Shown piece by piece: positions 1 through 64,000 of a stretch of 64,000 nt of DNA. The translations under genes and the position numbers were made by a program. This DNA comes from Streptomyces californicus (GTDB lineage: Bacteria; Actinomycetota; Actinomycetes; Streptomycetales; Streptomycetaceae): the NCBI RefSeq assembly GCF_000717645.1, contig NZ_JNZZ01000009.1, positions 124,001 to 188,000 of the forward strand, read 5' to 3'. Below the pieces are notes generated by a model. The model had not been told where the DNA came from. It did not search any database and saw only the letters and a program-made list of their open reading frames with translations. Within the stretch, counting starts at the first letter, position 1; the number at the start of each line of letters is the position of its first letter.

Positions 1-1
1 C

Positions 2-199
2 CTGTGGGCCTCGGAGGCGTTCCCGGACCGCATGGAGTGGCGCGAGTGGGACCGGGACCTGCACCCGGGCGACATCGTCCTCACCCACTTCCGGGGCAAG
101 GGGGACTGGAAGGGCTCGATGCCCGACATGATCCGCCGGGTCATGAAGACCATCACGGACAAGGGGTACGCGGTGGCGAAGCTGGAGGACTACGTCTGA
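2..199 (+). CDS. polysaccharide deacetylase family protein (C-terminal fragment)
   Basis: Only the last 65 codons are in the window; the 5' part lies upstream. The tail contains HPGDIVLTHFRG followed by a helix (MPDMIRRVMKTITDKGYAVAKLEDYV). This is the usual C-terminal end of NodB-type carbohydrate esterases (CE4), where the LTH/LLH strand carries the second catalytic His and the last helix closes the barrel. Known members remove N- or O-acetyl groups from peptidoglycan, chitin or other surface glycans outside the cell. The stop codon sits inside a perfect 8-bp tandem repeat (TGACCGGC three times, 197-220). The substrate cannot be told from this fragment. Confidence 0.75.
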   Translation: MWASEAFPDRMEWREWDRDLHPGDIVLTHFRGKGDWKGSMPDMIRRVMKTITDKGYAVAKLEDYV

Positions 200-409
200 C
201 CGGCTGACCGGCTGACCGGCTGGCCCTCGCTGACCGGCGCTGGCCTGCCGGCCCGTCACACCCGCCGGTCCGCTGGGGCCGCCGTTCCGCCGGTCCGCTG
301 CCCGGCCGTCCGCCGGCCCGGCTGACCCGTCAACCCGCCGGCCGCCGGCCGCCGGCCCCCGGCCCCTGGTTCCCGCGCCCGCCCCCGTACGTACGCCCCG
401 AGTGCGCGC
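197..409. repeat. intergenic segment with short tandem repeats
   Basis: The segment between two convergent genes holds TGACCGGC repeated three times (197-220) and a GCCGGCC-rich run near 340-360. No gene is supported here. It probably acts only as a 3' intergenic spacer. Confidence 0.5.
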
Positions 410-883
410 TCAGCCCCCGCTGCGCGCGCACTCGTCGCTGTCGCCCCCGCTGAGACAGGGCGGCGCGTTCCGGACGGGGGCCGGTTCCTCGGCGTCCCGG
501 CCGCTTCCCTGCACGGCGGACGCCAGGAGCGCGACGCCCAGCGCCACCGCGACGACCGCCTGGATCCCGCCGGACCAGTGCCACCCGGTGAGCAGCAACG
601 CCACGGCGACGCAGGCGACCACGAGGACGAAAACGCCGATCGCGACGATCGGCGTCCAGTCCGTGCCCGGGTCCGCGGGCGGAGGCGCGGACAGTTTGCC
701 GTCGGCCGCCTCGTGCGACCGCGTCATGCCCCGTACCACCAGCCACAGCACCAGCAGCGCCCCGGCCGCCGCCTCCGCGACCACCAGCAGCACGCCCGTC
801 AGCAGGTCCGCGCCCCGGCCCGGCCTCTTCGCCGCCGAGCGCTCGCCCGGCCGGCCCGGCAGTCGCCCCGCGGAATCGGTCAT
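410..883 (-). CDS. small hypothetical membrane protein
   Basis: This 157-residue protein has an Arg/Pro-rich cytoplasmic N-terminus and three hydrophobic segments: about residues 25-50 (LLTGVLLVVAEAAAGALLVL), 78-99 (IVAIGVFVLVVACVAVALLL) and 106-124. A short Cys-containing tail follows. It starts at ATG 883 and is divergent from groES, 280 bp away. I do not recognise a characterised family; similar small three-helix proteins are common in Streptomyces. No function is proposed. Confidence 0.6.
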   Translation of the reverse strand: MTDSAGRLPGRPGERSAAKRPGRGADLLTGVLLVVAEAAAGALLVLWLVVRGMTRSHEAADGKLSAPPPADPGTDWTPIVAIGVFVLVVACVAVALLLTGWHWSGGIQAVVAVALGVALLASAVQGSGRDAEEPAPVRNAPPCLSGGDSDECARSGG

Positions 884-978
884 CTCCGTACCGTCCTACG
901 GAACCCAGCGCTCCACCCCCGCGTTGTCCGGACGGTGACCCGATGGAGGCCCGGCCGAGACGGCGCGAGGGTGGTGAA

Positions 979-1005
979 TTGGCACTCCGCTTGACCGAGT
1001 GCTAA
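979..1005. promoter_or_regulatory. CIRCE operator 1 (HrcA box)
   Basis: TTGGCACTC-N9-GAGTGCTAA matches the CIRCE consensus TTAGCACTC-N9-GAGTGCTAA with one difference. The spacer contains TTGACC (991-996), a good -35 element, with a -10-like CATAGT at 1013-1018. HrcA bound here would cover the groESL promoter. Confidence 0.92.
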
Positions 1006-1025
1006 TCGCGGTCATAGTCTCGGGT

Positions 1026-1052
1026 CTGGCACTCCCCCCTGGAGAGTGCCAG
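1026..1052. promoter_or_regulatory. CIRCE operator 2 (HrcA box)
   Basis: CTGGCACTC-N9-GAGTGCCAG is a perfect 9-bp inverted repeat with CIRCE spacing, 20 bp downstream of the first box. It lies at or just after the expected transcription start of groES. Two CIRCE boxes imply tight HrcA repression with release on heat shock. Confidence 0.88.
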
Positions 1053-1161
1053 CACCACCTTGTGCGACAGGGCAGGTCCGGCACCCGCGACGACGGATCG
1101 GTCCGATCGCCTCCCACTGACTGTTAAACCCCGTGAGATCTCCGAAGGGGGAGACCGGATC

Positions 1162-1470
1162 GTGTCGACCACCAGCTCCAAGGTTGCGATCAAGCCGCTC
1201 GAGGACCGCATTGTGGTCCAGCCGCTCGACGCCGAGCAGACCACGGCTTCCGGCCTGGTCATTCCGGACACCGCGAAGGAGAAGCCCCAGGAGGGCGTCG
1301 TCCTCGCCGTGGGCCCGGGCCGCTTCGAGAACGGCGAGCGGCTTCCGCTCGACGTCAAGACCGGCGACGTCGTCCTGTACAGCAAGTACGGCGGCACCGA
1401 GGTGAAGTACAACGGCGAGGAGTACCTCGTCCTCTCGGCCCGCGACGTCCTCGCGATCGTCGAGAAGTAA
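1162..1470 (+). CDS. groES: co-chaperonin GroES (Hsp10)
   Basis: The 102-residue product forms the heptameric lid of the GroEL chaperonin in the cytoplasm. The full Hsp10 fold is visible: [22 protein letters not shown] at the start, the mobile-loop region, [33 protein letters not shown], and a final [16 protein letters not shown] at 1162 is chosen because a strong ribosome site (GAAGGGGGAGA, 1145-1155) sits just upstream and the protein then has standard length; the longer in-frame ATG at 1060 would only add non-conserved residues. It is followed 96 bp later by groEL in the same orientation, controlled by the two CIRCE boxes upstream. Confidence 0.97.
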
Positions 1471-1518
1471 TTCACCCACGTCTGCCTGTGTTCTGCGCCC
1501 CTGGCCCCCAGCGACTGA

Positions 1519-3192
<1,674 letters not shown>

Positions 3193-3242
3193 TACCGCCC
3201 GTACGGCCCGTACCGCTTCCGGTACGCCCGTCCGGTACGCCT

Positions 3243-3279
3243 GAGGCCCGGTGCCCCCGTCGCGGGGGCACCGGGCCTC
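3243..3279 (+). terminator. groESL terminator hairpin
   Basis: A perfect 17-bp stem (3243-3259 with 3263-3279) with a 3-nt loop lies 50 bp after the groEL stop. There is no U-run, as usual in Streptomyces. It sits between convergent groEL and the dehydrogenase gene, so it may serve both strands. Confidence 0.88.
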
Positions 3280-3369
3280 GGTGCGTCGGGGCCCGGCACG
3301 CGACCGGGGCGGCGGCGGCGTGCGCGCGCGGGCCCCGGCGACCGGCGAAACCGGCCGGCGCGACCGACT

Positions 3370-3465
3370 GGCGCAACCGGCACAAGCGTCACGCCGACCG
3401 GCACAAGCGTCACACCGACCGGCGCCACCGACCCTGCGCCACCGTCACACCGACCGGCACAACCG
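3370..3465. repeat. degenerate short tandem repeats
   Basis: Variants of the unit GACCGGCACAAGCGTCAC recur about four times between the groESL terminator and the end of the dehydrogenase gene. There is no coding evidence. Confidence 0.55.
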
Positions 3466-4239
3466 TTACTGCGGGCCGTACTTGCGCCCCGTCCGCGAGG
3501 TCACCCCGCCGAGCAGACCCCGCGGGGCCACCTTCACCAGCCCCATCAGCGCCTTGTAGCGCGGGTCCGGGATCGACACCGTCTTGCCCCGGCCCAGATC
3601 CGTCAGCGCCGCGGCCACCAGCTTGTCCGCGTCGAGCCACATCCAGCCCGGGATGTTGTCCGTGCCCATGCCGGCCCGCTCGTGGAACTCCGTCCGCACG
3701 AACCCGGGGCACAGCGCCATCAGCCGCACCCCCGACCCGGCCAGGTCCCGCGCCGCGCCCTGGGTGAACTGGACCACCCACGACTTGGACGCCCCGTACG
3801 TACCGCGCGGCACGAACGCCGCGACGGACGCCACGTTGACGACCCCGCCCCGGCCCCGCTCCCGCATCCCGGCGACCGCCGCCGAGGTCAGCCGCAGCAC
3901 CGCCTCGCAGTGCACCTTCAGCATCGTCAGCTCGTCGGCCATGGACACCTCCAGGAAGCGCCCCTTGTTGCCGAACCCGGCGTTGTTGACCAGCAGGTCG
4001 ACCGGGTGCCGGACGTCGGCGAGCCGCTTCTCGACCGCCTCGATACCGCCGTCCGTGGACAGGTCGGCGCTCAGCACCTCCGCCTCGATGCCGTGCCGGT
4101 CGTGGAGTTCGGTGGCCTGTTCGCGCAGCCGCGCGGTGTCCCGCGCCACCAGCACCAGGTTGTGGCCCTGGGCCGCGAGCCGCCGCGCGAACGCGGCCCC
4201 GATGCCCGCCGTCGCGCCCGTGATCAGTGCAGTCGTCAT
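3466..4239 (-). CDS. short-chain dehydrogenase/reductase (SDR)
   Basis: This 257-residue NAD(P)-dependent oxidoreductase has the classical SDR motifs: TGATAGIGAAFA (cofactor glycine motif, residues 7-18), NNAG, the catalytic Ser in NVASVAAF and the YGASK catalytic Tyr/Lys pair. The C-terminal part (DADKLVAAALTDLGRGKTVSIPDPRYKALMGL) resembles DltE/YqjQ-type SDRs that act on lipid-like or unknown carbonyl substrates. ATG 4239 begins directly at the Rossmann strand. Its start is 10 bp downstream of the multicopper oxidase stop, so the two are probably co-transcribed. The substrate is unknown. Confidence 0.88.
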   Translation of the reverse strand: MTTALITGATAGIGAAFARRLAAQGHNLVLVARDTARLREQATELHDRHGIEAEVLSADLSTDGGIEAVEKRLADVRHPVDLLVNNAGFGNKGRFLEVSMADELTMLKVHCEAVLRLTSAAVAGMRERGRGGVVNVASVAAFVPRGTYGASKSWVVQFTQGAARDLAGSGVRLMALCPGFVRTEFHERAGMGTDNIPGWMWLDADKLVAAALTDLGRGKTVSIPDPRYKALMGLVKVAPRGLLGGVTSRTGRKYGPQ

Positions 4240-4249
4240 ACGCGGCACG

Positions 4250-5791
4250 TTAGTGCCCCGCGTGGTCCGGGACCGCACCCGCCCGCCGCCCCTTCTCCAC
4301 CACCACGAACTGGCCCATCATCCCGAGGTCCTCGTGGGACAGCAGGTGGCAGTGGTACATGTACGGGATGTCCGGATCGGGCGGCCCGTCGAACCGCAGC
4401 GCGATCCGCACGGTCGAACCCGTCGGCACCGCCACCGTGTCCTTGCGGCCCCGCAGCGCCCGCTCCGGCCGCTTCCCGTCCACGTCCAGCACCCGGAACT
4501 CCGCGTCGTGCACATGGAAGTTGTGGGTCATGTCGCCGGCGTTGCGCAGCGTCCACACCTCCGTCGTCCCCCGGGTGACCGTCCGGTCGATCCGGTCCAT
4601 CGCCATCGGCCGCCCGTTGATCCCCGACCGGCGCAGTTCGAAGTGGCGGGCGCGCACCGCGTCCCCGGCCTCCGGCAGCCCCAGGCCCGGGTCCGCCGCC
4701 AGCCGGGCCGGCACCGCGGGGGAGGGGCGCAGCCGTTCGGCCGCCCGCAACTGGAGGACGTCGAAGGAGTCGTCGCCCCCGTCGAACCGCCGTTCCCAGC
4801 CGTTGCCCTGCCGCCACGGATAGCTCCGCAGCACCGTCCGCTCACCCGGCCGCACCGTCACGACGATCTCCGCCCGCTCGCCCAGCGAGAGCTGGACCCG
4901 GTCCATGGACGCGGGCTCCGGCAGCAGTCCGCCGTCCGTCCCCACCAGGGCGAAGGGGCGGTCGTCCGCGAAGCCGAAGGTGTAGATCCGGGCGGTCGAG
5001 GCGTTCAGCAGGCGCAGCCGTACGCGCTCGTCGCGCACCTCCGCGTACGGGTCGAGGGTGCCGTTCACCATCGTGCGCTCGCCCAGGAAGCCGCTGTTGG
5101 CCAGGAACCGGTGCCCGTGGTCGAACTCCGCCCCGTCGAACGTGACGTCCTGCACCATCACCGGCAGATCGTCCACGCCGTACGTCTTCGGCAGCTTCAG
5201 CCTCTCGCTGTCCTCGTCGTCCAGCAGGAACATCCCGGCCAGCCCGCGCCGCACATGACGCTCCGTCGCCCCGTGCGGATGCGGGTGGTACCAGAGCGTC
5301 GCGGCCGGCTGGTCGACCGTCCAGCGCGGGGTCCACGCGGACCCCGCCGCCACCGTCTGGTGCGGCCCGCCGTCCATCGCCGCGGGCAGGTGCATGCCGT
5401 GCCAGTGCACGCTCGACGCCTCGTCGAGCGCGTTGCGCACCCGGACCGCGACCCGCTCACCGCGCTTCGCCCGCAGCGTCGGTCCCAGGTGGCTCCCGTC
5501 GAACCCCCACGTCGGGGTCGCCACCCCTTTCCGGAACTCCGTGGTCCCCGCCCGCATCCGCAGGTCGAAGACGCGCGTGCCGTCCCGGTCCACCGTCGAG
5601 CGCGCGAGCGGCGGCACGGCCAGCTCGTCGGCGAACCGGACCTTCCCGACCGTGCTGATGTCGGCCGACGTCCACCACCACGCGAGCGAGCCGCCCACCG
5701 CGGCCCCGAACACGCCCACCACCACCGCCAGGGTGATGAGCACCCGCCTCAACCGCCGCCGCCCCCCGCGTTTCTCCATGCCCGTCAGCAT
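4250..5791 (-). CDS. multicopper oxidase (CueO/CotA/bilirubin-oxidase type)
   Basis: This roughly 510-residue three-domain cupredoxin oxidase couples four one-electron oxidations to O2 reduction. All copper-binding motifs are present: HWHGMH, WYHPHPHG, HNFHVH and, at the C-terminus, YHCHLLSHEDLGMM, which has His-Cys-His with a Met axial ligand. The N-terminus has a basic stretch followed by a hydrophobic segment (VLITLAVVVGVFGAAVGGSLAWW), so the enzyme is exported or anchored. No twin-arginine consensus is obvious. An internal Met at 5779 is an equally possible start. Likely roles are copper or metal oxidation or oxidation of phenolic substrates. Confidence 0.92.
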   Translation of the reverse strand: MLTGMEKRGGRRRLRRVLITLAVVVGVFGAAVGGSLAWWWTSADISTVGKVRFADELAVPPLARSTVDRDGTRVFDLRMRAGTTEFRKGVATPTWGFDGSHLGPTLRAKRGERVAVRVRNALDEASSVHWHGMHLPAAMDGGPHQTVAAGSAWTPRWTVDQPAATLWYHPHPHGATERHVRRGLAGMFLLDDEDSERLKLPKTYGVDDLPVMVQDVTFDGAEFDHGHRFLANSGFLGERTMVNGTLDPYAEVRDERVRLRLLNASTARIYTFGFADDRPFALVGTDGGLLPEPASMDRVQLSLGERAEIVVTVRPGERTVLRSYPWRQGNGWERRFDGGDDSFDVLQLRAAERLRPSPAVPARLAADPGLGLPEAGDAVRARHFELRRSGINGRPMAMDRIDRTVTRGTTEVWTLRNAGDMTHNFHVHDAEFRVLDVDGKRPERALRGRKDTVAVPTGSTVRIALRFDGPPDPDIPYMYHCHLLSHEDLGMMGQFVVVEKGRRAGAVPDHAGH

Positions 5792-5885
5792 TCCGGCGGC
5801 GGACCCGGCCCGGCATGGGGCAGGGCCCTGAACCGCCCCCGACCGGACCCTTACGGCCGGGCCGGGGGAGAACCCCCAGGACGGG

Positions 5886-7511
5886 TCAGGGGGAGCCCGG
5901 GGCGAAGGACAGCATGCGGGCCTCGCGTACGGGCTTGTGGTTCTCGTCGCCGCTGACCTGCGTCGGCGTCAGCACGAGCCGTCCGTCCACGTACGCGGTA
6001 TGTGCCGAGAACATCTCGTACTCCCACGGTGCGGTCGCCGCCGGATGCTTCACGACCTCCGTCTCCGTTCCGGCGCCGCGCGGCCCCATGAGGTAGGTCC
6101 GGCCGGGGGAGCTGGGGCCTGCCGCCTCGTAGACGCGCATCGCGTTGCCGTCCTCCGCGCGCAGGGGATAGAGCGTCCGCATCCGGTTGTCCTTGACCCC
6201 CCACAGGAACTTCCCGGTCCTGGCGTCGTACGCGCCGACCTGGTCCGTGCCGCCGACCATGATCATGCCCTTGCCGGCCCCGGAGCCCCGGCAGGGCTGC
6301 AGATCCTCGCCGGCTCCGGCCCCGGCGCAGTGCTCGAACCCCTTGGCACGGGCGTCGAAGGTGACGCGGTGCTTGCCCCCGGGGTCCAGGACCGTGATCC
6401 GCCAGTCCTTCGCGACGTCCTCGTTGTTGTAGACGGTGAAGGCGACCGGGTCCATGGAGATCAGACTGCCGACGCTCCAGCCGGTCTCCGTGCGGTAGCG
6501 CCACAGGATCTTCCCTGTACGCGGGTCGAGCTCGCGCACCTGCCCGAAGTTCTTGCTCCGGTCGATGGCGACCATGCAGGTGGAGCTCACCAGCAGCCGG
6601 TCGCCGCCCGCCACCTTGTCCGGGATGCACGCCCCCTTGTTCTCCCGGGGGACCTTGTAGAGCTTGCTCCCGTCGGCCATCCGGTAGGTGGTGGTGAACA
6701 TGTCCCGGGCCACGGCGAGGACATCGCCGCTGATGGCGCTGTAGACGAGGTGCGTGCTCCTCTCGTCACCGGGCTCGTCGAGCTTCGCGTGCCATCCCTC
6801 CTTCCCGGTCTTCAGGTCGATCATCTGCATCTGGTTGCAGAGGTTGTTCCGCTCGTTGTCCGGCCGCTCGTGACGGAACACCACGACCTTGCCGTCCGGC
6901 GTGGGGTTGGCCGGGGTCTCGCACACGGCGGAGGGGAGCGTCAGGCTCCAGACCTCGGCGCCGTCGGAGAGCCGGTAGGCCGTGACCTTGCGGTACAGGG
7001 CCTGGACGGCGGTGTCGCCGACGATCCACAGGTCGTGGACGGGGTTGATCTGCTTGGGTATGTCGGTTCTGTCGTCGGCGATCCACGCCGCCGCCTCACC
7101 CGGCTTCCGCGCGGCGGCGACCTCCGCCGTCGTCGGGATGCGGCTCAGCTCCGGGCCGCCCGCCGGGGGAGCGGAGGACGGGGACGCCGAGGCGGAGGGG
7201 CCGGGCGACTTCTTCGCCACGGGCTTCGCGGGCTCGCCCCGGCCCCGGTCGGTGGCGGCGTACACCCCGCCCGCCACGACCACCAGCACCAGCGCGACGA
7301 CCGCGGCGACTACCGGGCCCCGGCCGAACCGGCGGCGCGGGGGCGGAGGCGGCGGGACCGCCGCCCCGTACCCCGGCTGCCCGTACCCCGGCTGCCCGGA
7401 GTCCTGGGGCGCACCGGGCCCCGGGCCGTCCTGCGGGGAGGCGTACGGGTTGCCGGGTACGGGCTCCTGCCGCGGGCCCGGGGTGTACCAGGGCTGCTGC
7501 GGATCGGGCAT
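5886..7511 (-). CDS. PQQ-like beta-propeller repeat membrane protein
   Basis: This 541-residue protein starts with a proline/glutamine-rich cytoplasmic segment (residues 1-70) and has one transmembrane helix (about 75-95: VVAAVVALVLVVVAGGVYAA). The rest is a large extracellular domain with repeated propeller blades ending in W/Y motifs, such as LKTGKEGWHAKL, LDPRTGKILWRYRT and YDARTGKFLWGVKD. These are PQQ/BamB-like repeats, used as protein- or ligand-interaction platforms; the residues needed for a quinoprotein enzyme are not evident. ATG 7511 follows a GGGGGAAG ribosome site. The exact role is unknown. Confidence 0.8.
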   Translation of the reverse strand: MPDPQQPWYTPGPRQEPVPGNPYASPQDGPGPGAPQDSGQPGYGQPGYGAAVPPPPPPRRRFGRGPVVAAVVALVLVVVAGGVYAATDRGRGEPAKPVAKKSPGPSASASPSSAPPAGGPELSRIPTTAEVAAARKPGEAAAWIADDRTDIPKQINPVHDLWIVGDTAVQALYRKVTAYRLSDGAEVWSLTLPSAVCETPANPTPDGKVVVFRHERPDNERNNLCNQMQMIDLKTGKEGWHAKLDEPGDERSTHLVYSAISGDVLAVARDMFTTTYRMADGSKLYKVPRENKGACIPDKVAGGDRLLVSSTCMVAIDRSKNFGQVRELDPRTGKILWRYRTETGWSVGSLISMDPVAFTVYNNEDVAKDWRITVLDPGGKHRVTFDARAKGFEHCAGAGAGEDLQPCRGSGAGKGMIMVGGTDQVGAYDARTGKFLWGVKDNRMRTLYPLRAEDGNAMRVYEAAGPSSPGRTYLMGPRGAGTETEVVKHPAATAPWEYEMFSAHTAYVDGRLVLTPTQVSGDENHKPVREARMLSFAPGSP

Positions 7512-7686
7512 GGTCTTCCCCCTGAGACGTGCCGCTCGGTGTGGTGTCCCGGGCACGGCGTCCCGTGCGCGGGTCACTGGTGGGGGACGCACCGGACGCC
7601 CCGCCAGTTCCCGCCCCCCGGAAGCCCCGACGCGGGGCGGGCCGGGGCTCCGGTCCCCGCCCCGCGCGGCGGACTCTCCCCCTCGG

Positions 7687-8355
7687 TCAGCCCTGCCGGG
7701 CGGTGTACTCCCGCGCCTTGCGCAGCGCCTCGGGGTGCAGCGCGTCCCCGGCCGCCAGCAGGGCGGGCAGCAGGGTGCGTTCGGTCGTCACGGCCCGGAA
7801 CTGCAGGGCGGCGGTGACCTCGTGGTCCGGCCGGTGCACGATCTCGACGGGGTCCCCGGCGCGGACCGTCCCCGGCTCGACCACCCGCAGATAGGCGCCG
7901 GTGACGCCGTGCTGGGTGAACCGCCGGACCCAGCCCTGCTCGCCGAGGTGGCCCGCGAAGGTCCGGCACGGGATGCGCCCCGAGGTGACCTCCAGCACGA
8001 GGTCCGTCCCCACCCGCCAGCGCTCACCGATCAGCGCGCCGCTCACGTCCACGCCCAGGGTCGTGAAGTTCTCGCCGAACACCCCGTTGGCCAGCGTCCG
8101 GCCGCCCAGCTCCCGCTCCCAGGCGTCCAGATCCTCCCGGGCGTACGCGTACACCGCCTGGTCGCTGCCGCCGTGGTGGCGCAGGTCGCACACGGCGTCC
8201 CCGGCCAGACCGCTCCCGCCGGCGCCCTTGGGGCCCGGGTCGCGCACCTCGACGGGGCCCTCCGCCGGTCGCTTGTCGATCCCGGTGAGGCCGTCCGGGC
8301 CGTCGGTGTGGGTGGAGGGGCGGGGGCGGCCGGTGTTCACGGTCAGCAGCTTCAT
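7687..8355 (-). CDS. MOSC domain-containing protein (YiiM-like)
   Basis: In this 222-residue protein the MOSC domain spans roughly residues 40-170. Visible are GDAVCDLRHHGGSDQAVYAY, GVFGENFTTLGVD and SGRIPCRTFAGHLGE, whose Cys is the conserved MOSC cysteine. MOSC proteins handle sulfur bound to molybdenum cofactor or act as Mo-dependent reductases of N-hydroxylated compounds (E. coli YiiM). It is transcribed divergently from the LysR gene, 82 bp away, which suggests that LysR protein may control it. Confidence 0.9.
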   Translation of the reverse strand: MKLLTVNTGRPRPSTHTDGPDGLTGIDKRPAEGPVEVRDPGPKGAGGSGLAGDAVCDLRHHGGSDQAVYAYAREDLDAWERELGGRTLANGVFGENFTTLGVDVSGALIGERWRVGTDLVLEVTSGRIPCRTFAGHLGEQGWVRRFTQHGVTGAYLRVVEPGTVRAGDPVEIVHRPDHEVTAALQFRAVTTERTLLPALLAAGDALHPEALRKAREYTARQG

Positions 8356-8425
8356 GGCCTCACGCTAGCGGCCCCGTCCGCCCCAAGTCATCCGAGATGA
8401 ATGGGCCCGCTCTCCAAGCGTTCCT

Positions 8426-8438
8426 TATGCTGGAGGGG
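8426..8438 (+). promoter_or_regulatory. -10 element and candidate leaderless start of the LysR gene
   Basis: TATGCT (8426-8431) lies seven bases before the GTG start at 8438, so transcription would begin at or next to the first codon. The GGAGGG between them is too close to the start to be an ordinary ribosome site. Leaderless mRNAs are common in Streptomyces. Confidence 0.45.
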
Positions 8439-9328
8439 TGATCGAAGCCCGCCACCTCCGTGTCCTGCGCGCCGTCTCCGCCACCGGCTCGTTCTCCGCC
8501 GCCGCCCGGGAACTCGGCTGCACCCAGCCCGCCGTCAGCCAGCAGATGAAGGCCCTGGAGGCGTCGGCGGGTACCGCGCTGCTGATCCGCACCGGACGCG
8601 AGATGCGCCTGACGCAGGCCGGCGAGGCGCTGGTCCGGCACGCCGCCGGCATCCTCGCGGGACTCACCGCCGCCGAGGAGGAGGTCGCCGCCATCGCCGG
8701 GCTCCGGGCCGGCCGGGTCCGGCTGGTCTCGTTCCCCAGCGGCAGCTCCACCCTGGTCCCGGGGGCGCTGGCCGCCCTGCGCGCCGAGCACCCCGGCACC
8801 CGGGTCTCGCTGGTCGAGGCCGAGCCGCCGCGCTCGGTGGACCTGCTGCGCGAGGGCGACTGCGACATCGCGCTGGCGTTCCGCTACGGGGCGACCGGCG
8901 GCGAATGGGACGACCTGGTGGTCCGCCCGCTGCTCACCGACCGGCTGATCGGCCTCCTCCCGGAGGGGCACCGGCTGGCCGGGGCGTCGAGCGTCTCCAT
9001 CGGGGAGCTGGCCGATGAGTCGTGGATCGCGGGCTGCCCGCGCTGCCGCCGCCAGCTCGTGGAGGTCTGCGAGGAGTCCGGCTTCGCCCCGCGCATCGAC
9101 TTCGCCACCGACGACTACCCGGCGGTGATGGGCCTGGTCGGGGCCGGGCTCGGGGTGGCGGTGCTGCCGGAGCTGGCCGTGGAGTCGGTACGCCCCAAGG
9201 GGGCCAGGGCCGTACCGGTCGAGCCCGCGATCGAGCGGGAGATCGTCGCGCTGACCCTCCCGGACCTGGCCCGGGTCCCGGCCGTGGCGGCCACCCTGGA
9301 CCAGCTCGCGCGCACGGCCGCCCGCTGA
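8438..9328 (+). CDS. LysR-family transcriptional regulator
   Basis: This 296-residue regulator has the N-terminal winged helix-turn-helix typical of LTTRs (residues 1-60: HLRVLRAVSATGSFSAAARELG, then TQPAVSQQMKALE), followed by a linker helix and a periplasmic-binding-protein-like effector domain (about 90-290). It probably autoregulates and controls the divergent MOSC gene. Effector domain region CPRCRRQLVEVCEESGF carries three Cys, which might sense redox state, but that is speculation. Confidence 0.93.
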   Translation: MIEARHLRVLRAVSATGSFSAAARELGCTQPAVSQQMKALEASAGTALLIRTGREMRLTQAGEALVRHAAGILAGLTAAEEEVAAIAGLRAGRVRLVSFPSGSSTLVPGALAALRAEHPGTRVSLVEAEPPRSVDLLREGDCDIALAFRYGATGGEWDDLVVRPLLTDRLIGLLPEGHRLAGASSVSIGELADESWIAGCPRCRRQLVEVCEESGFAPRIDFATDDYPAVMGLVGAGLGVAVLPELAVESVRPKGARAVPVEPAIEREIVALTLPDLARVPAVAATLDQLARTAAR

Positions 9329-9410
9329 CACGGCGCGGGTCCGCACCGCCCGTCGCGCGGGGGACGGCGACGGGGCCGGTGACGCCGACCCGTACGGGGG
9401 CGTCGGCCCT

Positions 9411-9450
9411 GCCGGGACCTGCCGGGACCTGCCGGGACCTGCTGGGAACG
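9411..9450. repeat. 10-bp tandem repeat
   Basis: GCCGGGACCT is repeated exactly three times (9411-9440), followed by a degenerate copy. It lies in the 190-bp gap between the convergent LysR and WhiB-like genes. Confidence 0.7.
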
Positions 9451-9517
9451 CCGACCCGTGCCGGGACGTCGGCCGTGGTGGAAAAACGTTTCTGCGTTCA
9501 GGTGGCGCGTGCGGGTG

Positions 9518-9853
9518 TCAGCCGGCGCCGGAGCCCGGGGCCTGGGGGCTCCCGGCGGCTGCGGTGATCAGGCGGGTTCTGGCCCGGCCCATCAGCTCTT
9601 CGCGCTCGTCCTCGGTCAGGCCGCCCCACACGCCGTAGGGCTCCCGTACGGCCAGGGCGTGCGCGGCGCACTCGGACCGTACCGGGCAGCGCATGCACAC
9701 CTCCTTCGCGGAGGTCTCGCGAGCGCTGCGGGCCGCGCCGCGCTCGCCCTCGGGGTGGAAGAACAGGGAGCTGTCCACGCCGCGGCAGGCGGCGAGCAGC
9801 TGCCAGTCCCACAGATCTGCGTTGGGTCCGGGAAGGCGGGAGAAATCTGCCAT
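9518..9853 (-). CDS. WhiB-like (Wbl) iron-sulfur transcription factor
   Basis: This 111-residue protein has the Wbl signature: four cysteines spaced C-X29-C-X2-C-X5-C (ACRG ... VCMRCPVRSEC), which bind a [4Fe-4S] cluster, and the YGVWGG turn followed by a basic helix. ATG 9853 gives a standard Wbl N-terminus (MADFSRLPGPNADLWDW). It is divergent from bldM. Wbl proteins control development, antibiotic production and redox responses, usually together with region 4 of the principal sigma factor. I do not assign a particular wbl letter. Confidence 0.93.
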   Translation of the reverse strand: MADFSRLPGPNADLWDWQLLAACRGVDSSLFFHPEGERGAARSARETSAKEVCMRCPVRSECAAHALAVREPYGVWGGLTEDEREELMGRARTRLITAAAGSPQAPGSGAG

Positions 9854-9964
9854 TGCTTGTCCCCTCGGAGCTGTGCTGCGTCGGAAGCGGCATCCTCGAC
9901 CGGCTCGGATCGACGGCCGCGGTGGGCGGACCGCCGGTGATCGGTGTGACCGAAGTCTCGACCG

Positions 9965-9989
9965 TACATCTACGGTGCTAGTAGATGTA
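9965..9989. promoter_or_regulatory. perfect 9-bp inverted repeat upstream of the WhiB-like gene
   Basis: TACATCTAC-N7-GTAGATGTA lies in an AT-rich island (9960-10050) about 110 bp upstream of the Wbl start. It looks like a dimeric operator rather than a terminator because it is AT-rich, lies in a promoter region and does not follow a gene. Confidence 0.55.
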
Positions 9990-10154
9990 AATATGACTGT
10001 TTGCGAATCTAGCCACAGACACCCTCGAAAGGGAAGAAAAGCTGCCAAATAGGGCATGCCGGAGAGTGAAGATCAAGTTGAGGGATGAATCAACCGCGTC
10101 GTTCTCCTCTGTATTCAGGGGTTCACGTAGAGTGCCGAACTCGGTCGCCTGGCC

Positions 10155-10182
10155 CGTAACTCTTTCGAGTGACCATCGTTAA
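10155..10182 (+). promoter_or_regulatory. sigma-BldN-type promoter of bldM
   Basis: CGTAAC (10155-10160), a 16-bp spacer, then CGTTAA (10177-10182). This closely matches the sigma-BldN consensus (CGTAAC-N16/17-CGTTGA) known for bldM and chaplin/rodlin promoters. It lies about 125 bp upstream of the bldM start. Confidence 0.8.
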
Positions 10183-10305
10183 GAGAGCGGATGCGGTTGA
10201 CGGATATCCGGCTCGGGCACATGTCCGAGGGGGTCAACCGCACAGGTGACGACTTGATTCAGCCTGGAGGCTCAAGGTGACGCGCATCAGCTGCGGAGGA
10301 CGGTC

Positions 10306-10917
10306 ATGACATCCGTCCTCGTCTGCGACGACTCCCCGCTCGCCCGAGAGGCGCTCCGTCGCGCGGTGGCCACCGTGCCCGGCGTCGAGCGCGTGACGAC
10401 GGCCGCCAACGGCGAGGAAGTCCTCCGCCGCTGGGGCGCCGATCGTTCGGACCTGATTCTGATGGACGTACGCATGCCCGGTCTGGGGGGTGTGGAGACG
10501 GTCCGGCGGCTGCTCTCCGCCGACCCCGGAGCGCGGATCATCATGCTGACCGTCGCCGAGGACCTGGACGGGGTCGCCCTGGCGGTCGCCGCCGGGGCCC
10601 GCGGCTATCTGCACAAGGACGCCTCGCGCGCCGAGTTGCGGGCCACGGTCACCCAGGCGCTGGCCGACCCGACGTGGCGGCTCGCCCCGCGCCGGCTGCG
10701 GTCCGCCGAGATGGGGGCGGCCCCGACGCTCACCGCACGGGAGATTCAGGTGCTCGAAGGCATGAGCCACGGCCGCTCCAACGCGGAGATCGGCCGGGAG
10801 CTGTTCCTCTCCGAGGACACCGTCAAGACCCACGCCCGGCGCCTGTTCAAGAAGCTCGGCGCCTCGGACCGCGCCCACGCGGTGGCCCTCGGATTCCGCT
10901 GGGGCCTGGTCCGCTGA
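10306..10917 (+). CDS. bldM: developmental response regulator BldM
   Basis: This 203-residue orphan response regulator is needed for aerial mycelium formation and sporulation. Its receiver domain is residues 1-120 (CDD near residue 8, Asp54 in LMDVRMPG, Thr in IIMLTV, Lys in LHKDAS). A LuxR-type helix-turn-helix follows (about 140-195: LTAREIQVLEGMSHGRSNAEIG, LSEDTVKTHARRLFKKLG). The sequence agrees with my memory of Streptomyces BldM throughout. In the literature BldM works without requiring phosphorylation at Asp54, as a homodimer or as a heterodimer with WhiI. No kinase gene is adjacent here. The sigma-BldN promoter upstream fits its known regulation. Confidence 0.95.
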   Translation: MTSVLVCDDSPLAREALRRAVATVPGVERVTTAANGEEVLRRWGADRSDLILMDVRMPGLGGVETVRRLLSADPGARIIMLTVAEDLDGVALAVAAGARGYLHKDASRAELRATVTQALADPTWRLAPRRLRSAEMGAAPTLTAREIQVLEGMSHGRSNAEIGRELFLSEDTVKTHARRLFKKLGASDRAHAVALGFRWGLVR

Positions 10918-11104
10918 GGGGCCGGCCCGGACCGCGCCCCGTCCGCCGTTCCGCGGGCGGGGTCACGGAAGCGGACCCGGTGGTCCGCACCGCACGGAGG
11001 CGCCCGCGCAGGCGTCATGTGACGCTTCCCGGCCGATGACGCATCCTTGAGTCGTGGAGTTCCTCGGGAACGATTCGGTCGAGCGGAAGGGGAGGGCGCA
11101 GGAC

Positions 11105-11770
11105 ATGACATCCGGCGCACCCGCTCATAACGCTTCGGTGCACAACTCGGGACGCGGTGGAGCGGACCCGGACGCAGCAGGGCACCATGGTCCGATGCGC
11201 GACGACGAGACCACGGTGATCGGTGCCCTGGTGCACCGGGCCGTCGACGGCGACGCGCAGGCCACCCACGATCTGCTGGCCCACGTGCACCCCCTCGCGC
11301 TGCGCTACTGCCGCTCCCGCCTCAACCGCCTCCCCGGTGACGCCCGTCACTTCGTGGAGGACCTGGCGCAGGAGGTCTGCGTCGCGGTGCTGATGGCGCT
11401 GCCGCGCTACAAGGACACCGGCCGCCCCTTCGAGGCGTTCGTCTTCGCGATCGCCGGCCACAAGGTCGCCGACCTCCAGCGGGCCGCGATGCGCCACCCC
11501 GGATCGACCGCCGTCCCCTCCGACGAGATGCCGGAGCGGCCCGACGACTCCCTCGGGCCGGAGGAGCGCGCCCTGCTCAGCAGCGACGCCGCCTGGGCCA
11601 AGAAGCTCCTGGCCAACCTCCCGGAGAGCCAGCGCGAGCTGCTGGTCCTGCGGGTCGCGGTCGGGCTCACCGCCGAGGAGACCGGGCGGATGCTCGGGAT
11701 GTCGCCGGGCGCGGTCCGGGTCGCCCAGCACCGCGCGCTCAGCAGACTCAGAGCGCTCGCCGAGCAGTAG
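11105..11770 (+). CDS. shbA: ECF-type RNA polymerase sigma factor (ShbA/SigD type)
   Basis: This 221-residue sigma factor has region 2 at about residues 45-115 ([56 protein letters not shown]) and region 4 at about 160-215 ([45 protein letters not shown]). By position next to bldM and guaB it corresponds to SigD of S. coelicolor and ShbA of S. griseus; ShbA was reported to drive transcription of the principal sigma gene hrdB. ATG 11105 has a ribosome site (GGGGAGGGCGCAGG); GTG 11054 or ATG 11195 are alternatives. No anti-sigma gene is adjacent. The shbA assignment rests on synteny and memory. Confidence 0.85.
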
Positions 11771-11854
11771 GAGCCCTTCGCGTCCGGGCCCCGTGCGGCG
11801 CCTGCGCGGCGGGCCGCGGTGATCCGGCGCCGGGGCTCGCGGGAGGCTCGCGCC

Positions 11855-11876
11855 GTTCCGTAGGAAGCTACGGAAC
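11855..11876. promoter_or_regulatory. inverted repeat between the sigma gene and guaB
   Basis: GTTCCGTAG-GAAG-CTACGGAAC is a perfect 9-bp palindrome with a 4-nt centre, 85 bp after the sigma-gene stop and 90 bp before guaB. It could be a weak terminator or an operator for guaB; TAGCAT at 11922-11927 is a possible -10 downstream. Confidence 0.5.
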
Positions 11877-11924
11877 AGCCAAGTGATCTTGCTCGTGGAA
11901 TGAGACACCTCCGCGGGCCGTTAG

Positions 11925-13469
<1,545 letters not shown>

Positions 13470-13484
13470 CGCGTCACCGCAGGT

Positions 13485-13519
13485 GAGGGGCGGTACCGGA
13501 GTTCCCGGTACCGCCCCTC
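13485..13519 (+). terminator. guaB terminator hairpin
   Basis: A perfect 15-bp stem (13485-13499 with 13505-13519) with a 5-nt loop, 15 bp after guaB. It separates guaB from guaB3, which then starts 54 bp further on. Confidence 0.85.
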
Positions 13520-13573
13520 GGGGCGTGTCGGGGATACTGGTCAGCGCAGACGTAGAGGGAAAGGCCACACATC

Positions 13574-14698
13574 GTGACTGAGATCGAGATCGGGCGCGGC
13601 AAGCGCGGCCGCCGGGCTTACGCATTCGACGACATCGCTGTCGTTCCGAGCCGCCGCACCCGGGACCCGAAGGAGGTCTCGATCGCCTGGCAGATCGACG
13701 CCTACCGCTTCGAGCTGCCGTTCCTGGCCGCTCCGATGGACTCCGTGGTCTCCCCGCAGACCGCCATCCGGATCGGTGAGCTCGGCGGCCTCGGCGTGCT
13801 GAACCTGGAAGGTCTGTGGACCCGGCACGCCGACCCGCAGCCGCTGCTGGACGAGATCGCCGAGATGCCCGCCGAGCGCGCCACCCGCCGGCTCCAGGAG
13901 ATCTACGCCGCCCCCATCCAGGAGGAGCTGATCGGGCAGCGCATCAAGGAGGTGCGGGACTCCGGCGTCGTCACCGCCGCCGCGCTCTCCCCGCAGCGCA
14001 CCGCCCAGTTCTCCAAGGCGGTCGTCGACGCGGGCGTCGACATCTTCGTCATCCGGGGGACGACGGTCTCCGCCGAGCACGTCTCCGGCGCGGCCGAGCC
14101 GCTCAACCTGAAGCAGTTCATCTACGAGCTGGACGTCCCGGTCATCGTCGGCGGCTGCGCCACGTACACCGCCGCCCTGCACCTGATGCGGACCGGTGCG
14201 GCCGGTGTCCTCGTCGGCTTCGGCGGCGGCGCCGCGCACACCACGCGCAACGTCTTCGGCATCCAGGTCCCGATGGCCACCGCCGTCGCGGACGTCGCGG
14301 GCGCCCGCCGCGACTACATGGACGAGTCCGGCGGCCGGTACGTGCACGTCATCGCGGACGGCGGCGTCGGCTGGTCCGGCGACCTGCCCAAGGCCATCGC
14401 CTGCGGTGCGGACGCCGTGATGATGGGCTCCCCGCTGGCCCGCGCCACCGACGCGCCGGGCCGCGGCCGCCACTGGGGCATGGAGGCCGTCCACGAGGAC
14501 GTGCCGCGCGGCAAGCTGGTCGACCTCGGCTCGGTCGGGACGACGGAGGAGGTCCTCACCGGCCCCTCGCACACCCCGGACGGCTCGATGAACATCTTCG
14601 GGGCCCTGCGCCGCGCGATGGCCACCACCGGCTACAGCGACCTCAAGGAGTTCCAGCGCGTCGAGGTGACGGTGGCGGACTCGCAGCACAGCCGCTGA
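13574..14698 (+). CDS. guaB3: GuaB3-family IMP dehydrogenase-related protein
   Basis: This 374-residue protein has the IMPDH/GMPR TIM-barrel fold but no CBS domains. The N-terminus (GKRGRRAYAFDDIAVVPSRRTRDP) and C-terminal phosphate and substrate segments (IADGGVGWSGDLPKAIACGADAVMMGSPL) fit GuaB3. The loop that carries the catalytic Cys in IMPDH (GSICTT in guaB here) reads GGAAHTTRN, with His instead of Cys, so ordinary IMPDH chemistry is doubtful. Cyanobacterial GuaB3 has been reported as an unusual IMPDH, whereas the actinobacterial branch was described as of unknown function. GTG 13574. Confidence 0.9.
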   Translation: MTEIEIGRGKRGRRAYAFDDIAVVPSRRTRDPKEVSIAWQIDAYRFELPFLAAPMDSVVSPQTAIRIGELGGLGVLNLEGLWTRHADPQPLLDEIAEMPAERATRRLQEIYAAPIQEELIGQRIKEVRDSGVVTAAALSPQRTAQFSKAVVDAGVDIFVIRGTTVSAEHVSGAAEPLNLKQFIYELDVPVIVGGCATYTAALHLMRTGAAGVLVGFGGGAAHTTRNVFGIQVPMATAVADVAGARRDYMDESGGRYVHVIADGGVGWSGDLPKAIACGADAVMMGSPLARATDAPGRGRHWGMEAVHEDVPRGKLVDLGSVGTTEEVLTGPSHTPDGSMNIFGALRRAMATTGYSDLKEFQRVEVTVADSQHSR

Positions 14699-14725
14699 CC
14701 CCGCCGCCGCACGTCACGTACGGAC

Positions 14726-14773
14726 GCGAAGGGCCCGGACCGGCTCCCCGAGGGGATCGGTTCGGGCCCTTCC
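14726..14773. terminator. bidirectional terminator after guaB3
   Basis: GAAGGGCCCGGACCG (14728-14742) pairs with CGGTTCGGGCCCTTC (14758-14772), with one G-U pair and a secondary CCCC/GGGG hairpin inside. It lies between the convergent guaB3 and the membrane-protein gene ending at 14793. Confidence 0.82.
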
Positions 14774-14792
14774 GCGTGGCGTGCTCGCGGTG

Positions 14793-15440
14793 TCAGCCGG
14801 CCTTCTTCGCGCCACCGACGGCGGCGACCGCGCCGAGCGCGAGGAAGAGGTACGTCATGAAGTCGGCCTCTGCGGACCACGCCTTCGTCACGGTGTCGAA
14901 GTGGTCGCCGACGACCTCGGAGAACGGGATCTGCGCCACGTCGGCGAGGACCATCGAGATGCCGACGAGCTGGCCGAGGTAGACCGCGCCGATCGAGAAG
15001 ACGGCCGCGGCGGCGACGATCACCGGGTTGGAGCCGCCGAGCTTGCTCGCCGCGAAGCCGACGAGGAAGCCGACGCCGACCGCCGCGTAGCCGACCTCGC
15101 GCTCGATGGAGCCGGCGAGCACGCCGTACAGGATGCCCGCGACGATCGCCACGCCGAGGGCGACGCCGATGCCGAGCAGGAGGTTTTCGCGTGCCGGGGG
15201 AGCCGGGGCGAACGGCGCGCCGCCGCCGAACGGGGCCTGCTGGTCCGGCTGCTGACCCGCGAACGGGTTGCCGCTCGGGGGCTGCTGGCCGTACGGGGCG
15301 CCGGGGCCCTGCTGGCCGTACGGGTTGCCGGTCGGTGCGGAGGGTGCGCCCTGGCCCGGACCGCCCGCGTACGGGTTGCCGTCGACCGGCTGACCGTAGG
15401 GCTGCTGGGGCTGGTTCGGCGGCTGCACGGGCTGACTCAC
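14793..15440 (-). CDS. membrane protein with Gly/Pro/Gln-rich N-terminus
   Basis: This 215-residue protein has a low-complexity cytoplasmic N-terminus (residues 1-80, repeated GNPYG/GNPFAGQQ elements) followed by about four hydrophobic segments: LLLGIGVALGVAIVAGILYGVLAG, VGYAAVGVGFLVGFAAS, VIVAAAAVFSIGAVYLGQLVGI and FMTYLFLALGAVAAVGG. The Q/P/G-rich N-terminal leader is common in Streptomyces membrane proteins. GTG 15440 with AGGGAGAG upstream is the chosen start. Function unknown. Confidence 0.75.
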   Translation of the reverse strand: MSQPVQPPNQPQQPYGQPVDGNPYAGGPGQGAPSAPTGNPYGQQGPGAPYGQQPPSGNPFAGQQPDQQAPFGGGAPFAPAPPARENLLLGIGVALGVAIVAGILYGVLAGSIEREVGYAAVGVGFLVGFAASKLGGSNPVIVAAAAVFSIGAVYLGQLVGISMVLADVAQIPFSEVVGDHFDTVTKAWSAEADFMTYLFLALGAVAAVGGAKKAG

Positions 15441-15641
15441 GGCGGGACTCTCCCTGGGACGACGGCGCACGCATGTGCGGGATCGCACGTGTGTGCGCCC
15501 TGTGACGCCGCAGAGTAGCAGCACCCCCCTGATTCGGTCACGAACAATCTTTCGACAGTCCGTCACGTCTCAGTGGGCGGACAGTCACGGGCGTCCGGAC
15601 GCCCCGTCAGCAGCCGTGCGAGGGGGCGTGCGCCGGGGCGG

Positions 15642-16904
15642 TCACAGCCGGTGGGCAGCCCCCGCCGGGGTGGCGCCCCGGGTGTCCAGGAGGAGTTGGG
15701 CCTTCACCGCGAGGCCCTGGAGGTCGTAAGTGCGGTGCTGCTGGAGCAGGACGGTCAGGTCGGCCGCGGCCGCCGCCTCGTACAGCGAATCGGCGCGCGG
15801 GACGGGGCGTTCGCGCACCCGCCAGTCCAGGACGTGCGGGTCGTGGTAGCCGATCTGCGCGCCCATGTCCATCAGCCGGGCGGCGATCTCCCGGGCGGGC
15901 GCGGCCTCCTGGTCGGCGGTGTCCGGCTTGTAGGTGACGCCGAGCAGCAGGACCCGCGCGCCCCGGACGGACTTGCCGTGCTCGTTCAGGAGGGTGGCGC
16001 AGCGCTGGATGACGTAGCTGGGCATCCGGTCGTTGATCTCCTGCGCCAGCGAGACCATCCGCAGCGGGTGCCCCGGGGTGCGGGAGCTGTAGGGCAGGCA
16101 GCCCGGGTCCACCGGCACGCCGTGGCCGCCGACGCCGGGTCCCGGGCGGAAGGGCTGGAAGCCGAACGGCTTGGTCTCGGCGCACCGGATGACGTCCCAG
16201 AGGTCGACGCCGAGGTCGTGGCAGAGCACCGCCATCTCGTTGACCAGCGCGATGTTGACGTGCCGGAAGTTGGTCTCCAGCACCTTCGTCATCTCCGCCT
16301 CGCGAGTGCCGCGCGCCCGGACGACCTTGTCGGTGAGCCGGCCGTAGAAGGCGGCGGCCGATTCGGTGCAGGCGGGGGTGAGGCCGCCGATGACCTTCGG
16401 CGTGTTGGCCAGGGTGCGGGTGCGGTTGCCGGGGTCGAGCCGGCCGGGGGAGCAGGCGAGGTGGAAGTCGCGTCCGGCGACCAGCCCGGAGCCCTCCTCC
16501 AGCAGGGGGCGCAGAAACGTCTCGGTGGTGCCGGGCGGTACGGCGGACTCCAGCAGCACGGTGGTGTGCGGGCGCAGTCTGGCCGCGAGCGCGCGGGCGG
16601 CGTCGCCGAGGGCGGTGAGGTCGAGCGTGCGGTCGGGGCCGAGGGGGACGGGGGAGCAGATCACGGCGGTACGGACCCGGCCCAGCTCGGCGGCGTCGGT
16701 GGTGGGCCGGAACCCCCCCGAGAGCATCCGGCGCACCTCGGAGGCGGTGAGGACGCCCTCGACGGGGGTGCGGCCCGCGCGCAGTTCGGCGTACGCGCGC
16801 GGGTCGGGGTCGTAGCCGACGGTGTCGATTCCTGCGGTCACGGCGGCCTGGGCGAGGGGCAGGCCGAGGTGACCGAGTCCGATGACGGCGAGGTCTGCTG
16901 GCAT
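15642..16904 (-). CDS. UDP-glucose/GDP-mannose dehydrogenase family protein lacking the catalytic Cys
   Basis: This 420-residue protein has an N-terminal Rossmann domain (VIGLGHLGLPLAQAA), a central helix with TKVLETNFRHVNIALVNEMA carrying the conserved catalytic Lys, and a C-terminal UDP-binding domain (LLLGVTYKPDTADQEAAPAREI). Active family members oxidise a nucleotide-sugar alcohol to the uronate through a Cys thioester in GGHCIPVDP. Here the motif reads GPGVGGHGVPVDPGC: the catalytic Cys is Gly (codon GGC). A Cys seven residues later is not in the normal position. The protein may be a non-catalytic homologue or use different chemistry. It is divergent from glpD. Confidence 0.85.
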   Translation of the reverse strand: MPADLAVIGLGHLGLPLAQAAVTAGIDTVGYDPDPRAYAELRAGRTPVEGVLTASEVRRMLSGGFRPTTDAAELGRVRTAVICSPVPLGPDRTLDLTALGDAARALAARLRPHTTVLLESAVPPGTTETFLRPLLEEGSGLVAGRDFHLACSPGRLDPGNRTRTLANTPKVIGGLTPACTESAAAFYGRLTDKVVRARGTREAEMTKVLETNFRHVNIALVNEMAVLCHDLGVDLWDVIRCAETKPFGFQPFRPGPGVGGHGVPVDPGCLPYSSRTPGHPLRMVSLAQEINDRMPSYVIQRCATLLNEHGKSVRGARVLLLGVTYKPDTADQEAAPAREIAARLMDMGAQIGYHDPHVLDWRVRERPVPRADSLYEAAAAADLTVLLQQHRTYDLQGLAVKAQLLLDTRGATPAGAAHRL

Positions 16905-17145
16905 GGGAGAGCCCCCCTAACGGCGGAGAACGAAGATCGCAACTGCTGTGGACAGCGCTATGTCAGACTAGGCGTAAATATGACCTATATGTCGCATTGT
17001 GGGGCTCCGGACGCCGGGGTGTTGTCCACAGGCGGTGGCTGAAGTCGCGGAGCGCGGACAGAATCGAGGGGTGGACACGGGCGGCCGGCCCCTCGGCCGG
17101 GTGGCACTCCCGTGTCCGACCACCCCGATCCACCGGGAGGCAGCA

Positions 17146-18852
17146 GTGAGGACAGCGACACTGGGACCCGTCGAGCGCGTCGAATCGCTCGCCGCCATGG
17201 CCGCGCGCGAACTGGACGTGCTGGTCGTGGGGGCGGGCGTGGTCGGCGCGGGCACGGCGCTGGACGCCGCCACCAGAGGTCTGACGACCGGGCTGGTCGA
17301 GGCGCGCGACTGGGCGTCCGGCACCTCCAGCAGGTCGAGCAAGCTGATCCACGGCGGTCTGCGCTATCTGGAGATGCTCGACTTCGCCCTGGTCCGCGAG
17401 GCCCTCAAGGAGCGCGGCCTGCTCCTGGAGCGGCTCGCCCCGCACCTGGTGAAGCCCGTGCCCTTCCTCTACCCCTTGCAGCACAAGGGCTGGGAGCGGC
17501 TCTACGCCGGCTCCGGCGTGGCGCTCTACGACGCGATGTCGGTCTCCTCCGGCCACGGGCGCGGCCTGCCCGTCCACCGCCACCTCTCCCGCAAGCGCGC
17601 CCTCCGGGTGGCCCCCGCCCTGCGCAAGGACGCCCTGGTCGGCGCCCTCCAGTACTACGACGCCCAGATGGACGACGCCCGCTTCGTCACCGAGCTGGTG
17701 CGCACCGCCGCCTCCTACGGGGCCCACGTGGCGAACCGGGCGCGGGTCACCGGCTTCCTCCGCGAGGGGGAGCGGGTCGTGGGCGCGCTCGTCCAGGACA
17801 CCGAGGGCGGCCGGGAGTACGCGATCCGGGCCAAACAGGTGGTCAACGCCACCGGCGTGTGGACCGACGACACCCAGGGGCTCATCGGCGAGCGCGGCCA
17901 GTTCCACGTCCGCGCCTCCAAGGGCATCCACCTGGTCGTCCCCAAGGACCGCATCCACTCCTCGACCGGCCTGATCCTGCGCACCGAGAAGTCCGTCCTC
18001 TTCGTCATCCCCTGGGGACGACACTGGATCATCGGCACCACGGACACCGACTGGGATCTGGACAAGGCCCACCCGGCCGCCTCCAGCGCCGATATCGACT
18101 ACCTCCTGGAGCATGTCAACGCCGTCCTCAGCACCCCGCTGACCAGGGACGACGTACAGGGCGTCTACGCCGGGCTGCGTCCGCTGCTGGCCGGCGAGTC
18201 GGACGCCACCAGCAAGCTGTCCCGCGAGCACACGGTGGCCCACCCGGCCCCGGGGCTCGTCGTCGTGGCGGGCGGCAAGTACACGACGTACCGGGTCATG
18301 GCGAAGGACGCGGTCGACGAGGCGGTGCACGGCCTCGACCAGCGGGTCGCCGCCTGCGTCACCGAGGACACCCCGCTGGTGGGCGCCGAGGGGTACAAGG
18401 CCCTGTGGAACGCGCGGGCCCGGATCGCGGACCGCACCGGCCTCCACGTCGTCCGGGTGGAGCATCTGCTCAACCGGTACGGCTCAATGACCGAGCAGAT
18501 TCTGGAGCTGATCCTCGTCGACCCCGCCCTCGGCGAGCCGCTGCCCGCCGCCGACGACTACCTGCGCGCCGAGGTCGTCTACGCGGCCTCCCACGAGGGC
18601 GCCCGCCATCTCGACGACGTCCTGACCCGGCGCACCCGGATCTCCATCGAGACCTTCGACCGGGGCACCCGCAGCGCCCGGCTCTGCGCGGAGCTGATGG
18701 CCCCGGTGCTGGGCTGGGACCAGGAGCGGATCGACCAGGAGGTCGAGCACTACGAGAAGCGGGTGGAGGCCGAGCGCGAATCGCAGCTCCAGCCCGACGA
18801 CCTGACGGCGGACGCCGCCCGGCTCGGCGCCCCGGACATCGTGCCGGGCTGA
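17146..18852 (+). CDS. glpD: glycerol-3-phosphate dehydrogenase (FAD-dependent, GlpD)
   Basis: This 568-residue membrane-associated flavoenzyme oxidises glycerol 3-phosphate to dihydroxyacetone phosphate and passes electrons to the quinone pool. Seen are the FAD motif VLVVGAGVVGAGTALDAATRG (residues 26-46), GTSSRSSKLIHGGLRYLE, the substrate-domain segment IIGTTDTDWDLD and GGKYTTYRVMAKDAVD, plus the C-terminal DAO_C domain. GTG 17146 follows GGGAGG (17135-17140). It stands alone rather than in a glycerol operon, so it is probably the second Streptomyces glpD. The upstream region (16905-17145) is AT-richer around 16970-17000, a likely promoter area for both divergent genes. Confidence 0.95.
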   Translation: MRTATLGPVERVESLAAMAARELDVLVVGAGVVGAGTALDAATRGLTTGLVEARDWASGTSSRSSKLIHGGLRYLEMLDFALVREALKERGLLLERLAPHLVKPVPFLYPLQHKGWERLYAGSGVALYDAMSVSSGHGRGLPVHRHLSRKRALRVAPALRKDALVGALQYYDAQMDDARFVTELVRTAASYGAHVANRARVTGFLREGERVVGALVQDTEGGREYAIRAKQVVNATGVWTDDTQGLIGERGQFHVRASKGIHLVVPKDRIHSSTGLILRTEKSVLFVIPWGRHWIIGTTDTDWDLDKAHPAASSADIDYLLEHVNAVLSTPLTRDDVQGVYAGLRPLLAGESDATSKLSREHTVAHPAPGLVVVAGGKYTTYRVMAKDAVDEAVHGLDQRVAACVTEDTPLVGAEGYKALWNARARIADRTGLHVVRVEHLLNRYGSMTEQILELILVDPALGEPLPAADDYLRAEVVYAASHEGARHLDDVLTRRTRISIETFDRGTRSARLCAELMAPVLGWDQERIDQEVEHYEKRVEAERESQLQPDDLTADAARLGAPDIVPG

Positions 18853-18975
18853 CCCGCACGCCGCCGCTCCCGCCCGGCCGGCCCCCTCCCCGACGTGGGG
18901 CGTCTGCGCCGGACGGGCCGTCACCGTCGATGACCGGTGCGCCAGTTGGGGTTCACCGCGACGCCGGCCGCGCGC

Positions 18976-19010
18976 CGCCTCCGCTCCACGGGCCCGGGGG
19001 AGCGGAGGCG
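18976..19010 (+). terminator. glpD terminator candidate
   Basis: A 12-bp perfect stem (18976-18987 with 18999-19010) with an 11-nt loop, about 125 bp after the glpD stop. The rest of the 320-bp gap holds a possible -10 (GACAAT, 19128-19133) for the kinase gene and no gene. Confidence 0.65.
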
Positions 19011-19172
19011 CGGCCCCGGTCCGGCCTGGACGGGGAGGCCCGGTTGGTAGCAGGCTGTGGGCATTCCCTCCCGGGCCGCGTCGCGGCGGACCCCGGACCC
19101 GGCACCAGGACCGGTCCCGGGGTGAGGGACAATGAACGCTCTGCCAGGGCGGGTTGATCGCAGAGGGGACGC

Positions 19173-21287
19173 ATGTCGGAGGCGGAGCAGGCACGGGAGC
19201 CCCAAGGGGACAAGGACGGTCGTCTCCTCGCGGGGCGCTACCGGCTCGGGGGAGTGCTCGGCCGGGGTGGCATGGGCACGGTCTGGCGCGCCGACGACGA
19301 GACGCTCGGCCGCACGGTCGCGGTGAAGGAACTGCGGTTCCCCTCGGCGATCGACGAGGACGAGAAGCGCCGTCTGATCACGCGTACGCTGCGCGAGGCC
19401 AAGGCGATCGCGCGCATCCGCAACAACAGCGCGGTGACCGTCTACGACGTGGTCGACGAGGACGACCGCCCGTGGATCGTCATGGAGCTGGTCGAGGGCA
19501 AGTCCCTCGCCGAAGCGATCCGCGAGGACGGCACGCTGACGCCGCGCAGGGCCGCCGAGGTCGGGCTCGCCATCCTCGACGTGCTGCGCTCGGCGCACCG
19601 CGAGGGCATCCTGCACCGCGACGTGAAGCCGTCCAACGTGCTGATCGCCGAGGACGGGCGCGTCGTGCTCACCGACTTCGGCATCGCCCAGGTCGAGGGC
19701 GACCCCTCGGTCACCTCCACCGGCATGCTCGTCGGCGCCCCCTCGTACATCTCGCCGGAGCGGGCGCGCGGCCACAAGCCGGGACCGCCCGCCGACCTCT
19801 GGTCGCTCGGCGGCCTGCTGTACGCGAGCGTCGAGGGCTGCCCGCCGTACGACAAGGGCTCGGCCATCGCCACCCTGACGGCCGTGATGACCGAGCCGCT
19901 CGACCCGCCGAAGAACGCCGGTCCGCTCACCGACGTCATCTACGGGCTGCTCGAACGGGACCCCGAGCAGCGGCTCGACGACGCCGGGGCGCGCGCGCTG
20001 CTCAACGCCGTCGTCAACGCCCCCGCCGTGCCCGCGCCCGCACCGGTGGACTCGACCCAGATCATGGCCATCCCGCCGGCCCCCACCACCGACCCCCTGG
20101 TCAAGCGGGTGCCGGGGCCCAAGGCCGCGAAGCCGTCGAAGCAGTCCCCCGGACCGGGTGAGACCGGCGAGGGCGCCCGCGACCGGCTGCGCGGGGCCCT
20201 GCGCTCCGTGCGCAACGCGAAGACCCCGGCCGTCGCGGCGGGCGCCGCCGCCGGTGCGGCCGCCGCCTCGACCGGCACTCCGGCCGCCGCGGCCACCGGT
20301 TCGCCCGCCGCCCCGCCCAAGCCCCCGACGCCGCCCGGGACGTCCGCCACCGGCGCGAAGCCGGCCGCTGCCTCCGCCCCGGCGGCCGCGAAGGGGTCCG
20401 CCTCGGGGGCCGCCGCCGCCACGACGACGGCGAGCCCCTCCGTACCGGGGCAGCGCCCGCCGTACGGTCCCCCGAGCACCCGTGCCTCGATCACCGACGT
20501 AGTGCCCCGCCGCACCCTCGCGATCATCGCGGCCGTCGTCGTCCTCGCCATCCTCGGCACGGTCCTCGCGCTCACCCTCGGCGGCGACGACGCCGACAAC
20601 GGCGCCAAGGGCGACCCCGCCGCGTCGGCCGGGGCCTCGGCCGGCGGGGACGGCAAGGGCGAGGACACGGGCGGCGGTTCGCCCGGGGAGCAGGGCGGCG
20701 GCCAGAAGGAGAGCCAGGGCACGGAGGAAGGCAAGCCGAGCGGCGACCCGTCCGGCGACGCCTCCGAGGACCCGAAGACCGAGGAGCCCGGGGACGAGGG
20801 AGGCGAGCCGGACAAGGGCGACGCCCTGCCCGCGGGCTACAAGGAGATCAGCGACAGCCGGTTCCGCTTCACCATGGCGATGCCCGAGGACTTCACGCGT
20901 ACCGGCATCGCCGGCCGCAACTCCGGCGGCATCTACAACGCCGGGAAGGGCGGCTTCCCCCGCGTCCAGGTCGACTTCAACGACTCGCCCAAGGACGACG
21001 CGGCGGCGGCCTGGCGCGGGGCGGTCGGCAGCGCCAAGGCGTTCAGCGACGGCTACAAGCACGGCGGCATAAAGAAGGTCGAGTACAACGGCTATCCCAC
21101 GGTCGCCGACTGGACGTTCGAGCGCACCCAGAACGGCGTCCGGGTCCGGGTGCTCAACCGGGGCTTCAAGGTGGACGCCCGGCGCGGCTACTCGATCATG
21201 ATCAGCTGCAAGGCCGATGCGTGGGACGGCGAGGAGTGCACGACGCTCCGCGACACGGCGTTCGGCACGTTCGCGCCCACCGGCTGA
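19173..21287 (+). CDS. membrane Ser/Thr protein kinase (PknB type), active
   Basis: This 704-residue protein has a Hanks-type kinase domain at residues 20-285: glycine loop LGRGGMGTV, VAVKEL with the ATP-binding Lys near 52, HRDVKPSNVL near 148, DFGIAQVEG near 168, and SPERARG. A long Ala/Pro linker follows, then one transmembrane helix near 447-467 (LAIIAAVVVLAILGTVLALTL), an acidic Gly/Glu-rich extracellular linker and a C-terminal extracellular domain (YKEISDSRFRFTMAMPEDF ...). All catalytic residues are intact. It is the first of three tandem kinases whose C-terminal domains resemble one another; the extracellular part probably senses an envelope signal. The substrate is unknown. Confidence 0.93.
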   Translation: MSEAEQAREPQGDKDGRLLAGRYRLGGVLGRGGMGTVWRADDETLGRTVAVKELRFPSAIDEDEKRRLITRTLREAKAIARIRNNSAVTVYDVVDEDDRPWIVMELVEGKSLAEAIREDGTLTPRRAAEVGLAILDVLRSAHREGILHRDVKPSNVLIAEDGRVVLTDFGIAQVEGDPSVTSTGMLVGAPSYISPERARGHKPGPPADLWSLGGLLYASVEGCPPYDKGSAIATLTAVMTEPLDPPKNAGPLTDVIYGLLERDPEQRLDDAGARALLNAVVNAPAVPAPAPVDSTQIMAIPPAPTTDPLVKRVPGPKAAKPSKQSPGPGETGEGARDRLRGALRSVRNAKTPAVAAGAAAGAAAASTGTPAAAATGSPAAPPKPPTPPGTSATGAKPAAASAPAAAKGSASGAAAATTTASPSVPGQRPPYGPPSTRASITDVVPRRTLAIIAAVVVLAILGTVLALTLGGDDADNGAKGDPAASAGASAGGDGKGEDTGGGSPGEQGGGQKESQGTEEGKPSGDPSGDASEDPKTEEPGDEGGEPDKGDALPAGYKEISDSRFRFTMAMPEDFTRTGIAGRNSGGIYNAGKGGFPRVQVDFNDSPKDDAAAAWRGAVGSAKAFSDGYKHGGIKKVEYNGYPTVADWTFERTQNGVRVRVLNRGFKVDARRGYSIMISCKADAWDGEECTTLRDTAFGTFAPTG

Positions 21288-21499
21288 CCGCCGGACCGCC
21301 GTCGGGGGGACAGCGGGCAGACATCTGTTCGGGCCGGGTTGGCACGACCCGGCCCGTCCGCTCGCGTTGCCACGTATCGTAAGAGGCCGGAGACCGTACG
21401 CAGCCGGTACGGCGGGCCAACTGCCCGCCGCCCGGCCGTGGCTGACGGATACGTAGGGCCGTCATCGGCCGGGGGAACAGCGCGCTCTGGGGAGGCGAC

Positions 21500-24400
21500 G
21501 TGGACGACTACGCGGGTCGGGTGCTCGCCGACCGCTACCGCCTTCCGCTGCCTCCGTCGGACGGGTACGAACTGGCGGAGACCCGGGCTTTCGACACGTA
21601 CAGCGGGCAGGAGGTCCTGGTCCGCCAGGTGCCGTTGCCGGAGGTCGTGGACGCGGAGGTGCTCGACGCGGACGGCCGGCCCTCGGCATCCGGACGCGCC
21701 GCCGGGCACGCGGTCCGGCGCAGTGCGGACCCCGCCGTGCGGCGGGCGATCGAGGCCGCGCAGGCCGCCGCCCAGGTACCCGACCACCCCCGGCTCGACC
21801 AGGTCTTCGACGTGTTCGCCGAGGCCGGTTCGCTCTGGATCGTCAGCGAGCTGGTCGCGGCCCGCCCGCTCGCCGCGCTCCTCGCCGAACGCCCGCTGAA
21901 CCCGTACCGGGCCGCCGAGATCGGCTCCGACGTCCTCGCCGCCCTGCGCGTGCTGCACGCCCACGGCTGGACCCACCGCAACATCACCGTCCGCACGGTC
22001 CTGGTCTGCGACGACGGGCGCGTCATGCTGACCGGCCTCGCGGCGGGCGCCGCCGAGGAGGCGCTCTGCGGGTACGCCCCCGCGCCGCTGCCCGACCCCG
22101 ACCCGGCGGACGGCCCGACGACGTACGGCGTCCCGGACCCCGGCCCGGACCCGCGCGAGGAGTTCGACGACACCCGCTCGCTGCCGCCGGGCAGGGGCGA
22201 CGCCTACGAGGGCGTCGAGGACGTCCGGGAGTACGCGTACGCCGAGGACGACCGGGGGTACGGACGCGCTCCGGAGTACGCGGAGTACGGCGACGGGGAG
22301 CGGTACGCCGACGTGCTGGACGCCGAGGACGTCCAGGAGTACGACGGGGACCCCGGGCGGCGCGCGGACGACGAGGACGCTCAGGGGTACGGCGGATACG
22401 GCGCGTACGCCGAGGACGAGGACGCCGGGGAGTACGGCGCGTACGCCGGGGGCGAGGGCGCCGGGGAGTATGGCGCGTACGCCGGGGACGAGGACCGTGA
22501 CCGCCGTGACGCCCCCGCGAGCGGCGGGCTGCCGGTGCCGCCGCTGCCGCAGGGGTACGTGCCGCGCGAGGACGAGCGGGGGTACGGCCGGGAGGACGGT
22601 CCGTACGACCGGGAGGACGGCCGGTACGGGCTGCCGCCGGGCCGGCAGCCGTACGAGGAGCCCTCCGGCCGGGACGACGCGCCCTCACGTGGGCCGGCGC
22701 GGCCCTCGGACGCGTACGAGGACGCGTACGACGGCGGTGAGGAGACCCGCCGCCCCGGCGCGCCCGACGCCGGGCAGGAGATAGTCCCGCGCCCCGCCGC
22801 GCCCACCGTCCCGTACACCGCGATACCGCCCGCCGAGCCGGGCGCGTCGAACGCCGCCCAGCTCCGGGCCGCCCGCGCCGGGGCCATCGCCGCCTACCGG
22901 GCGGGGGCGCGCGCCGCCGCCCGGGTCACCGAGGACCGGCAGGAGGCCGACCGCGCCCGGACCGCCCCGGCCGACCTCACGAAGTCCCCGCAGCGGGACG
23001 GGCGCACGCCGCACCCCGCCCCGCCGGGCGACGCGCCGACGCCGGCCGGTGCCGGCGGATACCCGGACGGCGGGCGCGCGCCGCACCCCGCCCCGCCGGG
23101 CGACGGGCCGACGCCGGCCGGTGCCGGCGGATACCCGGACGAGGGCCCCGACGCGGTCACTGGCGACCACGGCGCGGGCACCGACAGTGGCGCAGGCACC
23201 GGCCACCAGAGCGACCACGGCGACCACGGCGCGGGCACCGGCCGCCAGGGCGACCACGGCGACCACCGCGCAGGCATGGGCGACAGCGGCACCGCCGGCC
23301 GTGCCGTCGGCACGGGCGACCCCGGCTCGGGCGGCCCCGGCGCCACCCCCGACGTCCTGCCCCTCCAGCGCCGTCCCGGCGCGCCCGCCCCGGACGCCCC
23401 CGCCGCGCCCCGGCCGCTGTCCGCCCCCTGGGGCGCTCCGGCCGAGAGCCCCTACGACGACGAGGACGACGAGGACGACGACGAGGGCCCCCGGCCGCCC
23501 GCCCGGCGCGTCCACCTCGCCGGCACCTGGGACGACGGGCCCGGCGCCGGACGGCCCGTGCCCGCCGGCGGCTCCGGCGCGGACGCCCTGCGCGCCGACT
23601 CCCGCCGCCCCGGGCAGGCGCCCCCGGCCCCGCGCCCGTCGGCGGAGCGCGCCCCCGCCTCCGCCTGGGAGGACGCCGTCACCGGCGGCCGTGAACCCGC
23701 CGTCCACCGGGGCCCCGCCACCCCGCTCGCCGCCGAACGCGCCCGCCAGGCACGGATCACCGTCGTCGGGGCCGTCACCGAGCGCTGGGCCCCCGAGCAG
23801 GCGGGCCCGGTCCACGAGAACTGGCAGCTCGCGCCGCCCATCGGCCCCTCCACCGACCTGTGGGCGCTCGGCGCGCTGCTCTACCGGGCCGTGCAGGGCC
23901 ACGCCCCCTACCCCGAGGAGAACGCGGCCGAACTGGTCCAGATGGTGTGCGGCGAGCCGCCCGCCTTCGCGGAGGAGTGCGGTCCGCTGCGGCCCGTCGT
24001 CGAGTCGCTGCTGCGCCAGGACCCGAGCGAGCGGCCCGACGTCGAGGAGCTGAGCGGCTGGCTGCGCTCCCTGGTGCGCTCCGCGCCGGAGCCGGAGGCG
24101 GGCGCCGACGTCGTGCCGTTGCCCGCGCCCGACGCGGCCAAGCTCCCCGTCGTACGCCGCAGGGGCGAGCTGGTCCGGCGGCGTCGGGGCCGGTTCGGCG
24201 GCGGAGCGAACCAGGGGCGGCACCGCCAAGGCAGGGGGCGCAAGCCCGCGCGGCGGTTCGACGACGACCACCACGACTCGCTGCTGCCGCCGCCCGAGCG
24301 GACCGCGCCCATGGCCGTGGGGCACTGGGAGGAGGAGCGCCCGGCCCGCGCGCCGCGCGCGCCCAAGGGCCCCCGGGTGCTGCGGGAGCCGCCGCGCCGG

Positions 24401-25108
24401 GACGAGCGGCCGTCCTCGCCGCGCAGCCTGGGCCGGCTGCTGCTCATCCTGATCCTCCTGCTGATGGCCGCCGCCGTCGCGTTCGCCGTGATGTTCATGC
24501 CGAAGCAGGAGCCGGGCCAAGACGGCGGGGCGCCCGCGCCCTCCGGCTCCGCCGCGCCGCCCGCCGCCTCGGCGGAGCCCCGCCCGTCCGCCTCCGACGA
24601 CGACGCCGGCACCGGTTCGCAGCAGCCGCAGACCAGCCGCTCGGCCGTCGCGCTCCCCTCCGGCTACGCGCTCCGCAAGGACGCGGAGGGCTTCGAGGTC
24701 GGCGTACCGAAGGACTGGCAGCGCAGCCCCGCCAACGCGGACCGTCAGATCCGTTACGGCAGCGACGGGTTCACCCTGCTCGTCGTGCCAGGCCGGGACA
24801 CGGTGAAGTCCGGCGGCAGCGATCCGCTGGACTACCAGCGGGACAAGGAGCCCGAGCTCCAGCCGTTCCGGGATTCGAGCTGGTCCTCCTCGTCCGGGGT
24901 GCGCCGTGTCGACGTCGGGCGGCAGGCCATGGCCGAGGGGCAGTTCACCTGGCAGGAGAGCGGCGGGCGCGAGGTGTTCGTCCGCAACCTCGCGATGATC
25001 GTCGACGGCCGCTACCACGTCATCCAGGTCATCGGCCCGGAGAACGACCGGGACCGGGTCACCGAGGTCTACCAGCAGGCCGTCGCCTCGTACCGGACCA
25101 CCGGCTGA
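21500..25108 (+). CDS. split pseudokinase with large disordered insert, membrane-anchored
   Basis: This 1202-residue kinase-like protein has lost the catalytic residues: there is no glycine loop, VAIK reads VLVRQV, HRD reads HRN (near residue 159) and DFG reads TGL (near 177). The N-lobe and first part of the C-lobe fill residues 1-185. About 550 residues of low-complexity sequence follow (EYGAYA and DYEGY-type tyrosine/acid repeats, two 24-residue PHPAPPGD repeats, His/Asp/Gly repeats). The C-lobe then resumes near 750 with TDLWALGALLYRAVQG. A transmembrane helix lies near 978-1000 and a C-terminal extracellular domain like that of both neighbouring kinases completes it. GTG 21500 follows GGAGGCGAC. 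It probably acts as a scaffold or regulator of the adjacent kinases. Confidence 0.88.
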   Translation: MDDYAGRVLADRYRLPLPPSDGYELAETRAFDTYSGQEVLVRQVPLPEVVDAEVLDADGRPSASGRAAGHAVRRSADPAVRRAIEAAQAAAQVPDHPRLDQVFDVFAEAGSLWIVSELVAARPLAALLAERPLNPYRAAEIGSDVLAALRVLHAHGWTHRNITVRTVLVCDDGRVMLTGLAAGAAEEALCGYAPAPLPDPDPADGPTTYGVPDPGPDPREEFDDTRSLPPGRGDAYEGVEDVREYAYAEDDRGYGRAPEYAEYGDGERYADVLDAEDVQEYDGDPGRRADDEDAQGYGGYGAYAEDEDAGEYGAYAGGEGAGEYGAYAGDEDRDRRDAPASGGLPVPPLPQGYVPREDERGYGREDGPYDREDGRYGLPPGRQPYEEPSGRDDAPSRGPARPSDAYEDAYDGGEETRRPGAPDAGQEIVPRPAAPTVPYTAIPPAEPGASNAAQLRAARAGAIAAYRAGARAAARVTEDRQEADRARTAPADLTKSPQRDGRTPHPAPPGDAPTPAGAGGYPDGGRAPHPAPPGDGPTPAGAGGYPDEGPDAVTGDHGAGTDSGAGTGHQSDHGDHGAGTGRQGDHGDHRAGMGDSGTAGRAVGTGDPGSGGPGATPDVLPLQRRPGAPAPDAPAAPRPLSAPWGAPAESPYDDEDDEDDDEGPRPPARRVHLAGTWDDGPGAGRPVPAGGSGADALRADSRRPGQAPPAPRPSAERAPASAWEDAVTGGREPAVHRGPATPLAAERARQARITVVGAVTERWAPEQAGPVHENWQLAPPIGPSTDLWALGALLYRAVQGHAPYPEENAAELVQMVCGEPPAFAEECGPLRPVVESLLRQDPSERPDVEELSGWLRSLVRSAPEPEAGADVVPLPAPDAAKLPVVRRRGELVRRRRGRFGGGANQGRHRQGRGRKPARRFDDDHHDSLLPPPERTAPMAVGHWEEERPARAPRAPKGPRVLREPPRRDERPSSPRSLGRLLLILILLLMAAAVAFAVMFMPKQEPGQDGGAPAPSGSAAPPAASAEPRPSASDDDAGTGSQQPQTSRSAVALPSGYALRKDAEGFEVGVPKDWQRSPANADRQIRYGSDGFTLLVVPGRDTVKSGGSDPLDYQRDKEPELQPFRDSSWSSSSGVRRVDVGRQAMAEGQFTWQESGGREVFVRNLAMIVDGRYHVIQVIGPENDRDRVTEVYQQAVASYRTTG
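23000..23143 (+). repeat. 72-bp direct repeat inside the pseudokinase
   Basis: Two near-identical 72-bp units encode 24-residue repeats beginning with GR(T/A)PHPAPPGD and ending with GAGGYPD. They lie in the disordered insert and are prone to copy-number change. Confidence 0.8.
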
Positions 25109-25252
25109 CCGCACGTCACCGCGCCGTCCGCGCCACGGCGGTTGTAGGACGGCGACAACCATCACGGTGCGGTCTCGTGGGCGATCCCCGGTTCCGCCCG
25201 CGCGCTCCGCCTCCGTACTGTGGCTTTTCGAGGAACGGGGCGGGGACTTCAC

Positions 25253-26986
25253 GTGGATCGATCACACGGCACGGACGCGGGACTGGTGCTGGCGGGGCGC
25301 TACCGGCTGGGCGACGTGCTCGGCCGGGGCGGCATGGGCAAGGTCTGGCGGGCCCACGACGAGGTGCTGCACCGCACCGTCGCCGTCAAGGAGTTGACCG
25401 CCGGGCTGTACGTCGCCGAGGCCGACCGGCTCGTCCTGCACGCCCGGACGCAGAAGGAGGCGCGGGCGGCGGCGCGCATCACGCACCCCGGGGTCGTCAC
25501 CGTCCACGACGTCATCGAGTACGACCAGCGCCCGTGGATCGTCATGCAGTACGTCGACGGGCCCTCGCTCGCCGACGCCGCCAAGGAGAGCGGCGAGATC
25601 GCCCCGCGCGAGGCGGCCCGCATCGGACTCCACGTACTGAGCGCCCTGCGCGCCGCCCACAGCGCCGGGGTGCTGCACCGCGACGTCAAGCCGGGCAACG
25701 TCCTGCTCGCCCGCGACGGGCAGGTGCTCCTCACCGACTTCGGGATCGCCGCGATCGAGGGCGACTCCACCATCACCCGGACCGGCGAACTGGTCGGCTC
25801 CATCGACTACCTGGCCCCCGAACGGGTACGCGGCGGCGATCCCGGCCCCGCCTCCGACCTCTGGTCGCTGGGCGCCACGCTGTACACGGCGGTCGAGGGG
25901 ACCTCCCCGTTCCGCCGTACGTCCCCGATCTCCACCATGCAGGCCGTCGTCACCGACGAGCCGCCCGCCCCCGTCAACGCCGGTCCGCTCGGGCCCGTGA
26001 TCACGGCGCTGCTCCGCAAGGACCCGGACGACCGGCCCACCGCCGCGCAGACCGAGCAGATGCTGCTGGACGCCATGGAGGGGCGTGAGCCCCGGGCCGC
26101 GCAGGCCCATGTGCCCACCCAGCGCTACCCGGAGGAGTCCCGCTACGGCTACCGGGACCCGCGCGGCGCCGACGCCCCGGCCGACCCGCCCGGCTCCGAC
26201 GGCTCCACCGCCCGGCTGCCCGGAGCGGCCGATCCCGCCGCCGAGCGCACGGCCCCCGACCAGCCCGCCCCGGCCCCGGCGCACCCGGTCACCGGCCCCG
26301 CCTCCGCGCCGGTGACCCGGCGCTCCGGCTCCCGGTGGCGCACGGTGCTCGCCGTGGTCGTCGCCGCCGCTGTGCTCGGCGGCGCGGCCGGACTGGTCGC
26401 GATGAAGTACGGGGAGGGCTCGGACACCCCCGGCGGCACCGGCGGCGGCACGGCCGCGAGCAGTCCGCAGGCCACGCCCGGCACCACCCCGGAGGCCACC
26501 GACCCCGCGCAGGGCGTCCCGGACGTGCCCGACGGCTGGCAACGGGTCGAGGATCCGGCGGGCTTCAGCCTGGTCGTCCCCGACGGCTGGAGGCGGCAGG
26601 TCCAGGACGGCCAGATCGACTACACCCCGGACGGCGGGGCCCACCGCATACGCGTCAGCGTCGATCCGGACCCGGACTTCGACCACCCGTTCCTGCACAT
26701 GGAGAGCATGGAGGAGCAGCTTTCCGAGCGGCTGCCCGGCTACCGGCGGATCGGCCTGGAGAAGAACACCTTCCGCGACCGGCCGGGCGCCCTCTGGGAG
26801 TTCACCTGGAACGAGACCAAGGACCACGCGGGGCTCCGGCACGGGATCGACCAGATGTACTACGGCGGCCCGGGCGGTCCGGAGTACGCGCTGTACCTGA
26901 CCGCCCCCGAGGACGGCTGGGCGGAGAGCCGCGAGAAGTTCGACATCATGCTGCGGAGCTGGCGCGCCCCCAAAGCCCAGCGGTGA
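25253..26986 (+). CDS. membrane Ser/Thr protein kinase (PknB type), active
   Basis: This 577-residue protein has its kinase domain at about residues 14-275: LGRGGMGKV, VAVKEL (Lys near 46), HRDVKPGNVL near 141, DFGIAAIEG near 162 and APERVRGG. A proline-rich juxtamembrane linker follows, then one transmembrane helix near 362-385 (RTVLAVVVAAAVLGGAAGLVA) and an extracellular domain (GWQRVEDPAGFSLVVPDGWRR ...). All catalytic residues are kept. The start is taken as GTG 25253 because the kinase fold begins soon after and a GGGGCGGGGAC ribosome-site-like stretch precedes it; GTG 25220 would add 11 residues. It ends the three-kinase cluster. Confidence 0.92.
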   Translation: MDRSHGTDAGLVLAGRYRLGDVLGRGGMGKVWRAHDEVLHRTVAVKELTAGLYVAEADRLVLHARTQKEARAAARITHPGVVTVHDVIEYDQRPWIVMQYVDGPSLADAAKESGEIAPREAARIGLHVLSALRAAHSAGVLHRDVKPGNVLLARDGQVLLTDFGIAAIEGDSTITRTGELVGSIDYLAPERVRGGDPGPASDLWSLGATLYTAVEGTSPFRRTSPISTMQAVVTDEPPAPVNAGPLGPVITALLRKDPDDRPTAAQTEQMLLDAMEGREPRAAQAHVPTQRYPEESRYGYRDPRGADAPADPPGSDGSTARLPGAADPAAERTAPDQPAPAPAHPVTGPASAPVTRRSGSRWRTVLAVVVAAAVLGGAAGLVAMKYGEGSDTPGGTGGGTAASSPQATPGTTPEATDPAQGVPDVPDGWQRVEDPAGFSLVVPDGWRRQVQDGQIDYTPDGGAHRIRVSVDPDPDFDHPFLHMESMEEQLSERLPGYRRIGLEKNTFRDRPGALWEFTWNETKDHAGLRHGIDQMYYGGPGGPEYALYLTAPEDGWAESREKFDIMLRSWRAPKAQR

Positions 26987-27368
26987 CCCCGGCTCGGCCC
27001 GGAGGTGGCCCCGGCACCCGGCGGTGGTCCAGGCCCGACGGTGGCCCCCGGCACCCGGCAAAGTTCCGCCCGGCGCGGCCCGCCGCCCGGGCCAAGCCTC
27101 GTCCGCCGTCCCCGTCCCCTGACACCGCCTCCGAGCCCCCTGACACCGTCCCCGTGCCCCGTGGCACGGTCCCCGTGAACATTCGCGCCTTCCGGGCGCG
27201 GAGGGCCGACCGTCGTCCGGCGGTCAGTCGCAACACCACTGATCAGCGGTTATGTCGCCAGCGATCACTGGCTTGGTCGGAGAGGGTGCCGGACGGGGGC
27301 GGCGGGTCCTGTGAAAAACTGTTACCCACGGGTACCCAAAGGCTCCGGCGGGACATACTCTCGGCCTC
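26987..27368. other. gene-free intergenic region upstream of the semialdehyde dehydrogenase
   Basis: This 382-bp region contains short GC-rich direct repeats (CCCCTGACACCG twice and CCCCGTG runs, 27115-27175). Near the end is an AT-richer stretch (27305-27360) with the imperfect palindrome GTTACCCACGGGTACC and a possible -10 CATACT (27354-27359). That is the likely promoter of the gene at 27369. No ORF here is convincing. Confidence 0.45.
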
Positions 27369-28985
27369 ATGACGGACTCGCAGGCCCCTGACGCCCCTCT
27401 CGGTAGCAACCCCGTGGCGGTCGCCCCCGCCGGCGTGCGCACCGCCGCCGACGTGGTCACCCCCGAGGTGATCGCCCAGCTCACCCGCGGTGTCGTCGGG
27501 TCGGGCCGTACGGCCAACCACACCCCGTTCACCGGGGAGAAGCTGGCCGACCTGCCCGAGTCCACCCCCGAGGACGTCGCCACCGCCTTCGACCGGGCCC
27601 GCGCCGCCCAGCCCGCCTGGGCCGCCGTGCCCGTACGGCAGCGGGCCGCGGTCCTCCTGCGCTTCCACGACCTCGTCCTCAGCCGCCAGTCCGAGGTCCT
27701 CGACCTCATCCAGCTGGAGACCGGCAAGGCCCGTCTGCACGCCCACGAGGAGGTGCAGGCCGTCGCGGTCGCCGCCCGCCACTACGGGCGCAAGGCCGCC
27801 GGCTACCTCAAGCCCCGCCGCCACACCGGCGTCGTCCCGACCCTCACGAAGGTCACCGAACTGCGCCAGCCGCGCGGCGTCATCGGCCAGATCGCCCCGT
27901 GGAACTACCCGCTGGAGCTGTCCGTGGGCGACGCGCTGCCCGCGTTCGTCTCCGGCAACGCCGTCGTGATGAAGCCCGACACCGAGACCGCGCTCACCGC
28001 CCTGTGGGCCCGCGACCTGCTGATCGAGGCCGGCCTGCCCGCCGAGGTCTTCCAGGTCGTCCTCGGCGAGGGCCCGGTCGTCGGCCCGGAGGTCGTCAGC
28101 CGCGCCGACTACGTCTCCTTCACCGGCTCCACCCGCACCGGCCGCGAGGTCGCCGTCGGCGCCGCCTCCCGGCTGGTCGGCGTCTCGCTGGAGCTCGGCG
28201 GCAAGAACGCCATGCTCGTCCTGGCGGACGCCGACGTGGAGAAGGCCGCGGCGGGCGCCGTCCGCGCCTGCTTCTCCTCGGCCGGACAGCTCTGCATCTC
28301 CATCGAGCGGCTGTACGTCCACGAGTCCATCGCCGACGACTTCGTGCAGCGGTTCGCCGCCCGCACCCGGGCCATGCGGCTCGGCAGCTCCCTCGCGTAC
28401 GGGGCCGACATGGGCTCGCTCGTCGGTGAACGCCAGCTGGAGACAGTCGCCCGCCACGTCGAGGAGGCCGTCGAGAAGGGCGCGACCCTCATCGCCGGCG
28501 GGGTCGCCCGCCCCGACATCGGCCCGCTGTTCTACGAGCCGACCATCCTCGACGGGGTCGAGGCCCCGATGGCCGTCTGCACCGAGGAGACCTTCGGCCC
28601 GGTCGTCTCGATCTACCGCTTCAGCGACGAGGACGAGGTGATCGGACTGGCCAACGCCACCCCGTACGGCCTCAACTCCAGCGTCTGGACCACCGACTCC
28701 CGGCGCGGCCACGAGGTCGCCGCCCGGCTGCGCACCGGCACCGTCAACATCAACGAGGGGTACGCCCCCGCCTACGGCAGCGTCCAGTCCCCGATGGGCG
28801 GCATGAAGGACAGCGGCCTCGGCAGGCGGCACGGCTCCGAGGGCATCCTCAAGTACACCGAGGCCCAGACCGTCGCCCAGCAGCGGCTGATCCCGCTCGC
28901 GCCCGCCTTCGGGATGGACGACGAGAAGTACGCCGCGTTCATGACCCGCAGCCTCAAGGCGATGAAGGCGTTCAGACTGCGCTGA
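27369..28985 (+). CDS. gabD2: succinate-semialdehyde dehydrogenase (NADP+)
   Basis: This 538-residue aldehyde dehydrogenase has a catalytic Cys in SSAGQLCISIERLY, a general-base Glu in SLELGGKNAML, the NADP-contact PWNYPLELSVGDALPAFVSGNAVVMKP, and the SFTGSTRTG turn. GVIGQIAPWNYP and the long N-terminal extension match actinobacterial GabD2-type enzymes. It would oxidise succinate semialdehyde to succinate, linking 4-aminobutyrate or related breakdown to the TCA cycle; the substrate is inferred by family. The GMC oxidoreductase gene follows after 153 bp in the same direction and may be part of the same pathway. Confidence 0.88.
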   Translation: MTDSQAPDAPLGSNPVAVAPAGVRTAADVVTPEVIAQLTRGVVGSGRTANHTPFTGEKLADLPESTPEDVATAFDRARAAQPAWAAVPVRQRAAVLLRFHDLVLSRQSEVLDLIQLETGKARLHAHEEVQAVAVAARHYGRKAAGYLKPRRHTGVVPTLTKVTELRQPRGVIGQIAPWNYPLELSVGDALPAFVSGNAVVMKPDTETALTALWARDLLIEAGLPAEVFQVVLGEGPVVGPEVVSRADYVSFTGSTRTGREVAVGAASRLVGVSLELGGKNAMLVLADADVEKAAAGAVRACFSSAGQLCISIERLYVHESIADDFVQRFAARTRAMRLGSSLAYGADMGSLVGERQLETVARHVEEAVEKGATLIAGGVARPDIGPLFYEPTILDGVEAPMAVCTEETFGPVVSIYRFSDEDEVIGLANATPYGLNSSVWTTDSRRGHEVAARLRTGTVNINEGYAPAYGSVQSPMGGMKDSGLGRRHGSEGILKYTEAQTVAQQRLIPLAPAFGMDDEKYAAFMTRSLKAMKAFRLR

Positions 28986-29138
28986 TCCGGGACCGCCGCG
29001 CCTCCCGGGGGCCGTTCCCGGAGGCGTGGCGGGGCCCGGGGCCGCCGGGCCCGTACCGGCACGCCGACCCGTGTCCGCCGGTCCGCCCGCCGCCGCACCG
29101 TCCGCCCTTTTCGTACCGATTCCGTTCCGAGGAGTGCC

Positions 29139-31019
29139 ATGTCCCAGGTCAGCCCTGCCCAGAAACCGGCCGTGAGCCATGTCCCGGCCGAGGACGACGC
29201 CGCGTACGACTACGACGTGCTGGTCGTGGGCTCGGGCTTCGGCGGCGCGGTGACGGCCCTCCGGCTGACCGAGAAGGGCTACCGCGTCGGCGTCCTGGAG
29301 GCGGGCCGCCGCTTCACCCGCGAGACGCTCCCCAAGAACTCCTGGGACATCAAGAACTACCTCTGGGCTCCCGCCCTCGGCCTCTTCGGCCTCCAGCGCA
29401 TCCACCTGCTCGGCAACGTCATGGTGCTCGCCGGGGCGGGCGTCGGCGGCGGATCGCTCAACTACGCCAACACGCTGTACGTGCCGCCCGCCCCGTTCTT
29501 CGAGGACCGTCAGTGGGCCTCGATCACCGACTGGCAGGACGAGCTCAAGCCGTACTACGACCAGGCCCGCCGGATGCTCGGGGTCCGCCTCAACCCGACC
29601 ATGACCCCCTCCGACGTCCACCTCAAGGCCGTCGCGGAGACCATGGGCGTCGGGGACACCTTCCACCTGACCCCGGTCGGCGTCTTCTTCGGCGACGGCA
29701 AGGACGCCGACGGCACCGCGAAGGCCAAGGCCGGCGGCACCGTCCCCGACCCGTACTTCGGCGGCGCGGGACCCGACCGCAAGGCGTGCACCGAGTGCGG
29801 CGAGTGCATGACGGGCTGCCGCCACGGCGCGAAGAACACGCTCAACGAGAACTACCTCCACCTCGCGGAACAGGCGGGCGCGGTCATCCACCCGATGACC
29901 TCCGTCGTCGCCGTCACCGACGACGCCCGGGGCGGCTACCGCGTCCTGACCGTCCCCACCGACCGCCGCCGCCGGGCCCGGCCCACCAGGCTGCGGGCCC
30001 GCGAGGTCGTCATCGCCGCCGGGACGTACGGCACCCAGACCCTGCTGCACACCATGAAGGACCGGGGGCTGCTGCCCCGGATCTCCGCGAAGCTCGGCGA
30101 GCTGACCCGGACCAACTCCGAGGGACTGGTGGGCGCGCAGACCAGCGACCGCCGCTACCGCAAGAAGCACGGGGTCGCCCGGGCCGACTTCACCCGGGGC
30201 GTGGCGATCACCTCGTCGATCCACCCCGACGAGAACACCCACATCGAACCCGTCCGCTACGGCAAGGGCTCCAACGCCATGGGCTCGCTGACGATCCTCC
30301 AGGTCCCCTACGGCGGCCGCCGGGTCCTCGGCTGGCTCGGCAACATGGCCAAGCACCCCACCCTCGCGCTGCGTTCGCTCTCCAACCGCCGCTGGTCCGA
30401 GCGCACCATCATCGGCCTCGTCATGCAGTCGCTCGACAACTCTCTGACCACGTACCGCAAGCCGGGCGGCGTCGGCAAGGGCCTGCTCACCGCACGCCAG
30501 GGCCACGGCGCGCCGAACCCGGTCCAGATCCCCGACGCCACCCGGGGCGCGACCCTGCTCGCCGAGGAGATCAACGGCTTCGCCGGGTCCAACATCGGCG
30601 AGCTGATGGGCACCCCGCTCACCGCCCACTTCCTCGGCGGCTGCCCGATCGGCGCGAGCGCGGAGGAGGGCGTCATCGACCCGTACCACCGCCTCTACGG
30701 CCACCCCGGCATCAGCGTCGTCGACGGCTCCGCGGTCTCCGCCAACCTCGGCGTCAACCCGTCCCTGACGATCACCGCCCAGGCCGAGCGCGCGATGTCG
30801 TTCTGGCCGAACAAGGGCGAGGCGGACCCGCGCCCGGAGCAGGGGGCGGCGTACGAGCGGCTCACCCCGGTCGAACCGCGCACGCCCGCCGTGCCGAAGG
30901 AGGCGTTCGGCGCGCTGAAGCTGCCGTTCCTGGGCATCCCGGTGGTGCCGCCGAAGGGGACGACGGAGGCGGGGAAGGGCGTGGAGGGCGTCGGGAACAC
31001 GCCTGTGCCCAATCCGTGA
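29139..31019 (+). CDS. GMC-family FAD oxidoreductase (cholesterol-oxidase-like)
   Basis: This 626-residue flavoprotein begins with an FAD dinucleotide fold (YDVLVVGSGFGGAVTALRL, near residues 26-45; E in LEAGRR) and a GAGVGGGSLNYANTLY FAD loop. A cysteine cluster CTECGECMTGCRHGAKNTL occurs near 215-235, as in the cholesterol-oxidase-like branch of GMC enzymes. The C-terminal GMC part has AHFLGGCPIG and VVDGSAVSANLGVNPSLTITAQAERA. No signal peptide is seen. Substrates in this branch are sterols or other alcohols; which one applies here is unknown. ATG 29139 follows GAGGAGTG. Confidence 0.88.
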   Translation: MSQVSPAQKPAVSHVPAEDDAAYDYDVLVVGSGFGGAVTALRLTEKGYRVGVLEAGRRFTRETLPKNSWDIKNYLWAPALGLFGLQRIHLLGNVMVLAGAGVGGGSLNYANTLYVPPAPFFEDRQWASITDWQDELKPYYDQARRMLGVRLNPTMTPSDVHLKAVAETMGVGDTFHLTPVGVFFGDGKDADGTAKAKAGGTVPDPYFGGAGPDRKACTECGECMTGCRHGAKNTLNENYLHLAEQAGAVIHPMTSVVAVTDDARGGYRVLTVPTDRRRRARPTRLRAREVVIAAGTYGTQTLLHTMKDRGLLPRISAKLGELTRTNSEGLVGAQTSDRRYRKKHGVARADFTRGVAITSSIHPDENTHIEPVRYGKGSNAMGSLTILQVPYGGRRVLGWLGNMAKHPTLALRSLSNRRWSERTIIGLVMQSLDNSLTTYRKPGGVGKGLLTARQGHGAPNPVQIPDATRGATLLAEEINGFAGSNIGELMGTPLTAHFLGGCPIGASAEEGVIDPYHRLYGHPGISVVDGSAVSANLGVNPSLTITAQAERAMSFWPNKGEADPRPEQGAAYERLTPVEPRTPAVPKEAFGALKLPFLGIPVVPPKGTTEAGKGVEGVGNTPVPNP

Positions 31020-31187
31020 TCTTCCTCCGGGCAACTGTCCGGGGAGCGGCGCGGTCGAACCCGTACCGTGTCACCTGCCGCAGCGACCGCAGGGGACACG
31101 GCGACCGCAGTGAGCGCGGCCCCCGCGACCGGGGCAGCCGCGAGGGTCCTGCCGGGCGGCGGGCCCCGCCGAGTACCAGAGGTTTCG

Positions 31188-32996
31188 ATGACACGCTTGT
31201 CCCCGAGGAACGCGCTGCGCCGTGCGGCGGGTCTCCTCGCCGCCGCGGGGCTGCTGGCCGTGGTCCCGCTCGCCGGGGCGGCGGCCCCGGCCCGCGCCGA
31301 CGAGCCGCCGGTGTTCACGCTCGGCGGCCCCGCGGAGACGAGTCTGCACCCGTACCGGGCGGGCGGCGGGCCGAAGCCGTCCAGGCTGGGGATCACCGTC
31401 ACCGCCCCCTCCGGCGAGGAGGGGACCGGCTTCGCGGGGCGGTTCACGCTCACCTTCGACCTGAGCGGTGTCGCGGGCGTCGCCGACGTGGCGTTCGACG
31501 GGGCTGCGTCCGGCGCCGAGACATCTGACGGCGGGGCGTCCGGCGGCGAGGCGTCCGGCGGTGGGGCGCTCGGTGCCGGGACGTCCGGCGGCGGGACGGC
31601 TCCGGACTGCGATGTCACCGGGGCGAAGGCGGTCTGCGTGGGCACGGGCGTCCGGCCCGGCACCCACCCCGTCGCCGTCCTCGTCGTCACGGCCGCCGCC
31701 GGCGGCGAGCGGGGCGACAGCGGCACGATCACGGTGACCGGCGAGGCGGAGGGCGCCGCCTTCACGCCGTTCACCACGCGGGTCACGGTCGGCGGCCCCG
31801 ACCTCGTGATGGAGGAGCTGCCCTTCCGGACGGAGCTGGTTCCGGGCGACCGCCAGCAGGCCCCGATCACCTTCGCCAACCGGGGGGCCGGGGACGCCGA
31901 GGGCGTGCTGCTCACCCTGCGGTACACCCGCGGCCTGGACATCCCGCAGCGCTACTCCAACTGCCGCTACTCCGAGGACGACCCCGGCCCGTCCGGCGTC
32001 GGCCGGACCACGGCGCTCTGCACCGTCGAGGGCGCGTTCGAGGCGGGGGAGGCGTACACCCTGGCCACCCCGCTGACCATCGAGGCCACCGAACGCGCCT
32101 ACCGCGACACCTTCCTGTACCGGATCGAGGAAGCGGGCCCGCCCCGGCCCGCCCCCGCCGCGTTCGAGCGCGGCGACGGCGCCGTCCTGAGGGCGGTCCC
32201 GGTGACCGGCCCGCAGAACCGCGTGGCGGGCCGGACCGCCGACCCCACCCCGCACGACAACGAGCGCGAGGCCGACTTCCGTACGGAGAACACGGCGGAC
32301 TTCGCGGCCTACGGCGACCGGGTCTCCGGGGCCCGGGGCGCGACCGTCACGGCCGACGTCGGGTTCCACAACGTGGGCCCGGCCTGGATCGGCCACCTCC
32401 GCTCGGGCGAGGACGTGGCCGTCGTCGACTTCACCGTGCCCCGGGGCGCGTCGGTCGTCGCGAAGCCGGACCGCTGCCGCGCGGTGACGGCCGCGGGCGA
32501 GTACCGCGAGGACCAGCGGAGCCCGGCGCCGCGCTACCTCTGCCCGACCTCGCCGGCCGTCCACGACGGGGAGGGCCTCGACCTGCCGTTCGCGCTGCGG
32601 ATCGAGGAGGTCCTGATCGGGGCGGAGGGCGAGGTCACCGTCCGCGCGCCCAGCGCGCGGAACCCGGCGCTCCCGTTCGACCCGGCCCCCGCCAACAACA
32701 CCGCGCGGCTCGTCCTCAACGCGGGCGACGACGGCGACGGAGGCCCGTCCACCCCGCCGACCTCGGACCCGGGCCCGGACGCGAGCCCGTCCGGGGCGCC
32801 GGCCACCTCCGCCCCGGGCGGGGGAGCGGCGGGTGCGTCCGGCGGCTCGGACTCCGGTACCGGTTCCGGGCACGGGGGCGGCCTCGCCTCGACGGGATCG
32901 GGCGCGCTGACGGTCGCGGGCGCGGCGGCGGTGGCGCTGACGGCGGGCCTGGCGCTGGTCGCGGCGGCACGACGGCGGACGGGCCGGCACTCCTGA
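31188..32996 (+). CDS. sortase-anchored cell-surface protein (LASTG motif)
   Basis: This 602-residue secreted protein has a signal peptide (about residues 1-38: MTRLSPRNALRRAAGLLAAA ... AAPARA). The body holds beta-rich, DUF11/CARDB-like segments (for example QQAPITFANRGAGDAEGVLLTLRYTRGLDI), broken by a Gly/Ala/Ser repeat near residues 105-145. A Pro/Ser/Gly linker follows, then the sorting signal LASTG with a hydrophobic helix and the positive tail RRRTGRHS. LAXTG is the motif of class E sortases, which attach chaplins and other proteins to Streptomyces peptidoglycan. ATG 31188 is chosen because it puts the signal peptide at the N-terminus. Function unknown; adhesion or surface structure is plausible. 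Confidence 0.85.
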   Translation: MTRLSPRNALRRAAGLLAAAGLLAVVPLAGAAAPARADEPPVFTLGGPAETSLHPYRAGGGPKPSRLGITVTAPSGEEGTGFAGRFTLTFDLSGVAGVADVAFDGAASGAETSDGGASGGEASGGGALGAGTSGGGTAPDCDVTGAKAVCVGTGVRPGTHPVAVLVVTAAAGGERGDSGTITVTGEAEGAAFTPFTTRVTVGGPDLVMEELPFRTELVPGDRQQAPITFANRGAGDAEGVLLTLRYTRGLDIPQRYSNCRYSEDDPGPSGVGRTTALCTVEGAFEAGEAYTLATPLTIEATERAYRDTFLYRIEEAGPPRPAPAAFERGDGAVLRAVPVTGPQNRVAGRTADPTPHDNEREADFRTENTADFAAYGDRVSGARGATVTADVGFHNVGPAWIGHLRSGEDVAVVDFTVPRGASVVAKPDRCRAVTAAGEYREDQRSPAPRYLCPTSPAVHDGEGLDLPFALRIEEVLIGAEGEVTVRAPSARNPALPFDPAPANNTARLVLNAGDDGDGGPSTPPTSDPGPDASPSGAPATSAPGGGAAGASGGSDSGTGSGHGGGLASTGSGALTVAGAAAVALTAGLALVAAARRRTGRHS

Positions 32997-33563
32997 CCCG
33001 TACGGGCCGGAGAGGAGACGGCGGAGGAGGGAGCGGGCCTCCGCCCGAGGACGTTCCGATGCGGCCGGTCCCGGGCGTCCCCGGCACCGGCCGCATATGG
33101 GGTGACCGGGCTGCTGTCCCCTGCGGACCGGTCACATACGCCGGGATGTGGTCCCACGACGCACCTGCAGTACGTCACACGTCCCGGCGGAGCCACGCGT
33201 GGTTGTTTCCTAGCGGCGCCGCCCCTGGTTGGCACGGACACCGGGAACAACGAAGGCACCGTGCTCCCGGTCACGCGCCGTACGGGTGAGACGGCTCCCG
33301 AACGCAGGTGCGTCCCTGGCACGCCAAGCGGAGAACCGTTCCCTCGCCGGGGCCCGCCGCACGCCGGTCCGCCCGCCGCACGCCGGTCCGCGCGGGGACC
33401 GGCGTGCCCGCACGGGGAGGGACCGGGGTTCCCCGCCCCCGGGCTCGCGGGAGCGCACCGGTCCGTCCCGGCCCGCCCGCGCGAGGACCGGCGTGCGGCA
33501 CGCGGACGGACCGGCGCGCCCCGCCCCGGCTCGCGGGGACGTACGTACGACTGCCCGGCGTCC
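32997..33563. other. 567-bp region without a supported gene
   Basis: Open frames exist on both strands but show no homologous motifs, and their composition is that of noncoding GC-rich DNA (Arg/Pro/Gly runs). The region contains repeated CGCACGCCGGTCCGC units (33357-33395) and the hairpin listed separately. It may hold the 3' end of the chorismate-mutase transcript. Confidence 0.5.
33378..33407 (-). terminator. 12-bp hairpin downstream of chorismate mutase
   Basis: GCACGCCGGTCC (33378-33389) pairs perfectly with GGACCGGCGTGC (33396-33407) over a 6-nt loop. It lies about 160 bp beyond the chorismate mutase stop on the minus strand and may be its terminator. Confidence 0.5.
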
Positions 33564-33863
33564 TCACACCCGGCCGCGGCACAGCTCCAGGAGCGTCATC
33601 GCGAGCGCGGTGCCCGGCTTGCCCAGCGCGTCCCTGTAGTGGCCGAGCACGGCGGTCTCGCGCGAGAGGTTGACCCGGCGGCCGCCCGAGGTGATCCGCG
33701 CCTCCTGGATCACCGCCGAGACGGCCATCCGTTCCTGGACGAGGCCGATGATCCGGTCGTCGAGGGCGTCGATGCGCTCCCGGGCCCCGCCGATCAGGGC
33801 GGCGGCCTCCTCGGTGCGGGCTCCGGTGGCCGTGGTGGTGCCGGTGGTGGTGGTGCTGCTCAT
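33564..33863 (-). CDS. chorismate mutase (AroQ type)
   Basis: This 99-residue all-helical enzyme converts chorismate to prephenate, the branch to phenylalanine and tyrosine. AroQ features seen are ARERIDALDDRIIGLVQERMAVSAVIQEAR (first long helix with its Arg), RRVNLSRETAVLGHYRDALGKPG and the last helix TALAMTLLELCRGR. ATG 33863 is preceded by a short Thr-rich lead-in. Upstream on the same strand are a 23-codon leader peptide with Phe and Tyr codons and a strong terminator, so expression is probably controlled by attenuation. Confidence 0.9.
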   Translation of the reverse strand: MSSTTTTGTTTATGARTEEAAALIGGARERIDALDDRIIGLVQERMAVSAVIQEARITSGGRRVNLSRETAVLGHYRDALGKPGTALAMTLLELCRGRV

Positions 33864-33918
33864 GGCGGTGACTCCCGGTGGGTCGGTGGGCGGCGACCCC
33901 GGGGCGAACGGGCCCGGA

Positions 33919-33966
33919 CAACGCAGAGCGCCCCGGGCCTGTCGGCCCGGGGCGCCTGGAGCGTTG
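33919..33966 (-). terminator. attenuator hairpin of the chorismate mutase leader
   Basis: A perfect 12-bp GC stem (33928-33939 with 33944-33955, loop 4 nt) is extended after a small internal loop by CAACGC/GCGTTG (33919-33924 with 33961-33966). It lies between the leader-peptide stop and the chorismate mutase start. The arm at 33943-33949 can pair alternatively with 34005-34011 in the leader coding region (7 bp, CGGCCCG/CGGGCCG), a possible antiterminator. Confidence 0.78.
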
Positions 33967-33978
33967 CTTGTCAGTTGC

Positions 33979-34050
33979 TCAAGCAGCACGACCATGGCAG
34001 CCGGCGGGCCGGATGCCATAGGTAAAGACGAAGGTCGTGTGCTGACGCAT
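33979..34050 (-). CDS. aromatic leader peptide (23 aa) for chorismate mutase attenuation
   Basis: The ORF encodes MRQHTTFVFTYG followed by IRPAGCHGRAA and a stop. Codons 7, 9 and 11 are Phe, Phe and Tyr; two of them are TTT and TAT, which are rare in this GC-rich genome. These are the end products of the chorismate mutase branch. Ribosome stalling at these codons would free 34005-34011 to pair with the terminator arm. A promoter with -10 CATACT seven bases before the ATG makes the leader probably leaderless. No peptide function is expected. Confidence 0.8.
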   Translation of the reverse strand: MRQHTTFVFTYGIRPAGCHGRAA

Positions 34051-34057
34051 GGCGGAC

Positions 34058-34087
34058 AGTATGGCCCCGCCTCCGCCGCCCCGGCAA
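34058..34087 (-). promoter_or_regulatory. promoter of the leader peptide/chorismate mutase unit
   Basis: Read on the minus strand: TTGCCG (34087-34082), an 18-bp spacer, then CATACT (34063-34058). Transcription would start at about 34050, the first base of the leader ATG. Confidence 0.7.
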
Positions 34088-34164
34088 AACGGGGCCCGGA
34101 TCGTGAGACGCGGCGGGCGGGGTGCGCCCGCGACCGGCCCGGACGGCCGTGCGCGCACGGCCGG

Positions 34165-34170
34165 TAGAAT
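34165..34170 (+). promoter_or_regulatory. -10 element of guaA
   Basis: TAGAAT fits the Streptomyces housekeeping -10 consensus and lies 42 bp before the guaA start. A clear -35 is not seen. Confidence 0.45.
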
Positions 34171-34212
34171 CGGAAGAACCGACCCCCTTCACCACCGCCG
34201 GAAGGCCGCCCC

Positions 34213-35799
34213 GTGCCAGCAGCACCCCCCGCCGCCCCCGACGCCACGGCCGACGTGGTCCTCGTCGTCGACTTCGGCGCGCAGTACGCCCAGCTCATCG
34301 CCCGCCGTGTCCGTGAGGCCCGGGTCTACAGCGAGATCGTCCCCTCCACCATGCCGGTGGCGGAGATGCTGGCCAAGAACCCCCGCGCGATCATCCTCTC
34401 CGGCGGCCCTTCGTCGGTGTACGCGGAGGGCGCGCCGTCCCTGGACCGCTCGCTGTTCGAGGCCGGCGTCCCGGTCTTCGGCATGTGCTACGGCTTCCAG
34501 CTGATGGCCACCGCGCTCGGCGGCACGGTCGACGACAACGGGGCCCGGGAGTACGGCCGTACCCCGCTGCACGTCACCAAGGCGGGCTCGACGCTCTTCG
34601 AGGGCACGCCCACCGAGCAGCCGGTGTGGATGTCGCACGGCGACGCCTGCTCGGCCGCCCCCGAGGGCTTCACGGTCACCGCCTCCACCGACGTGGTCCC
34701 GGTCGCCGCCTTCGAGAACGACGAGAAGAAGCTGTACGGCGTCCAGTACCACCCGGAGGTCATGCACTCGACCCACGGCCAGCAGGTCCTGGAGCACTTC
34801 CTCTACCGCGGCGCGGGCATCGAGCCGAACTGGACCACCACCAACGTGGTCGAGGAGCAGATCGCCCTCATCCGCGAGCAGGTCGGCGACAAGCGCGCCA
34901 TCTGCGGCCTCTCCGGCGGCGTGGACTCCGCCGTCGCCGCCGCGCTCGTCCAGAAGGCCATCGGCTCGCAGCTCACCTGCGTCTACGTCGACCACGGCCT
35001 GATGCGCAAGGGCGAGACCGAGCAGGTCGAGAAGGACTTCGTGGCCGCGACCGGCGCGAAGCTGAAGGTGGTCGACGCGGAGAAGCGCTTCCTCGACGCC
35101 CTCGCCGGGGTCTCCGACCCGGAGCAGAAGCGGAAGATCATCGGCCGCGAGTTCATCCGCGTCTTCGAGCAGGCCCAGCTGGAGATCCTCCAGGAGGAGG
35201 GCCCCGAGGTCGCCTTCCTCGTCCAGGGCACGCTCTACCCGGACGTCGTCGAGTCCGGCGGCGGCACCGGCACCGCCAACATCAAGTCGCACCACAACGT
35301 CGGCGGTCTCCCCGACGACATCGAGTTCCAGCTCGTCGAGCCGCTGCGCCAGCTGTTCAAGGACGAGGTCCGCATGGTCGGCCAGGAGCTGGGCCTCCCC
35401 GAGGAGATCGTCCAGCGCCAGCCGTTCCCCGGCCCCGGCCTCGGCATCCGGATCGTCGGCGAGGTCACCAAGGACCGCCTGGACCTGTTGCGCGACGCCG
35501 ACGCCATCGCCCGCGAGGAGCTGACGGCGGCCGGTCTCGACCGTGACATCTGGCAGTGCCCGGTGGTCCTCCTCGCGGACGTCCGCTCGGTCGGCGTCCA
35601 GGGCGACGGCCGCACCTACGGCCACCCGATCGTGCTGCGCCCGGTCTCCTCCGAGGACGCCATGACGGCCGACTGGTCGCGTCTGCCGTACGAGACGCTG
35701 GCGAAGATCTCGACCCGCATCACCAACGAGGTCGCCGACGTCAACCGCGTCGTGCTCGACGTGACGAGCAAGCCGCCGGGGACGATCGAGTGGGAGTGA
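34213..35799 (+). CDS. guaA: GMP synthase (glutamine-hydrolysing)
   Basis: This 528-residue enzyme converts XMP to GMP using ATP and glutamine, after guaB. The class I amidotransferase domain (about residues 15-205) has the nucleophile in [11 protein letters not shown] and the His/Glu pair in [11 protein letters not shown]. The ATP-pyrophosphatase domain has the P-loop [14 protein letters not shown]. The C-terminal dimerisation domain ends in [13 protein letters not shown], the usual C-terminus. GTG 34213 is the only start giving a standard length; a GGAAGG site precedes it. Confidence 0.98.
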
Positions 35800-35937
35800 C
35801 CTTCCCGCTCCTGGTGAGCCCGTAGGGCCTCTCCTGGTCAACGCCGATGCCGTCGCTCATTCGTTTGGGCGGCGGCATTGTCGTATCGCATGGGTACGCT
35901 GAGTGAAGAGACGAGACTTCGGCGTATGGGAGCAACT

Positions 35938-36549
35938 ATGAGCGCCGCACCCGAGGACAGGCTTGAGCAGGAGCCGAACCGGTGGCCCGTACCGCCGGAA
36001 GGCGGCTGGACGGCGGACGACCTCGACCGGATTCCGGGCCTCCCGCCCCACACCGAGCTGATCGACGGGAGTCTCGTCTTCATGAGTCCGCAGCGGAAGT
36101 TCCACACGCGAGCCCTGTGGCTCCTGGAATCCGCCCTCCTCGCCCACGTCCCCGCGGATCTGGACGTCGACCGGGAGATGACCATCAGGCTGGACACGAG
36201 CAACCGCCCGGAGCCCGATCTGCTGGTGTACCGGGCCGACGCCGACACCGGACCCGACCAGACCTGGTACGCACCGGAGGACGTCGTCCTCGCCGTCGAG
36301 GTCGTGTCCCCCGATTCCGTCGAGCGCGACCGGGGCGTCAAACCGCGCAAGTACGCCGAGGCCGGGGTCAAGCACTTCTGGCGGGTCGAGCAGGGAGACG
36401 ACGATCTGCCGGTCGTCTACGTCTACGAGCTCGACCCGGCGACGCGCGCCTACACGCCCACCGGAATCCACCACCAGAAGATGAACCTGTCCGTTCCCTT
36501 CCCGATCGATGTGGACCTCGGCGACCTCTACCGCCGGGGCCGCCGGTAA
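35938..36549 (+). CDS. Uma2-family (DUF820) putative endonuclease
   Basis: This 203-residue protein has a PD-(D/E)XK-like fold. Visible motifs are TELIDGSLVFMSPQ, RPEPDLLVYRAD (the PD), VVLAVEVVSPDSVERDRGVKPRKYAEAGVKHFW (the EV plus Lys) and a C-terminal beta region. Uma2 proteins are abundant in Streptomyces and cyanobacteria, often in many copies, and their biological role is not settled. ATG 35938 has GGGAG upstream; ATG 35890 is an alternative, but TACGCT at 35895-35900 could be the -10. A strong terminator follows. Confidence 0.85.
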   Translation: MSAAPEDRLEQEPNRWPVPPEGGWTADDLDRIPGLPPHTELIDGSLVFMSPQRKFHTRALWLLESALLAHVPADLDVDREMTIRLDTSNRPEPDLLVYRADADTGPDQTWYAPEDVVLAVEVVSPDSVERDRGVKPRKYAEAGVKHFWRVEQGDDDLPVVYVYELDPATRAYTPTGIHHQKMNLSVPFPIDVDLGDLYRRGRR

Positions 36550-36552
36550 TTC

Positions 36553-36582
36553 CCTGGCACGGGCCGCTCCGCCCGTGCCAGG
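36553..36582 (+). terminator. terminator after the Uma2 gene
   Basis: A perfect 12-bp stem (36553-36564 with 36571-36582) with a 6-nt loop starts 3 bp after the stop codon. The next gene starts only 10 bp further, so that gene needs readthrough or a promoter within the Uma2 gene. Confidence 0.8.
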
Positions 36583-36592
36583 CTCCACCCCC

Positions 36593-37363
36593 ATGTCCGC
36601 CGAAGAAGTCCGCGCTCTCATGTCCGCCGCCGGTAACGACCGCCTCACCTGGAACACCCCGCTCTCCGAGGAGCACGCCGCCCGGCTCGTCGCCGCCTGC
36701 GCGCCCGCGCCCGGTTCCCGGATCGCCGACCTCGGCTGCGGGTGGGGCGAGCTGCTGACGCGGCTCGTGGAGGCCGCGCCCGGGGCCGCCGGGGACGGGA
36801 TCGAGACCGACCCGGCCGCCGTGGCGCGCGGACGGAGGCTCGCGGAGGAACGGGGACTCGCGGAACGGGTGCGGTTCCACGAGACGCCCGCCGCCGCATG
36901 GGCCGAGGGCGGCTACGACCTCGCGGTCTCCATCGGCTCCTCGCACGCCTGGCCCGGCGCCACGGCGCGGGAGTCGACCGGGAACGCCCTCGCCGCCCTC
37001 GCCGCCGCCGTGCGCCCCGGCGGGCGGGTGCTGTTCGGGGAGGGGATCTGGCAGCAGGAGCCGACCCCCGCCGCGCTGGCGGGCCTCGGCGCCGAGCCCG
37101 GCGACTACGGCTCGCTCCTGGAGCTGATCCGGCTGGCGGAGTCCCACGGGCTGCGCGCCCTCCAGATCACCGTCGCCGACCAGCGCGAATGGGACCTCTT
37201 CGAATCGGAGGGCCCGATCGGACGCGGACAGCGCTGGGCCCTGGAACACCCCGGCCACCCGCTGCACGCCGAGGTGACGGCCGAGGTCGACGCCCGCCGC
37301 ACCGGCTACTACGGCGGCTACCGCTCCTCCTTCACCCTCGCCTATCTGGTGCTCTCCACCTGA
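36593..37363 (+). CDS. SAM-dependent class I methyltransferase
   Basis: This 256-residue protein has the SAM-binding motif I in IADLGCGWGELLTRLVE (near residues 45-61), acidic motif II in GIETDPAAVARGRRLAEERGL, and the motif IV region GGYDLAVSIGSSHAWPG. The C-terminal half resembles small-molecule methyltransferases. The methyl acceptor cannot be inferred. ATG 36593 immediately follows the Uma2 terminator, with no clear ribosome site. Confidence 0.85.
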   Translation: MSAEEVRALMSAAGNDRLTWNTPLSEEHAARLVAACAPAPGSRIADLGCGWGELLTRLVEAAPGAAGDGIETDPAAVARGRRLAEERGLAERVRFHETPAAAWAEGGYDLAVSIGSSHAWPGATARESTGNALAALAAAVRPGGRVLFGEGIWQQEPTPAALAGLGAEPGDYGSLLELIRLAESHGLRALQITVADQREWDLFESEGPIGRGQRWALEHPGHPLHAEVTAEVDARRTGYYGGYRSSFTLAYLVLST

Positions 37364-37446
37364 TCCCGCCCGGCGGAGCCCTTCTCACCGACCCCACCCG
37401 GCGGTAACTTCCGGTCCCGTACGCCCTGGGAACACGAGGAGCCGCC

Positions 37447-38235
37447 ATGTCCGAGCACGTCGCCGTGCCCGCCCCCGCCCCGATACCCGTCGAACAGCTC
37501 CACTTCGCGATGCCGCCCGTGCACGCCTCGCCGGACGAGGAACGCGCGTACCGCAGGGAGCGGCTGGCGGGCGCGTTGCGGCTGTTCGGACAGCTCGGGT
37601 ACGAGGACGGGGTGTCCGGGCACATCACCGTCCGCGATCCCGAGCTGGCCGACTGCTTCTGGGTCAACCCGTTCGGCGCGCCCTTCGCCGATATCGCCCC
37701 GCAGGACCTCATCCTCGTCAACGGCGACGGCCAGGTGGTGCGGGGCCGCTTTCACGTCAACCAGGCCGCGTTCGCCGTCCACGCGGCCGTGCACCGGGCC
37801 CGTCCGGACACGGTGGCCGTCGCGCACACCCACTCCACGCACGGCCGGGCACTGGCCGCGCTCGGCGAGCCGATCGAGCCGATCACCCAGGAGTCCTGCG
37901 CCTTCTACGAGGACCACGCGCTGTACGACGCGTACACGGGGGTGGTCGTGGACGAGGAGGAGGGGCGCCGCATCGCCGCCGTGCTCGGCCCGCGCAAGGC
38001 GGTGATCCTGCGCAACCACGGGCTGCTGACCGTGGGGGACTCGGTGGACGCGGCGGCCTGGTGGTTCCTCACGCTGGAACGCGCCTGCCAGGTGCAACTG
38101 CTGGCGCGGGCCGCCGGGAAGCCCGTGCTGATCTCACACCAGGACGCCCTCACCACCCGCGACCAGCTCGGCAGCGACCTGGTGGCCTGGATCAACTACC
38201 AGCCCCTGTGGCAGCGGATCAGTCGAACGTTCTGA
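37447..38235 (+). CDS. class II aldolase/adducin family protein
   Basis: This 262-residue cytoplasmic protein has the family zinc-site residues: HTHSTHGRALAALG (two His) and a later RNHGLLTVGDSVDAAAWWFLTLERAC (His of the third ligand). The early GHITVRDPE and WVNPFGAPFADI segments are family hallmarks. Members include fuculose-phosphate aldolase and ribulose-5-P 4-epimerase, but this subgroup (with MPPVHASPDEERAYRRERL) is uncharacterised. ATG 37447 follows GAGGAG. Confidence 0.87.
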   Translation: MSEHVAVPAPAPIPVEQLHFAMPPVHASPDEERAYRRERLAGALRLFGQLGYEDGVSGHITVRDPELADCFWVNPFGAPFADIAPQDLILVNGDGQVVRGRFHVNQAAFAVHAAVHRARPDTVAVAHTHSTHGRALAALGEPIEPITQESCAFYEDHALYDAYTGVVVDEEEGRRIAAVLGPRKAVILRNHGLLTVGDSVDAAAWWFLTLERACQVQLLARAAGKPVLISHQDALTTRDQLGSDLVAWINYQPLWQRISRTF

Positions 38236-38347
38236 CGAGGCCCGCCCCCGGGCCGCCCCGCCGCGCGGCCGGCCCGCCCGGTACGGCACAATTCGCAGAT
38301 ATCGCGGGTGAGTTGGCTGGACGGGCCGGGAAAGGGCGTAATCCTCC

Positions 38348-39616
38348 GTGGCGTTGGACGAAGCACAGGTGAACGGCACGCACGGGGGCGGTTGTACGTG
38401 CGGCGACTGCCCGCACGGGGCACGCCGGGGACATCGGCGCGCGGTCGCCGCGTTCCTGGCCAAACGGGACGCACTGGCCGCCGGCGACGGGCTGCCCGCA
38501 GGGGTCGCGCAGTCGCCCTCCGCGTCCCGGCAGTGGGTCTCCGACGAGCTGACCGGGTCCGCCCGCACCGTCGCCGAACGGGCCCGGGAAGCCGGGGACG
38601 CCTGGCTCCACCAGGTGTGGCGGACCACCCTGTTCACCGTCTGGGGCGCGGTCGGGGCGCTCCTCGTCGGCACCTGCGCCACCGCGGTCGGGGCCGGCTG
38701 GTCCACCGCCCGCACCGCCGCTCTCCTCGCCGCCCTCGTCACGGCCGCCCTGCTCACCGCCGCCGCCCGCTACCACCGCGCCCGGGGCGGCCTCCTCGCC
38801 CCGCTGATCGGTGAGGACAACCGGCTCTCCACCTCCCGGACGGTCGCCGCCGCCTGGGTGCTGCTCGTCGTCTTCGCGGTCCTCGTCCTCGCCCTCCAAC
38901 TGGCCGGGGCCTCCGACCCGGACGAGCGGGACGCGCTCATCGAGGGGCTCGACCTGGTGCGCTCCGCGGGCGTGGTGGCCGTGCTGGCTCTGGTGTGCGC
39001 GGTCGCCGTCGTCGTACGCCGGGTGGTGACCGTACGGGTGTTGGGCCGGCGGCTCCAGAAGCTGCGCGCGGACCGGCCGCGCGCCGCCGACCTGCTCACC
39101 GACGACTCGGGGCGCGGGTCGTTCACCGATGTGCAGTACGTGCTGGTCAGCGCCGTCGCCGTGCTGTTCGCCGCGGTCCGCCTGGCCCGCCGCCCCGAGC
39201 AGGTGCCTGATCTGCCGTGGGGGCTCGCCCTGCTGGTGGCGGTCTCGGCGGCGACCTACTTCGCCGGGAAGTACGCGGAGGGCGGCCGCCCCGTCGTGCT
39301 CTCCGTCGTACGGGCCCGGGAGGCCGGGGACCTCGACGCCCCGATCCGTACCGGCGACGACATCGAGATCCGGGGTGCGGGCTTCGTACCGCCCGGCGCG
39401 GGCACGCCCGACCTGTTGGCCCGGCTCGTCGTCCGGATAGGGACCGTCCACGTACACGTCCCGCTGGTCCCGGTCGCCGGGGGCTTCGCCAACCCGACGG
39501 ACACCGTCCTCACCGTGCCCGTCCCGGTCGAGGTCGAGCCGGGCACCGTGGACGTCCAGGTCATCACCGCCGCCGGGGTGGAGACCGAACGCGTCGCCAT
39601 CGACGTCACCGACTGA
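38348..39616 (+). CDS. multi-pass membrane protein with Cys-rich N-terminus
   Basis: This 422-residue protein has a short N-terminal segment with CTCGDC that could bind metal. Six hydrophobic helices span about residues 95-330 (for example TTLFTVWGAVGALLVGTCATAVG and WVLLVVFAVLVLALQLAG). A C-terminal soluble domain of beta character (about 335-422) resembles an IPT/TIG-like fold (DDIEIRGAGFVPPG ... TVDVQVITAAGVETE). GTG 38348; the ribosome site is weak. Unrecognised function. Confidence 0.75.
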   Translation: MALDEAQVNGTHGGGCTCGDCPHGARRGHRRAVAAFLAKRDALAAGDGLPAGVAQSPSASRQWVSDELTGSARTVAERAREAGDAWLHQVWRTTLFTVWGAVGALLVGTCATAVGAGWSTARTAALLAALVTAALLTAAARYHRARGGLLAPLIGEDNRLSTSRTVAAAWVLLVVFAVLVLALQLAGASDPDERDALIEGLDLVRSAGVVAVLALVCAVAVVVRRVVTVRVLGRRLQKLRADRPRAADLLTDDSGRGSFTDVQYVLVSAVAVLFAAVRLARRPEQVPDLPWGLALLVAVSAATYFAGKYAEGGRPVVLSVVRAREAGDLDAPIRTGDDIEIRGAGFVPPGAGTPDLLARLVVRIGTVHVHVPLVPVAGGFANPTDTVLTVPVPVEVEPGTVDVQVITAAGVETERVAIDVTD

Positions 39617-39742
39617 CCGGCTCTCCCGCCTCCTTCCTCCCACCGCCCGGCCGCTCTGCTCGCATACGGCCCCCGGTGCGCGGCGCACCGGAGGCGTGCG
39701 TAGGGTCTGGAGGATGGGATTCCGGACAGTGGGTCGGCGGCG

Positions 39743-40252
39743 ATGAACGGGTACGGCGGCGGATCGTACGGTCCGGGCGGGCGCAGGACGCCGAAGGAGC
39801 AGGCGGGCAGGTACGCCCTGCTGCCCCTGCGGATCTTCCTCGGCGTCACCTTCGTCTACGCGGGGCTCGACAAGCTCACCGACGGCGCGTTCCTCGCCGC
39901 GGACGGGGCCGGATCGATCGCCGCGGTGATGCGCGGGGTGCGCGACTCCTCCGCGATCCCCGCCCTCGTCGACCTGGCGCTCAAGAGCCCCGAGGGGTTC
40001 GGCTACGCCATCGCGATCGGCGAACTCCTCGTCGGACTCGGCACCCTCGTCGGCCTCTGGACCCGGCTCGCCGCGCTCGGCGGCGCGCTGATCTCGCTGA
40101 GCCTGTGGCTGACGGTGAGCTGGCAGTCCACCCCGTACTACTACGGCAACGACCTGCCCTATCTGATGGCGTGGCTGCCGTTGGCACTGGCCGGCGCGAC
40201 GGTGTTCTCCGCCGACGCCTTCCTCGCCTCGCGACGCCGCCGCACCCTGTAG
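39743..40252 (+). CDS. DoxX family membrane protein
   Basis: This 169-residue protein has four transmembrane helices and the DoxX pattern: LLPLRIFLGVTFVYAGLDKL near the start, IAIGELLVGLGTLVGLWTRLAALGGALISLSLWL in the middle and a last helix LPYLMAWLPLALAGATVFS. DoxX relatives include thiosulfate:quinone oxidoreductase subunits and redox-associated membrane proteins; no partner genes identify which applies. Its last 94 bp overlap, tail to tail, a gene on the other strand. Confidence 0.88.
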   Translation: MNGYGGGSYGPGGRRTPKEQAGRYALLPLRIFLGVTFVYAGLDKLTDGAFLAADGAGSIAAVMRGVRDSSAIPALVDLALKSPEGFGYAIAIGELLVGLGTLVGLWTRLAALGGALISLSLWLTVSWQSTPYYYGNDLPYLMAWLPLALAGATVFSADAFLASRRRRTL

Positions 40253-40422
40253 GCGACCCAGGTCACCGTCGCGGCCAGCCACAGCCCGCCGAGGAACAGC
40301 GGCAGGAAGAACGCCCACGGGGCGTCCCAGGCCCCGGCGGCGTCGGCCGCGTAGCCACCGGCCAGACCCAGCATCGTCAGGCCCGCCACCGCGCGGCCGG
40401 GCCGGAACTCATGACGCGGCAC
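40159..40422 (-). CDS. small membrane protein, coupled to the PspC protein
   Basis: This 87-residue protein has two hydrophobic helices (AVAGLTMLGLAGGYAADAAGA and WAFFLPLFLGGLWLAATVTWVAY) and a basic tail. Its ATG (40422) overlaps the end of the upstream PspC-like gene by 14 bp, which suggests translational coupling. Its 3' end runs 94 bp into doxX on the opposite strand. No family recognised. Confidence 0.65.
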   Translation of the reverse strand: MPRHEFRPGRAVAGLTMLGLAGGYAADAAGAWDAPWAFFLPLFLGGLWLAATVTWVAYRVRRRREARKASAENTVAPASANGSHAIR

Positions 40423-41749
40423 GGGTGACCTCCACCTGTCCGATGCCCACTTCCACCCTCAGCTCGATCGTCCCGGCGGGCGGCGTGCCCTTCGGGGGTC
40501 TCAGTGTGCGCTCGGTCGACTCGCCGTTGTCGATCCGGACCCGGACCCGCTGCCCGTCCTCCAGCCGGACCTCCCCGAGATCCGCCTCGGCCCGCACCTT
40601 CACCGTCACGTTCGCCGGGACGACGACGGCCGCCCGGCCCGCCGCCACGTCGAGCCGGGTGCGGACGGTCTCGCCCGCCGGGACCTTCAGCCCGGACAGG
40701 TCCAGCCGCGCGTCGCCCGTGCTCAGCTCGTAGTGCGGCCGCACCGCGCCCGCCGAGACGGGCCGCCAGTCCCGCTCCCCCCACGAGGCGTCGATGTCCT
40801 TCGGCAGCGCCGACGCACCCGCCAGCAGACCCGCCGTGGCGACCGCCAGGAAGACCGTGCCGAAGCCGGTCCGCCCCAGCACCGAGGCGATCAGCAGGCC
40901 GAGCCCGAAGACGCCGAGCGCCGCGGCCAGGCCGATCTGGAGCGCGGTGCCCAGCGGCTGGTGGTCCCAGCTCAGGCCGGTGCCCAGACCGCCCGCCACC
41001 AGCGCGGTCAGGAAGACCGGGCCGCCGATGGAGCGCGGACCGCGCGGGGAGGACGCCGGCGCCGGCGTCCGGAACGGGGCGTCCGGGCCGGGCCGGGACG
41101 CCCTCAGATCGTCGCGCGCCGCCGCGGGGTCCGTGTCCGACGGGCCCCACAGATACCCCGCGCCCACCGGACCGGTCGTGCCGTCCTTGACGATCGGGTC
41201 CCGCCACCACGACGGGCCGCCCGGCTTCGGCGGGGCCTTCACCTCCGGCGGCGGGGCGCCGAGCCCGCCGGTGTGCGCGGGACCGGCCGGGGCCGCCGGA
41301 GCGCCGGGCGGGGCCGCCGGGTCCTCGGGGGCCGAGGAGCGGGTCCACACGAAGAAGCCGACGACGGCCACCGAGAGCAGCGCGGCGAAGGACAGCATGC
41401 CCCGGTTGTGCAGCATCGAGAGGAACATCCCGCAGCCGATGAGCGCCAGCAGCAGCGCCGCCAGCGCCGCCCCGTCGACCCGGCCGGACAGCAGCTTGCG
41501 CCCCTCGTTCTGGTCCTCGCCGTCGGCGGGCAGCAGCAGCCAGGCGAAGCCGTAGAAGATCAGACCGATGCCGCCGGTCACCGAGAGGACGCCGAGCACG
41601 ATCCGGAAGATCACCGGGTCCACGTCGCAGTACCGGCCCAGCCCGCCGCACACCCCGGCGACGACCTTCTGGCGCGGGGTGCGCCGCAGCGCCGGCTTCG
41701 GCGCTTCGGGGGGCGCGACGCCGGGAGCGGCGTTGGAGGGAGCGGTCAT
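40409..41749 (-). CDS. PspC domain / LiaF-like membrane protein
   Basis: This 446-residue protein has an N-terminal PspC domain (about residues 20-80: LRRTPRQKVVAGVCGGLGRYCDVDPVIFRIV, then a helix). More transmembrane helices follow, then a Pro/Ala-rich loop and a C-terminal beta-helix-like domain (YELSTGDARLDLSGLKVPAGETVRTRLDVAAGRAAVVVP...) similar to LiaF and DUF2154/cell-wall-active antibiotic response proteins. ATG 41749 follows GGAGGGAG. LiaF-type proteins restrain LiaRS-like two-component systems, and the adjacent divergent genes encode just such a pair. Confidence 0.88.
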   Translation of the reverse strand: MTAPSNAAPGVAPPEAPKPALRRTPRQKVVAGVCGGLGRYCDVDPVIFRIVLGVLSVTGGIGLIFYGFAWLLLPADGEDQNEGRKLLSGRVDGAALAALLLALIGCGMFLSMLHNRGMLSFAALLSVAVVGFFVWTRSSAPEDPAAPPGAPAAPAGPAHTGGLGAPPPEVKAPPKPGGPSWWRDPIVKDGTTGPVGAGYLWGPSDTDPAAARDDLRASRPGPDAPFRTPAPASSPRGPRSIGGPVFLTALVAGGLGTGLSWDHQPLGTALQIGLAAALGVFGLGLLIASVLGRTGFGTVFLAVATAGLLAGASALPKDIDASWGERDWRPVSAGAVRPHYELSTGDARLDLSGLKVPAGETVRTRLDVAAGRAAVVVPANVTVKVRAEADLGEVRLEDGQRVRVRIDNGESTERTLRPPKGTPPAGTIELRVEVGIGQVEVTRAAS

Positions 41750-42128
41750 GCCTCCATGGTGACGGGCCGGAACGCCCGCCGGGACCCGCCCCGACCCTGG
41801 CCGGTCCCTGATATTGCCCGCGTACGCCCCTGAAGGGCCGGGGAGGCGGGACGCGGCGCGGGGGAGCCGGACGCGCCGGGAGGCGGGGGGCGTCGGGGGT
41901 CGCGGGCCGGGCTCACGGAGACACGCCGGGTACGCGGGCCGGACGCGTCGGGGAGGCGACGGCGTGGGGCCGACGGGCGCGGGGAGCCGGCGGCGCGCGC
42001 GAACCCGCGCGCGCCGGTCGTGAAGGTGAGGGGGGCTGCCACCAGGCCGTGCGCGGGGGAGGGCGTCAGGGTCAGTTCGGGGGACTACCCTGATGCCGCC
42101 CCGCACCCGCCCGTGTGACGATCGGGGT
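41750..42128. other. divergent promoter region of the PspC/two-component module
   Basis: This 379-bp gap is mostly very GC-rich. Near the kinase gene is an inverted repeat, TCAGGGT (42066-42072) and ACCCTGA (42087-42093), separated by 14 bp. It may be an operator bound by the response regulator. No gene is supported. Confidence 0.45.
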
Positions 42129-43415
42129 ATGCCAGCCGCCACCGCCCGAGCCGCCAGCTCCCTCGCCGCCGACGCGGAGGAGCCCGCACCGCGCAAGCTC
42201 TACCGCAGCGCCGACGGACGGCTGCTCGGCGGCGTCGCGCGCGGGCTCGCCGGACACCTCGGGCTGCCGGTCGCCTGGGTGCGGCTCGTCTTCCTCGGAC
42301 TGTTCGTCACCGACGGCCTCGGCTCCCTGCTCTACGCGGTCTTCTGGATCGTCGTCCCGCTCGGCGTCGGCGGCGTCGAGCCGACCCGCTCCGTGTTCGA
42401 GACCTCCCCGGACGGCCGCCGCAAGCTCCGCAGACCGGACAAGGGGCAGGTCTTCGCGCTGGTGGCCCTGGCCGTCGGCGCCGTCGCGTACTTCGTCAAC
42501 GTCGACATGGGCGGCGAGACCGGCCGCTACATCTGGCCCACCCTCATGATCGGCGCCGGCTCCGTGCTGGTCTGGCGGCAGGCGGACAACGCCCGCCGCG
42601 CCCGCTGGATGGAGGTCGGCCGCAACCGCAAGCTGCTCCACCTCGCCCGCGGCCTCGCCGGGGTCGCCCTGGTCGGCCTCGGCCTCGCGGTCTTCCTCGT
42701 CGTGCGCGGTTCGGCCGCCCAGCTCGGCAACGTCCTCACCGCCGCCATCGCCGTGCTGACCGGCATCTTCCTGCTCGCCGGCCCCTACCTGGTGCGGATG
42801 ACCCAGGACCTCTCCGAGGAGCGGCTGATGCGCATCCGCGCCCAGGAGCGGGCCGAGGTCGCGGCCCACGTCCACGACTCCGTGCTGCACACCCTCACCC
42901 TGATCCAGCGCAACGCCGACGACGGCGGCGAGGTCCGGCGCCTCGCCCGCGCCCAGGAACGCGAACTGCGCAACTGGCTCTACAACCCCGAGGGCACCGG
43001 CAAGGACGAGGCCGAGGAGCCGGAGACCCTGGCCGAGGCGGTCAAGCGGGCCGCCGCCGAGGTCGAGGACAAGCACGGCGTGCCCCTGGAGGTCGTCGTG
43101 GTCGGCGACTGCCCCCTCGACGAGAAGCTGACCGCACAGCTGCAGGCCGCGCGCGAGGCGATGGTCAACGCCGCCAAGTACGGTGGCGACGGCGGGGCGG
43201 TCCAGGTCTTCGCGGAGGTCGAGGGACGCACGGTCTTCGTGTCCGTACGGGACCGGGGCCCGGGATTCGACCTGGACGAGGTTCCCGCCGACCGCATGGG
43301 CGTACGAGAATCAATCATCGGCCGGATGCAGCGCAACGGCGGGACCGCCCGGCTGCGTTCGGTGCCCGGCGGGGGCACCGAGGTCGAGCTGGAGATGGAG
43401 AGGGCGAGCGAATGA
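42129..43415 (+). CDS. sensor histidine kinase with N-terminal PspC domain
   Basis: This 428-residue NarL-type kinase has an N-terminal PspC domain (about residues 20-85: LYRSADGRLLGGVARGLAGHLG) and several transmembrane helices. The H-box AEVAAHVHDSVLHTLTLIQ follows near 245-265, then the ATPase domain with VNAAKYGGDGGAVQVF and VRDRGPGFDLDEV. The fused PspC domain suggests sensing of membrane or envelope stress. ATG 42129; it overlaps the response regulator gene by 4 bp (ATGA). Confidence 0.93.
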   Translation: MPAATARAASSLAADAEEPAPRKLYRSADGRLLGGVARGLAGHLGLPVAWVRLVFLGLFVTDGLGSLLYAVFWIVVPLGVGGVEPTRSVFETSPDGRRKLRRPDKGQVFALVALAVGAVAYFVNVDMGGETGRYIWPTLMIGAGSVLVWRQADNARRARWMEVGRNRKLLHLARGLAGVALVGLGLAVFLVVRGSAAQLGNVLTAAIAVLTGIFLLAGPYLVRMTQDLSEERLMRIRAQERAEVAAHVHDSVLHTLTLIQRNADDGGEVRRLARAQERELRNWLYNPEGTGKDEAEEPETLAEAVKRAAAEVEDKHGVPLEVVVVGDCPLDEKLTAQLQAAREAMVNAAKYGGDGGAVQVFAEVEGRTVFVSVRDRGPGFDLDEVPADRMGVRESIIGRMQRNGGTARLRSVPGGGTEVELEMERASE

Positions 43416-44107
43416 CCGAGAACACCGAAGCCACCGGGGGCCCGGAGCGACGGGTACGGGTCGTGCTCGTCGACGACCACCGGATGTTCCGCACCGGGGT
43501 GCAGGCGGAGATCGGCCGCACCGAGGAGACCGGCGTCGAGGTGGTCGGCGAGGCCGCCGACGTCGACCAGGCGGTCACCGTCATCACGGCGACCCGCCCC
43601 GAGGTCGTCCTCCTCGACGTCCACCTCCCGGGCGGCGGCGGCGTCGAGGTGCTGCGCCGCTGCGCCCCCCTGATGGGCACGGCCGAGGATCCCGTCCGCT
43701 TCCTCGCGCTGTCCGTCTCCGACGCGGCGGAGGACGTCATCGGCGTCATCCGGGGCGGGGCGCGCGGCTACGTCACCAAGACGATCACCGGCACCGACCT
43801 GGTCGACTCCGTCTTCCGGGTCCAGGAGGGCGACGCGGTCTTCTCGCCCCGCCTGGCCGGTTTCGTACTGGACGCCTTCGCCTCCACGGACGCCCCGCCC
43901 GTCGACGAGGACCTGGACCGCCTGACCCAGCGCGAGCGCGAGGTGCTGCGGCTGATCGCCCGGGGGTACGCGTACAAGGAGATCGCCAAGCAGCTGTTCA
44001 TCTCGGTGAAGACGGTCGAGTCCCACGTCTCCGCGGTGCTGCGCAAGCTCCAGCTCTCCAACCGGCACGAACTGACCCGCTGGGCGACGGCCCGCCGCCT
44101 GGTCTGA
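43412..44107 (+). CDS. LuxR-family response regulator
   Basis: This 231-residue regulator has a receiver domain (residues 14-140; VLVDDHRMFRTG, phospho-Asp in VVLLDVHLPGGGG, Lys in GYVTKTITG) and a LuxR helix-turn-helix (about 165-225: LTQREREVLRLIARGYAYKEIAKQLFIS, VKTVESHVSAVLRKLQLSNRHEL). Translation is coupled to the histidine kinase through ATGA. With the PspC kinase and the PspC/LiaF-like protein it forms a LiaFSR-like set. Likely targets are envelope genes, perhaps its own divergent promoter. Confidence 0.95.
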   Translation: MTENTEATGGPERRVRVVLVDDHRMFRTGVQAEIGRTEETGVEVVGEAADVDQAVTVITATRPEVVLLDVHLPGGGGVEVLRRCAPLMGTAEDPVRFLALSVSDAAEDVIGVIRGGARGYVTKTITGTDLVDSVFRVQEGDAVFSPRLAGFVLDAFASTDAPPVDEDLDRLTQREREVLRLIARGYAYKEIAKQLFISVKTVESHVSAVLRKLQLSNRHELTRWATARRLV

Positions 44108-44126
44108 GGCCGGGGCGGGGCGGGGA

Positions 44127-45206
44127 CTACGCCACCCGCGTCGCTCCGGCGAAAGGCATCTGGTCGATCGGCGCGATGCGTACCGGCGCACCCGGGCGCG
44201 GGGCGTGGATCATCTGGCCGCCGCCGATGTAGAGGCCGACATGGCTGATCCCGGAGTAGAAGAAGACCAGGTCGCCCGGGGCCAGTTGGGAGCGCGGGAC
44301 GCGCTGTCCGGCGTTGATCTGCGTGTACGTGGTGCGCGGCAGGCTGATGCCGGCCGCCTTCCAGGCCGCCTGGGTCAGGCCGGAGCAGTCGAAGGCGTTC
44401 GGGCCGGTCGCGCCCCAGACGTACGGCTTCCCGATCGCACCGTGGGCGAAGGCGATAGCCTGCCCCGCGCGGGAGTTCGGCGCCGAGACCGGGGCGGCGC
44501 GGCCGGTGGAGCGGTCGGCGTGGGCGGGGCCGCCGCCGTGCCGGGCGTCGGCGGAACGCTCGTAGGCGGCGCGCTGCTCGGCGGTCAGGGTGGCCAGCAG
44601 CTTGCGGGCGTCGGCCAGTTTGGTGCGGATCGCGGTGCGGTGCTCGCGCAGTTCGGCGCGGCGGGCGGCGAGGCGTTCGCTCTCCTGGTCGGCGCGGGCC
44701 TTGACCCGGGCGATCCGGGACACCTGCCGCTTGATGTCGCGCAGCAGCCCGCTCTGCCGGTCGCCCGCCCGATCGAGGTAGGCGGCGCGTTCCAGGTAGG
44801 TGTCGGGGTCGGAGGAGAGCGCCAGTTGCACGGCGGGGTCGAGGGAGCCGGAGCGGTACTGCGCGGTGGCCAGCGCACCCAGGGCGTGCCGGGCGGTGTT
44901 GAGGCGGCCCGTGCGGCGGGCGGCCTCGTCGGTCAGGGCGTCCACGGCGCGGGTGGCGGCGTCCGCCCGCTCCTTGGCCCCGTTGTACTTCTCGGTGGCG
45001 ACCTCGGCGTCGTGGTAGAGCCGGTCCACCTTCGCGCGGACCTGGGCGGCGGTGGGCGCCGGTTCGGCGGGGGCCGCGCCCGCCGAGGTGACCGAGCCGG
45101 CGGTGGCGGCCCCGGCGAGCGCCAGGGAGGCGGCGGTACGGGCAGCAGAGCCGGCGAGGGGGCGCTGCTTGGGTTTCCGGTGGGCTGACCTACGGTGCGC
45201 TGCCAC
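44127..45206 (-). CDS. NlpC/P60 peptidoglycan hydrolase
   Basis: This 359-residue secreted protein has a signal peptide (about residues 1-46, ending near AGAAPAE) and a long coiled-coil region (55-220; KVDRLYHDAEVATEKYNGAKERAD). The C-terminal NlpC/P60 domain (240-359) has the catalytic Cys in NAFDCSGLTQAAW, one His in ISHVGLYIGGG and a second in MIHAPRPG. Such enzymes cut gamma-D-Glu-mDAP bonds in peptidoglycan, and coiled coils usually keep them inhibited. GTG 45206. It is paralogous to the protein encoded at 45934-47121 but has no riboswitch upstream. Confidence 0.93.
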   Translation of the reverse strand: MAAHRRSAHRKPKQRPLAGSAARTAASLALAGAATAGSVTSAGAAPAEPAPTAAQVRAKVDRLYHDAEVATEKYNGAKERADAATRAVDALTDEAARRTGRLNTARHALGALATAQYRSGSLDPAVQLALSSDPDTYLERAAYLDRAGDRQSGLLRDIKRQVSRIARVKARADQESERLAARRAELREHRTAIRTKLADARKLLATLTAEQRAAYERSADARHGGGPAHADRSTGRAAPVSAPNSRAGQAIAFAHGAIGKPYVWGATGPNAFDCSGLTQAAWKAAGISLPRTTYTQINAGQRVPRSQLAPGDLVFFYSGISHVGLYIGGGQMIHAPRPGAPVRIAPIDQMPFAGATRVA

Positions 45207-45460
45207 GGGGGCGGCATCCTTCCTCTCGGCTGCCCACCGGAGGGGCGGCGGGTCCGGGATGGACGCTAGGTCCCGGCGCGAGGAAAAGAGTCGCCATGAC
45301 AGCTATTGCTCTGAAGTGACGTTTCACCGCACGTCGATGATCGGCGATGCGCCCCTTTACCGGTCCTAACGGGTCAAGACGGTCGATACCGGAGGAAGGG
45401 CGCAAGGAAGGCTAGCCTCACTGGAAGGTAAAACTTTGGCCATGGCTAGGCTCCGGAGCC

Positions 45461-45814
45461 ATGGACGTACTCATCAACGTTGTCGTGGCCCTGCACATCA
45501 TCGGTATCGCCTCCCTGCTGGGCGGCTTCCTGACCCAGATGAAGGCCATGGGCGCCGGCACCGCCCGGTTCACCCCCGCGATGCTCCACGGCGCGCTGAC
45601 CATGCTGGTCACCGGCATCGCCCTGGTCGGCCTCAACCAGGCCGACGACCACGCCGTCAACAACGTCAAGATCGGCATCAAGCTGGCGCTGCTGGTCGTG
45701 ATCCTCGCCCTGGTCTACGTCAAGCGCGACGAGGAAAAGGTCGACAAGGGCGCGTTCCTGGCGGTCGGCGGGCTGACCGTCGTCAACATCTTCATCGCCA
45801 CGGTCTGGACCTGA
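45461..45814 (+). CDS. conserved integral membrane protein
   Basis: This 117-residue protein has four hydrophobic helices (INVVVALHIIGIASLLGGF, LHGALTMLVTGIALVGL, VKIGIKLALLVVILALVYV, FLAVGGLTVVNIFIATVW). I know no function for it. A -10-like TAGGCT (45447-45452) ends eight bases before the ATG, so the mRNA may be leaderless. It lies between two NlpC/P60 genes, divergent from the first and convergent with the second. Confidence 0.8.
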   Translation: MDVLINVVVALHIIGIASLLGGFLTQMKAMGAGTARFTPAMLHGALTMLVTGIALVGLNQADDHAVNNVKIGIKLALLVVILALVYVKRDEEKVDKGAFLAVGGLTVVNIFIATVWT

Positions 45815-45933
45815 GGTCCGAGCGGGCGCGCCCGAGGAGCCCCGGGCGCGCCCGCTCGGCCGGATGGCGGCCGCTCGCGGACCCGACCCGGCTCGCGGAC
45901 CGCGCCGGCTCGCGGGCCCGCCCCGGCGCCGCG

Positions 45934-47121
45934 TCAGGCGGGGCGCACGCTGCCGTAGATCGGCATGGAGTAGATCGACTCCTCGCGCACGTTCGCACCC
46001 GGCTTCGGGGCGTGGATCATCATCCCCTCACCTTTGTAGATCCCGACGTGGCTGATGTCGTCGTAGAAGAAGACCAGATCCCCCGGCTTCAGGTCGGACG
46101 TGGCGACCCGGGTGCCGAACTCCACCTGGTCCCAGGTGGTCCGGGGCAGGGTCACGCCCGCCTCCCGCCAGGCCGCCTGCGTCAGCCCCGAGCAGTCGTA
46201 CGAGGCGGGGCCGGAGGCTCCCCACACGTACGGCTTCCCGATCTGGGCGCGGGCGAAGGCCAGCACCTTCTCGGCCTTGGCGGTGTAGCCGCTGCCCGTA
46301 CCGGAACCGGAGCCGCCGCCCGTCCCCGTACCGGAGCCACTGCCCGTCCCCGTACCGCCGCCGGACCCCTTGCCCGCCTCCTCGCGGGCCTTCTCCTCGG
46401 CCGCGGCCCGCTCCTTCGCCTCGGCGGCCTGCCGGGCGGCCAGCTTCGCCGCCTTCTCCTTGGCCTCGGCCTCCTTCTTCCGCTCCAGCTCCGCCAGCCG
46501 CGCCTTCTCCTCGGCGGTCAGCCGGGACAGCAGCCCGCGCGCCTCGCTGAGCTTGCTCTGCACGTCCTTCTTGCTGGAGGCCAGCGTGGCCTGCGTCTCG
46601 GTGAGGCTCTCCAGGCTCTTCACGGCCTCCGCGCGCTTCTTCGCCGCCGACGCCTGCTGCGTACGGAACTCGCTCACGGCCTTCTGCTGCCGCTCCGTCG
46701 CCCGGTCCATCATCCGGCTCTGGTCGAAGTACCCCTGCGGGTTCTCCGCCAGGAAGAACGTCGCCATGGGCGCGATGCCGCCGTCGCGGTACTGTGCCGC
46801 CGCGTAGGAGCCCAGCGCCCGGCGGGCCTCGTTGATCTTCTCGGTCCGCTTCGCCACGTCCGAGAGCAGCGCGTCGACCTTCTTCTGCTGCGCCCCGGAC
46901 GCGGCCTTCGCCCGGTTGTACTCCTGGGTCGCGACGCCCGCCTGCCGGTACAGGTCGTCGACCTTCTTCCGGACCTCCTCGATCGCGGGCTTCGGCTCCG
47001 CGGGCGCGGCCGTGGCGTTCTGCGTGGAGAGCAGGGTCACGGAGGCCAGCGCGGCCGTCGTCAGCCCGATGGCGGGAGTGGTCGAGCGCAGCTTCGTGCG
47101 CGGCTTGCGATGCGATGCCAC
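45934..47121 (-). CDS. NlpC/P60 peptidoglycan hydrolase under c-di-AMP riboswitch control
   Basis: This 395-residue secreted protein has a signal peptide (about residues 1-39), a coiled-coil region to about 245 rich in Lys/Glu/Ala, a Gly/Ser/Thr linker near 250-275, and a C-terminal NlpC/P60 domain. That domain has the catalytic Cys in SYDCSGLTQAAWREAG and His residues in ISHVGIYKG and MIHAPKPG. It would cleave peptide cross-links in the wall during growth or germination. GTG 47121 follows GGAAGGAG and lies 20 nt after a ydaO riboswitch, so high c-di-AMP should switch it off. Confidence 0.94.
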   Translation of the reverse strand: MASHRKPRTKLRSTTPAIGLTTAALASVTLLSTQNATAAPAEPKPAIEEVRKKVDDLYRQAGVATQEYNRAKAASGAQQKKVDALLSDVAKRTEKINEARRALGSYAAAQYRDGGIAPMATFFLAENPQGYFDQSRMMDRATERQQKAVSEFRTQQASAAKKRAEAVKSLESLTETQATLASSKKDVQSKLSEARGLLSRLTAEEKARLAELERKKEAEAKEKAAKLAARQAAEAKERAAAEEKAREEAGKGSGGGTGTGSGSGTGTGGGSGSGTGSGYTAKAEKVLAFARAQIGKPYVWGASGPASYDCSGLTQAAWREAGVTLPRTTWDQVEFGTRVATSDLKPGDLVFFYDDISHVGIYKGEGMMIHAPKPGANVREESIYSMPIYGSVRPA

Positions 47122-47141
47122 GACGGCATCTCCTTCCGTGG

Positions 47142-47296
47142 ACCGCCTACCGGGTTAGCTGTCGGGTTCGGACGGAACGGAAGGCTGTCCTACGGTCCGG
47201 GCGCGCGGGCGCGGACCGATTCACCCCGGTTCTGCGTGTGGGTCCCCGGTTCCGAACTGCCAGGCGGCAGGCCGGATTCGGCAGAGGTGTCCGTCA
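47142..47296 (-). promoter_or_regulatory. cyclic di-AMP riboswitch (ydaO/yuaA class)
   Basis: Read on the minus strand, the leader carries the conserved blocks of the class in order: CCGAATCC, GGGGACCCA, GGGGTGAATC, a variable hairpin arm with GGACCGTAGGACAG, then CCGAACCCGACAGCTAACC and GGTAGGCGG at the 3' side. It sits directly upstream of the NlpC/P60 gene, a known partner of this riboswitch in actinobacteria. End positions are approximate. Confidence 0.9.
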
Positions 47297-47551
47297 GGCG
47301 CGGTTCGCCTCAGGGAGGTACGGATCACCTGACCGAGCACGCTAGCCAAAGGGCCCCGCCGCTGGGAAGGACGGTGAGCGATATGCCCGATACATTTTCG
47401 TGACCTTTCCGGATCGGGGGTGCCGCACCCCCTCCGACCGGGCCCTCTTTCACGGAATGTGGGCGTCCGCTCTCTGCGGGTAGGGGTGCGGGCGGCCGCT
47501 CGCGGGCTTCGGAGGAAGGTTGTCGGCGGGGCACTCTAGACTCGGAAGGCG

Positions 47552-49990
47552 ATGAGCAGCCTCTTTGACGACAGTTTCCTGACCGGCCTCCAGTCCTCGG
47601 AGGACGGCCCGCCGCCGCCCCCCGAGGACCACGCGCCCGAGGAGGTGCCGGAGGGACTCTTCGAGAGCGTCTACGACGCGCCCCCGCCGCCCCGGGACGG
47701 GTACTACCGGGACGGCCACCCGCGCCCGGCGGTCGACCCCGCCGCTCTGCTCGACGGGCTGAACACCGAGCAGCGCGCCGCCGTCGTCCACGCCGGGTCC
47801 CCGCTGCTCATCGTGGCCGGGGCCGGCTCCGGCAAGACCCGGGTGCTCACCCACCGCATCGCCCACCTGCTGGCCGAGCGCGGCACCCACCCCGGGCAGA
47901 TCCTCGCGATCACCTTCACCAACAAGGCCGCGGGCGAGATGAAGGAGCGCGTCGAACAGCTCGTGGGCCCGCGCGCCAACGCCATGTGGGTCATGACCTT
48001 CCACAGCGCGTGCGTGCGCATCCTGCGCCGCGAGTCGAAGAAGCTCGGCTTCACCTCGTCGTTCTCGATCTACGACGCCGCCGACTCCAAGCGGCTGATG
48101 GCCCTGGTCTGCCGCGATCTGGACCTGGACCCCAAGCGCTACCCGCCGAAGTCCTTCACCGCCAAGGTCTCCAACCTCAAGAACGAGCTCATCGACGAGG
48201 AGACCTTCGCCGGGCAGGCCGCCGATGGCTTCGAGAAGACGCTGGCCCAGGCGTACGCGCTCTACCAGGCGCGGCTGCGCGAGGCCAACGCCCTGGACTT
48301 CGACGACATCATCATGACCACGGTCCACCTGCTCCAGGCGTTCCCGGACGTCGCCGAGCACTACCGCCGCCGCTTCCGCCACGTCCTCGTCGACGAGTAC
48401 CAGGACACCAACCACGCCCAGTACACGCTGGTCCGCGAGCTGGTCGGCCCGGCCGGGGAGAACGACGCACCCGCCGAGCTGTGCGTGGTCGGCGACGCGG
48501 ACCAGTCGATCTACGCCTTCCGGGGCGCGACCATCCGCAACATCCTCCAGTTCGAGGAGGACTACCCGAACGCGACGACGATCCTCCTGGAGCAGAACTA
48601 CCGCTCCACACAGACGATCCTCTCCGCCGCCAACGCCGTCATCGAACGCAACGAGAGCCGCCGCCCCAAGAACCTGTGGACCAACGCCGGCTCCGGCGCC
48701 CGCATCACCGGCTACGTCGCGGACACCGAGCACGACGAGGCCCAGTTCGTCGCGGACGAGATCGACCGGCTGACCGACGCGGGCGACGCCAAGGCCGGCG
48801 ACGTCGCGATCTTCTACCGCACCAACGCCCAGTCGCGTGTCTTCGAGGAGATCCTCATCCGCGTCGGCCTGCCCTACAAGGTCGTCGGCGGCGTGCGCTT
48901 CTACGAGCGCAAGGAGGTCCGGGACGTCCTGGCCTACCTCCGCGTCCTCGCCAACCCCGAGGACACCGTCCCGCTCCGCCGCATCCTCAACGTGCCCAAG
49001 CGCGGCATCGGCGACCGCGCCGAGGCCATGATCGACGCCCTCTCGATGCGCGAGAAGATCTCCTTCCCGCAGGCCCTGCGCCGCGTCGACGAGGCGTACG
49101 GCATGGCCGCCCGCTCGTCCAACGCGGTCAAGCGCTTCAACACGCTGATGGAGGAGCTGCGCACGATCGTCGAGTCCGGCGCCGGGCCCGCCGTCGTACT
49201 GGAAGCCGTGCTGGAGCGTACGGGCTACCTCGCCGAGCTCCAGGCGTCCACCGACCCGCAGGACGAGACCCGGATCGAGAACCTCCAGGAACTCGCCGCC
49301 GTCGCCCTGGAGTTCGAGCAGGAGCGCGGCGACGAAGAGGGTGCGGGCACCCTCGCCGAGTTCCTGGAGAAGGTCGCCCTCGTCGCGGACTCCGACCAGA
49401 TCCCCGACGAGGAGGAGGACGGCTCCGGGGTCATCACGCTGATGACGCTGCACACGGCGAAGGGCCTGGAGTTCCCCGTCGTCTTCCTCACCGGCCTGGA
49501 GGACGGCGTCTTCCCGCACATGCGCGCCCTCGGCCAGACCAAGGAGCTGGAGGAGGAGCGCCGCCTCGCCTACGTCGGCATCACCCGCGCCCGCGAACGG
49601 CTCTACCTGACCCGCGCCGCGATGCGCAGCGCCTGGGGGCAGCCCTCGTACAACCCGCCCTCGCGGTTCCTGGAGGAGATCCCGGAACAGCACCTGGACT
49701 GGCGGCGCAAGGGGCCGATGGCCGCCCCCGCCGGACCCACCTCCGGCATCACGTCCTCGCTGTCCTCCTCGCGCTCCCGTTCCGGCCCCTCGGGCTTCGC
49801 GACCCGGCGCGGCGCGGAGAAGCCCACGGTCGCCCTGGCGGTCGGGGACCGGGTCACGCACGACCAGTTCGGCCTGGGCACGGTGACGGCCGTCGAGGGC
49901 CACGGCGACCAGGCGAAGGCCACGGTCGACTTCGGCGACGAGCGCCCGAAGAAGCTGCTCCTGCGGTACGCGCCGGTCGAGAAGCTGTAG
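47552..49990 (+). CDS. pcrA: ATP-dependent DNA helicase PcrA/UvrD
   Basis: This 812-residue superfamily 1A helicase has an acidic/Pro-rich N-terminal extension (residues 1-65) and Q motif LNTEQRAAV. Walker A is AGAGSGKTRVL (near 88-98), motif II VDEYQDTN, motif III VGDADQSIYAFRGA, motif IV LLEQNYRST, motif V VITLMTLHTAKGLEFPVVF and motif VI RLAYVGITRARERLYL. The C-terminal Tudor-like segment (VGDRVTHDQFGLGTVTAVEG) binds RNA polymerase in other PcrA proteins. It acts in nucleotide excision repair and replication fork maintenance. Confidence 0.97.
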   Translation: MSSLFDDSFLTGLQSSEDGPPPPPEDHAPEEVPEGLFESVYDAPPPPRDGYYRDGHPRPAVDPAALLDGLNTEQRAAVVHAGSPLLIVAGAGSGKTRVLTHRIAHLLAERGTHPGQILAITFTNKAAGEMKERVEQLVGPRANAMWVMTFHSACVRILRRESKKLGFTSSFSIYDAADSKRLMALVCRDLDLDPKRYPPKSFTAKVSNLKNELIDEETFAGQAADGFEKTLAQAYALYQARLREANALDFDDIIMTTVHLLQAFPDVAEHYRRRFRHVLVDEYQDTNHAQYTLVRELVGPAGENDAPAELCVVGDADQSIYAFRGATIRNILQFEEDYPNATTILLEQNYRSTQTILSAANAVIERNESRRPKNLWTNAGSGARITGYVADTEHDEAQFVADEIDRLTDAGDAKAGDVAIFYRTNAQSRVFEEILIRVGLPYKVVGGVRFYERKEVRDVLAYLRVLANPEDTVPLRRILNVPKRGIGDRAEAMIDALSMREKISFPQALRRVDEAYGMAARSSNAVKRFNTLMEELRTIVESGAGPAVVLEAVLERTGYLAELQASTDPQDETRIENLQELAAVALEFEQERGDEEGAGTLAEFLEKVALVADSDQIPDEEEDGSGVITLMTLHTAKGLEFPVVFLTGLEDGVFPHMRALGQTKELEEERRLAYVGITRARERLYLTRAAMRSAWGQPSYNPPSRFLEEIPEQHLDWRRKGPMAAPAGPTSGITSSLSSSRSRSGPSGFATRRGAEKPTVALAVGDRVTHDQFGLGTVTAVEGHGDQAKATVDFGDERPKKLLLRYAPVEKL

Positions 49991-50004
49991 GGCCGGCCGG
50001 GACG

Positions 50005-50048
50005 ACGGAAGGAGGGGGAGGGCCGCGAAGCCCTCCCCCTCCTTCCGT
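50005..50048. terminator. bidirectional terminator between pcrA and the M23 peptidase gene
   Basis: A perfect 19-bp stem (50005-50023 with 50030-50048) with a 6-nt loop lies 15 bp after the pcrA stop and 30 bp from the convergent gene end. Confidence 0.92.
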
Positions 50049-50076
50049 GTGTGCCGTTCTCCGTGCCGCGCGCCTC

Positions 50077-51897
50077 TCAGGCGGGGTTGAGGCCCTTGCC
50101 GCGCAGCCACACCAGCGGGTCGATCGCCGAGCCGCCGCCGGGCCGGACCTCGAAGTGGAGATGCGGGCCGGTGGAGTTCCCGGAGTTCCCGGAGTACGCG
50201 ATGACGTCGCCGGCCTTCACCGGGCCCGAGCGGATCTTGGTGCTGCTGAGGTGGCAGTACCAGGTCTCGGTGCCGTCGGCCGCCGTCACGATCGCCATGA
50301 CTCCGTAGGCGCTGTTGAGCTGCGTGCGCACGGTGCCGTCGGTCGCGGCCATCACCGGAGTGCCGTACGAGACGGGGAAGTCGATGCCCGAGTGCGCGGA
50401 CATCCAGTTGATGCCGGCCTGGCCGTAGTAGGCGCTCAGCCCGTGCTGCTTGACCGGCAGGACGAACTTGGGGCGCAGCGCCTCGCGGCGGGCGGCCTCC
50501 TCCTCGCGCTTCTTCTTCTCGGCCGCCTGCCTCTCGCGCAGGTCGATGCGCTCCTGGGTGCGGCTCGCCCGCTCGCGGAAGTCGTCGCTCCCCGCGGAGA
50601 GCTGCTCCAACTGGCTGTCCAGGCGGCTGTTCGCGGCGACCACTTCGGCCGAGCCGGGGTCCGCGACCGCCAGCGAAGCGGTCTTGTCCTCCGTCGCGTC
50701 GTCGCCGCCGGGCAGCCCGCCGACCGAGGCGGCCGCGATGCCCGCGACGCTCATCACGCAGGCGGAGGGCACCGCGACGGTCAGCAGCGCGGAGCGCTTG
50801 GCGGGGGTGCGGCGGCGGGCCCGGCCGCGCGAGGCGGAGGCGCGGCCCGCGGAGCGGTTCACGGGGTGCGGTGCGGGGAAGGCGTCTCCGCCGCCGTGCT
50901 CGGGCGCGTCATCGGGGGCGACGTCGAACGCCGGCTCCGGGACGGTCTCCGGCGCGAGGGCGGCGAACTCGGCGGTGGAGGACGGGTCGGCCCCGGGCTC
51001 CTCGGCCGCGTGGTCCGGCTCGGCCGGGCCCTCGGACGCCGTCGCGTCGGCCGATACCTGTTCGTACGCGGAATCCGACGTCTGTTCAGACCCGTACGCG
51101 GTCTCCCCGGGCGTGGCGCCGGAGTTCCAGGCGGTCGCGTCGTAGGCGCCGGAGTCGTACACGGAGGTGCCGTAGGCGGTGTACGCGCCGGTGGCGTACG
51201 TGCCGGTGTCCTGGGCGTCCGGGGCGAACGCGCCGGTGGCGAAGGCGGTGGTGGCGTACGTCCCGGTGTCGGCGGCGACGGCGGCCGCGCCGTACGCGCC
51301 GATGGGGTACGCGCCGGTCTCGTGGGCGTCCGTGCCGTACGCGCCGCCGGTTCCGTAGGCCGTTCCGGCCGGGTACGTGCCGGTGTCGTACGGGTCGGTG
51401 CCGTACGCGCCCACCCCGTACGCCTCCGTGGCGTACGACGCGTCCGTGCCGTACGACGCGTCCGTGCCGTACGGGGTCTCCGTGCCGTACGACGTGTCCG
51501 TGCCGTACCCGGTGTCGGCGAAGCCGGTGGCCGGGAACGCGCCGGTCTGGTCCTGGCCGGGGACCTGCTGCCACGCCCCGGTGGCGTCCCACTGCTGCGG
51601 GACCTGGGGGGCCTGGTCCTGGGCGGCGTAGCCGTCGTCGTAGGTCAGGGTCTGCTGGGCGCCGGTGTTCCAGGCGGACGCGTCGTACTGGCCGCTGTGG
51701 TCCGGCTGTCCGGTCGCGTAGGTGGTGGCGTAACCCGCGCCGTAGGCGCTGTCGCCGTATCCGGCCGCGGAAAGGTCCGCGTCGTAGCCGGTTCGGTGGT
51801 CCCCGGGGAAGGAACCCAAGAGCGGGTCGGTGGCGAAGCTGCCGGTCGGTCGGCCGTCGTGCCCGACATGCCCGGCGGGGGGGTGCTGGTCGTTCAC
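50077..51897 (-). CDS. M23 (LytM-like) peptidase with Tyr-Gly-Thr repeat N-terminus
   Basis: This 606-residue protein has residues 25-270 of low complexity dominated by YGTD, TGAY and SYGT units. An acidic part and a basic stretch follow, then one transmembrane helix near 360-385 (LLTVAVPSACVMSVAGIAAAS), a coiled coil (about 410-470) and a C-terminal M23 domain. The zinc ligands are visible in HSGIDFP and GPHLHFEVRP. The domain cuts glycine or peptide bridges in peptidoglycan or activates amidases. GTG 51897 is preferred; a TTG one codon upstream is possible. The long Tyr-rich region on the cytoplasmic side is unusual for the family. Confidence 0.88.
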   Translation of the reverse strand: MNDQHPPAGHVGHDGRPTGSFATDPLLGSFPGDHRTGYDADLSAAGYGDSAYGAGYATTYATGQPDHSGQYDASAWNTGAQQTLTYDDGYAAQDQAPQVPQQWDATGAWQQVPGQDQTGAFPATGFADTGYGTDTSYGTETPYGTDASYGTDASYATEAYGVGAYGTDPYDTGTYPAGTAYGTGGAYGTDAHETGAYPIGAYGAAAVAADTGTYATTAFATGAFAPDAQDTGTYATGAYTAYGTSVYDSGAYDATAWNSGATPGETAYGSEQTSDSAYEQVSADATASEGPAEPDHAAEEPGADPSSTAEFAALAPETVPEPAFDVAPDDAPEHGGGDAFPAPHPVNRSAGRASASRGRARRRTPAKRSALLTVAVPSACVMSVAGIAAASVGGLPGGDDATEDKTASLAVADPGSAEVVAANSRLDSQLEQLSAGSDDFRERASRTQERIDLRERQAAEKKKREEEAARREALRPKFVLPVKQHGLSAYYGQAGINWMSAHSGIDFPVSYGTPVMAATDGTVRTQLNSAYGVMAIVTAADGTETWYCHLSSTKIRSGPVKAGDVIAYSGNSGNSTGPHLHFEVRPGGGSAIDPLVWLRGKGLNPA

Positions 51898-52102
51898 CAA
51901 CTTCTCTCTCGCCTCGGCAACAGGACAGTTCTGGGTCCCGGTCAGGGGTGTCCCAGGGGGAAGCAGTGGCCGCGACTGTACCCGGCGGTATGTGAGGACG
52001 ACAATCTTCGACAGGTTTTACGTGCACAGGAAACGGGCAATCGAGCGTCTTTCGGAGATCGACAGACGCGCTCTTGGCCCTACGTTCGACGGGTGTTCTA
52101 TT

Positions 52103-53089
52103 TCAGGCCGCGGATGTCGCACCGGTAACCGGAACGTCGGCCTCACCTGTCTCCGGAGTCTCCAGAACCTCACGGACCGCGGCGGCCACCGCGGGGTGCA
52201 CCGGCAGGGCGAGGTGCCCGATGCCGGTGACGCGCACGTTCACCGCGTCCAGATCCGGATGGTCGACGCACGCCGTCTCGACGGGCACCATCACCTGGTC
52301 CAACTCCGCCCAGAAACTGACGAACCGGGTGCGGCAGCCCGGGGCCGGAAGCCGCAGCTCCTCGATCACGGGGGAACCGCCGCGCATCTGACGCACGATG
52401 GGGTGAAGGCCGGCCCCGGGGGCGACGGCGGTGCCGCCGTGCGGCGTGCCGAGCGTGACCAGGGTGCGCACCCGGCGGTCCCCGCCCAGCCGTTGCACGT
52501 AGTACCGGGCGATCAGCCCGCCGAGGCTGTGCCCGACGATGTCCACCCGGTCGTGCCCGGTGCGCGCGCGGACGGCCTCCACCTGGCGGCCGAGCAGGGC
52601 GGCGGCGGCCCGGATGTCGCGGGTCAGCGGCGAGTAGTTGAGCGAGGCAGTCCGGCGGTGGCCGTGCCGGGTCAGGGCGCGGCGCAGGACGAGGAACACG
52701 GAGCGGTTGTCGATGAAGCCGTGCAGCAGGACGACGGGGGGTGCGGCGGCGGGGGCGGTGGGGTCGCCCGTGACCGGGAGGGCGAGGGGACGGGCGGGGG
52801 CGTTCTCGGAGCGGTCTGTGCGGGCGGGACTCTCCGGGCGTTCACTGCCCGCACTGCCCGCACTGCCCGCACTGCCCGCACTGCCTGCGCGGCTCTCGGG
52901 GTGTTCGGGACTCTCGGGGCGCTCGGGGGTGAGGCCGAGGGGATAGGTGATCAGGTGTCCGGCGAGGACGGCCAGTTCCAGTGCGGTGGCGCCGACCAGA
53001 GCGGACGAGAGCCGGGGGCCAGGAAGGCGGGGGAGACGCGGCGGTGAGGGGAGGGGCGGAAGGAACGAGAGAGGTGGGGGGAGCTTCAC
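52103..53089 (-). CDS. alpha/beta-hydrolase lipase (triacylglycerol-lipase-like)
   Basis: This 328-residue protein has an N-terminal hydrophobic helix (SSALVGATALELAVLAGHLITYPL) for export or anchoring, then a Pro/Gly/Ser linker with GSA repeats. The hydrolase fold has VVLLHGFIDNRSVF (oxyanion HG), the nucleophile in VDIVGHSLGGLIARYY, an Asp in the DHPDLDAV region and the His in VTGIGHLALPVHP. It probably cleaves lipid esters outside the membrane. GTG 53089 follows AGGAGG by 7 bases. Confidence 0.88.
   Translation of the reverse strand: MKLPPPLSFLPPLPSPPRLPRLPGPRLSSALVGATALELAVLAGHLITYPLGLTPERPESPEHPESRAGSAGSAGSAGSAGSERPESPARTDRSENAPARPLALPVTGDPTAPAAAPPVVLLHGFIDNRSVFLVLRRALTRHGHRRTASLNYSPLTRDIRAAAALLGRQVEAVRARTGHDRVDIVGHSLGGLIARYYVQRLGGDRRVRTLVTLGTPHGGTAVAPGAGLHPIVRQMRGGSPVIEELRLPAPGCRTRFVSFWAELDQVMVPVETACVDHPDLDAVNVRVTGIGHLALPVHPAVAAAVREVLETPETGEADVPVTGATSAA
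52843..52887. repeat. 9-bp tandem repeat within the lipase gene
   Basis: CACTGCCCG occurs five times in a row (the last copy varied), encoding Gly-Ser-Ala repeats in the linker after the membrane helix. Because the unit is 9 bp, copy-number change would keep the frame. Confidence 0.85.
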
Positions 53090-53455
53090 GACCGGCCTCC
53101 TGACGCAGGCGGGCGCGGCGGCCCGTGCGGTGCGCTGGCGGGTGGGCCGGTGCGAGGTCCGCCGCCCGGATGGTGGGGGAAGGGGGGCGGGCGGCGACGG
53201 GGCCGTACCACCGTGCCGTGCGGCTGGCGGCGCGGTGGTACGGCGACCTCGTAGCGGCTCCCGGGAGACGGGTCCTGCGCCTGCCCCCGTGCGGCCTGGC
53301 GGCCGTGTGACTCGGGGGACGACGCCTGACGAACATGTCCCACGTGTGATTTCCCCCTCCCCGCCTGCCGCGAAACTGCGCCTTGCGAGATGCTGTGGAT
53401 AACGTTCGTTCACATCCCCGTCCCTTCAGGCGCGGGAGACCAGGTGGAGGCAGTG
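53090..53455. other. intergenic region between lipase and icmB
   Basis: The 366-bp gap between divergent genes is very GC-rich from 53100 to 53300. It becomes more balanced near 53380-53430 (GGATAACGTTCGTTCACATC), where the icmB promoter probably lies. No gene is supported. Confidence 0.4.
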
Positions 53456-53869
<414 letters not shown>

Positions 53870-53940
53870 GCCCATCCCGGTGGCGGGCCCGGAGGTGCGG
53901 ATGAACGCGCGGCCCCGGGGGCGGGGAGGACCGGACCCGG

Positions 53941-54000
53941 CCGCCGGGCCACGGGCGGGCGCGCCGGGCCACGGGAGGGCGCGCCGGGCCACGGGCGAGG
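53941..54000. repeat. 20-bp tandem repeat, three copies
   Basis: A 20-bp unit of the form SCGCCGGGCCACGGGNGNGS recurs three times without gaps in the 283-bp space between the convergent icmB and DUF5691-like genes. No coding potential. Confidence 0.8.
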
Positions 54001-54152
54001 CGCGCCGGACTGGGCCCGGGGCACACCGGACAGGGCAGGGCGCCGAACGCCGCAGGGGGAACGGCCGGTGCCGGGGACGCGCCCGCGCACACGGGCCGTT
54101 CCGCCGCCTCGTCCTCCCGCACCGGTCGCTCTCCCGCTCCGCTCTCCGCCCG

Positions 54153-56126
54153 TCAGGCCGCCAGCAGTTCCGCCTCCATCGTGGCGCGCAGCCGCAGGGT
54201 GGAGACCAGCCGCTGGAACGCCTCCGACCAGTAGCCGCCCGCCCCCGGTGAGGCCCCCTCCTGTTCGTCCTGTGCTGCCGTCAGGACCTCCAGCCGGTCG
54301 GCCTCGGCCGGGTCCAGGCAGCGTTCCGCGAGACCCATCACCCCGCTGAAGCTCCACGGGTAGCTGCCGCCGTCCCGCGCGATGTCGAGCGCGTCGACCA
54401 CGGCCCGCCCGAGCGGCCCGGCCCACGGGACCGTGCAGACCCCGAGCAGCTGGAACGCCTCCGAGAGGCCGTGCGCGGCGATGAACCCGGCGACCCAGGA
54501 CGCGCGTTCGCCCTCCTCCAGGACGGAGAGGAGCTTCGAGCGCTCGGCGATCGAGGCCGTCCCGGGGCCGCTCGCCGGAGGGGCCGACGGGCGCCCGAGC
54601 AGAGCCCGCGACCAATGCGGGTTCCGCTGCCGCACCGCCGCCCGGCACCACGCCGCGTGCAGCTCACCGGCCCATTCGTCGGCCACGGGCAGGGCCACGA
54701 CCTCCTCGGCGGCCCGCCCGCCGAACCGCTCCTCCCACACGTCGAGCGGCGTCGCCTCCACCAACTGGCCCAGCCACCAGGACCGTTCACCGCGACCGGC
54801 GGGCGGGACCGCGGCGACCCCGTCGCGCTGCATGCCCGCGTCGCATTCGTGCGGGGCCTCCACGGCGATGCCCGGGGAGACGCCCGTACGGTCCAGGTGA
54901 ACGCAGGAAAGGGCGCGGGCGGCCATCCGTCCGGCGAGCGCCGACGCGGGCAGGGCGGAGAGCAGTTCGGCGGCGGTGGCGCGCACGTTGCGGCTGCGGT
55001 CGGACAGGGCCTGCTCCAGGAAGGGCTCGTCGGCGTTCCCGAGGCCCGACCGCAGGGAGTCCAGGAACATCAGCCGGTCCTCGGCCCGTTCGGCCGCCCA
55101 GGTGGTGGCGAGCAGGGCCGTCCCGGCGGGCGGGTCCTGTGCCCGTACGGCGTCGAGCAGCGCGATCCGCTCGGCGAACAGCCCCTCCTCCCACAGCCGC
55201 GCCACCGCGTCCGGGTCCGTGACGTCGGGGCGGAGGGTGCCGCCCGCCGAACCGCGCAGCGCGAACCTCCAGTCGGGGTTGAGGCCGGCCAGCCACAGCC
55301 CGCGCGGTCCGGCGAACGCGAGCGCCTGCGGCCGCAGGTCCGTCCGGGCGCGGGCGGCGTCCAGCAGGGGCGGCAGCAGCGAGGCCGGGGCCCGGTAGCC
55401 CATCCGGTTGGCGGTGGCCAGCCACTGCGGGATCAGCTCCGTGAGGTCGGGTGCGGCACCGCGCCGGCCGCCGGCCGAGGGCGCGGCCCGGTCGGCGAGC
55501 AGGTGGGCGAGCCGGAGCCGGGCGGCTTCGGGGAGCGCGGGGCGCGGGTCCGGCGCGGCCGGCGCGGGCCGGGCCTGCGGCACGGCGGGCCGTAGCCCTG
55601 CGCGCTGCCGCACGGTGTGCAGCGCGGCGGCGTCCAGCAGGGCCGCCGGGACGTCGGCCGGCGCGGGTCCGCCGCGCGGGGCGGGAGGGCGGCGGTCGGT
55701 GCCGAGGAGCGCCGAGGTGACCAGCTCCTCCCAGGACAGCCCGGCGACAGCGTCGAAGCCGGAGGCGGAGGGGGAGGCGGAGGCGGAGCCAGGGCCGGAG
55801 GCGGATCCGGAGACGGAGGGGGAGCCCGGGGCGGAGGCGGATCCGGGACCGGGGCCGCGGTCGGGCGCGGGGCCCGGGCCGGAATGCGCGGATCCGGAGC
55901 CGGATCCGGATCCGGATCCGGATCCGGAGCCGGTGGCGATGCTGGTGCCGGTGGCGGTGACATTCGTGAAGGGGGCGGCCGTCGTGGGAGCGGTCGTCAT
56001 AAGGGCGGTGCGTGCGGGAACGGCCGTCGCGCGGCCGGCCGTTGGGGGGCCCGCCATTGCTGAGCCGGTCGTCGTGGGGCCGGACGTGGTGGGTGTGGTC
56101 GTTGCGAGGGCGGTCGTGCGAGGCAT
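54153..56126 (-). CDS. DUF5691-like helical protein, partner of the SWIM protein
   Basis: This 657-residue cytoplasmic protein has a Thr/Ala/Pro-rich N-terminus (1-70) and a (GSGS)n and Ser/Ala-rich linker to about residue 125, encoded by repeats of GGATCC around 55890-55930. A long alpha-helical region follows (WEELVTSALLGTDRRPP ... LLSALPASALAGRMAARAL ... EEVVALPVADEWAGELHAAW), reminiscent of HEAT/ARM-type repeats. DUF5691 is my recollection of the family name. ATG 56126 follows GGAGGGG, 37 bp after the SWIM gene stop; the two share an operon. The family function is unknown. Confidence 0.78.
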   Translation of the reverse strand: MPRTTALATTTPTTSGPTTTGSAMAGPPTAGRATAVPARTALMTTAPTTAAPFTNVTATGTSIATGSGSGSGSGSGSGSAHSGPGPAPDRGPGPGSASAPGSPSVSGSASGPGSASASPSASGFDAVAGLSWEELVTSALLGTDRRPPAPRGGPAPADVPAALLDAAALHTVRQRAGLRPAVPQARPAPAAPDPRPALPEAARLRLAHLLADRAAPSAGGRRGAAPDLTELIPQWLATANRMGYRAPASLLPPLLDAARARTDLRPQALAFAGPRGLWLAGLNPDWRFALRGSAGGTLRPDVTDPDAVARLWEEGLFAERIALLDAVRAQDPPAGTALLATTWAAERAEDRLMFLDSLRSGLGNADEPFLEQALSDRSRNVRATAAELLSALPASALAGRMAARALSCVHLDRTGVSPGIAVEAPHECDAGMQRDGVAAVPPAGRGERSWWLGQLVEATPLDVWEERFGGRAAEEVVALPVADEWAGELHAAWCRAAVRQRNPHWSRALLGRPSAPPASGPGTASIAERSKLLSVLEEGERASWVAGFIAAHGLSEAFQLLGVCTVPWAGPLGRAVVDALDIARDGGSYPWSFSGVMGLAERCLDPAEADRLEVLTAAQDEQEGASPGAGGYWSEAFQRLVSTLRLRATMEAELLAA

Positions 56127-56163
56127 CTTTCCCCTCCCGTGGCAGGGACGCGCGGATGTCGGA

Positions 56164-57564
56164 TCAGACCAGGGGGACGACGGACCGGGCGGCGGCGGGC
56201 GCGGCCTCCCCTTCCTCCGGATCGCCCGGGTCCCAGGCGGCGTACGGATCGAAGCCGCGGTGGCCGATCTCCCCGAACACCGTGACCGGCCCCCCGCCGG
56301 ACAGCGCGACGAGCTTCCACAGCCCCGGCCGGGAGAGCGCGGCCGGGGCGATCGGCACCGCGGAGGCGGACCGGGCGTCGGCCAACTGCCAGCCGTCCCC
56401 GGCCGGCACGGGTACGACGTCGCGCAGGACGACCGGCCAGGCGTCCAGCCACGGATCGTCCCGCAGGGCGTTCCCGTAGACCGCGGGCGCCTCCGCCGCG
56501 GCGATCCCCGGCGGGGGGCCGGCCGGGGGCACCGCTCCGAACTGCTCGCCCAACTCCGCGCGGAGCTGTCCGCCGCCCGGATACGGCGTCAGCTCGGCGT
56601 CGATCGCCGTGCCCACCGGCAGCGCCTGCGCCGGGGGCCGGCCCGGCGCGCCGAACGAGAGCAGCAGCGCGGTGCGGTGCGAATCCCGCCCGTACAGCCA
56701 GATCCGCCGCGCGACGATCCTCCCGTCCGGGGTGTCGTACTGCGCGAGCACCGACCAGTGGTCCCGGACCGGCGGACCCTCGGCGGACGCGGGCAGCCCC
56801 ACTCTGGTCCGTACGGTCGCGGCCAGCGGCTCCGGCAGCCGCTCCCGGCCGAGCCACGCCGTGTCCAGCAGGTGGAGCAGACCGCACTCCTCCAGCAGCC
56901 GCACCGGCCCGCCGGGCCCGGACCCGGTGATCGCCCCCAACTCCCGCACCCGGGCGGCGAGACCGGGGGCCTGGGCGTCGACCATGCGGGCGGCGGTCTC
57001 CTCCCATAGGCCGTAGCCCGCGCGTTCGGTCGTGGCGAGCCCGCCGCGCAGCAGATCGGACAGCCGCTGCTCCAGCTCCCGGACCCCGCCCGTCACCCGC
57101 TCGGCGCGGCGCTCCGCCCGCTTCCTGGCGGCGTCCGTGCTCGTCGGCTCCCGCGCGGCCCCGCTCCCCGGTGAGCCGTCCGCGCGTCGGCGCCGGCCCT
57201 CGATCCACGCCGCCGCCCAGTCGGCCGGATCCGACCGCCGGAACGCGGCCTCGTCCGCCGCCCGCAGCAGCAACAGGCCCAGGGCGTGCTTGCAGGGGAA
57301 CTTCCGGCTGGGGCAGGAGCAGTGGTACGCCGGGCCCGTGAGATCGACCACCGTCCGGTACGGCGCGCTTCCGCTCCCCTCGCACCGGCCCCACACCGCT
57401 CCCGCGCCGTCCCCGCCCGTGCCGGACCACGGCCCGGCCGTGCCGAGTCTGCCGCCCGCCGTCCGTGATGCCGCGTCAGGAGCCAGTGCCAGCACCTGCT
57501 CCACCGACCAGCGCGCCACCGGCGCGGCGGCGGGCGACGTCTCTCCCCCGTGAGATAGCTGCAT
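56164..57564 (-). CDS. SWIM zinc-finger domain protein (YehQ-like)
   Basis: This 466-residue protein has a SWIM motif near residues 80-100: YHCSCPSRKFPCKHALGLLLL, with three Cys and one His as zinc ligands. The long C-terminal region is mostly alpha/beta (LRGGLATTERAGYGLWEETAARMVDAQAPGLA; YDTPDGRIVARRIWLYGRDSHRTALLLSFG) and has no other known domain. SWIM fingers bind DNA or proteins. It is upstream of, and co-directional with, the DUF5691-like gene and divergent from the lipoprotein and the MoxR operon. The same association occurs in E. coli yehLMPQ (SWIM is YehQ). Confidence 0.88.
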   Translation of the reverse strand: MQLSHGGETSPAAAPVARWSVEQVLALAPDAASRTAGGRLGTAGPWSGTGGDGAGAVWGRCEGSGSAPYRTVVDLTGPAYHCSCPSRKFPCKHALGLLLLRAADEAAFRRSDPADWAAAWIEGRRRRADGSPGSGAAREPTSTDAARKRAERRAERVTGGVRELEQRLSDLLRGGLATTERAGYGLWEETAARMVDAQAPGLAARVRELGAITGSGPGGPVRLLEECGLLHLLDTAWLGRERLPEPLAATVRTRVGLPASAEGPPVRDHWSVLAQYDTPDGRIVARRIWLYGRDSHRTALLLSFGAPGRPPAQALPVGTAIDAELTPYPGGGQLRAELGEQFGAVPPAGPPPGIAAAEAPAVYGNALRDDPWLDAWPVVLRDVVPVPAGDGWQLADARSASAVPIAPAALSRPGLWKLVALSGGGPVTVFGEIGHRGFDPYAAWDPGDPEEGEAAPAAARSVVPLV

Positions 57565-57716
57565 GTCTCCGACGGTAGGGGTCGGCACTGACAATCGCTC
57601 CGACCTGCGAAAGCGCCCGTTCGGTATCAATTTGACTTTGCCTGCTCTTTGCGTTTCTCTGCGGTCTCCGCGTACGGAACGGATCCGTGCCCGGACCGAT
57701 CCAGGGGGGATCCCAG
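57565..57716. promoter_or_regulatory. divergent promoter region of the SWIM and lipoprotein genes
   Basis: An AT-rich patch (57627-57660) contains TTGACT (57632-57637), a good -35 for the plus-strand lipoprotein gene, although the -10 is weak. The minus-strand promoter is not clear. Confidence 0.4.
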
Positions 57717-58142
57717 ATGAACCGCACCACCCGTGTCACCCGCGCCCTCGCGGTCTCCGTCCTCGTGCTCGGACTCGGCGCCTGCTCGGCCGAGTCGGTG
57801 GACCAGGCGGTCAACAAGGCGGTCGACGAGGCCGTGGACGAGACCTACGAGGTCACGTACGAGGTCACCGGCACGAGCGTCGACGAGATCACGTACCACG
57901 GAGGCGGCGGCAAGGCCATGGAGCCCGAGCTGGAGACCGTCGACGCGCCCACTCTGCCGTGGAAGAAGACCGTGAAGCTGCGCGGCATCATGCCGCCCGC
58001 CGTCATGCCGCTGGCCTTGGACGCGGGCGGCTCCGACGTCACCTGCACCATCACCTACAAGGGCAAGGTGATCAAGGAGGCGAAGGGTGAGGGCATGCTC
58101 TCGGCGGGCGGCTGCGTCGCCGTGTCGCCGATCGCGGGCTGA
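57717..58142 (+). CDS. small MmpS-like lipoprotein
   Basis: This 141-residue protein has a lipoprotein signal peptide (ALAVSVLVLGLGACSAE; lipobox LGAC with Cys at 23). A Val/Glu/Asp-rich helix follows, then a compact beta domain (TYEVTYEVTGTSVDEITYHGG ... SDVTCTITYKGKVIKEAKGEG). The beta domain resembles MmpS-type accessory proteins, although no MmpL transporter gene is nearby. ATG 57717 follows AGGGGGGA. It lies inside the divergent SWIM/MoxR gene set but is closed off by its own terminator. Confidence 0.8.
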   Translation: MNRTTRVTRALAVSVLVLGLGACSAESVDQAVNKAVDEAVDETYEVTYEVTGTSVDEITYHGGGGKAMEPELETVDAPTLPWKKTVKLRGIMPPAVMPLALDAGGSDVTCTITYKGKVIKEAKGEGMLSAGGCVAVSPIAG

Positions 58143-58174
58143 CGCCCCCGGGCGGTAACGCCTCCCGCGCGGAC

Positions 58175-58201
58175 GGGCTCTGACCTGCGGTCAGGGCCCG
58201 T
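58175..58201 (+). terminator. terminator after the lipoprotein gene
   Basis: A 12-bp stem (58175-58186 with 58190-58201, one G-U pair) with a 3-nt loop. It separates the lipoprotein unit from the MoxR operon that starts at 58262. TTGTCA at 58202-58207 could serve as the -35 for that operon. Confidence 0.75.
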
Positions 58202-58261
58202 TGTCAGTGCCATGGTGCACGGTGGGAACCACATCGGGTCGACCGATCTGGAGGGGGAACC

Positions 58262-59467
58262 ATGACCGTGCCCGCAACCACTCCGACCACCCCGGCCACC
58301 CCGGGCGCCGCGACCGCTCCGGCCGCCGCGAACACCCCGCCCGCGCCGGGTGCCGCGACCGGGGCGGCCCGTGCGCCGGGGGCGGGGGCGGAGGCGCTGC
58401 GCCCGCACGCCGAGGACGCGTTCGCGGACGAGCTCGCGGCGCTCGCGGCCGCCGACGACCGCCCCCGCCCCGCCCGTTGGCGGCTCTCGCCGTGGGCCGT
58501 CGCCACCTATCTGCAGGGCGGGGTGCTGCCGGACGGGACGGTGATCACGCCCAAGTACGTGGGCCCGCGCCGTCTGGTCGAGGTGGCCGTGACCACGCTC
58601 GCCACCGACCGGGCGCTGCTCCTGCTCGGCGTCCCGGGCACGGCCAAGACCTGGGTGTCCGAACACCTCGCGGCCGCCGTGAGCGGTGACTCGACCCTGC
58701 TCGTGCAGGGCACCGCCGGGACGCCCGAGGAGGCCGTCCGCTACGGGTGGAACTACGCCCAGCTCCTCGCCCACGGCCCCAGCCGCGACGCCCTGGTGCC
58801 CAGTCCGCTGATGCGGGCCATGTCCGAGGGCATGACGGCCCGGGTCGAGGAGCTGACCCGCATCCCCGCCGACGTGCAGGACGCGCTCATCACGATCCTG
58901 TCCGAGAAGACCCTCCCGGTTCCCGAGCTGGGCCAGGAGGTGCAGGCCGTCCGGGGGTTCAACCTCATCGCCACGGCCAACGACCGGGACCGGGGCGTCA
59001 ACGAGCTGTCCAGCGCACTGCGCCGCCGGTTCAACACCGTCGTGCTGCCGCTGCCCGCCACCGCGCAGGACGAGGTCGACATCGTGTCCCGGCGCGTCGA
59101 CCAGATAGGCCGGTCGCTCGACCTCCCGGTCGCCCAGGAGGGGCCGGCCGAGATCCGCCGCGTGGTGACGGTCTTCCGCGAACTGCGCGAGGGGATGACC
59201 ACCGACGGGCGCACCAAGCTCAAGTCCCCCTCGGGCACGCTCTCCACCGCCGAGGCGATCTCGGTCGTCACCAACGGCCTGGCGCTCGCCGCCCACTTCG
59301 GCGACGGCGTGCTGCGCCCCGACGACGTCGCGGCCGGCATCCTCGGCGCGGTCGTCCGGGACCCCGGGACCGACCGGGTGGCCTGGCAGGAGTACCTGGA
59401 GACCGTGGTCCGCGAGCGGGACGGCTGGAAGGACTTCTACCGCGCCTGCCGCGAGGTGTCCGCATGA
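58262..59467 (+). CDS. MoxR-family AAA ATPase (YehL-like)
   Basis: This 401-residue AAA+ ATPase has an Ala/Pro/Thr-rich N-terminus (residues 1-60). Walker A is LLGVPGTAKTWVSEHLA (near 120). The Walker B region reads TARVEELTRIPADVQDALITILSEK, with Glu-Glu where Asp-Glu is usual. Sensor 1 is FNLIATANDRDRG and the Arg finger region SSALRRRFNTVVLPLP. MoxR ATPases act as chaperones for VWA-domain partners, and this gene is translationally coupled to the DUF5682 gene (ATGA overlap at 59464) with the VWA gene next. E. coli YehL is the apparent counterpart. ATG 58262 has GGAGGGGG upstream. Confidence 0.93.
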   Translation: MTVPATTPTTPATPGAATAPAAANTPPAPGAATGAARAPGAGAEALRPHAEDAFADELAALAAADDRPRPARWRLSPWAVATYLQGGVLPDGTVITPKYVGPRRLVEVAVTTLATDRALLLLGVPGTAKTWVSEHLAAAVSGDSTLLVQGTAGTPEEAVRYGWNYAQLLAHGPSRDALVPSPLMRAMSEGMTARVEELTRIPADVQDALITILSEKTLPVPELGQEVQAVRGFNLIATANDRDRGVNELSSALRRRFNTVVLPLPATAQDEVDIVSRRVDQIGRSLDLPVAQEGPAEIRRVVTVFRELREGMTTDGRTKLKSPSGTLSTAEAISVVTNGLALAAHFGDGVLRPDDVAAGILGAVVRDPGTDRVAWQEYLETVVRERDGWKDFYRACREVSA

Positions 59468-61998
59468 CGTCCCCCGCGCCCGCGCGGCCCGCCGCCTCCG
59501 CACGGCCCACGGTGCCCGCCGCGTCCGCACGGCCCGCCGCCTCCGCGCCGCCCGCCGGGCCGTGGCTGCTGGGGGTGCGGCACCACGGGCCCGGATCGGC
59601 GCGGGCGGTGCTCGCCGCGCTCGCGGCCGCCCGCCCGGCCGCCGTCCTCATCGAGGGACCGCCCGAGGGCGACGCGTTGCTGCCGCTGGCCGCCGATCCG
59701 GCGATGCGCCCGCCGGTCGCCCTCCTCGCGCACGCCGTGGACGACCCGGGCCGGGCCTCCTTCTGGCCGATGGCCGCGTTCTCGCCGGAGTGGGTGGCCC
59801 TCCGCTGGGCCCTCGACCACGGCGTCCCGGTCCGCTTCATCGACCTGCCCGCCGCGCACTCGCTCGCGATCGAGGCCCCCGCGCCCGGGGCGGGGGAGGC
59901 CCCCCGCGCCGAGGAGGGGGAGCCGTCGGGGGAGCGGGCAGAGGACGAGGTCACACCCGCCGTGGACCCGATCCGGGTGCTTGCCGAGACCGCCGGGTAC
60001 GACGACCCCGAGCGCTGGTGGGAGGACGTCGTCGAACACCGCTCCCCGGGCGGCGGGACCGGGACGGGCGGCACGACCGGGACGGACAGCGGCACCGGGA
60101 CAGGCGACGGGTCCGGTGCGACCGGGGCAGCCGGCGGGGACGGTGGGACCGGCGCGGGCGACGAGTACGACCCGGGGGCCGCGCTCGCCCCGTTCGCCGC
60201 GCTGGCGGAGGCCATGGGCGCGCTCCGCGAGGCGTACGGCGACGGCGACCGGCCCCGGGACGCGGTGCGCGAGGCGTACATGCGGATTCAGCTGCGCACG
60301 GTGCGCAAGGAGTTCGGGGACGCCGTCGCCGTGGTCTGCGGGGCCTGGCACGTGCCCGCCCTCGCCGCGCGGACCACCCTCGCCGCCGACCGCGCCCTGC
60401 TCAAGGGGCTCCCGAAGGTCAAGGCGGAGCTGACCTGGGTGCCGTGGACCCACCGCCGCCTCGCCCGGCACAGCGGTTACGGCGCCGGGATCGACGCCCC
60501 CGGCTGGTACGGGCACCTCTTCGACGTCCCCGACCGGCCGATCGAGCGCTGGATGACCAAGGTCGCCGGGCTGCTCCGCGCCGAGGACCGGTCCGTCTCC
60601 ACCGCCCATGTCATCGAGGCGGTCCGGCTCGCGGAGACCCTCGCCGCCCTCCGGGGCCGCCCGCTGGCCGGTCTGGGCGAGACGACCGACGCCGTACGGG
60701 CCGTCATGTGCGAGGGGTCCGACGTCCCGCTCGCCCTCGTCCAGGACCGGCTGATCGTCGGCGAGAGCCTCGGCGAGGTGCCGGACTCCGCCCCGGCCGT
60801 CCCGCTGCAACGGGACCTGACCCGCACCCAGCGGACCCTGAGACTCAAGCCCGAGGCGGCGGAACGCGGGCTCGGCCTCGACCTGCGCAAGGACACCGAC
60901 GCCGCCCGCAGCCGCCTCCTGCACCGGCTGCGCCTCCTCGACGTGCGCTGGGGGGAGCCGGTCGAGGGGCGCAGCGGCACCGGCACCTTCCGGGAGAGCT
61001 GGCGGCTGAGCTGGCAGCCGGAGCTGTCCGTCCGGGTCGCGGAGGCGGGCATGTGGGGCACCACGGTCCTCACCGCCGCCACGGCGAAGGCCGAGTCCCT
61101 GGCCCGGGAGGCGGCGGCGCTCGCCGGCATCACCGCCCTCGCCGAGCGCTGTCTCCTGGCCGGCCTGCCCGACGCCCTGCCCGCGGTGATGAGGGCCCTC
61201 GCCGACCGGGCCGCGGTCGACGCGGACGTCGGCCACCTCGCGGACGCGCTGCCCGCCCTGGCCCGCGCCCTGCGGTACGGGGACGTGCGCTCCACGGACA
61301 CGGCTGCGCTCGCCGAGGTCGCCGCCGGACTCGCCGAGCGGATCTGCGTCGGCCTCCCGCCCGCCTGCACCGGCCTCGACGCGGACGGGGCCGAGGCGCT
61401 GCGCCGCCAGGTGGAGGCCGTGCACGGCGCGATCGGGCTGCTGGACTCCGGCCCGGCCCGCGCCGAAGGGCTCCGGGACCGCTGGGACGCCGTGCTGCAC
61501 AAGCTGGCGGCCCGGGACACGGTCGCCGGGGTCATCCGGGGCCGGGCCGCCCGGCTGCTCCTGGACGAGGGGCGGCTGGCGGAGGACGAGGCGGCCCGGC
61601 TGATGGGCCTGGCCCTCTCGCCCGGCACCCCGCCCGCCGACGCCGCCGCCTGGATCGAGGGGTTCGCCGGCGGCGCGTCGGGCGGCGGCATGCTGCTGGT
61701 CCACGACGAACGGCTGCTCACCCTCGTCGACGCCTGGCTGGCCGGTATCCCCGCCGACCGGTTCACGGACGTGCTGCCGCTGCTGCGCCGCACGTTCTCC
61801 GCGTACGAGCCTGCCGTACGGCGCACCCTGGGCGAGCTGGTCCGGCGCGGGCCCGCCGCCGGGGCCGCGCGTGGCGACGCCGGCCGCTCGGTCGGCGGCT
61901 TCGGGCCCGGCCTCGACCGGGGCAGGGCGGACGCGGTGGAGCCGGTGCTGCGCCTGCTGCTCGGCCGCCCGCCCGAGCCCGCGGGGGCGGCCGGATGA
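59464..61998 (+). CDS. DUF5682 family protein (YehM-like)
   Basis: This 844-residue cytoplasmic protein has an N-terminal domain with GVRHHGPGSARAVLAAL (near residue 35), VLIEGPPEGDALL, PVRFIDLPAAHSLAIE and, after a Gly/Thr-rich linker (about 195-240), REAYMRIQLRTV and VVCGAWHVPAL. This set of G-x-x-H, E and second G-x-x-H motifs resembles the TraB/EreA/ChaN-like hydrolase superfamily. The C-terminal 450 residues are alpha-helical, with RTQRTLRLKPEAAERGLGLDLR and repeated helical units. The start overlaps the MoxR stop and the stop overlaps the VWA start, indicating a complex. No function is established for DUF5682. Confidence 0.9.
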   Translation: MTSPAPARPAASARPTVPAASARPAASAPPAGPWLLGVRHHGPGSARAVLAALAAARPAAVLIEGPPEGDALLPLAADPAMRPPVALLAHAVDDPGRASFWPMAAFSPEWVALRWALDHGVPVRFIDLPAAHSLAIEAPAPGAGEAPRAEEGEPSGERAEDEVTPAVDPIRVLAETAGYDDPERWWEDVVEHRSPGGGTGTGGTTGTDSGTGTGDGSGATGAAGGDGGTGAGDEYDPGAALAPFAALAEAMGALREAYGDGDRPRDAVREAYMRIQLRTVRKEFGDAVAVVCGAWHVPALAARTTLAADRALLKGLPKVKAELTWVPWTHRRLARHSGYGAGIDAPGWYGHLFDVPDRPIERWMTKVAGLLRAEDRSVSTAHVIEAVRLAETLAALRGRPLAGLGETTDAVRAVMCEGSDVPLALVQDRLIVGESLGEVPDSAPAVPLQRDLTRTQRTLRLKPEAAERGLGLDLRKDTDAARSRLLHRLRLLDVRWGEPVEGRSGTGTFRESWRLSWQPELSVRVAEAGMWGTTVLTAATAKAESLAREAAALAGITALAERCLLAGLPDALPAVMRALADRAAVDADVGHLADALPALARALRYGDVRSTDTAALAEVAAGLAERICVGLPPACTGLDADGAEALRRQVEAVHGAIGLLDSGPARAEGLRDRWDAVLHKLAARDTVAGVIRGRAARLLLDEGRLAEDEAARLMGLALSPGTPPADAAAWIEGFAGGASGGGMLLVHDERLLTLVDAWLAGIPADRFTDVLPLLRRTFSAYEPAVRRTLGELVRRGPAAGAARGDAGRSVGGFGPGLDRGRADAVEPVLRLLLGRPPEPAGAAG

Positions 61999-63386
61999 CG
62001 ACGGACACGGGGGCGCACCCGGCCACGACCGACCCGACGGGGGAGACGATGGACCACCCGACGACCACGAACCAGCCGATGGCCACCAACCACCCGACGG
62101 CCACGAGCCACCCGACCACCGCGAACCACCCGATCACCGCACCGGAGGCCCCCGCCCCCGCCCATGCCACCGCGCCCCCGCCCACCCCGGGCGTGCCCGA
62201 CGACGAGCGGCTGCGGCGGTGGCGGATGGTGCTCGGAGCCGACAGCACCGAAGGCACGGGCTGCACCCCCACCGGCCAGGACGCGGCGATGGACGGTGCG
62301 CTGACCGCGCTCTACGGCGGGGACAGCGGCGGCAGAAGGCCCGGTGGCCGGGGTTCCGGCGGACGGGCGGCGGGGCTCGGCGCGTCGGCGCCCGCCGTCG
62401 CCCGCTGGCTCGGGGACATCCGGACGTACTTCCCCGCCTCCGTGGTCCAGGTCATGCAGCGCGACGCGATCGACCGGCTCGGCCTCTCCGCCCTGCTCCT
62501 GGAGCCGGAGATGCTGGAGGCGGTCGAACCGGACGTCCACCTCGTCGGCACCCTGCTCTCGCTCGGCAAGGCGATGCCCGAGACGACCAAGGAGACCGCG
62601 CGCGCCGTCGTCCGCAAGGTCGTCGCGGACCTGGAGAAGCGGCTGGAGAGCCGTACCAGGGCCACCCTGTCCGGGGCCCTCGACCGCTCCGCGCGGACCA
62701 GCCGGCCGCGACACCACGACATCGACTGGGACCGCACCGTCCGGGCCAACCTCAAGCACTACCTCACCGTCCCCGGCCGGGACGGCGGGGAGCCCACGGG
62801 CACGATCGTGCCGGAACGCCTCATCGGCCACGGCCGCGCCGCCCGGTCCGCGAAGAAGGAGGTCGTCCTCTGCGTCGACCAGTCCGGCTCGATGGCCGCG
62901 TCCGTGGTCTACGCCTCGGTCTTCGGCGCGGTGCTCGCCTCCCTGCGCACCCTCTCCACCCGGCTCGTCGTCTTCGACACGGCGGTCGTCGACCTCACGG
63001 ACCAGCTCGCCGACCCGGTCGACGTCCTGTTCGGCACCCAGCTCGGCGGCGGCACCGACATCAACCGCGCGCTCGCCTACTGCCAGTCCCGGATCACCCG
63101 CCCGGCCGACACCGTCGTCGTCCTCATCAGCGATCTCTACGAGGGAGGCATCCGCGACGAGATGCTGAAGCGGGTCGCCGCGATGAAGGCGGCCGGAGTG
63201 GAGTTCGTGACGCTGCTGGCCCTGTCGGACGAGGGCGCGCCCGCGTACGACCGCGACCACGCGGCGGCGCTCGGCGCACTCGGCGCGCCCGCCTTCGCCT
63301 GTACGCCGGACCTCTTCCCGGACGTCATGGCCGCCGCGATCGAGAAGCGTCCGCTGCCCGTGCCCGACCCGGAGCCCCGGCCCTGA
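61995..63386 (+). CDS. VWA domain protein (CoxE/YehP-like)
   Basis: This 463-residue protein has an N-terminal Thr/Asn/His-rich repeat (residues 15-60: NHPTAT/SHPTTA units), a helical middle region (WLGDIRTYFPASVVQVMQRDAIDRLGL), then IDWDRTVRANLKHYL. The C-terminal VWA domain (about 285-445) has the complete MIDAS: DQSGS (metal-binding Asp and Ser), the Thr in LGGGTDINRALAYC and Asp in LISDLYEGG. It begins with an ATGA overlap with the DUF5682 gene. VWA proteins of this type bind a target through the metal site while the MoxR ATPase remodels it. Confidence 0.93.
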   Translation: MTTDTGAHPATTDPTGETMDHPTTTNQPMATNHPTATSHPTTANHPITAPEAPAPAHATAPPPTPGVPDDERLRRWRMVLGADSTEGTGCTPTGQDAAMDGALTALYGGDSGGRRPGGRGSGGRAAGLGASAPAVARWLGDIRTYFPASVVQVMQRDAIDRLGLSALLLEPEMLEAVEPDVHLVGTLLSLGKAMPETTKETARAVVRKVVADLEKRLESRTRATLSGALDRSARTSRPRHHDIDWDRTVRANLKHYLTVPGRDGGEPTGTIVPERLIGHGRAARSAKKEVVLCVDQSGSMAASVVYASVFGAVLASLRTLSTRLVVFDTAVVDLTDQLADPVDVLFGTQLGGGTDINRALAYCQSRITRPADTVVVLISDLYEGGIRDEMLKRVAAMKAAGVEFVTLLALSDEGAPAYDRDHAAALGALGAPAFACTPDLFPDVMAAAIEKRPLPVPDPEPRP

Positions 63387-63391
63387 GGGGC

Positions 63392-63416
63392 GCCCGGCGG
63401 CCGTGTGCCGCCGGGC
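63392..63416 (+). terminator. terminator of the MoxR-DUF5682-VWA operon
   Basis: A perfect 10-bp stem (63392-63401 with 63407-63416) with a 5-nt loop, 6 bp after the VWA stop. Confidence 0.7.
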
Positions 63417-63660
63417 CCGGAGTCGATCTCGGGCCGCCGGCCGCGGGGCCCGCGTCCGGCACCCTCTGTGACCGTTATCACCGCTCAGGCGCTATCCGCG
63501 ATTTAGGGTCACACGGGGCGCGGGGATAACCTGCCGGATGGACATGCCGCGTATTCGGACACCGTGTGCGCCTTCCTGGTGACAGAGCAGTCACGATGCC
63601 CTTCGCGGCACGCCCACGCAGAAGAACGAACCGCGATACCACTAAAAGGGACGGACGCGC

Positions 63661-64000
63661 GTGGACCTGTTCGAGTACCAGGCGAGGGACCTCTTCGCCA
63701 AGCACGGTGTACCGGTGCTGGCCGGTGAAGTCATCGACACGCCTGAGGCAGCCCGCGAGGCGACCGAGAAGCTGGGCGGCAAGTCTGTCGTCAAGGCTCA
63801 GGTGAAGGTCGGCGGCCGCGGCAAGGCCGGCGGCGTCAAGCTGGCCGGCGACGCCGACGAGGCGGTCGCCCGGGCGACCGACATCCTCGGCATGGACATC
63901 AAGGGCCACACGGTCCACAAGGTGATGATCGCCGAGCTGTCGCCCGAGATCGAGGCGGAGTACTACGTCTCGTACCTCCTGGACCGCACCAACCGCACCT
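63661..64000 (+). CDS. sucC: succinyl-CoA synthetase beta subunit (5' part)
   Basis: The first 113 codons show the ATP-grasp N-terminus of ADP-forming succinate-CoA ligase beta: [40 protein letters not shown] (nucleotide-binding loop) and [13 protein letters not shown]. The enzyme makes ATP in the TCA cycle with the alpha subunit SucD, which should lie just beyond the window. GTG 63661 is preceded by AAAAGGGACGG. A 270-bp upstream gap holds the previous operon's terminator and an AT-richer part (63470-63510) that is probably the promoter. Confidence 0.97.

What the first reader, a model, noticed from the sequence alone, without database searches (positions are those of the whole stretch)
54153..63386. 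Six-gene MoxR/DUF5682/VWA/SWIM/DUF5691 module of unknown function
Seen: SWIM and DUF5691-like genes in one operon, divergent from a lipoprotein gene and a MoxR-DUF5682-VWA operon whose genes overlap by ATGA. Known: MoxR ATPases work with VWA partners, and E. coli yehLMPQ has the same AAA, DUF5682, VWA and SWIM parts. Inferred: a complex in which the ATPase and VWA protein load or remodel a target for the DUF5682 enzyme-like domain, with SWIM and DUF5691 as recognition factors. The function in Streptomyces is, to my knowledge, undescribed; roles in protein quality control, conflict or signalling are all open.
Basis: partly seen in the sequence, partly recalled or inferred. Interest (0 to 1): 0.78.

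Follow-up and report, generated by a model that had tools for sequence, protein, structure and literature searches.

The report
DNA-damage-linked five-gene protein machine
Five neighbouring genes of unknown function, found together from Streptomyces to distant bacteria, carry in Streptomyces the switch sequence of DNA-damage genes such as recA, which suggests an ATP-driven protein-processing machine used when DNA is damaged.

Summary
The genes are real and correctly placed, but the conserved unit has five genes: the lipoprotein is in only 5 of 74 comparable loci. SWIM–DUF5691–MoxR–DUF5682–VWA is one of several deep lineages of MoxR–DUF5682–VWA systems and forms one co-directional cluster in Deinococcus, Hymenobacter, Rhizobiales and other Actinobacteria. 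New here: both divergent promoters carry the RecA-NDp (PafBC) DNA-damage motif. On the SWIM side the full consensus is met in 65 of 73 Streptomycetaceae loci, against 0 in 1.5 Mb of their flanks. The own genome has 18 full sites; they precede recA, uvrB, ruvC, a uracil-DNA glycosylase, an O6-methylguanine methyltransferase and two of its three DUF5682 modules. The other lineages carry it too: 10 of 12, 4 of 4 and 5 of 8 Streptomyces loci examined. The DUF5682 N-domain resembles the TraB/TIKI/EreA hydrolase fold, with moderate support. Best reading: a DNA-damage-inducible MoxR/VWA machine acting with a TIKI-like hydrolase. Induction, hydrolase activity and complex formation are untested.

The parts
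54153..56126 (-). DUF5691 gene (657 aa; long low-complexity N-terminus, then the DUF5691 domain, weak HEAT-like match)
   Evidence: PF18944 580 bits, HEAT 15.7 bits below cut-off
56164..57564 (-). SWIM zinc-finger gene (466 aa; CxC...CxH at residues 82-93)
   Evidence: PF04434 26.4 bits over cut-off 19.6; motif
57572..57594 (-). RecA-NDp (PafBC) promoter motif of the SWIM-DUF5691 operon, full consensus TTGTCAGTG-8-TACCGT; its -10 ends 7 nt before the SWIM ATG, as at recA
   Evidence: full motif in 65 of 73 relatives
58201..58223 (+). RecA-NDp-like motif of the MoxR operon, TTGTCAGTG-8-CACGGT (core conserved, -10 begins CA instead of TA)
   Evidence: core in 71 of 73 relatives
58262..59467 (+). 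MoxR-type AAA+ ATPase gene; Walker A GVPGTAKT, EE in the Walker B position, sensor-1 ATAND, arginine finger RRRF
   Evidence: AAA_5 129 bits; motifs
59464..61998 (+). DUF5682 gene (844 aa): N-terminal alpha/beta domain with H40, H41, E64, D127, R269, E270, H296, then helical repeats; ATGA overlap with MoxR
   Evidence: PF18934 965 bits; invariants in 11 of 11 diverse sequences; models
61995..63386 (+). VWA (CoxE-like) gene (463 aa), MIDAS residues DQSGS / GGGT / SD; ATGA overlap with DUF5682
   Evidence: PF05762 207 bits; motifs
57717..58142 (+). Small lipoprotein-like gene in the divergent gap; NOT part of the conserved unit
   Evidence: present in 5 of 74 comparable loci

Best explanation
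The five genes encode a DNA-damage-inducible AAA+ machine. Step 1: under DNA damage the regulator PafBC switches on both divergent operons through RecA-NDp promoters (motif shown; induction inferred). Step 2: the MoxR ring works with its VWA partner on DUF5682 or hands it a protein (inferred from known MoxR/VWA pairs, gene overlap and a natural DUF5682-VWA fusion). Step 3: DUF5682 is the effector, a TraB/TIKI/EreA-like hydrolase domain with a His-Glu-Arg-His site followed by a helical-repeat scaffold (fold moderately supported, activity inferred). Step 4: SWIM and DUF5691 form a recognition sub-complex for DNA or a DNA-bound protein (inferred; fused in Hymenobacter). Likely outcome: ATP-driven remodelling or proteolysis of proteins during DNA damage.
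For: Cluster conserved across phyla and DUF5691 confined to genomes with DUF5682, 18 of 18. Full RecA-NDp consensus on the SWIM side in 65 of 73 loci, core on the MoxR side in 71 of 73, 0 full sites in 1.496 Mb of flanks. The own genome's 18 full sites (0 for the reversed pattern) precede RecA, UvrB, RuvC, UDG, MGMT and a DEAD helicase. Parallel DUF5682 lineages carry the full motif at the operon head in 10 of 12, 4 of 4 and 5 of 8 Streptomyces loci, although their MoxR genes are deeply separate. Consensus printed in PMC5656591 (passage). A WYL gene pair next to a Pup-ligase gene, as expected for pafBC, is in the genome. Hydrolase: invariant His/Glu/Arg/His set; EreC and TIKI-family structures among the top VIA-align rows; TraB-family protein as top viral match. 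The partner in the sister type D module carries WGR and DUF4132 domains.
Confidence: 0.5

Rival explanations
1. MoxR/VWA is only a maturation factor for DUF5682: as NorQD does for NO reductase, it opens DUF5682 and lets a metal enter or frees its active site, so DUF5682 is the client and the finished enzyme acts alone, still in the DNA-damage programme.
For: NorQD is reported to drive metal insertion (abstract of PMC13036017). VWA is CoxE-like. DUF5682 has conserved His residues that could bind metal.
Against: The DUF5682-VWA fusion and the obligate SWIM and DUF5691 partners fit a standing complex better than a transient chaperone. Neither was tested.
Confidence: 0.25
2. It is a conflict (anti-phage or abortive) system of the MoxR-vWA ternary kind, with DUF5682 as effector, which uses a damage promoter because phage infection or self-damage trips it.
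For: MoxR-vWA ternary conflict systems exist (PMC7159879 passages; PMC10910872 passages). Patchy presence outside Streptomyces (21 of 296 Actinomycetota genomes) and on large plasmids.
Against: PADLOC had no convincing match (best E 0.014). Near-universal in Streptomyces, 58 of 61 genomes with some DUF5682, with constant gene order and no swapped effector in lineage A. Company of recA, uvrB and ruvC at the promoter.
Confidence: 0.17
3. The motif is a general promoter element and says nothing about DNA damage.
For: No expression data were seen; the MoxR-side -10 is off consensus; the full motif is absent outside the family. About 10 of the 18 own-genome sites precede genes without a plain repair role.
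Against: Full sites are rare: 18 in the own genome, 273 in 12 others against 5 for the reversed pattern. They head recA, uvrB and ruvC here, and S. coelicolor SCO6735, which has this promoter, is reported to be UV-inducible (PMC5087735 passages).
Confidence: 0.08

Closest known systems
E. coli yehI-(yehK)-yehL-yehM-yehP-yehQ
   Same: Homologous MoxR (39 % identity), DUF5682 (24 %, E 7e-35) and VWA (36 %) in the same order, plus a SWIM protein
   Different: DUF4132 protein YehI instead of DUF5691; YehQ has two SWIM motifs and no significant BLAST match to the window's SWIM; separate clade of MoxR. Its own function is undescribed in the held library
MoxR AAA+/VWA chaperone pairs (RavA-ViaA, NorQ-NorD, CoxD-CoxE)
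   Same: MoxR-type AAA+ beside a CoxE-like VWA protein with intact motifs
   Different: Here the pair is tied to DUF5682, SWIM and DUF5691, and to DNA-damage promoters; EE replaces DE in Walker B in 7 of 7 sequences compared
TraB/TIKI/EreA/ChaN hydrolase superfamily
   Same: Parallel-sheet fold by model comparison and an invariant His-Glu...Arg...His set at strand ends; Arg-to-His distance 27 residues, 29 in RRSP (PMC6254334 passages)
   Different: No significant sequence match; the first Glu of the 2His/2Glu set is Arg; long helical-repeat C-terminus; bound to a MoxR/VWA operon
PafBC (RecA-NDp) DNA-damage regulon of Actinobacteria
   Same: Promoter motif tTGTCRgtg-8-TannnT (PMC5656591 passage) at both operons and at recA, uvrB, ruvC of the same genome
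   Different: A MoxR-VWA-DUF5682 module is not named as a regulon member in the passages I saw; PMC5656591 lists MoxR1 and MoxR2 as lowered in a pafBC mutant, but whether these are DUF5682-linked I did not check
MoxR-vWA ternary conflict systems (VMAP, iSTAND; PMC7159879)
   Same: MoxR and vWA with a third component
   Different: Third component is DUF5682; bpMoxR match is below its cut-off and no VMAP or iSTAND family appeared; the terms DUF5682, DUF5691, SWIM and YehL do not occur in that paper

Membership tests
MoxR AAA+/VWA pairs | MoxR-type AAA+ with Walker A, sensor 1 and arginine finger | tested here: met
   GVPGTAKT, ATAND, RRRF; Walker B reads EE; AAA_5 129 bits, but bpMoxR and AAA_3 below cut-off
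MoxR AAA+/VWA pairs | Adjacent VWA protein with MIDAS residues | tested here: met
   PF05762 207 bits; DxSxS and GGG[TN] in 6 of 6, third motif found by pattern in 4 of 6; ATGA overlap with DUF5682
MoxR AAA+/VWA pairs | Physical MoxR-VWA complex | not testable with these tools
   no complex prediction offered
yehLMPQ-type system | Homologous MoxR-DUF5682-VWA in this order | tested here: met
yehLMPQ-type system | YehQ-type SWIM protein and DUF4132 (YehI-type) partner | tested here: not met
   SWIM-YehQ BLAST E 2.4; DUF5691 in place of DUF4132. The window module is a sister, not a yehLMPQ member; Streptomyces type D is
TraB/TIKI/EreA superfamily | Central parallel-sheet fold | tested here: inconclusive
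TraB/TIKI/EreA superfamily | His-Glu pair, second His, nearby basic residue | tested here: met
   H40/H41, E64, R269, H296 invariant in 11 of 11
TraB/TIKI/EreA superfamily | Complete 2His/2Glu set as in RRSP | tested here: not met
   position of the first Glu (two before His41) is Arg39; family feature from PMC6254334 passages
TraB/TIKI/EreA superfamily | Detectable profile similarity | tested here: inconclusive
   hhalign probability 1.5-2 % against a narrow YbaP-based profile; best local match is the GxxH motif
PafBC regulon | Full RecA-NDp consensus upstream | tested here: met
   SWIM side, 57572-57594; 65 of 73 relatives. MoxR side: core met, TAnnnT not met
PafBC regulon | pafBC in the genome | tested here: met
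   two WYL genes about 1 kb apart at C12:6508 and C12:7472, about 2.5 kb from a Pup-ligase gene; identity as pafB/pafC inferred from place
PafBC regulon | Damage-dependent, pafBC-dependent induction | not testable with these tools
   no expression data available here
MoxR-vWA ternary conflict systems | VMAP, iSTAND or other described third component | tested here: not met
   no such Pfam or PADLOC family in the six proteins scanned

The most novel reading that the evidence does not exclude
DUF5682 systems are a bacterial counterpart of the ATPase-plus-protease machines that clear proteins stuck on damaged DNA (recalled: Cdc48/p97 with Wss1/SPRTN). MoxR with VWA would pull on the DNA-bound protein, SWIM and HEAT-like or WGR-bearing partners would find the lesion, and the TIKI-like DUF5682 domain would cut the protein. 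Several parallel versions in one Streptomyces cell, all under the DNA-damage promoter, would serve different lesions, and E. coli YehI-Q would be the orphan relative.
Probability: 0.15. Interest if true: 0.93.

Novelty: new variant of a known kind. Interest (0 to 1): 0.74.

Why it matters
A widespread family of systems without a described function, with a relative in E. coli, gets a direct experimental entry: a regulator, an inducer and a candidate active site. If true it adds an ATP-driven protein machine to the bacterial DNA-damage response. It also bears on whether Streptomyces has a PafBC response, which one paper left open (PMC9380542 passage): here the motif stands before recA, uvrB and ruvC.

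Tried and rejected
Six-gene module with lipoprotein: rejected, 5 of 74 loci. Known defence system: PADLOC without a convincing hit. Solved relatives by sequence: none convincing for DUF5682, and none for a TraB profile either. Full-length model: Foldseek and VIA-align matched helical repeats of the C-terminal half; the N-domain alone was then folded and searched. hhalign DUF5682 against TraB: not significant; one search lost nine sequences to a strict regular expression and one search used a looser one that itself required HH, a Glu and GxxH, so its 59 of 59 conservation at those places is partly by construction and I cite instead. The type C DUF5682-like protein of the own genome gave no Pfam hit by hmmscan although genome search matched it to PF18934 at E 2.5e-27; not resolved. 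Other damage boxes (recalled: LexA, Deinococcus RDRM) upstream of SWIM in 18 other loci gave only imperfect matches; no match to a recalled E. coli LexA consensus within 6 mismatches upstream of yehI or yehL; no conclusion. L133 looks like a macrodomain protein by eye but had no Pfam hit, so it is not counted as a repair gene. TraB proper is rare in Actinomycetota, 1 of 119 genomes.

Literature: 0 held papers contain DUF5682 or DUF5691. Two or more of YehL/M/P/Q occur in 2 papers, seen as a listing. At least four of MoxR, DNA damage, SWIM, mitomycin, Streptomyces: 2 irrelevant papers. RecA-NDp with Streptomyces and promoter: 4 papers. Most subscription papers and all supplements were out of reach.
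Full report
What is there. The window holds DUF5691 and SWIM genes on the minus strand and, divergently, a small lipoprotein-like gene and a MoxR–DUF5682–VWA operon whose genes overlap by ATGA. Downstream of VWA a gene begins that by eye is sucC. The closest DUF5682 homologues are from Streptomyces sp. AFD10 and S. californicus at 96 and 94 % identity, so the host is a Streptomyces.

Is it a unit? In 61 of 61 full-length Streptomycetaceae loci (80 fetched, 19 too short to judge) the order is DUF5691(-) SWIM(-) MoxR(+) DUF5682(+) VWA(+). The lipoprotein is in 5 of 74 loci, so the unit has five genes. In 296 Actinomycetota genomes DUF5691 is over its cut-off in 18, all among the 21 with DUF5682. 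The plasmid collection had 16 records with DUF5682. I fetched 11; ten carry SWIM–DUF5691–MoxR–DUF5682–VWA co-directionally (Deinococcus, two Hymenobacter, Methylobacterium, Methylosinus, three Rhizobium, Nonomuraea, Nocardia), and Fusobacterium has no DUF5691 hit. In nine of nine other actinobacterial loci SWIM, MoxR, DUF5682 and VWA are co-directional; my own DUF5691 profile missed four of them, where Pfam's model finds DUF5691 between SWIM and MoxR. Among the loci seen, only Streptomycetaceae have the cluster split into two divergent halves.

Four kinds of system. Streptomyces genomes hold several kinds of MoxR–DUF5682–VWA systems. A is the window's. B has a DUF4132-domain protein, a 1660-residue protein, MoxR, and fused DUF5682-VWA (first two genes checked in one locus, L178). 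C is SWIM–VWA–MoxR–DUF5682-like. D is WGR-DUF4132–MoxR–DUF5682–VWA–YehQ-like, the E. coli yehI-Q kind. A tree of 49 MoxR rows, chosen by me from the loci in hand, makes A, B and C single clades (98/93, 100/100, 100/99). Streptomyces D and E. coli YehL form one clade (100/100), while three rows that I had labelled D (Fusobacterium, the phage-collection contig and L038) fall elsewhere; the program warns of long branches. Some DUF5682 is in 58 of 61 Streptomyces genomes.

The promoters. The most widely shared words in the gap between SWIM and MoxR are one motif facing each way (the others are coding starts, ribosome-binding sites and the -10 part). It is the RecA-NDp motif, printed as tTGTCRgtg–8 nt–TannnT in PMC5656591 (passage), through which PafBC activates DNA-damage genes in mycobacteria (PMC6789036 passages; PMC11804915 passages). 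SWIM side: full motif in 65 of 73 loci. MoxR side: core in 71 of 73, none full; the twelve commonest -10 words (70 sites) all read CAnnnT. Flanks of the same loci, 1.496 Mb: 16 cores, 0 full. Seven of the 80 loci were left out because a gene was not seen or the gap lay outside 100-1000 bases. In the window the motifs are at 57594-57572 (-) and 58201-58223 (+).

Is it a damage motif in this genome? Yes, by company. There are 18 full sites and none for the reversed pattern. The first downstream genes, picked by a script, include RecA, UvrB, RuvC, UDG, O6-methylguanine methyltransferase and a DEAD helicase by Pfam, the window's SWIM, and a SWIM frame heading the own genome's type C module (no Pfam hit; found by eye and by the profile of its relative). 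The rest are a glyoxalase, two look-alike proteins of which one was scanned (leucine-rich repeats), a protein with a SWIM match just under the cut-off, an MDMPI/SCP protein, an AAA protein, a transporter, and three without a Pfam hit. Twelve further Streptomyces genomes have 273 full sites against 5 reversed. S. coelicolor SCO6735 is reported to have this promoter and to be UV-inducible (PMC5087735 and PMC9411070 passages). Against this, one paper says that an initial search did not find the mycobacterial motif conserved in S. venezuelae (PMC9380542 passage).

The other kinds. The full motif heads type C in 10 of 12 Streptomyces loci (one has the core only, one nothing; a thirteenth, in G161, was not fetched; outside the genus 1 of 2), type D in 4 of 4, and type B in 5 of 8, about 6 kb before MoxR (8 examined of about 22 that score like type B; a ninth from another family has none). 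Lineage A outside Streptomycetaceae lacks the full motif in all 18 loci scanned, the best having one mismatch. So the promoter was probably gained in or near the Streptomyces line, separately in different lineages; that is an inference.

How it probably works. Shown: gene linkage across phyla, motif at four kinds of DUF5682 system, ATPase and VWA motifs in place, two natural fusions. Inferred: induction by damage, ring–VWA–DUF5682 complex, hydrolysis, target recognition by SWIM–DUF5691. My own odds: damage link in Streptomyces about 0.85, TIKI-like hydrolase about 0.65, the combined statement 0.5.

Verdict. Real, conserved, and without a described function in the held library as far as these searches go. 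A known kind of machine (MoxR/VWA) in a new variant, with a testable role in the DNA-damage response.

Noticed in passing
L126 (Hymenobacter radiodurans plasmid) 4184-11272: DUF5682 is annotated in three pieces and SWIM/DUF5691 in two overlapping frames, where the near-identical L122 has single frames; the copy looks decayed or carries sequencing errors.
   Followed up: no
L124 (Methylosinus OB3b plasmid) 11214-12334: The VWA gene is unannotated and matches in three separate frames between intact neighbours and insertion sequences; it looks broken.
   Followed up: no
L033 (own genome C19) 13188-15082: The SWIM gene of the own genome's type C module lies in two overlapping frames, unlike the single frame in L034.
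   Followed up: partly
L142, L140, L141 (own genome C15, C11, C15): Three further proteins, one with a sub-threshold SWIM match and two of a leucine-rich-repeat kind, start 7-8 nt after a full RecA-NDp site; possible new DNA-damage genes.
   Followed up: no
L121 8756-8992 and L122 8362-8973: A small extra gene of unknown kind sits between MoxR and DUF5682 in Deinococcus and Hymenobacter.
   Followed up: no
L128 (MT835988.1, 'Bacteriophage sp.', unverified): A 14 kb contig filed as phage carries MoxR-DUF5682-VWA related to the Fusobacterium system; it may be bacterial DNA.
   Followed up: no
window 57564-57594 and sites: At ten of 18 full RecA-NDp sites the start codon lies 6-9 nt after the -10 box, so many of these transcripts may be leaderless.
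   Followed up: no
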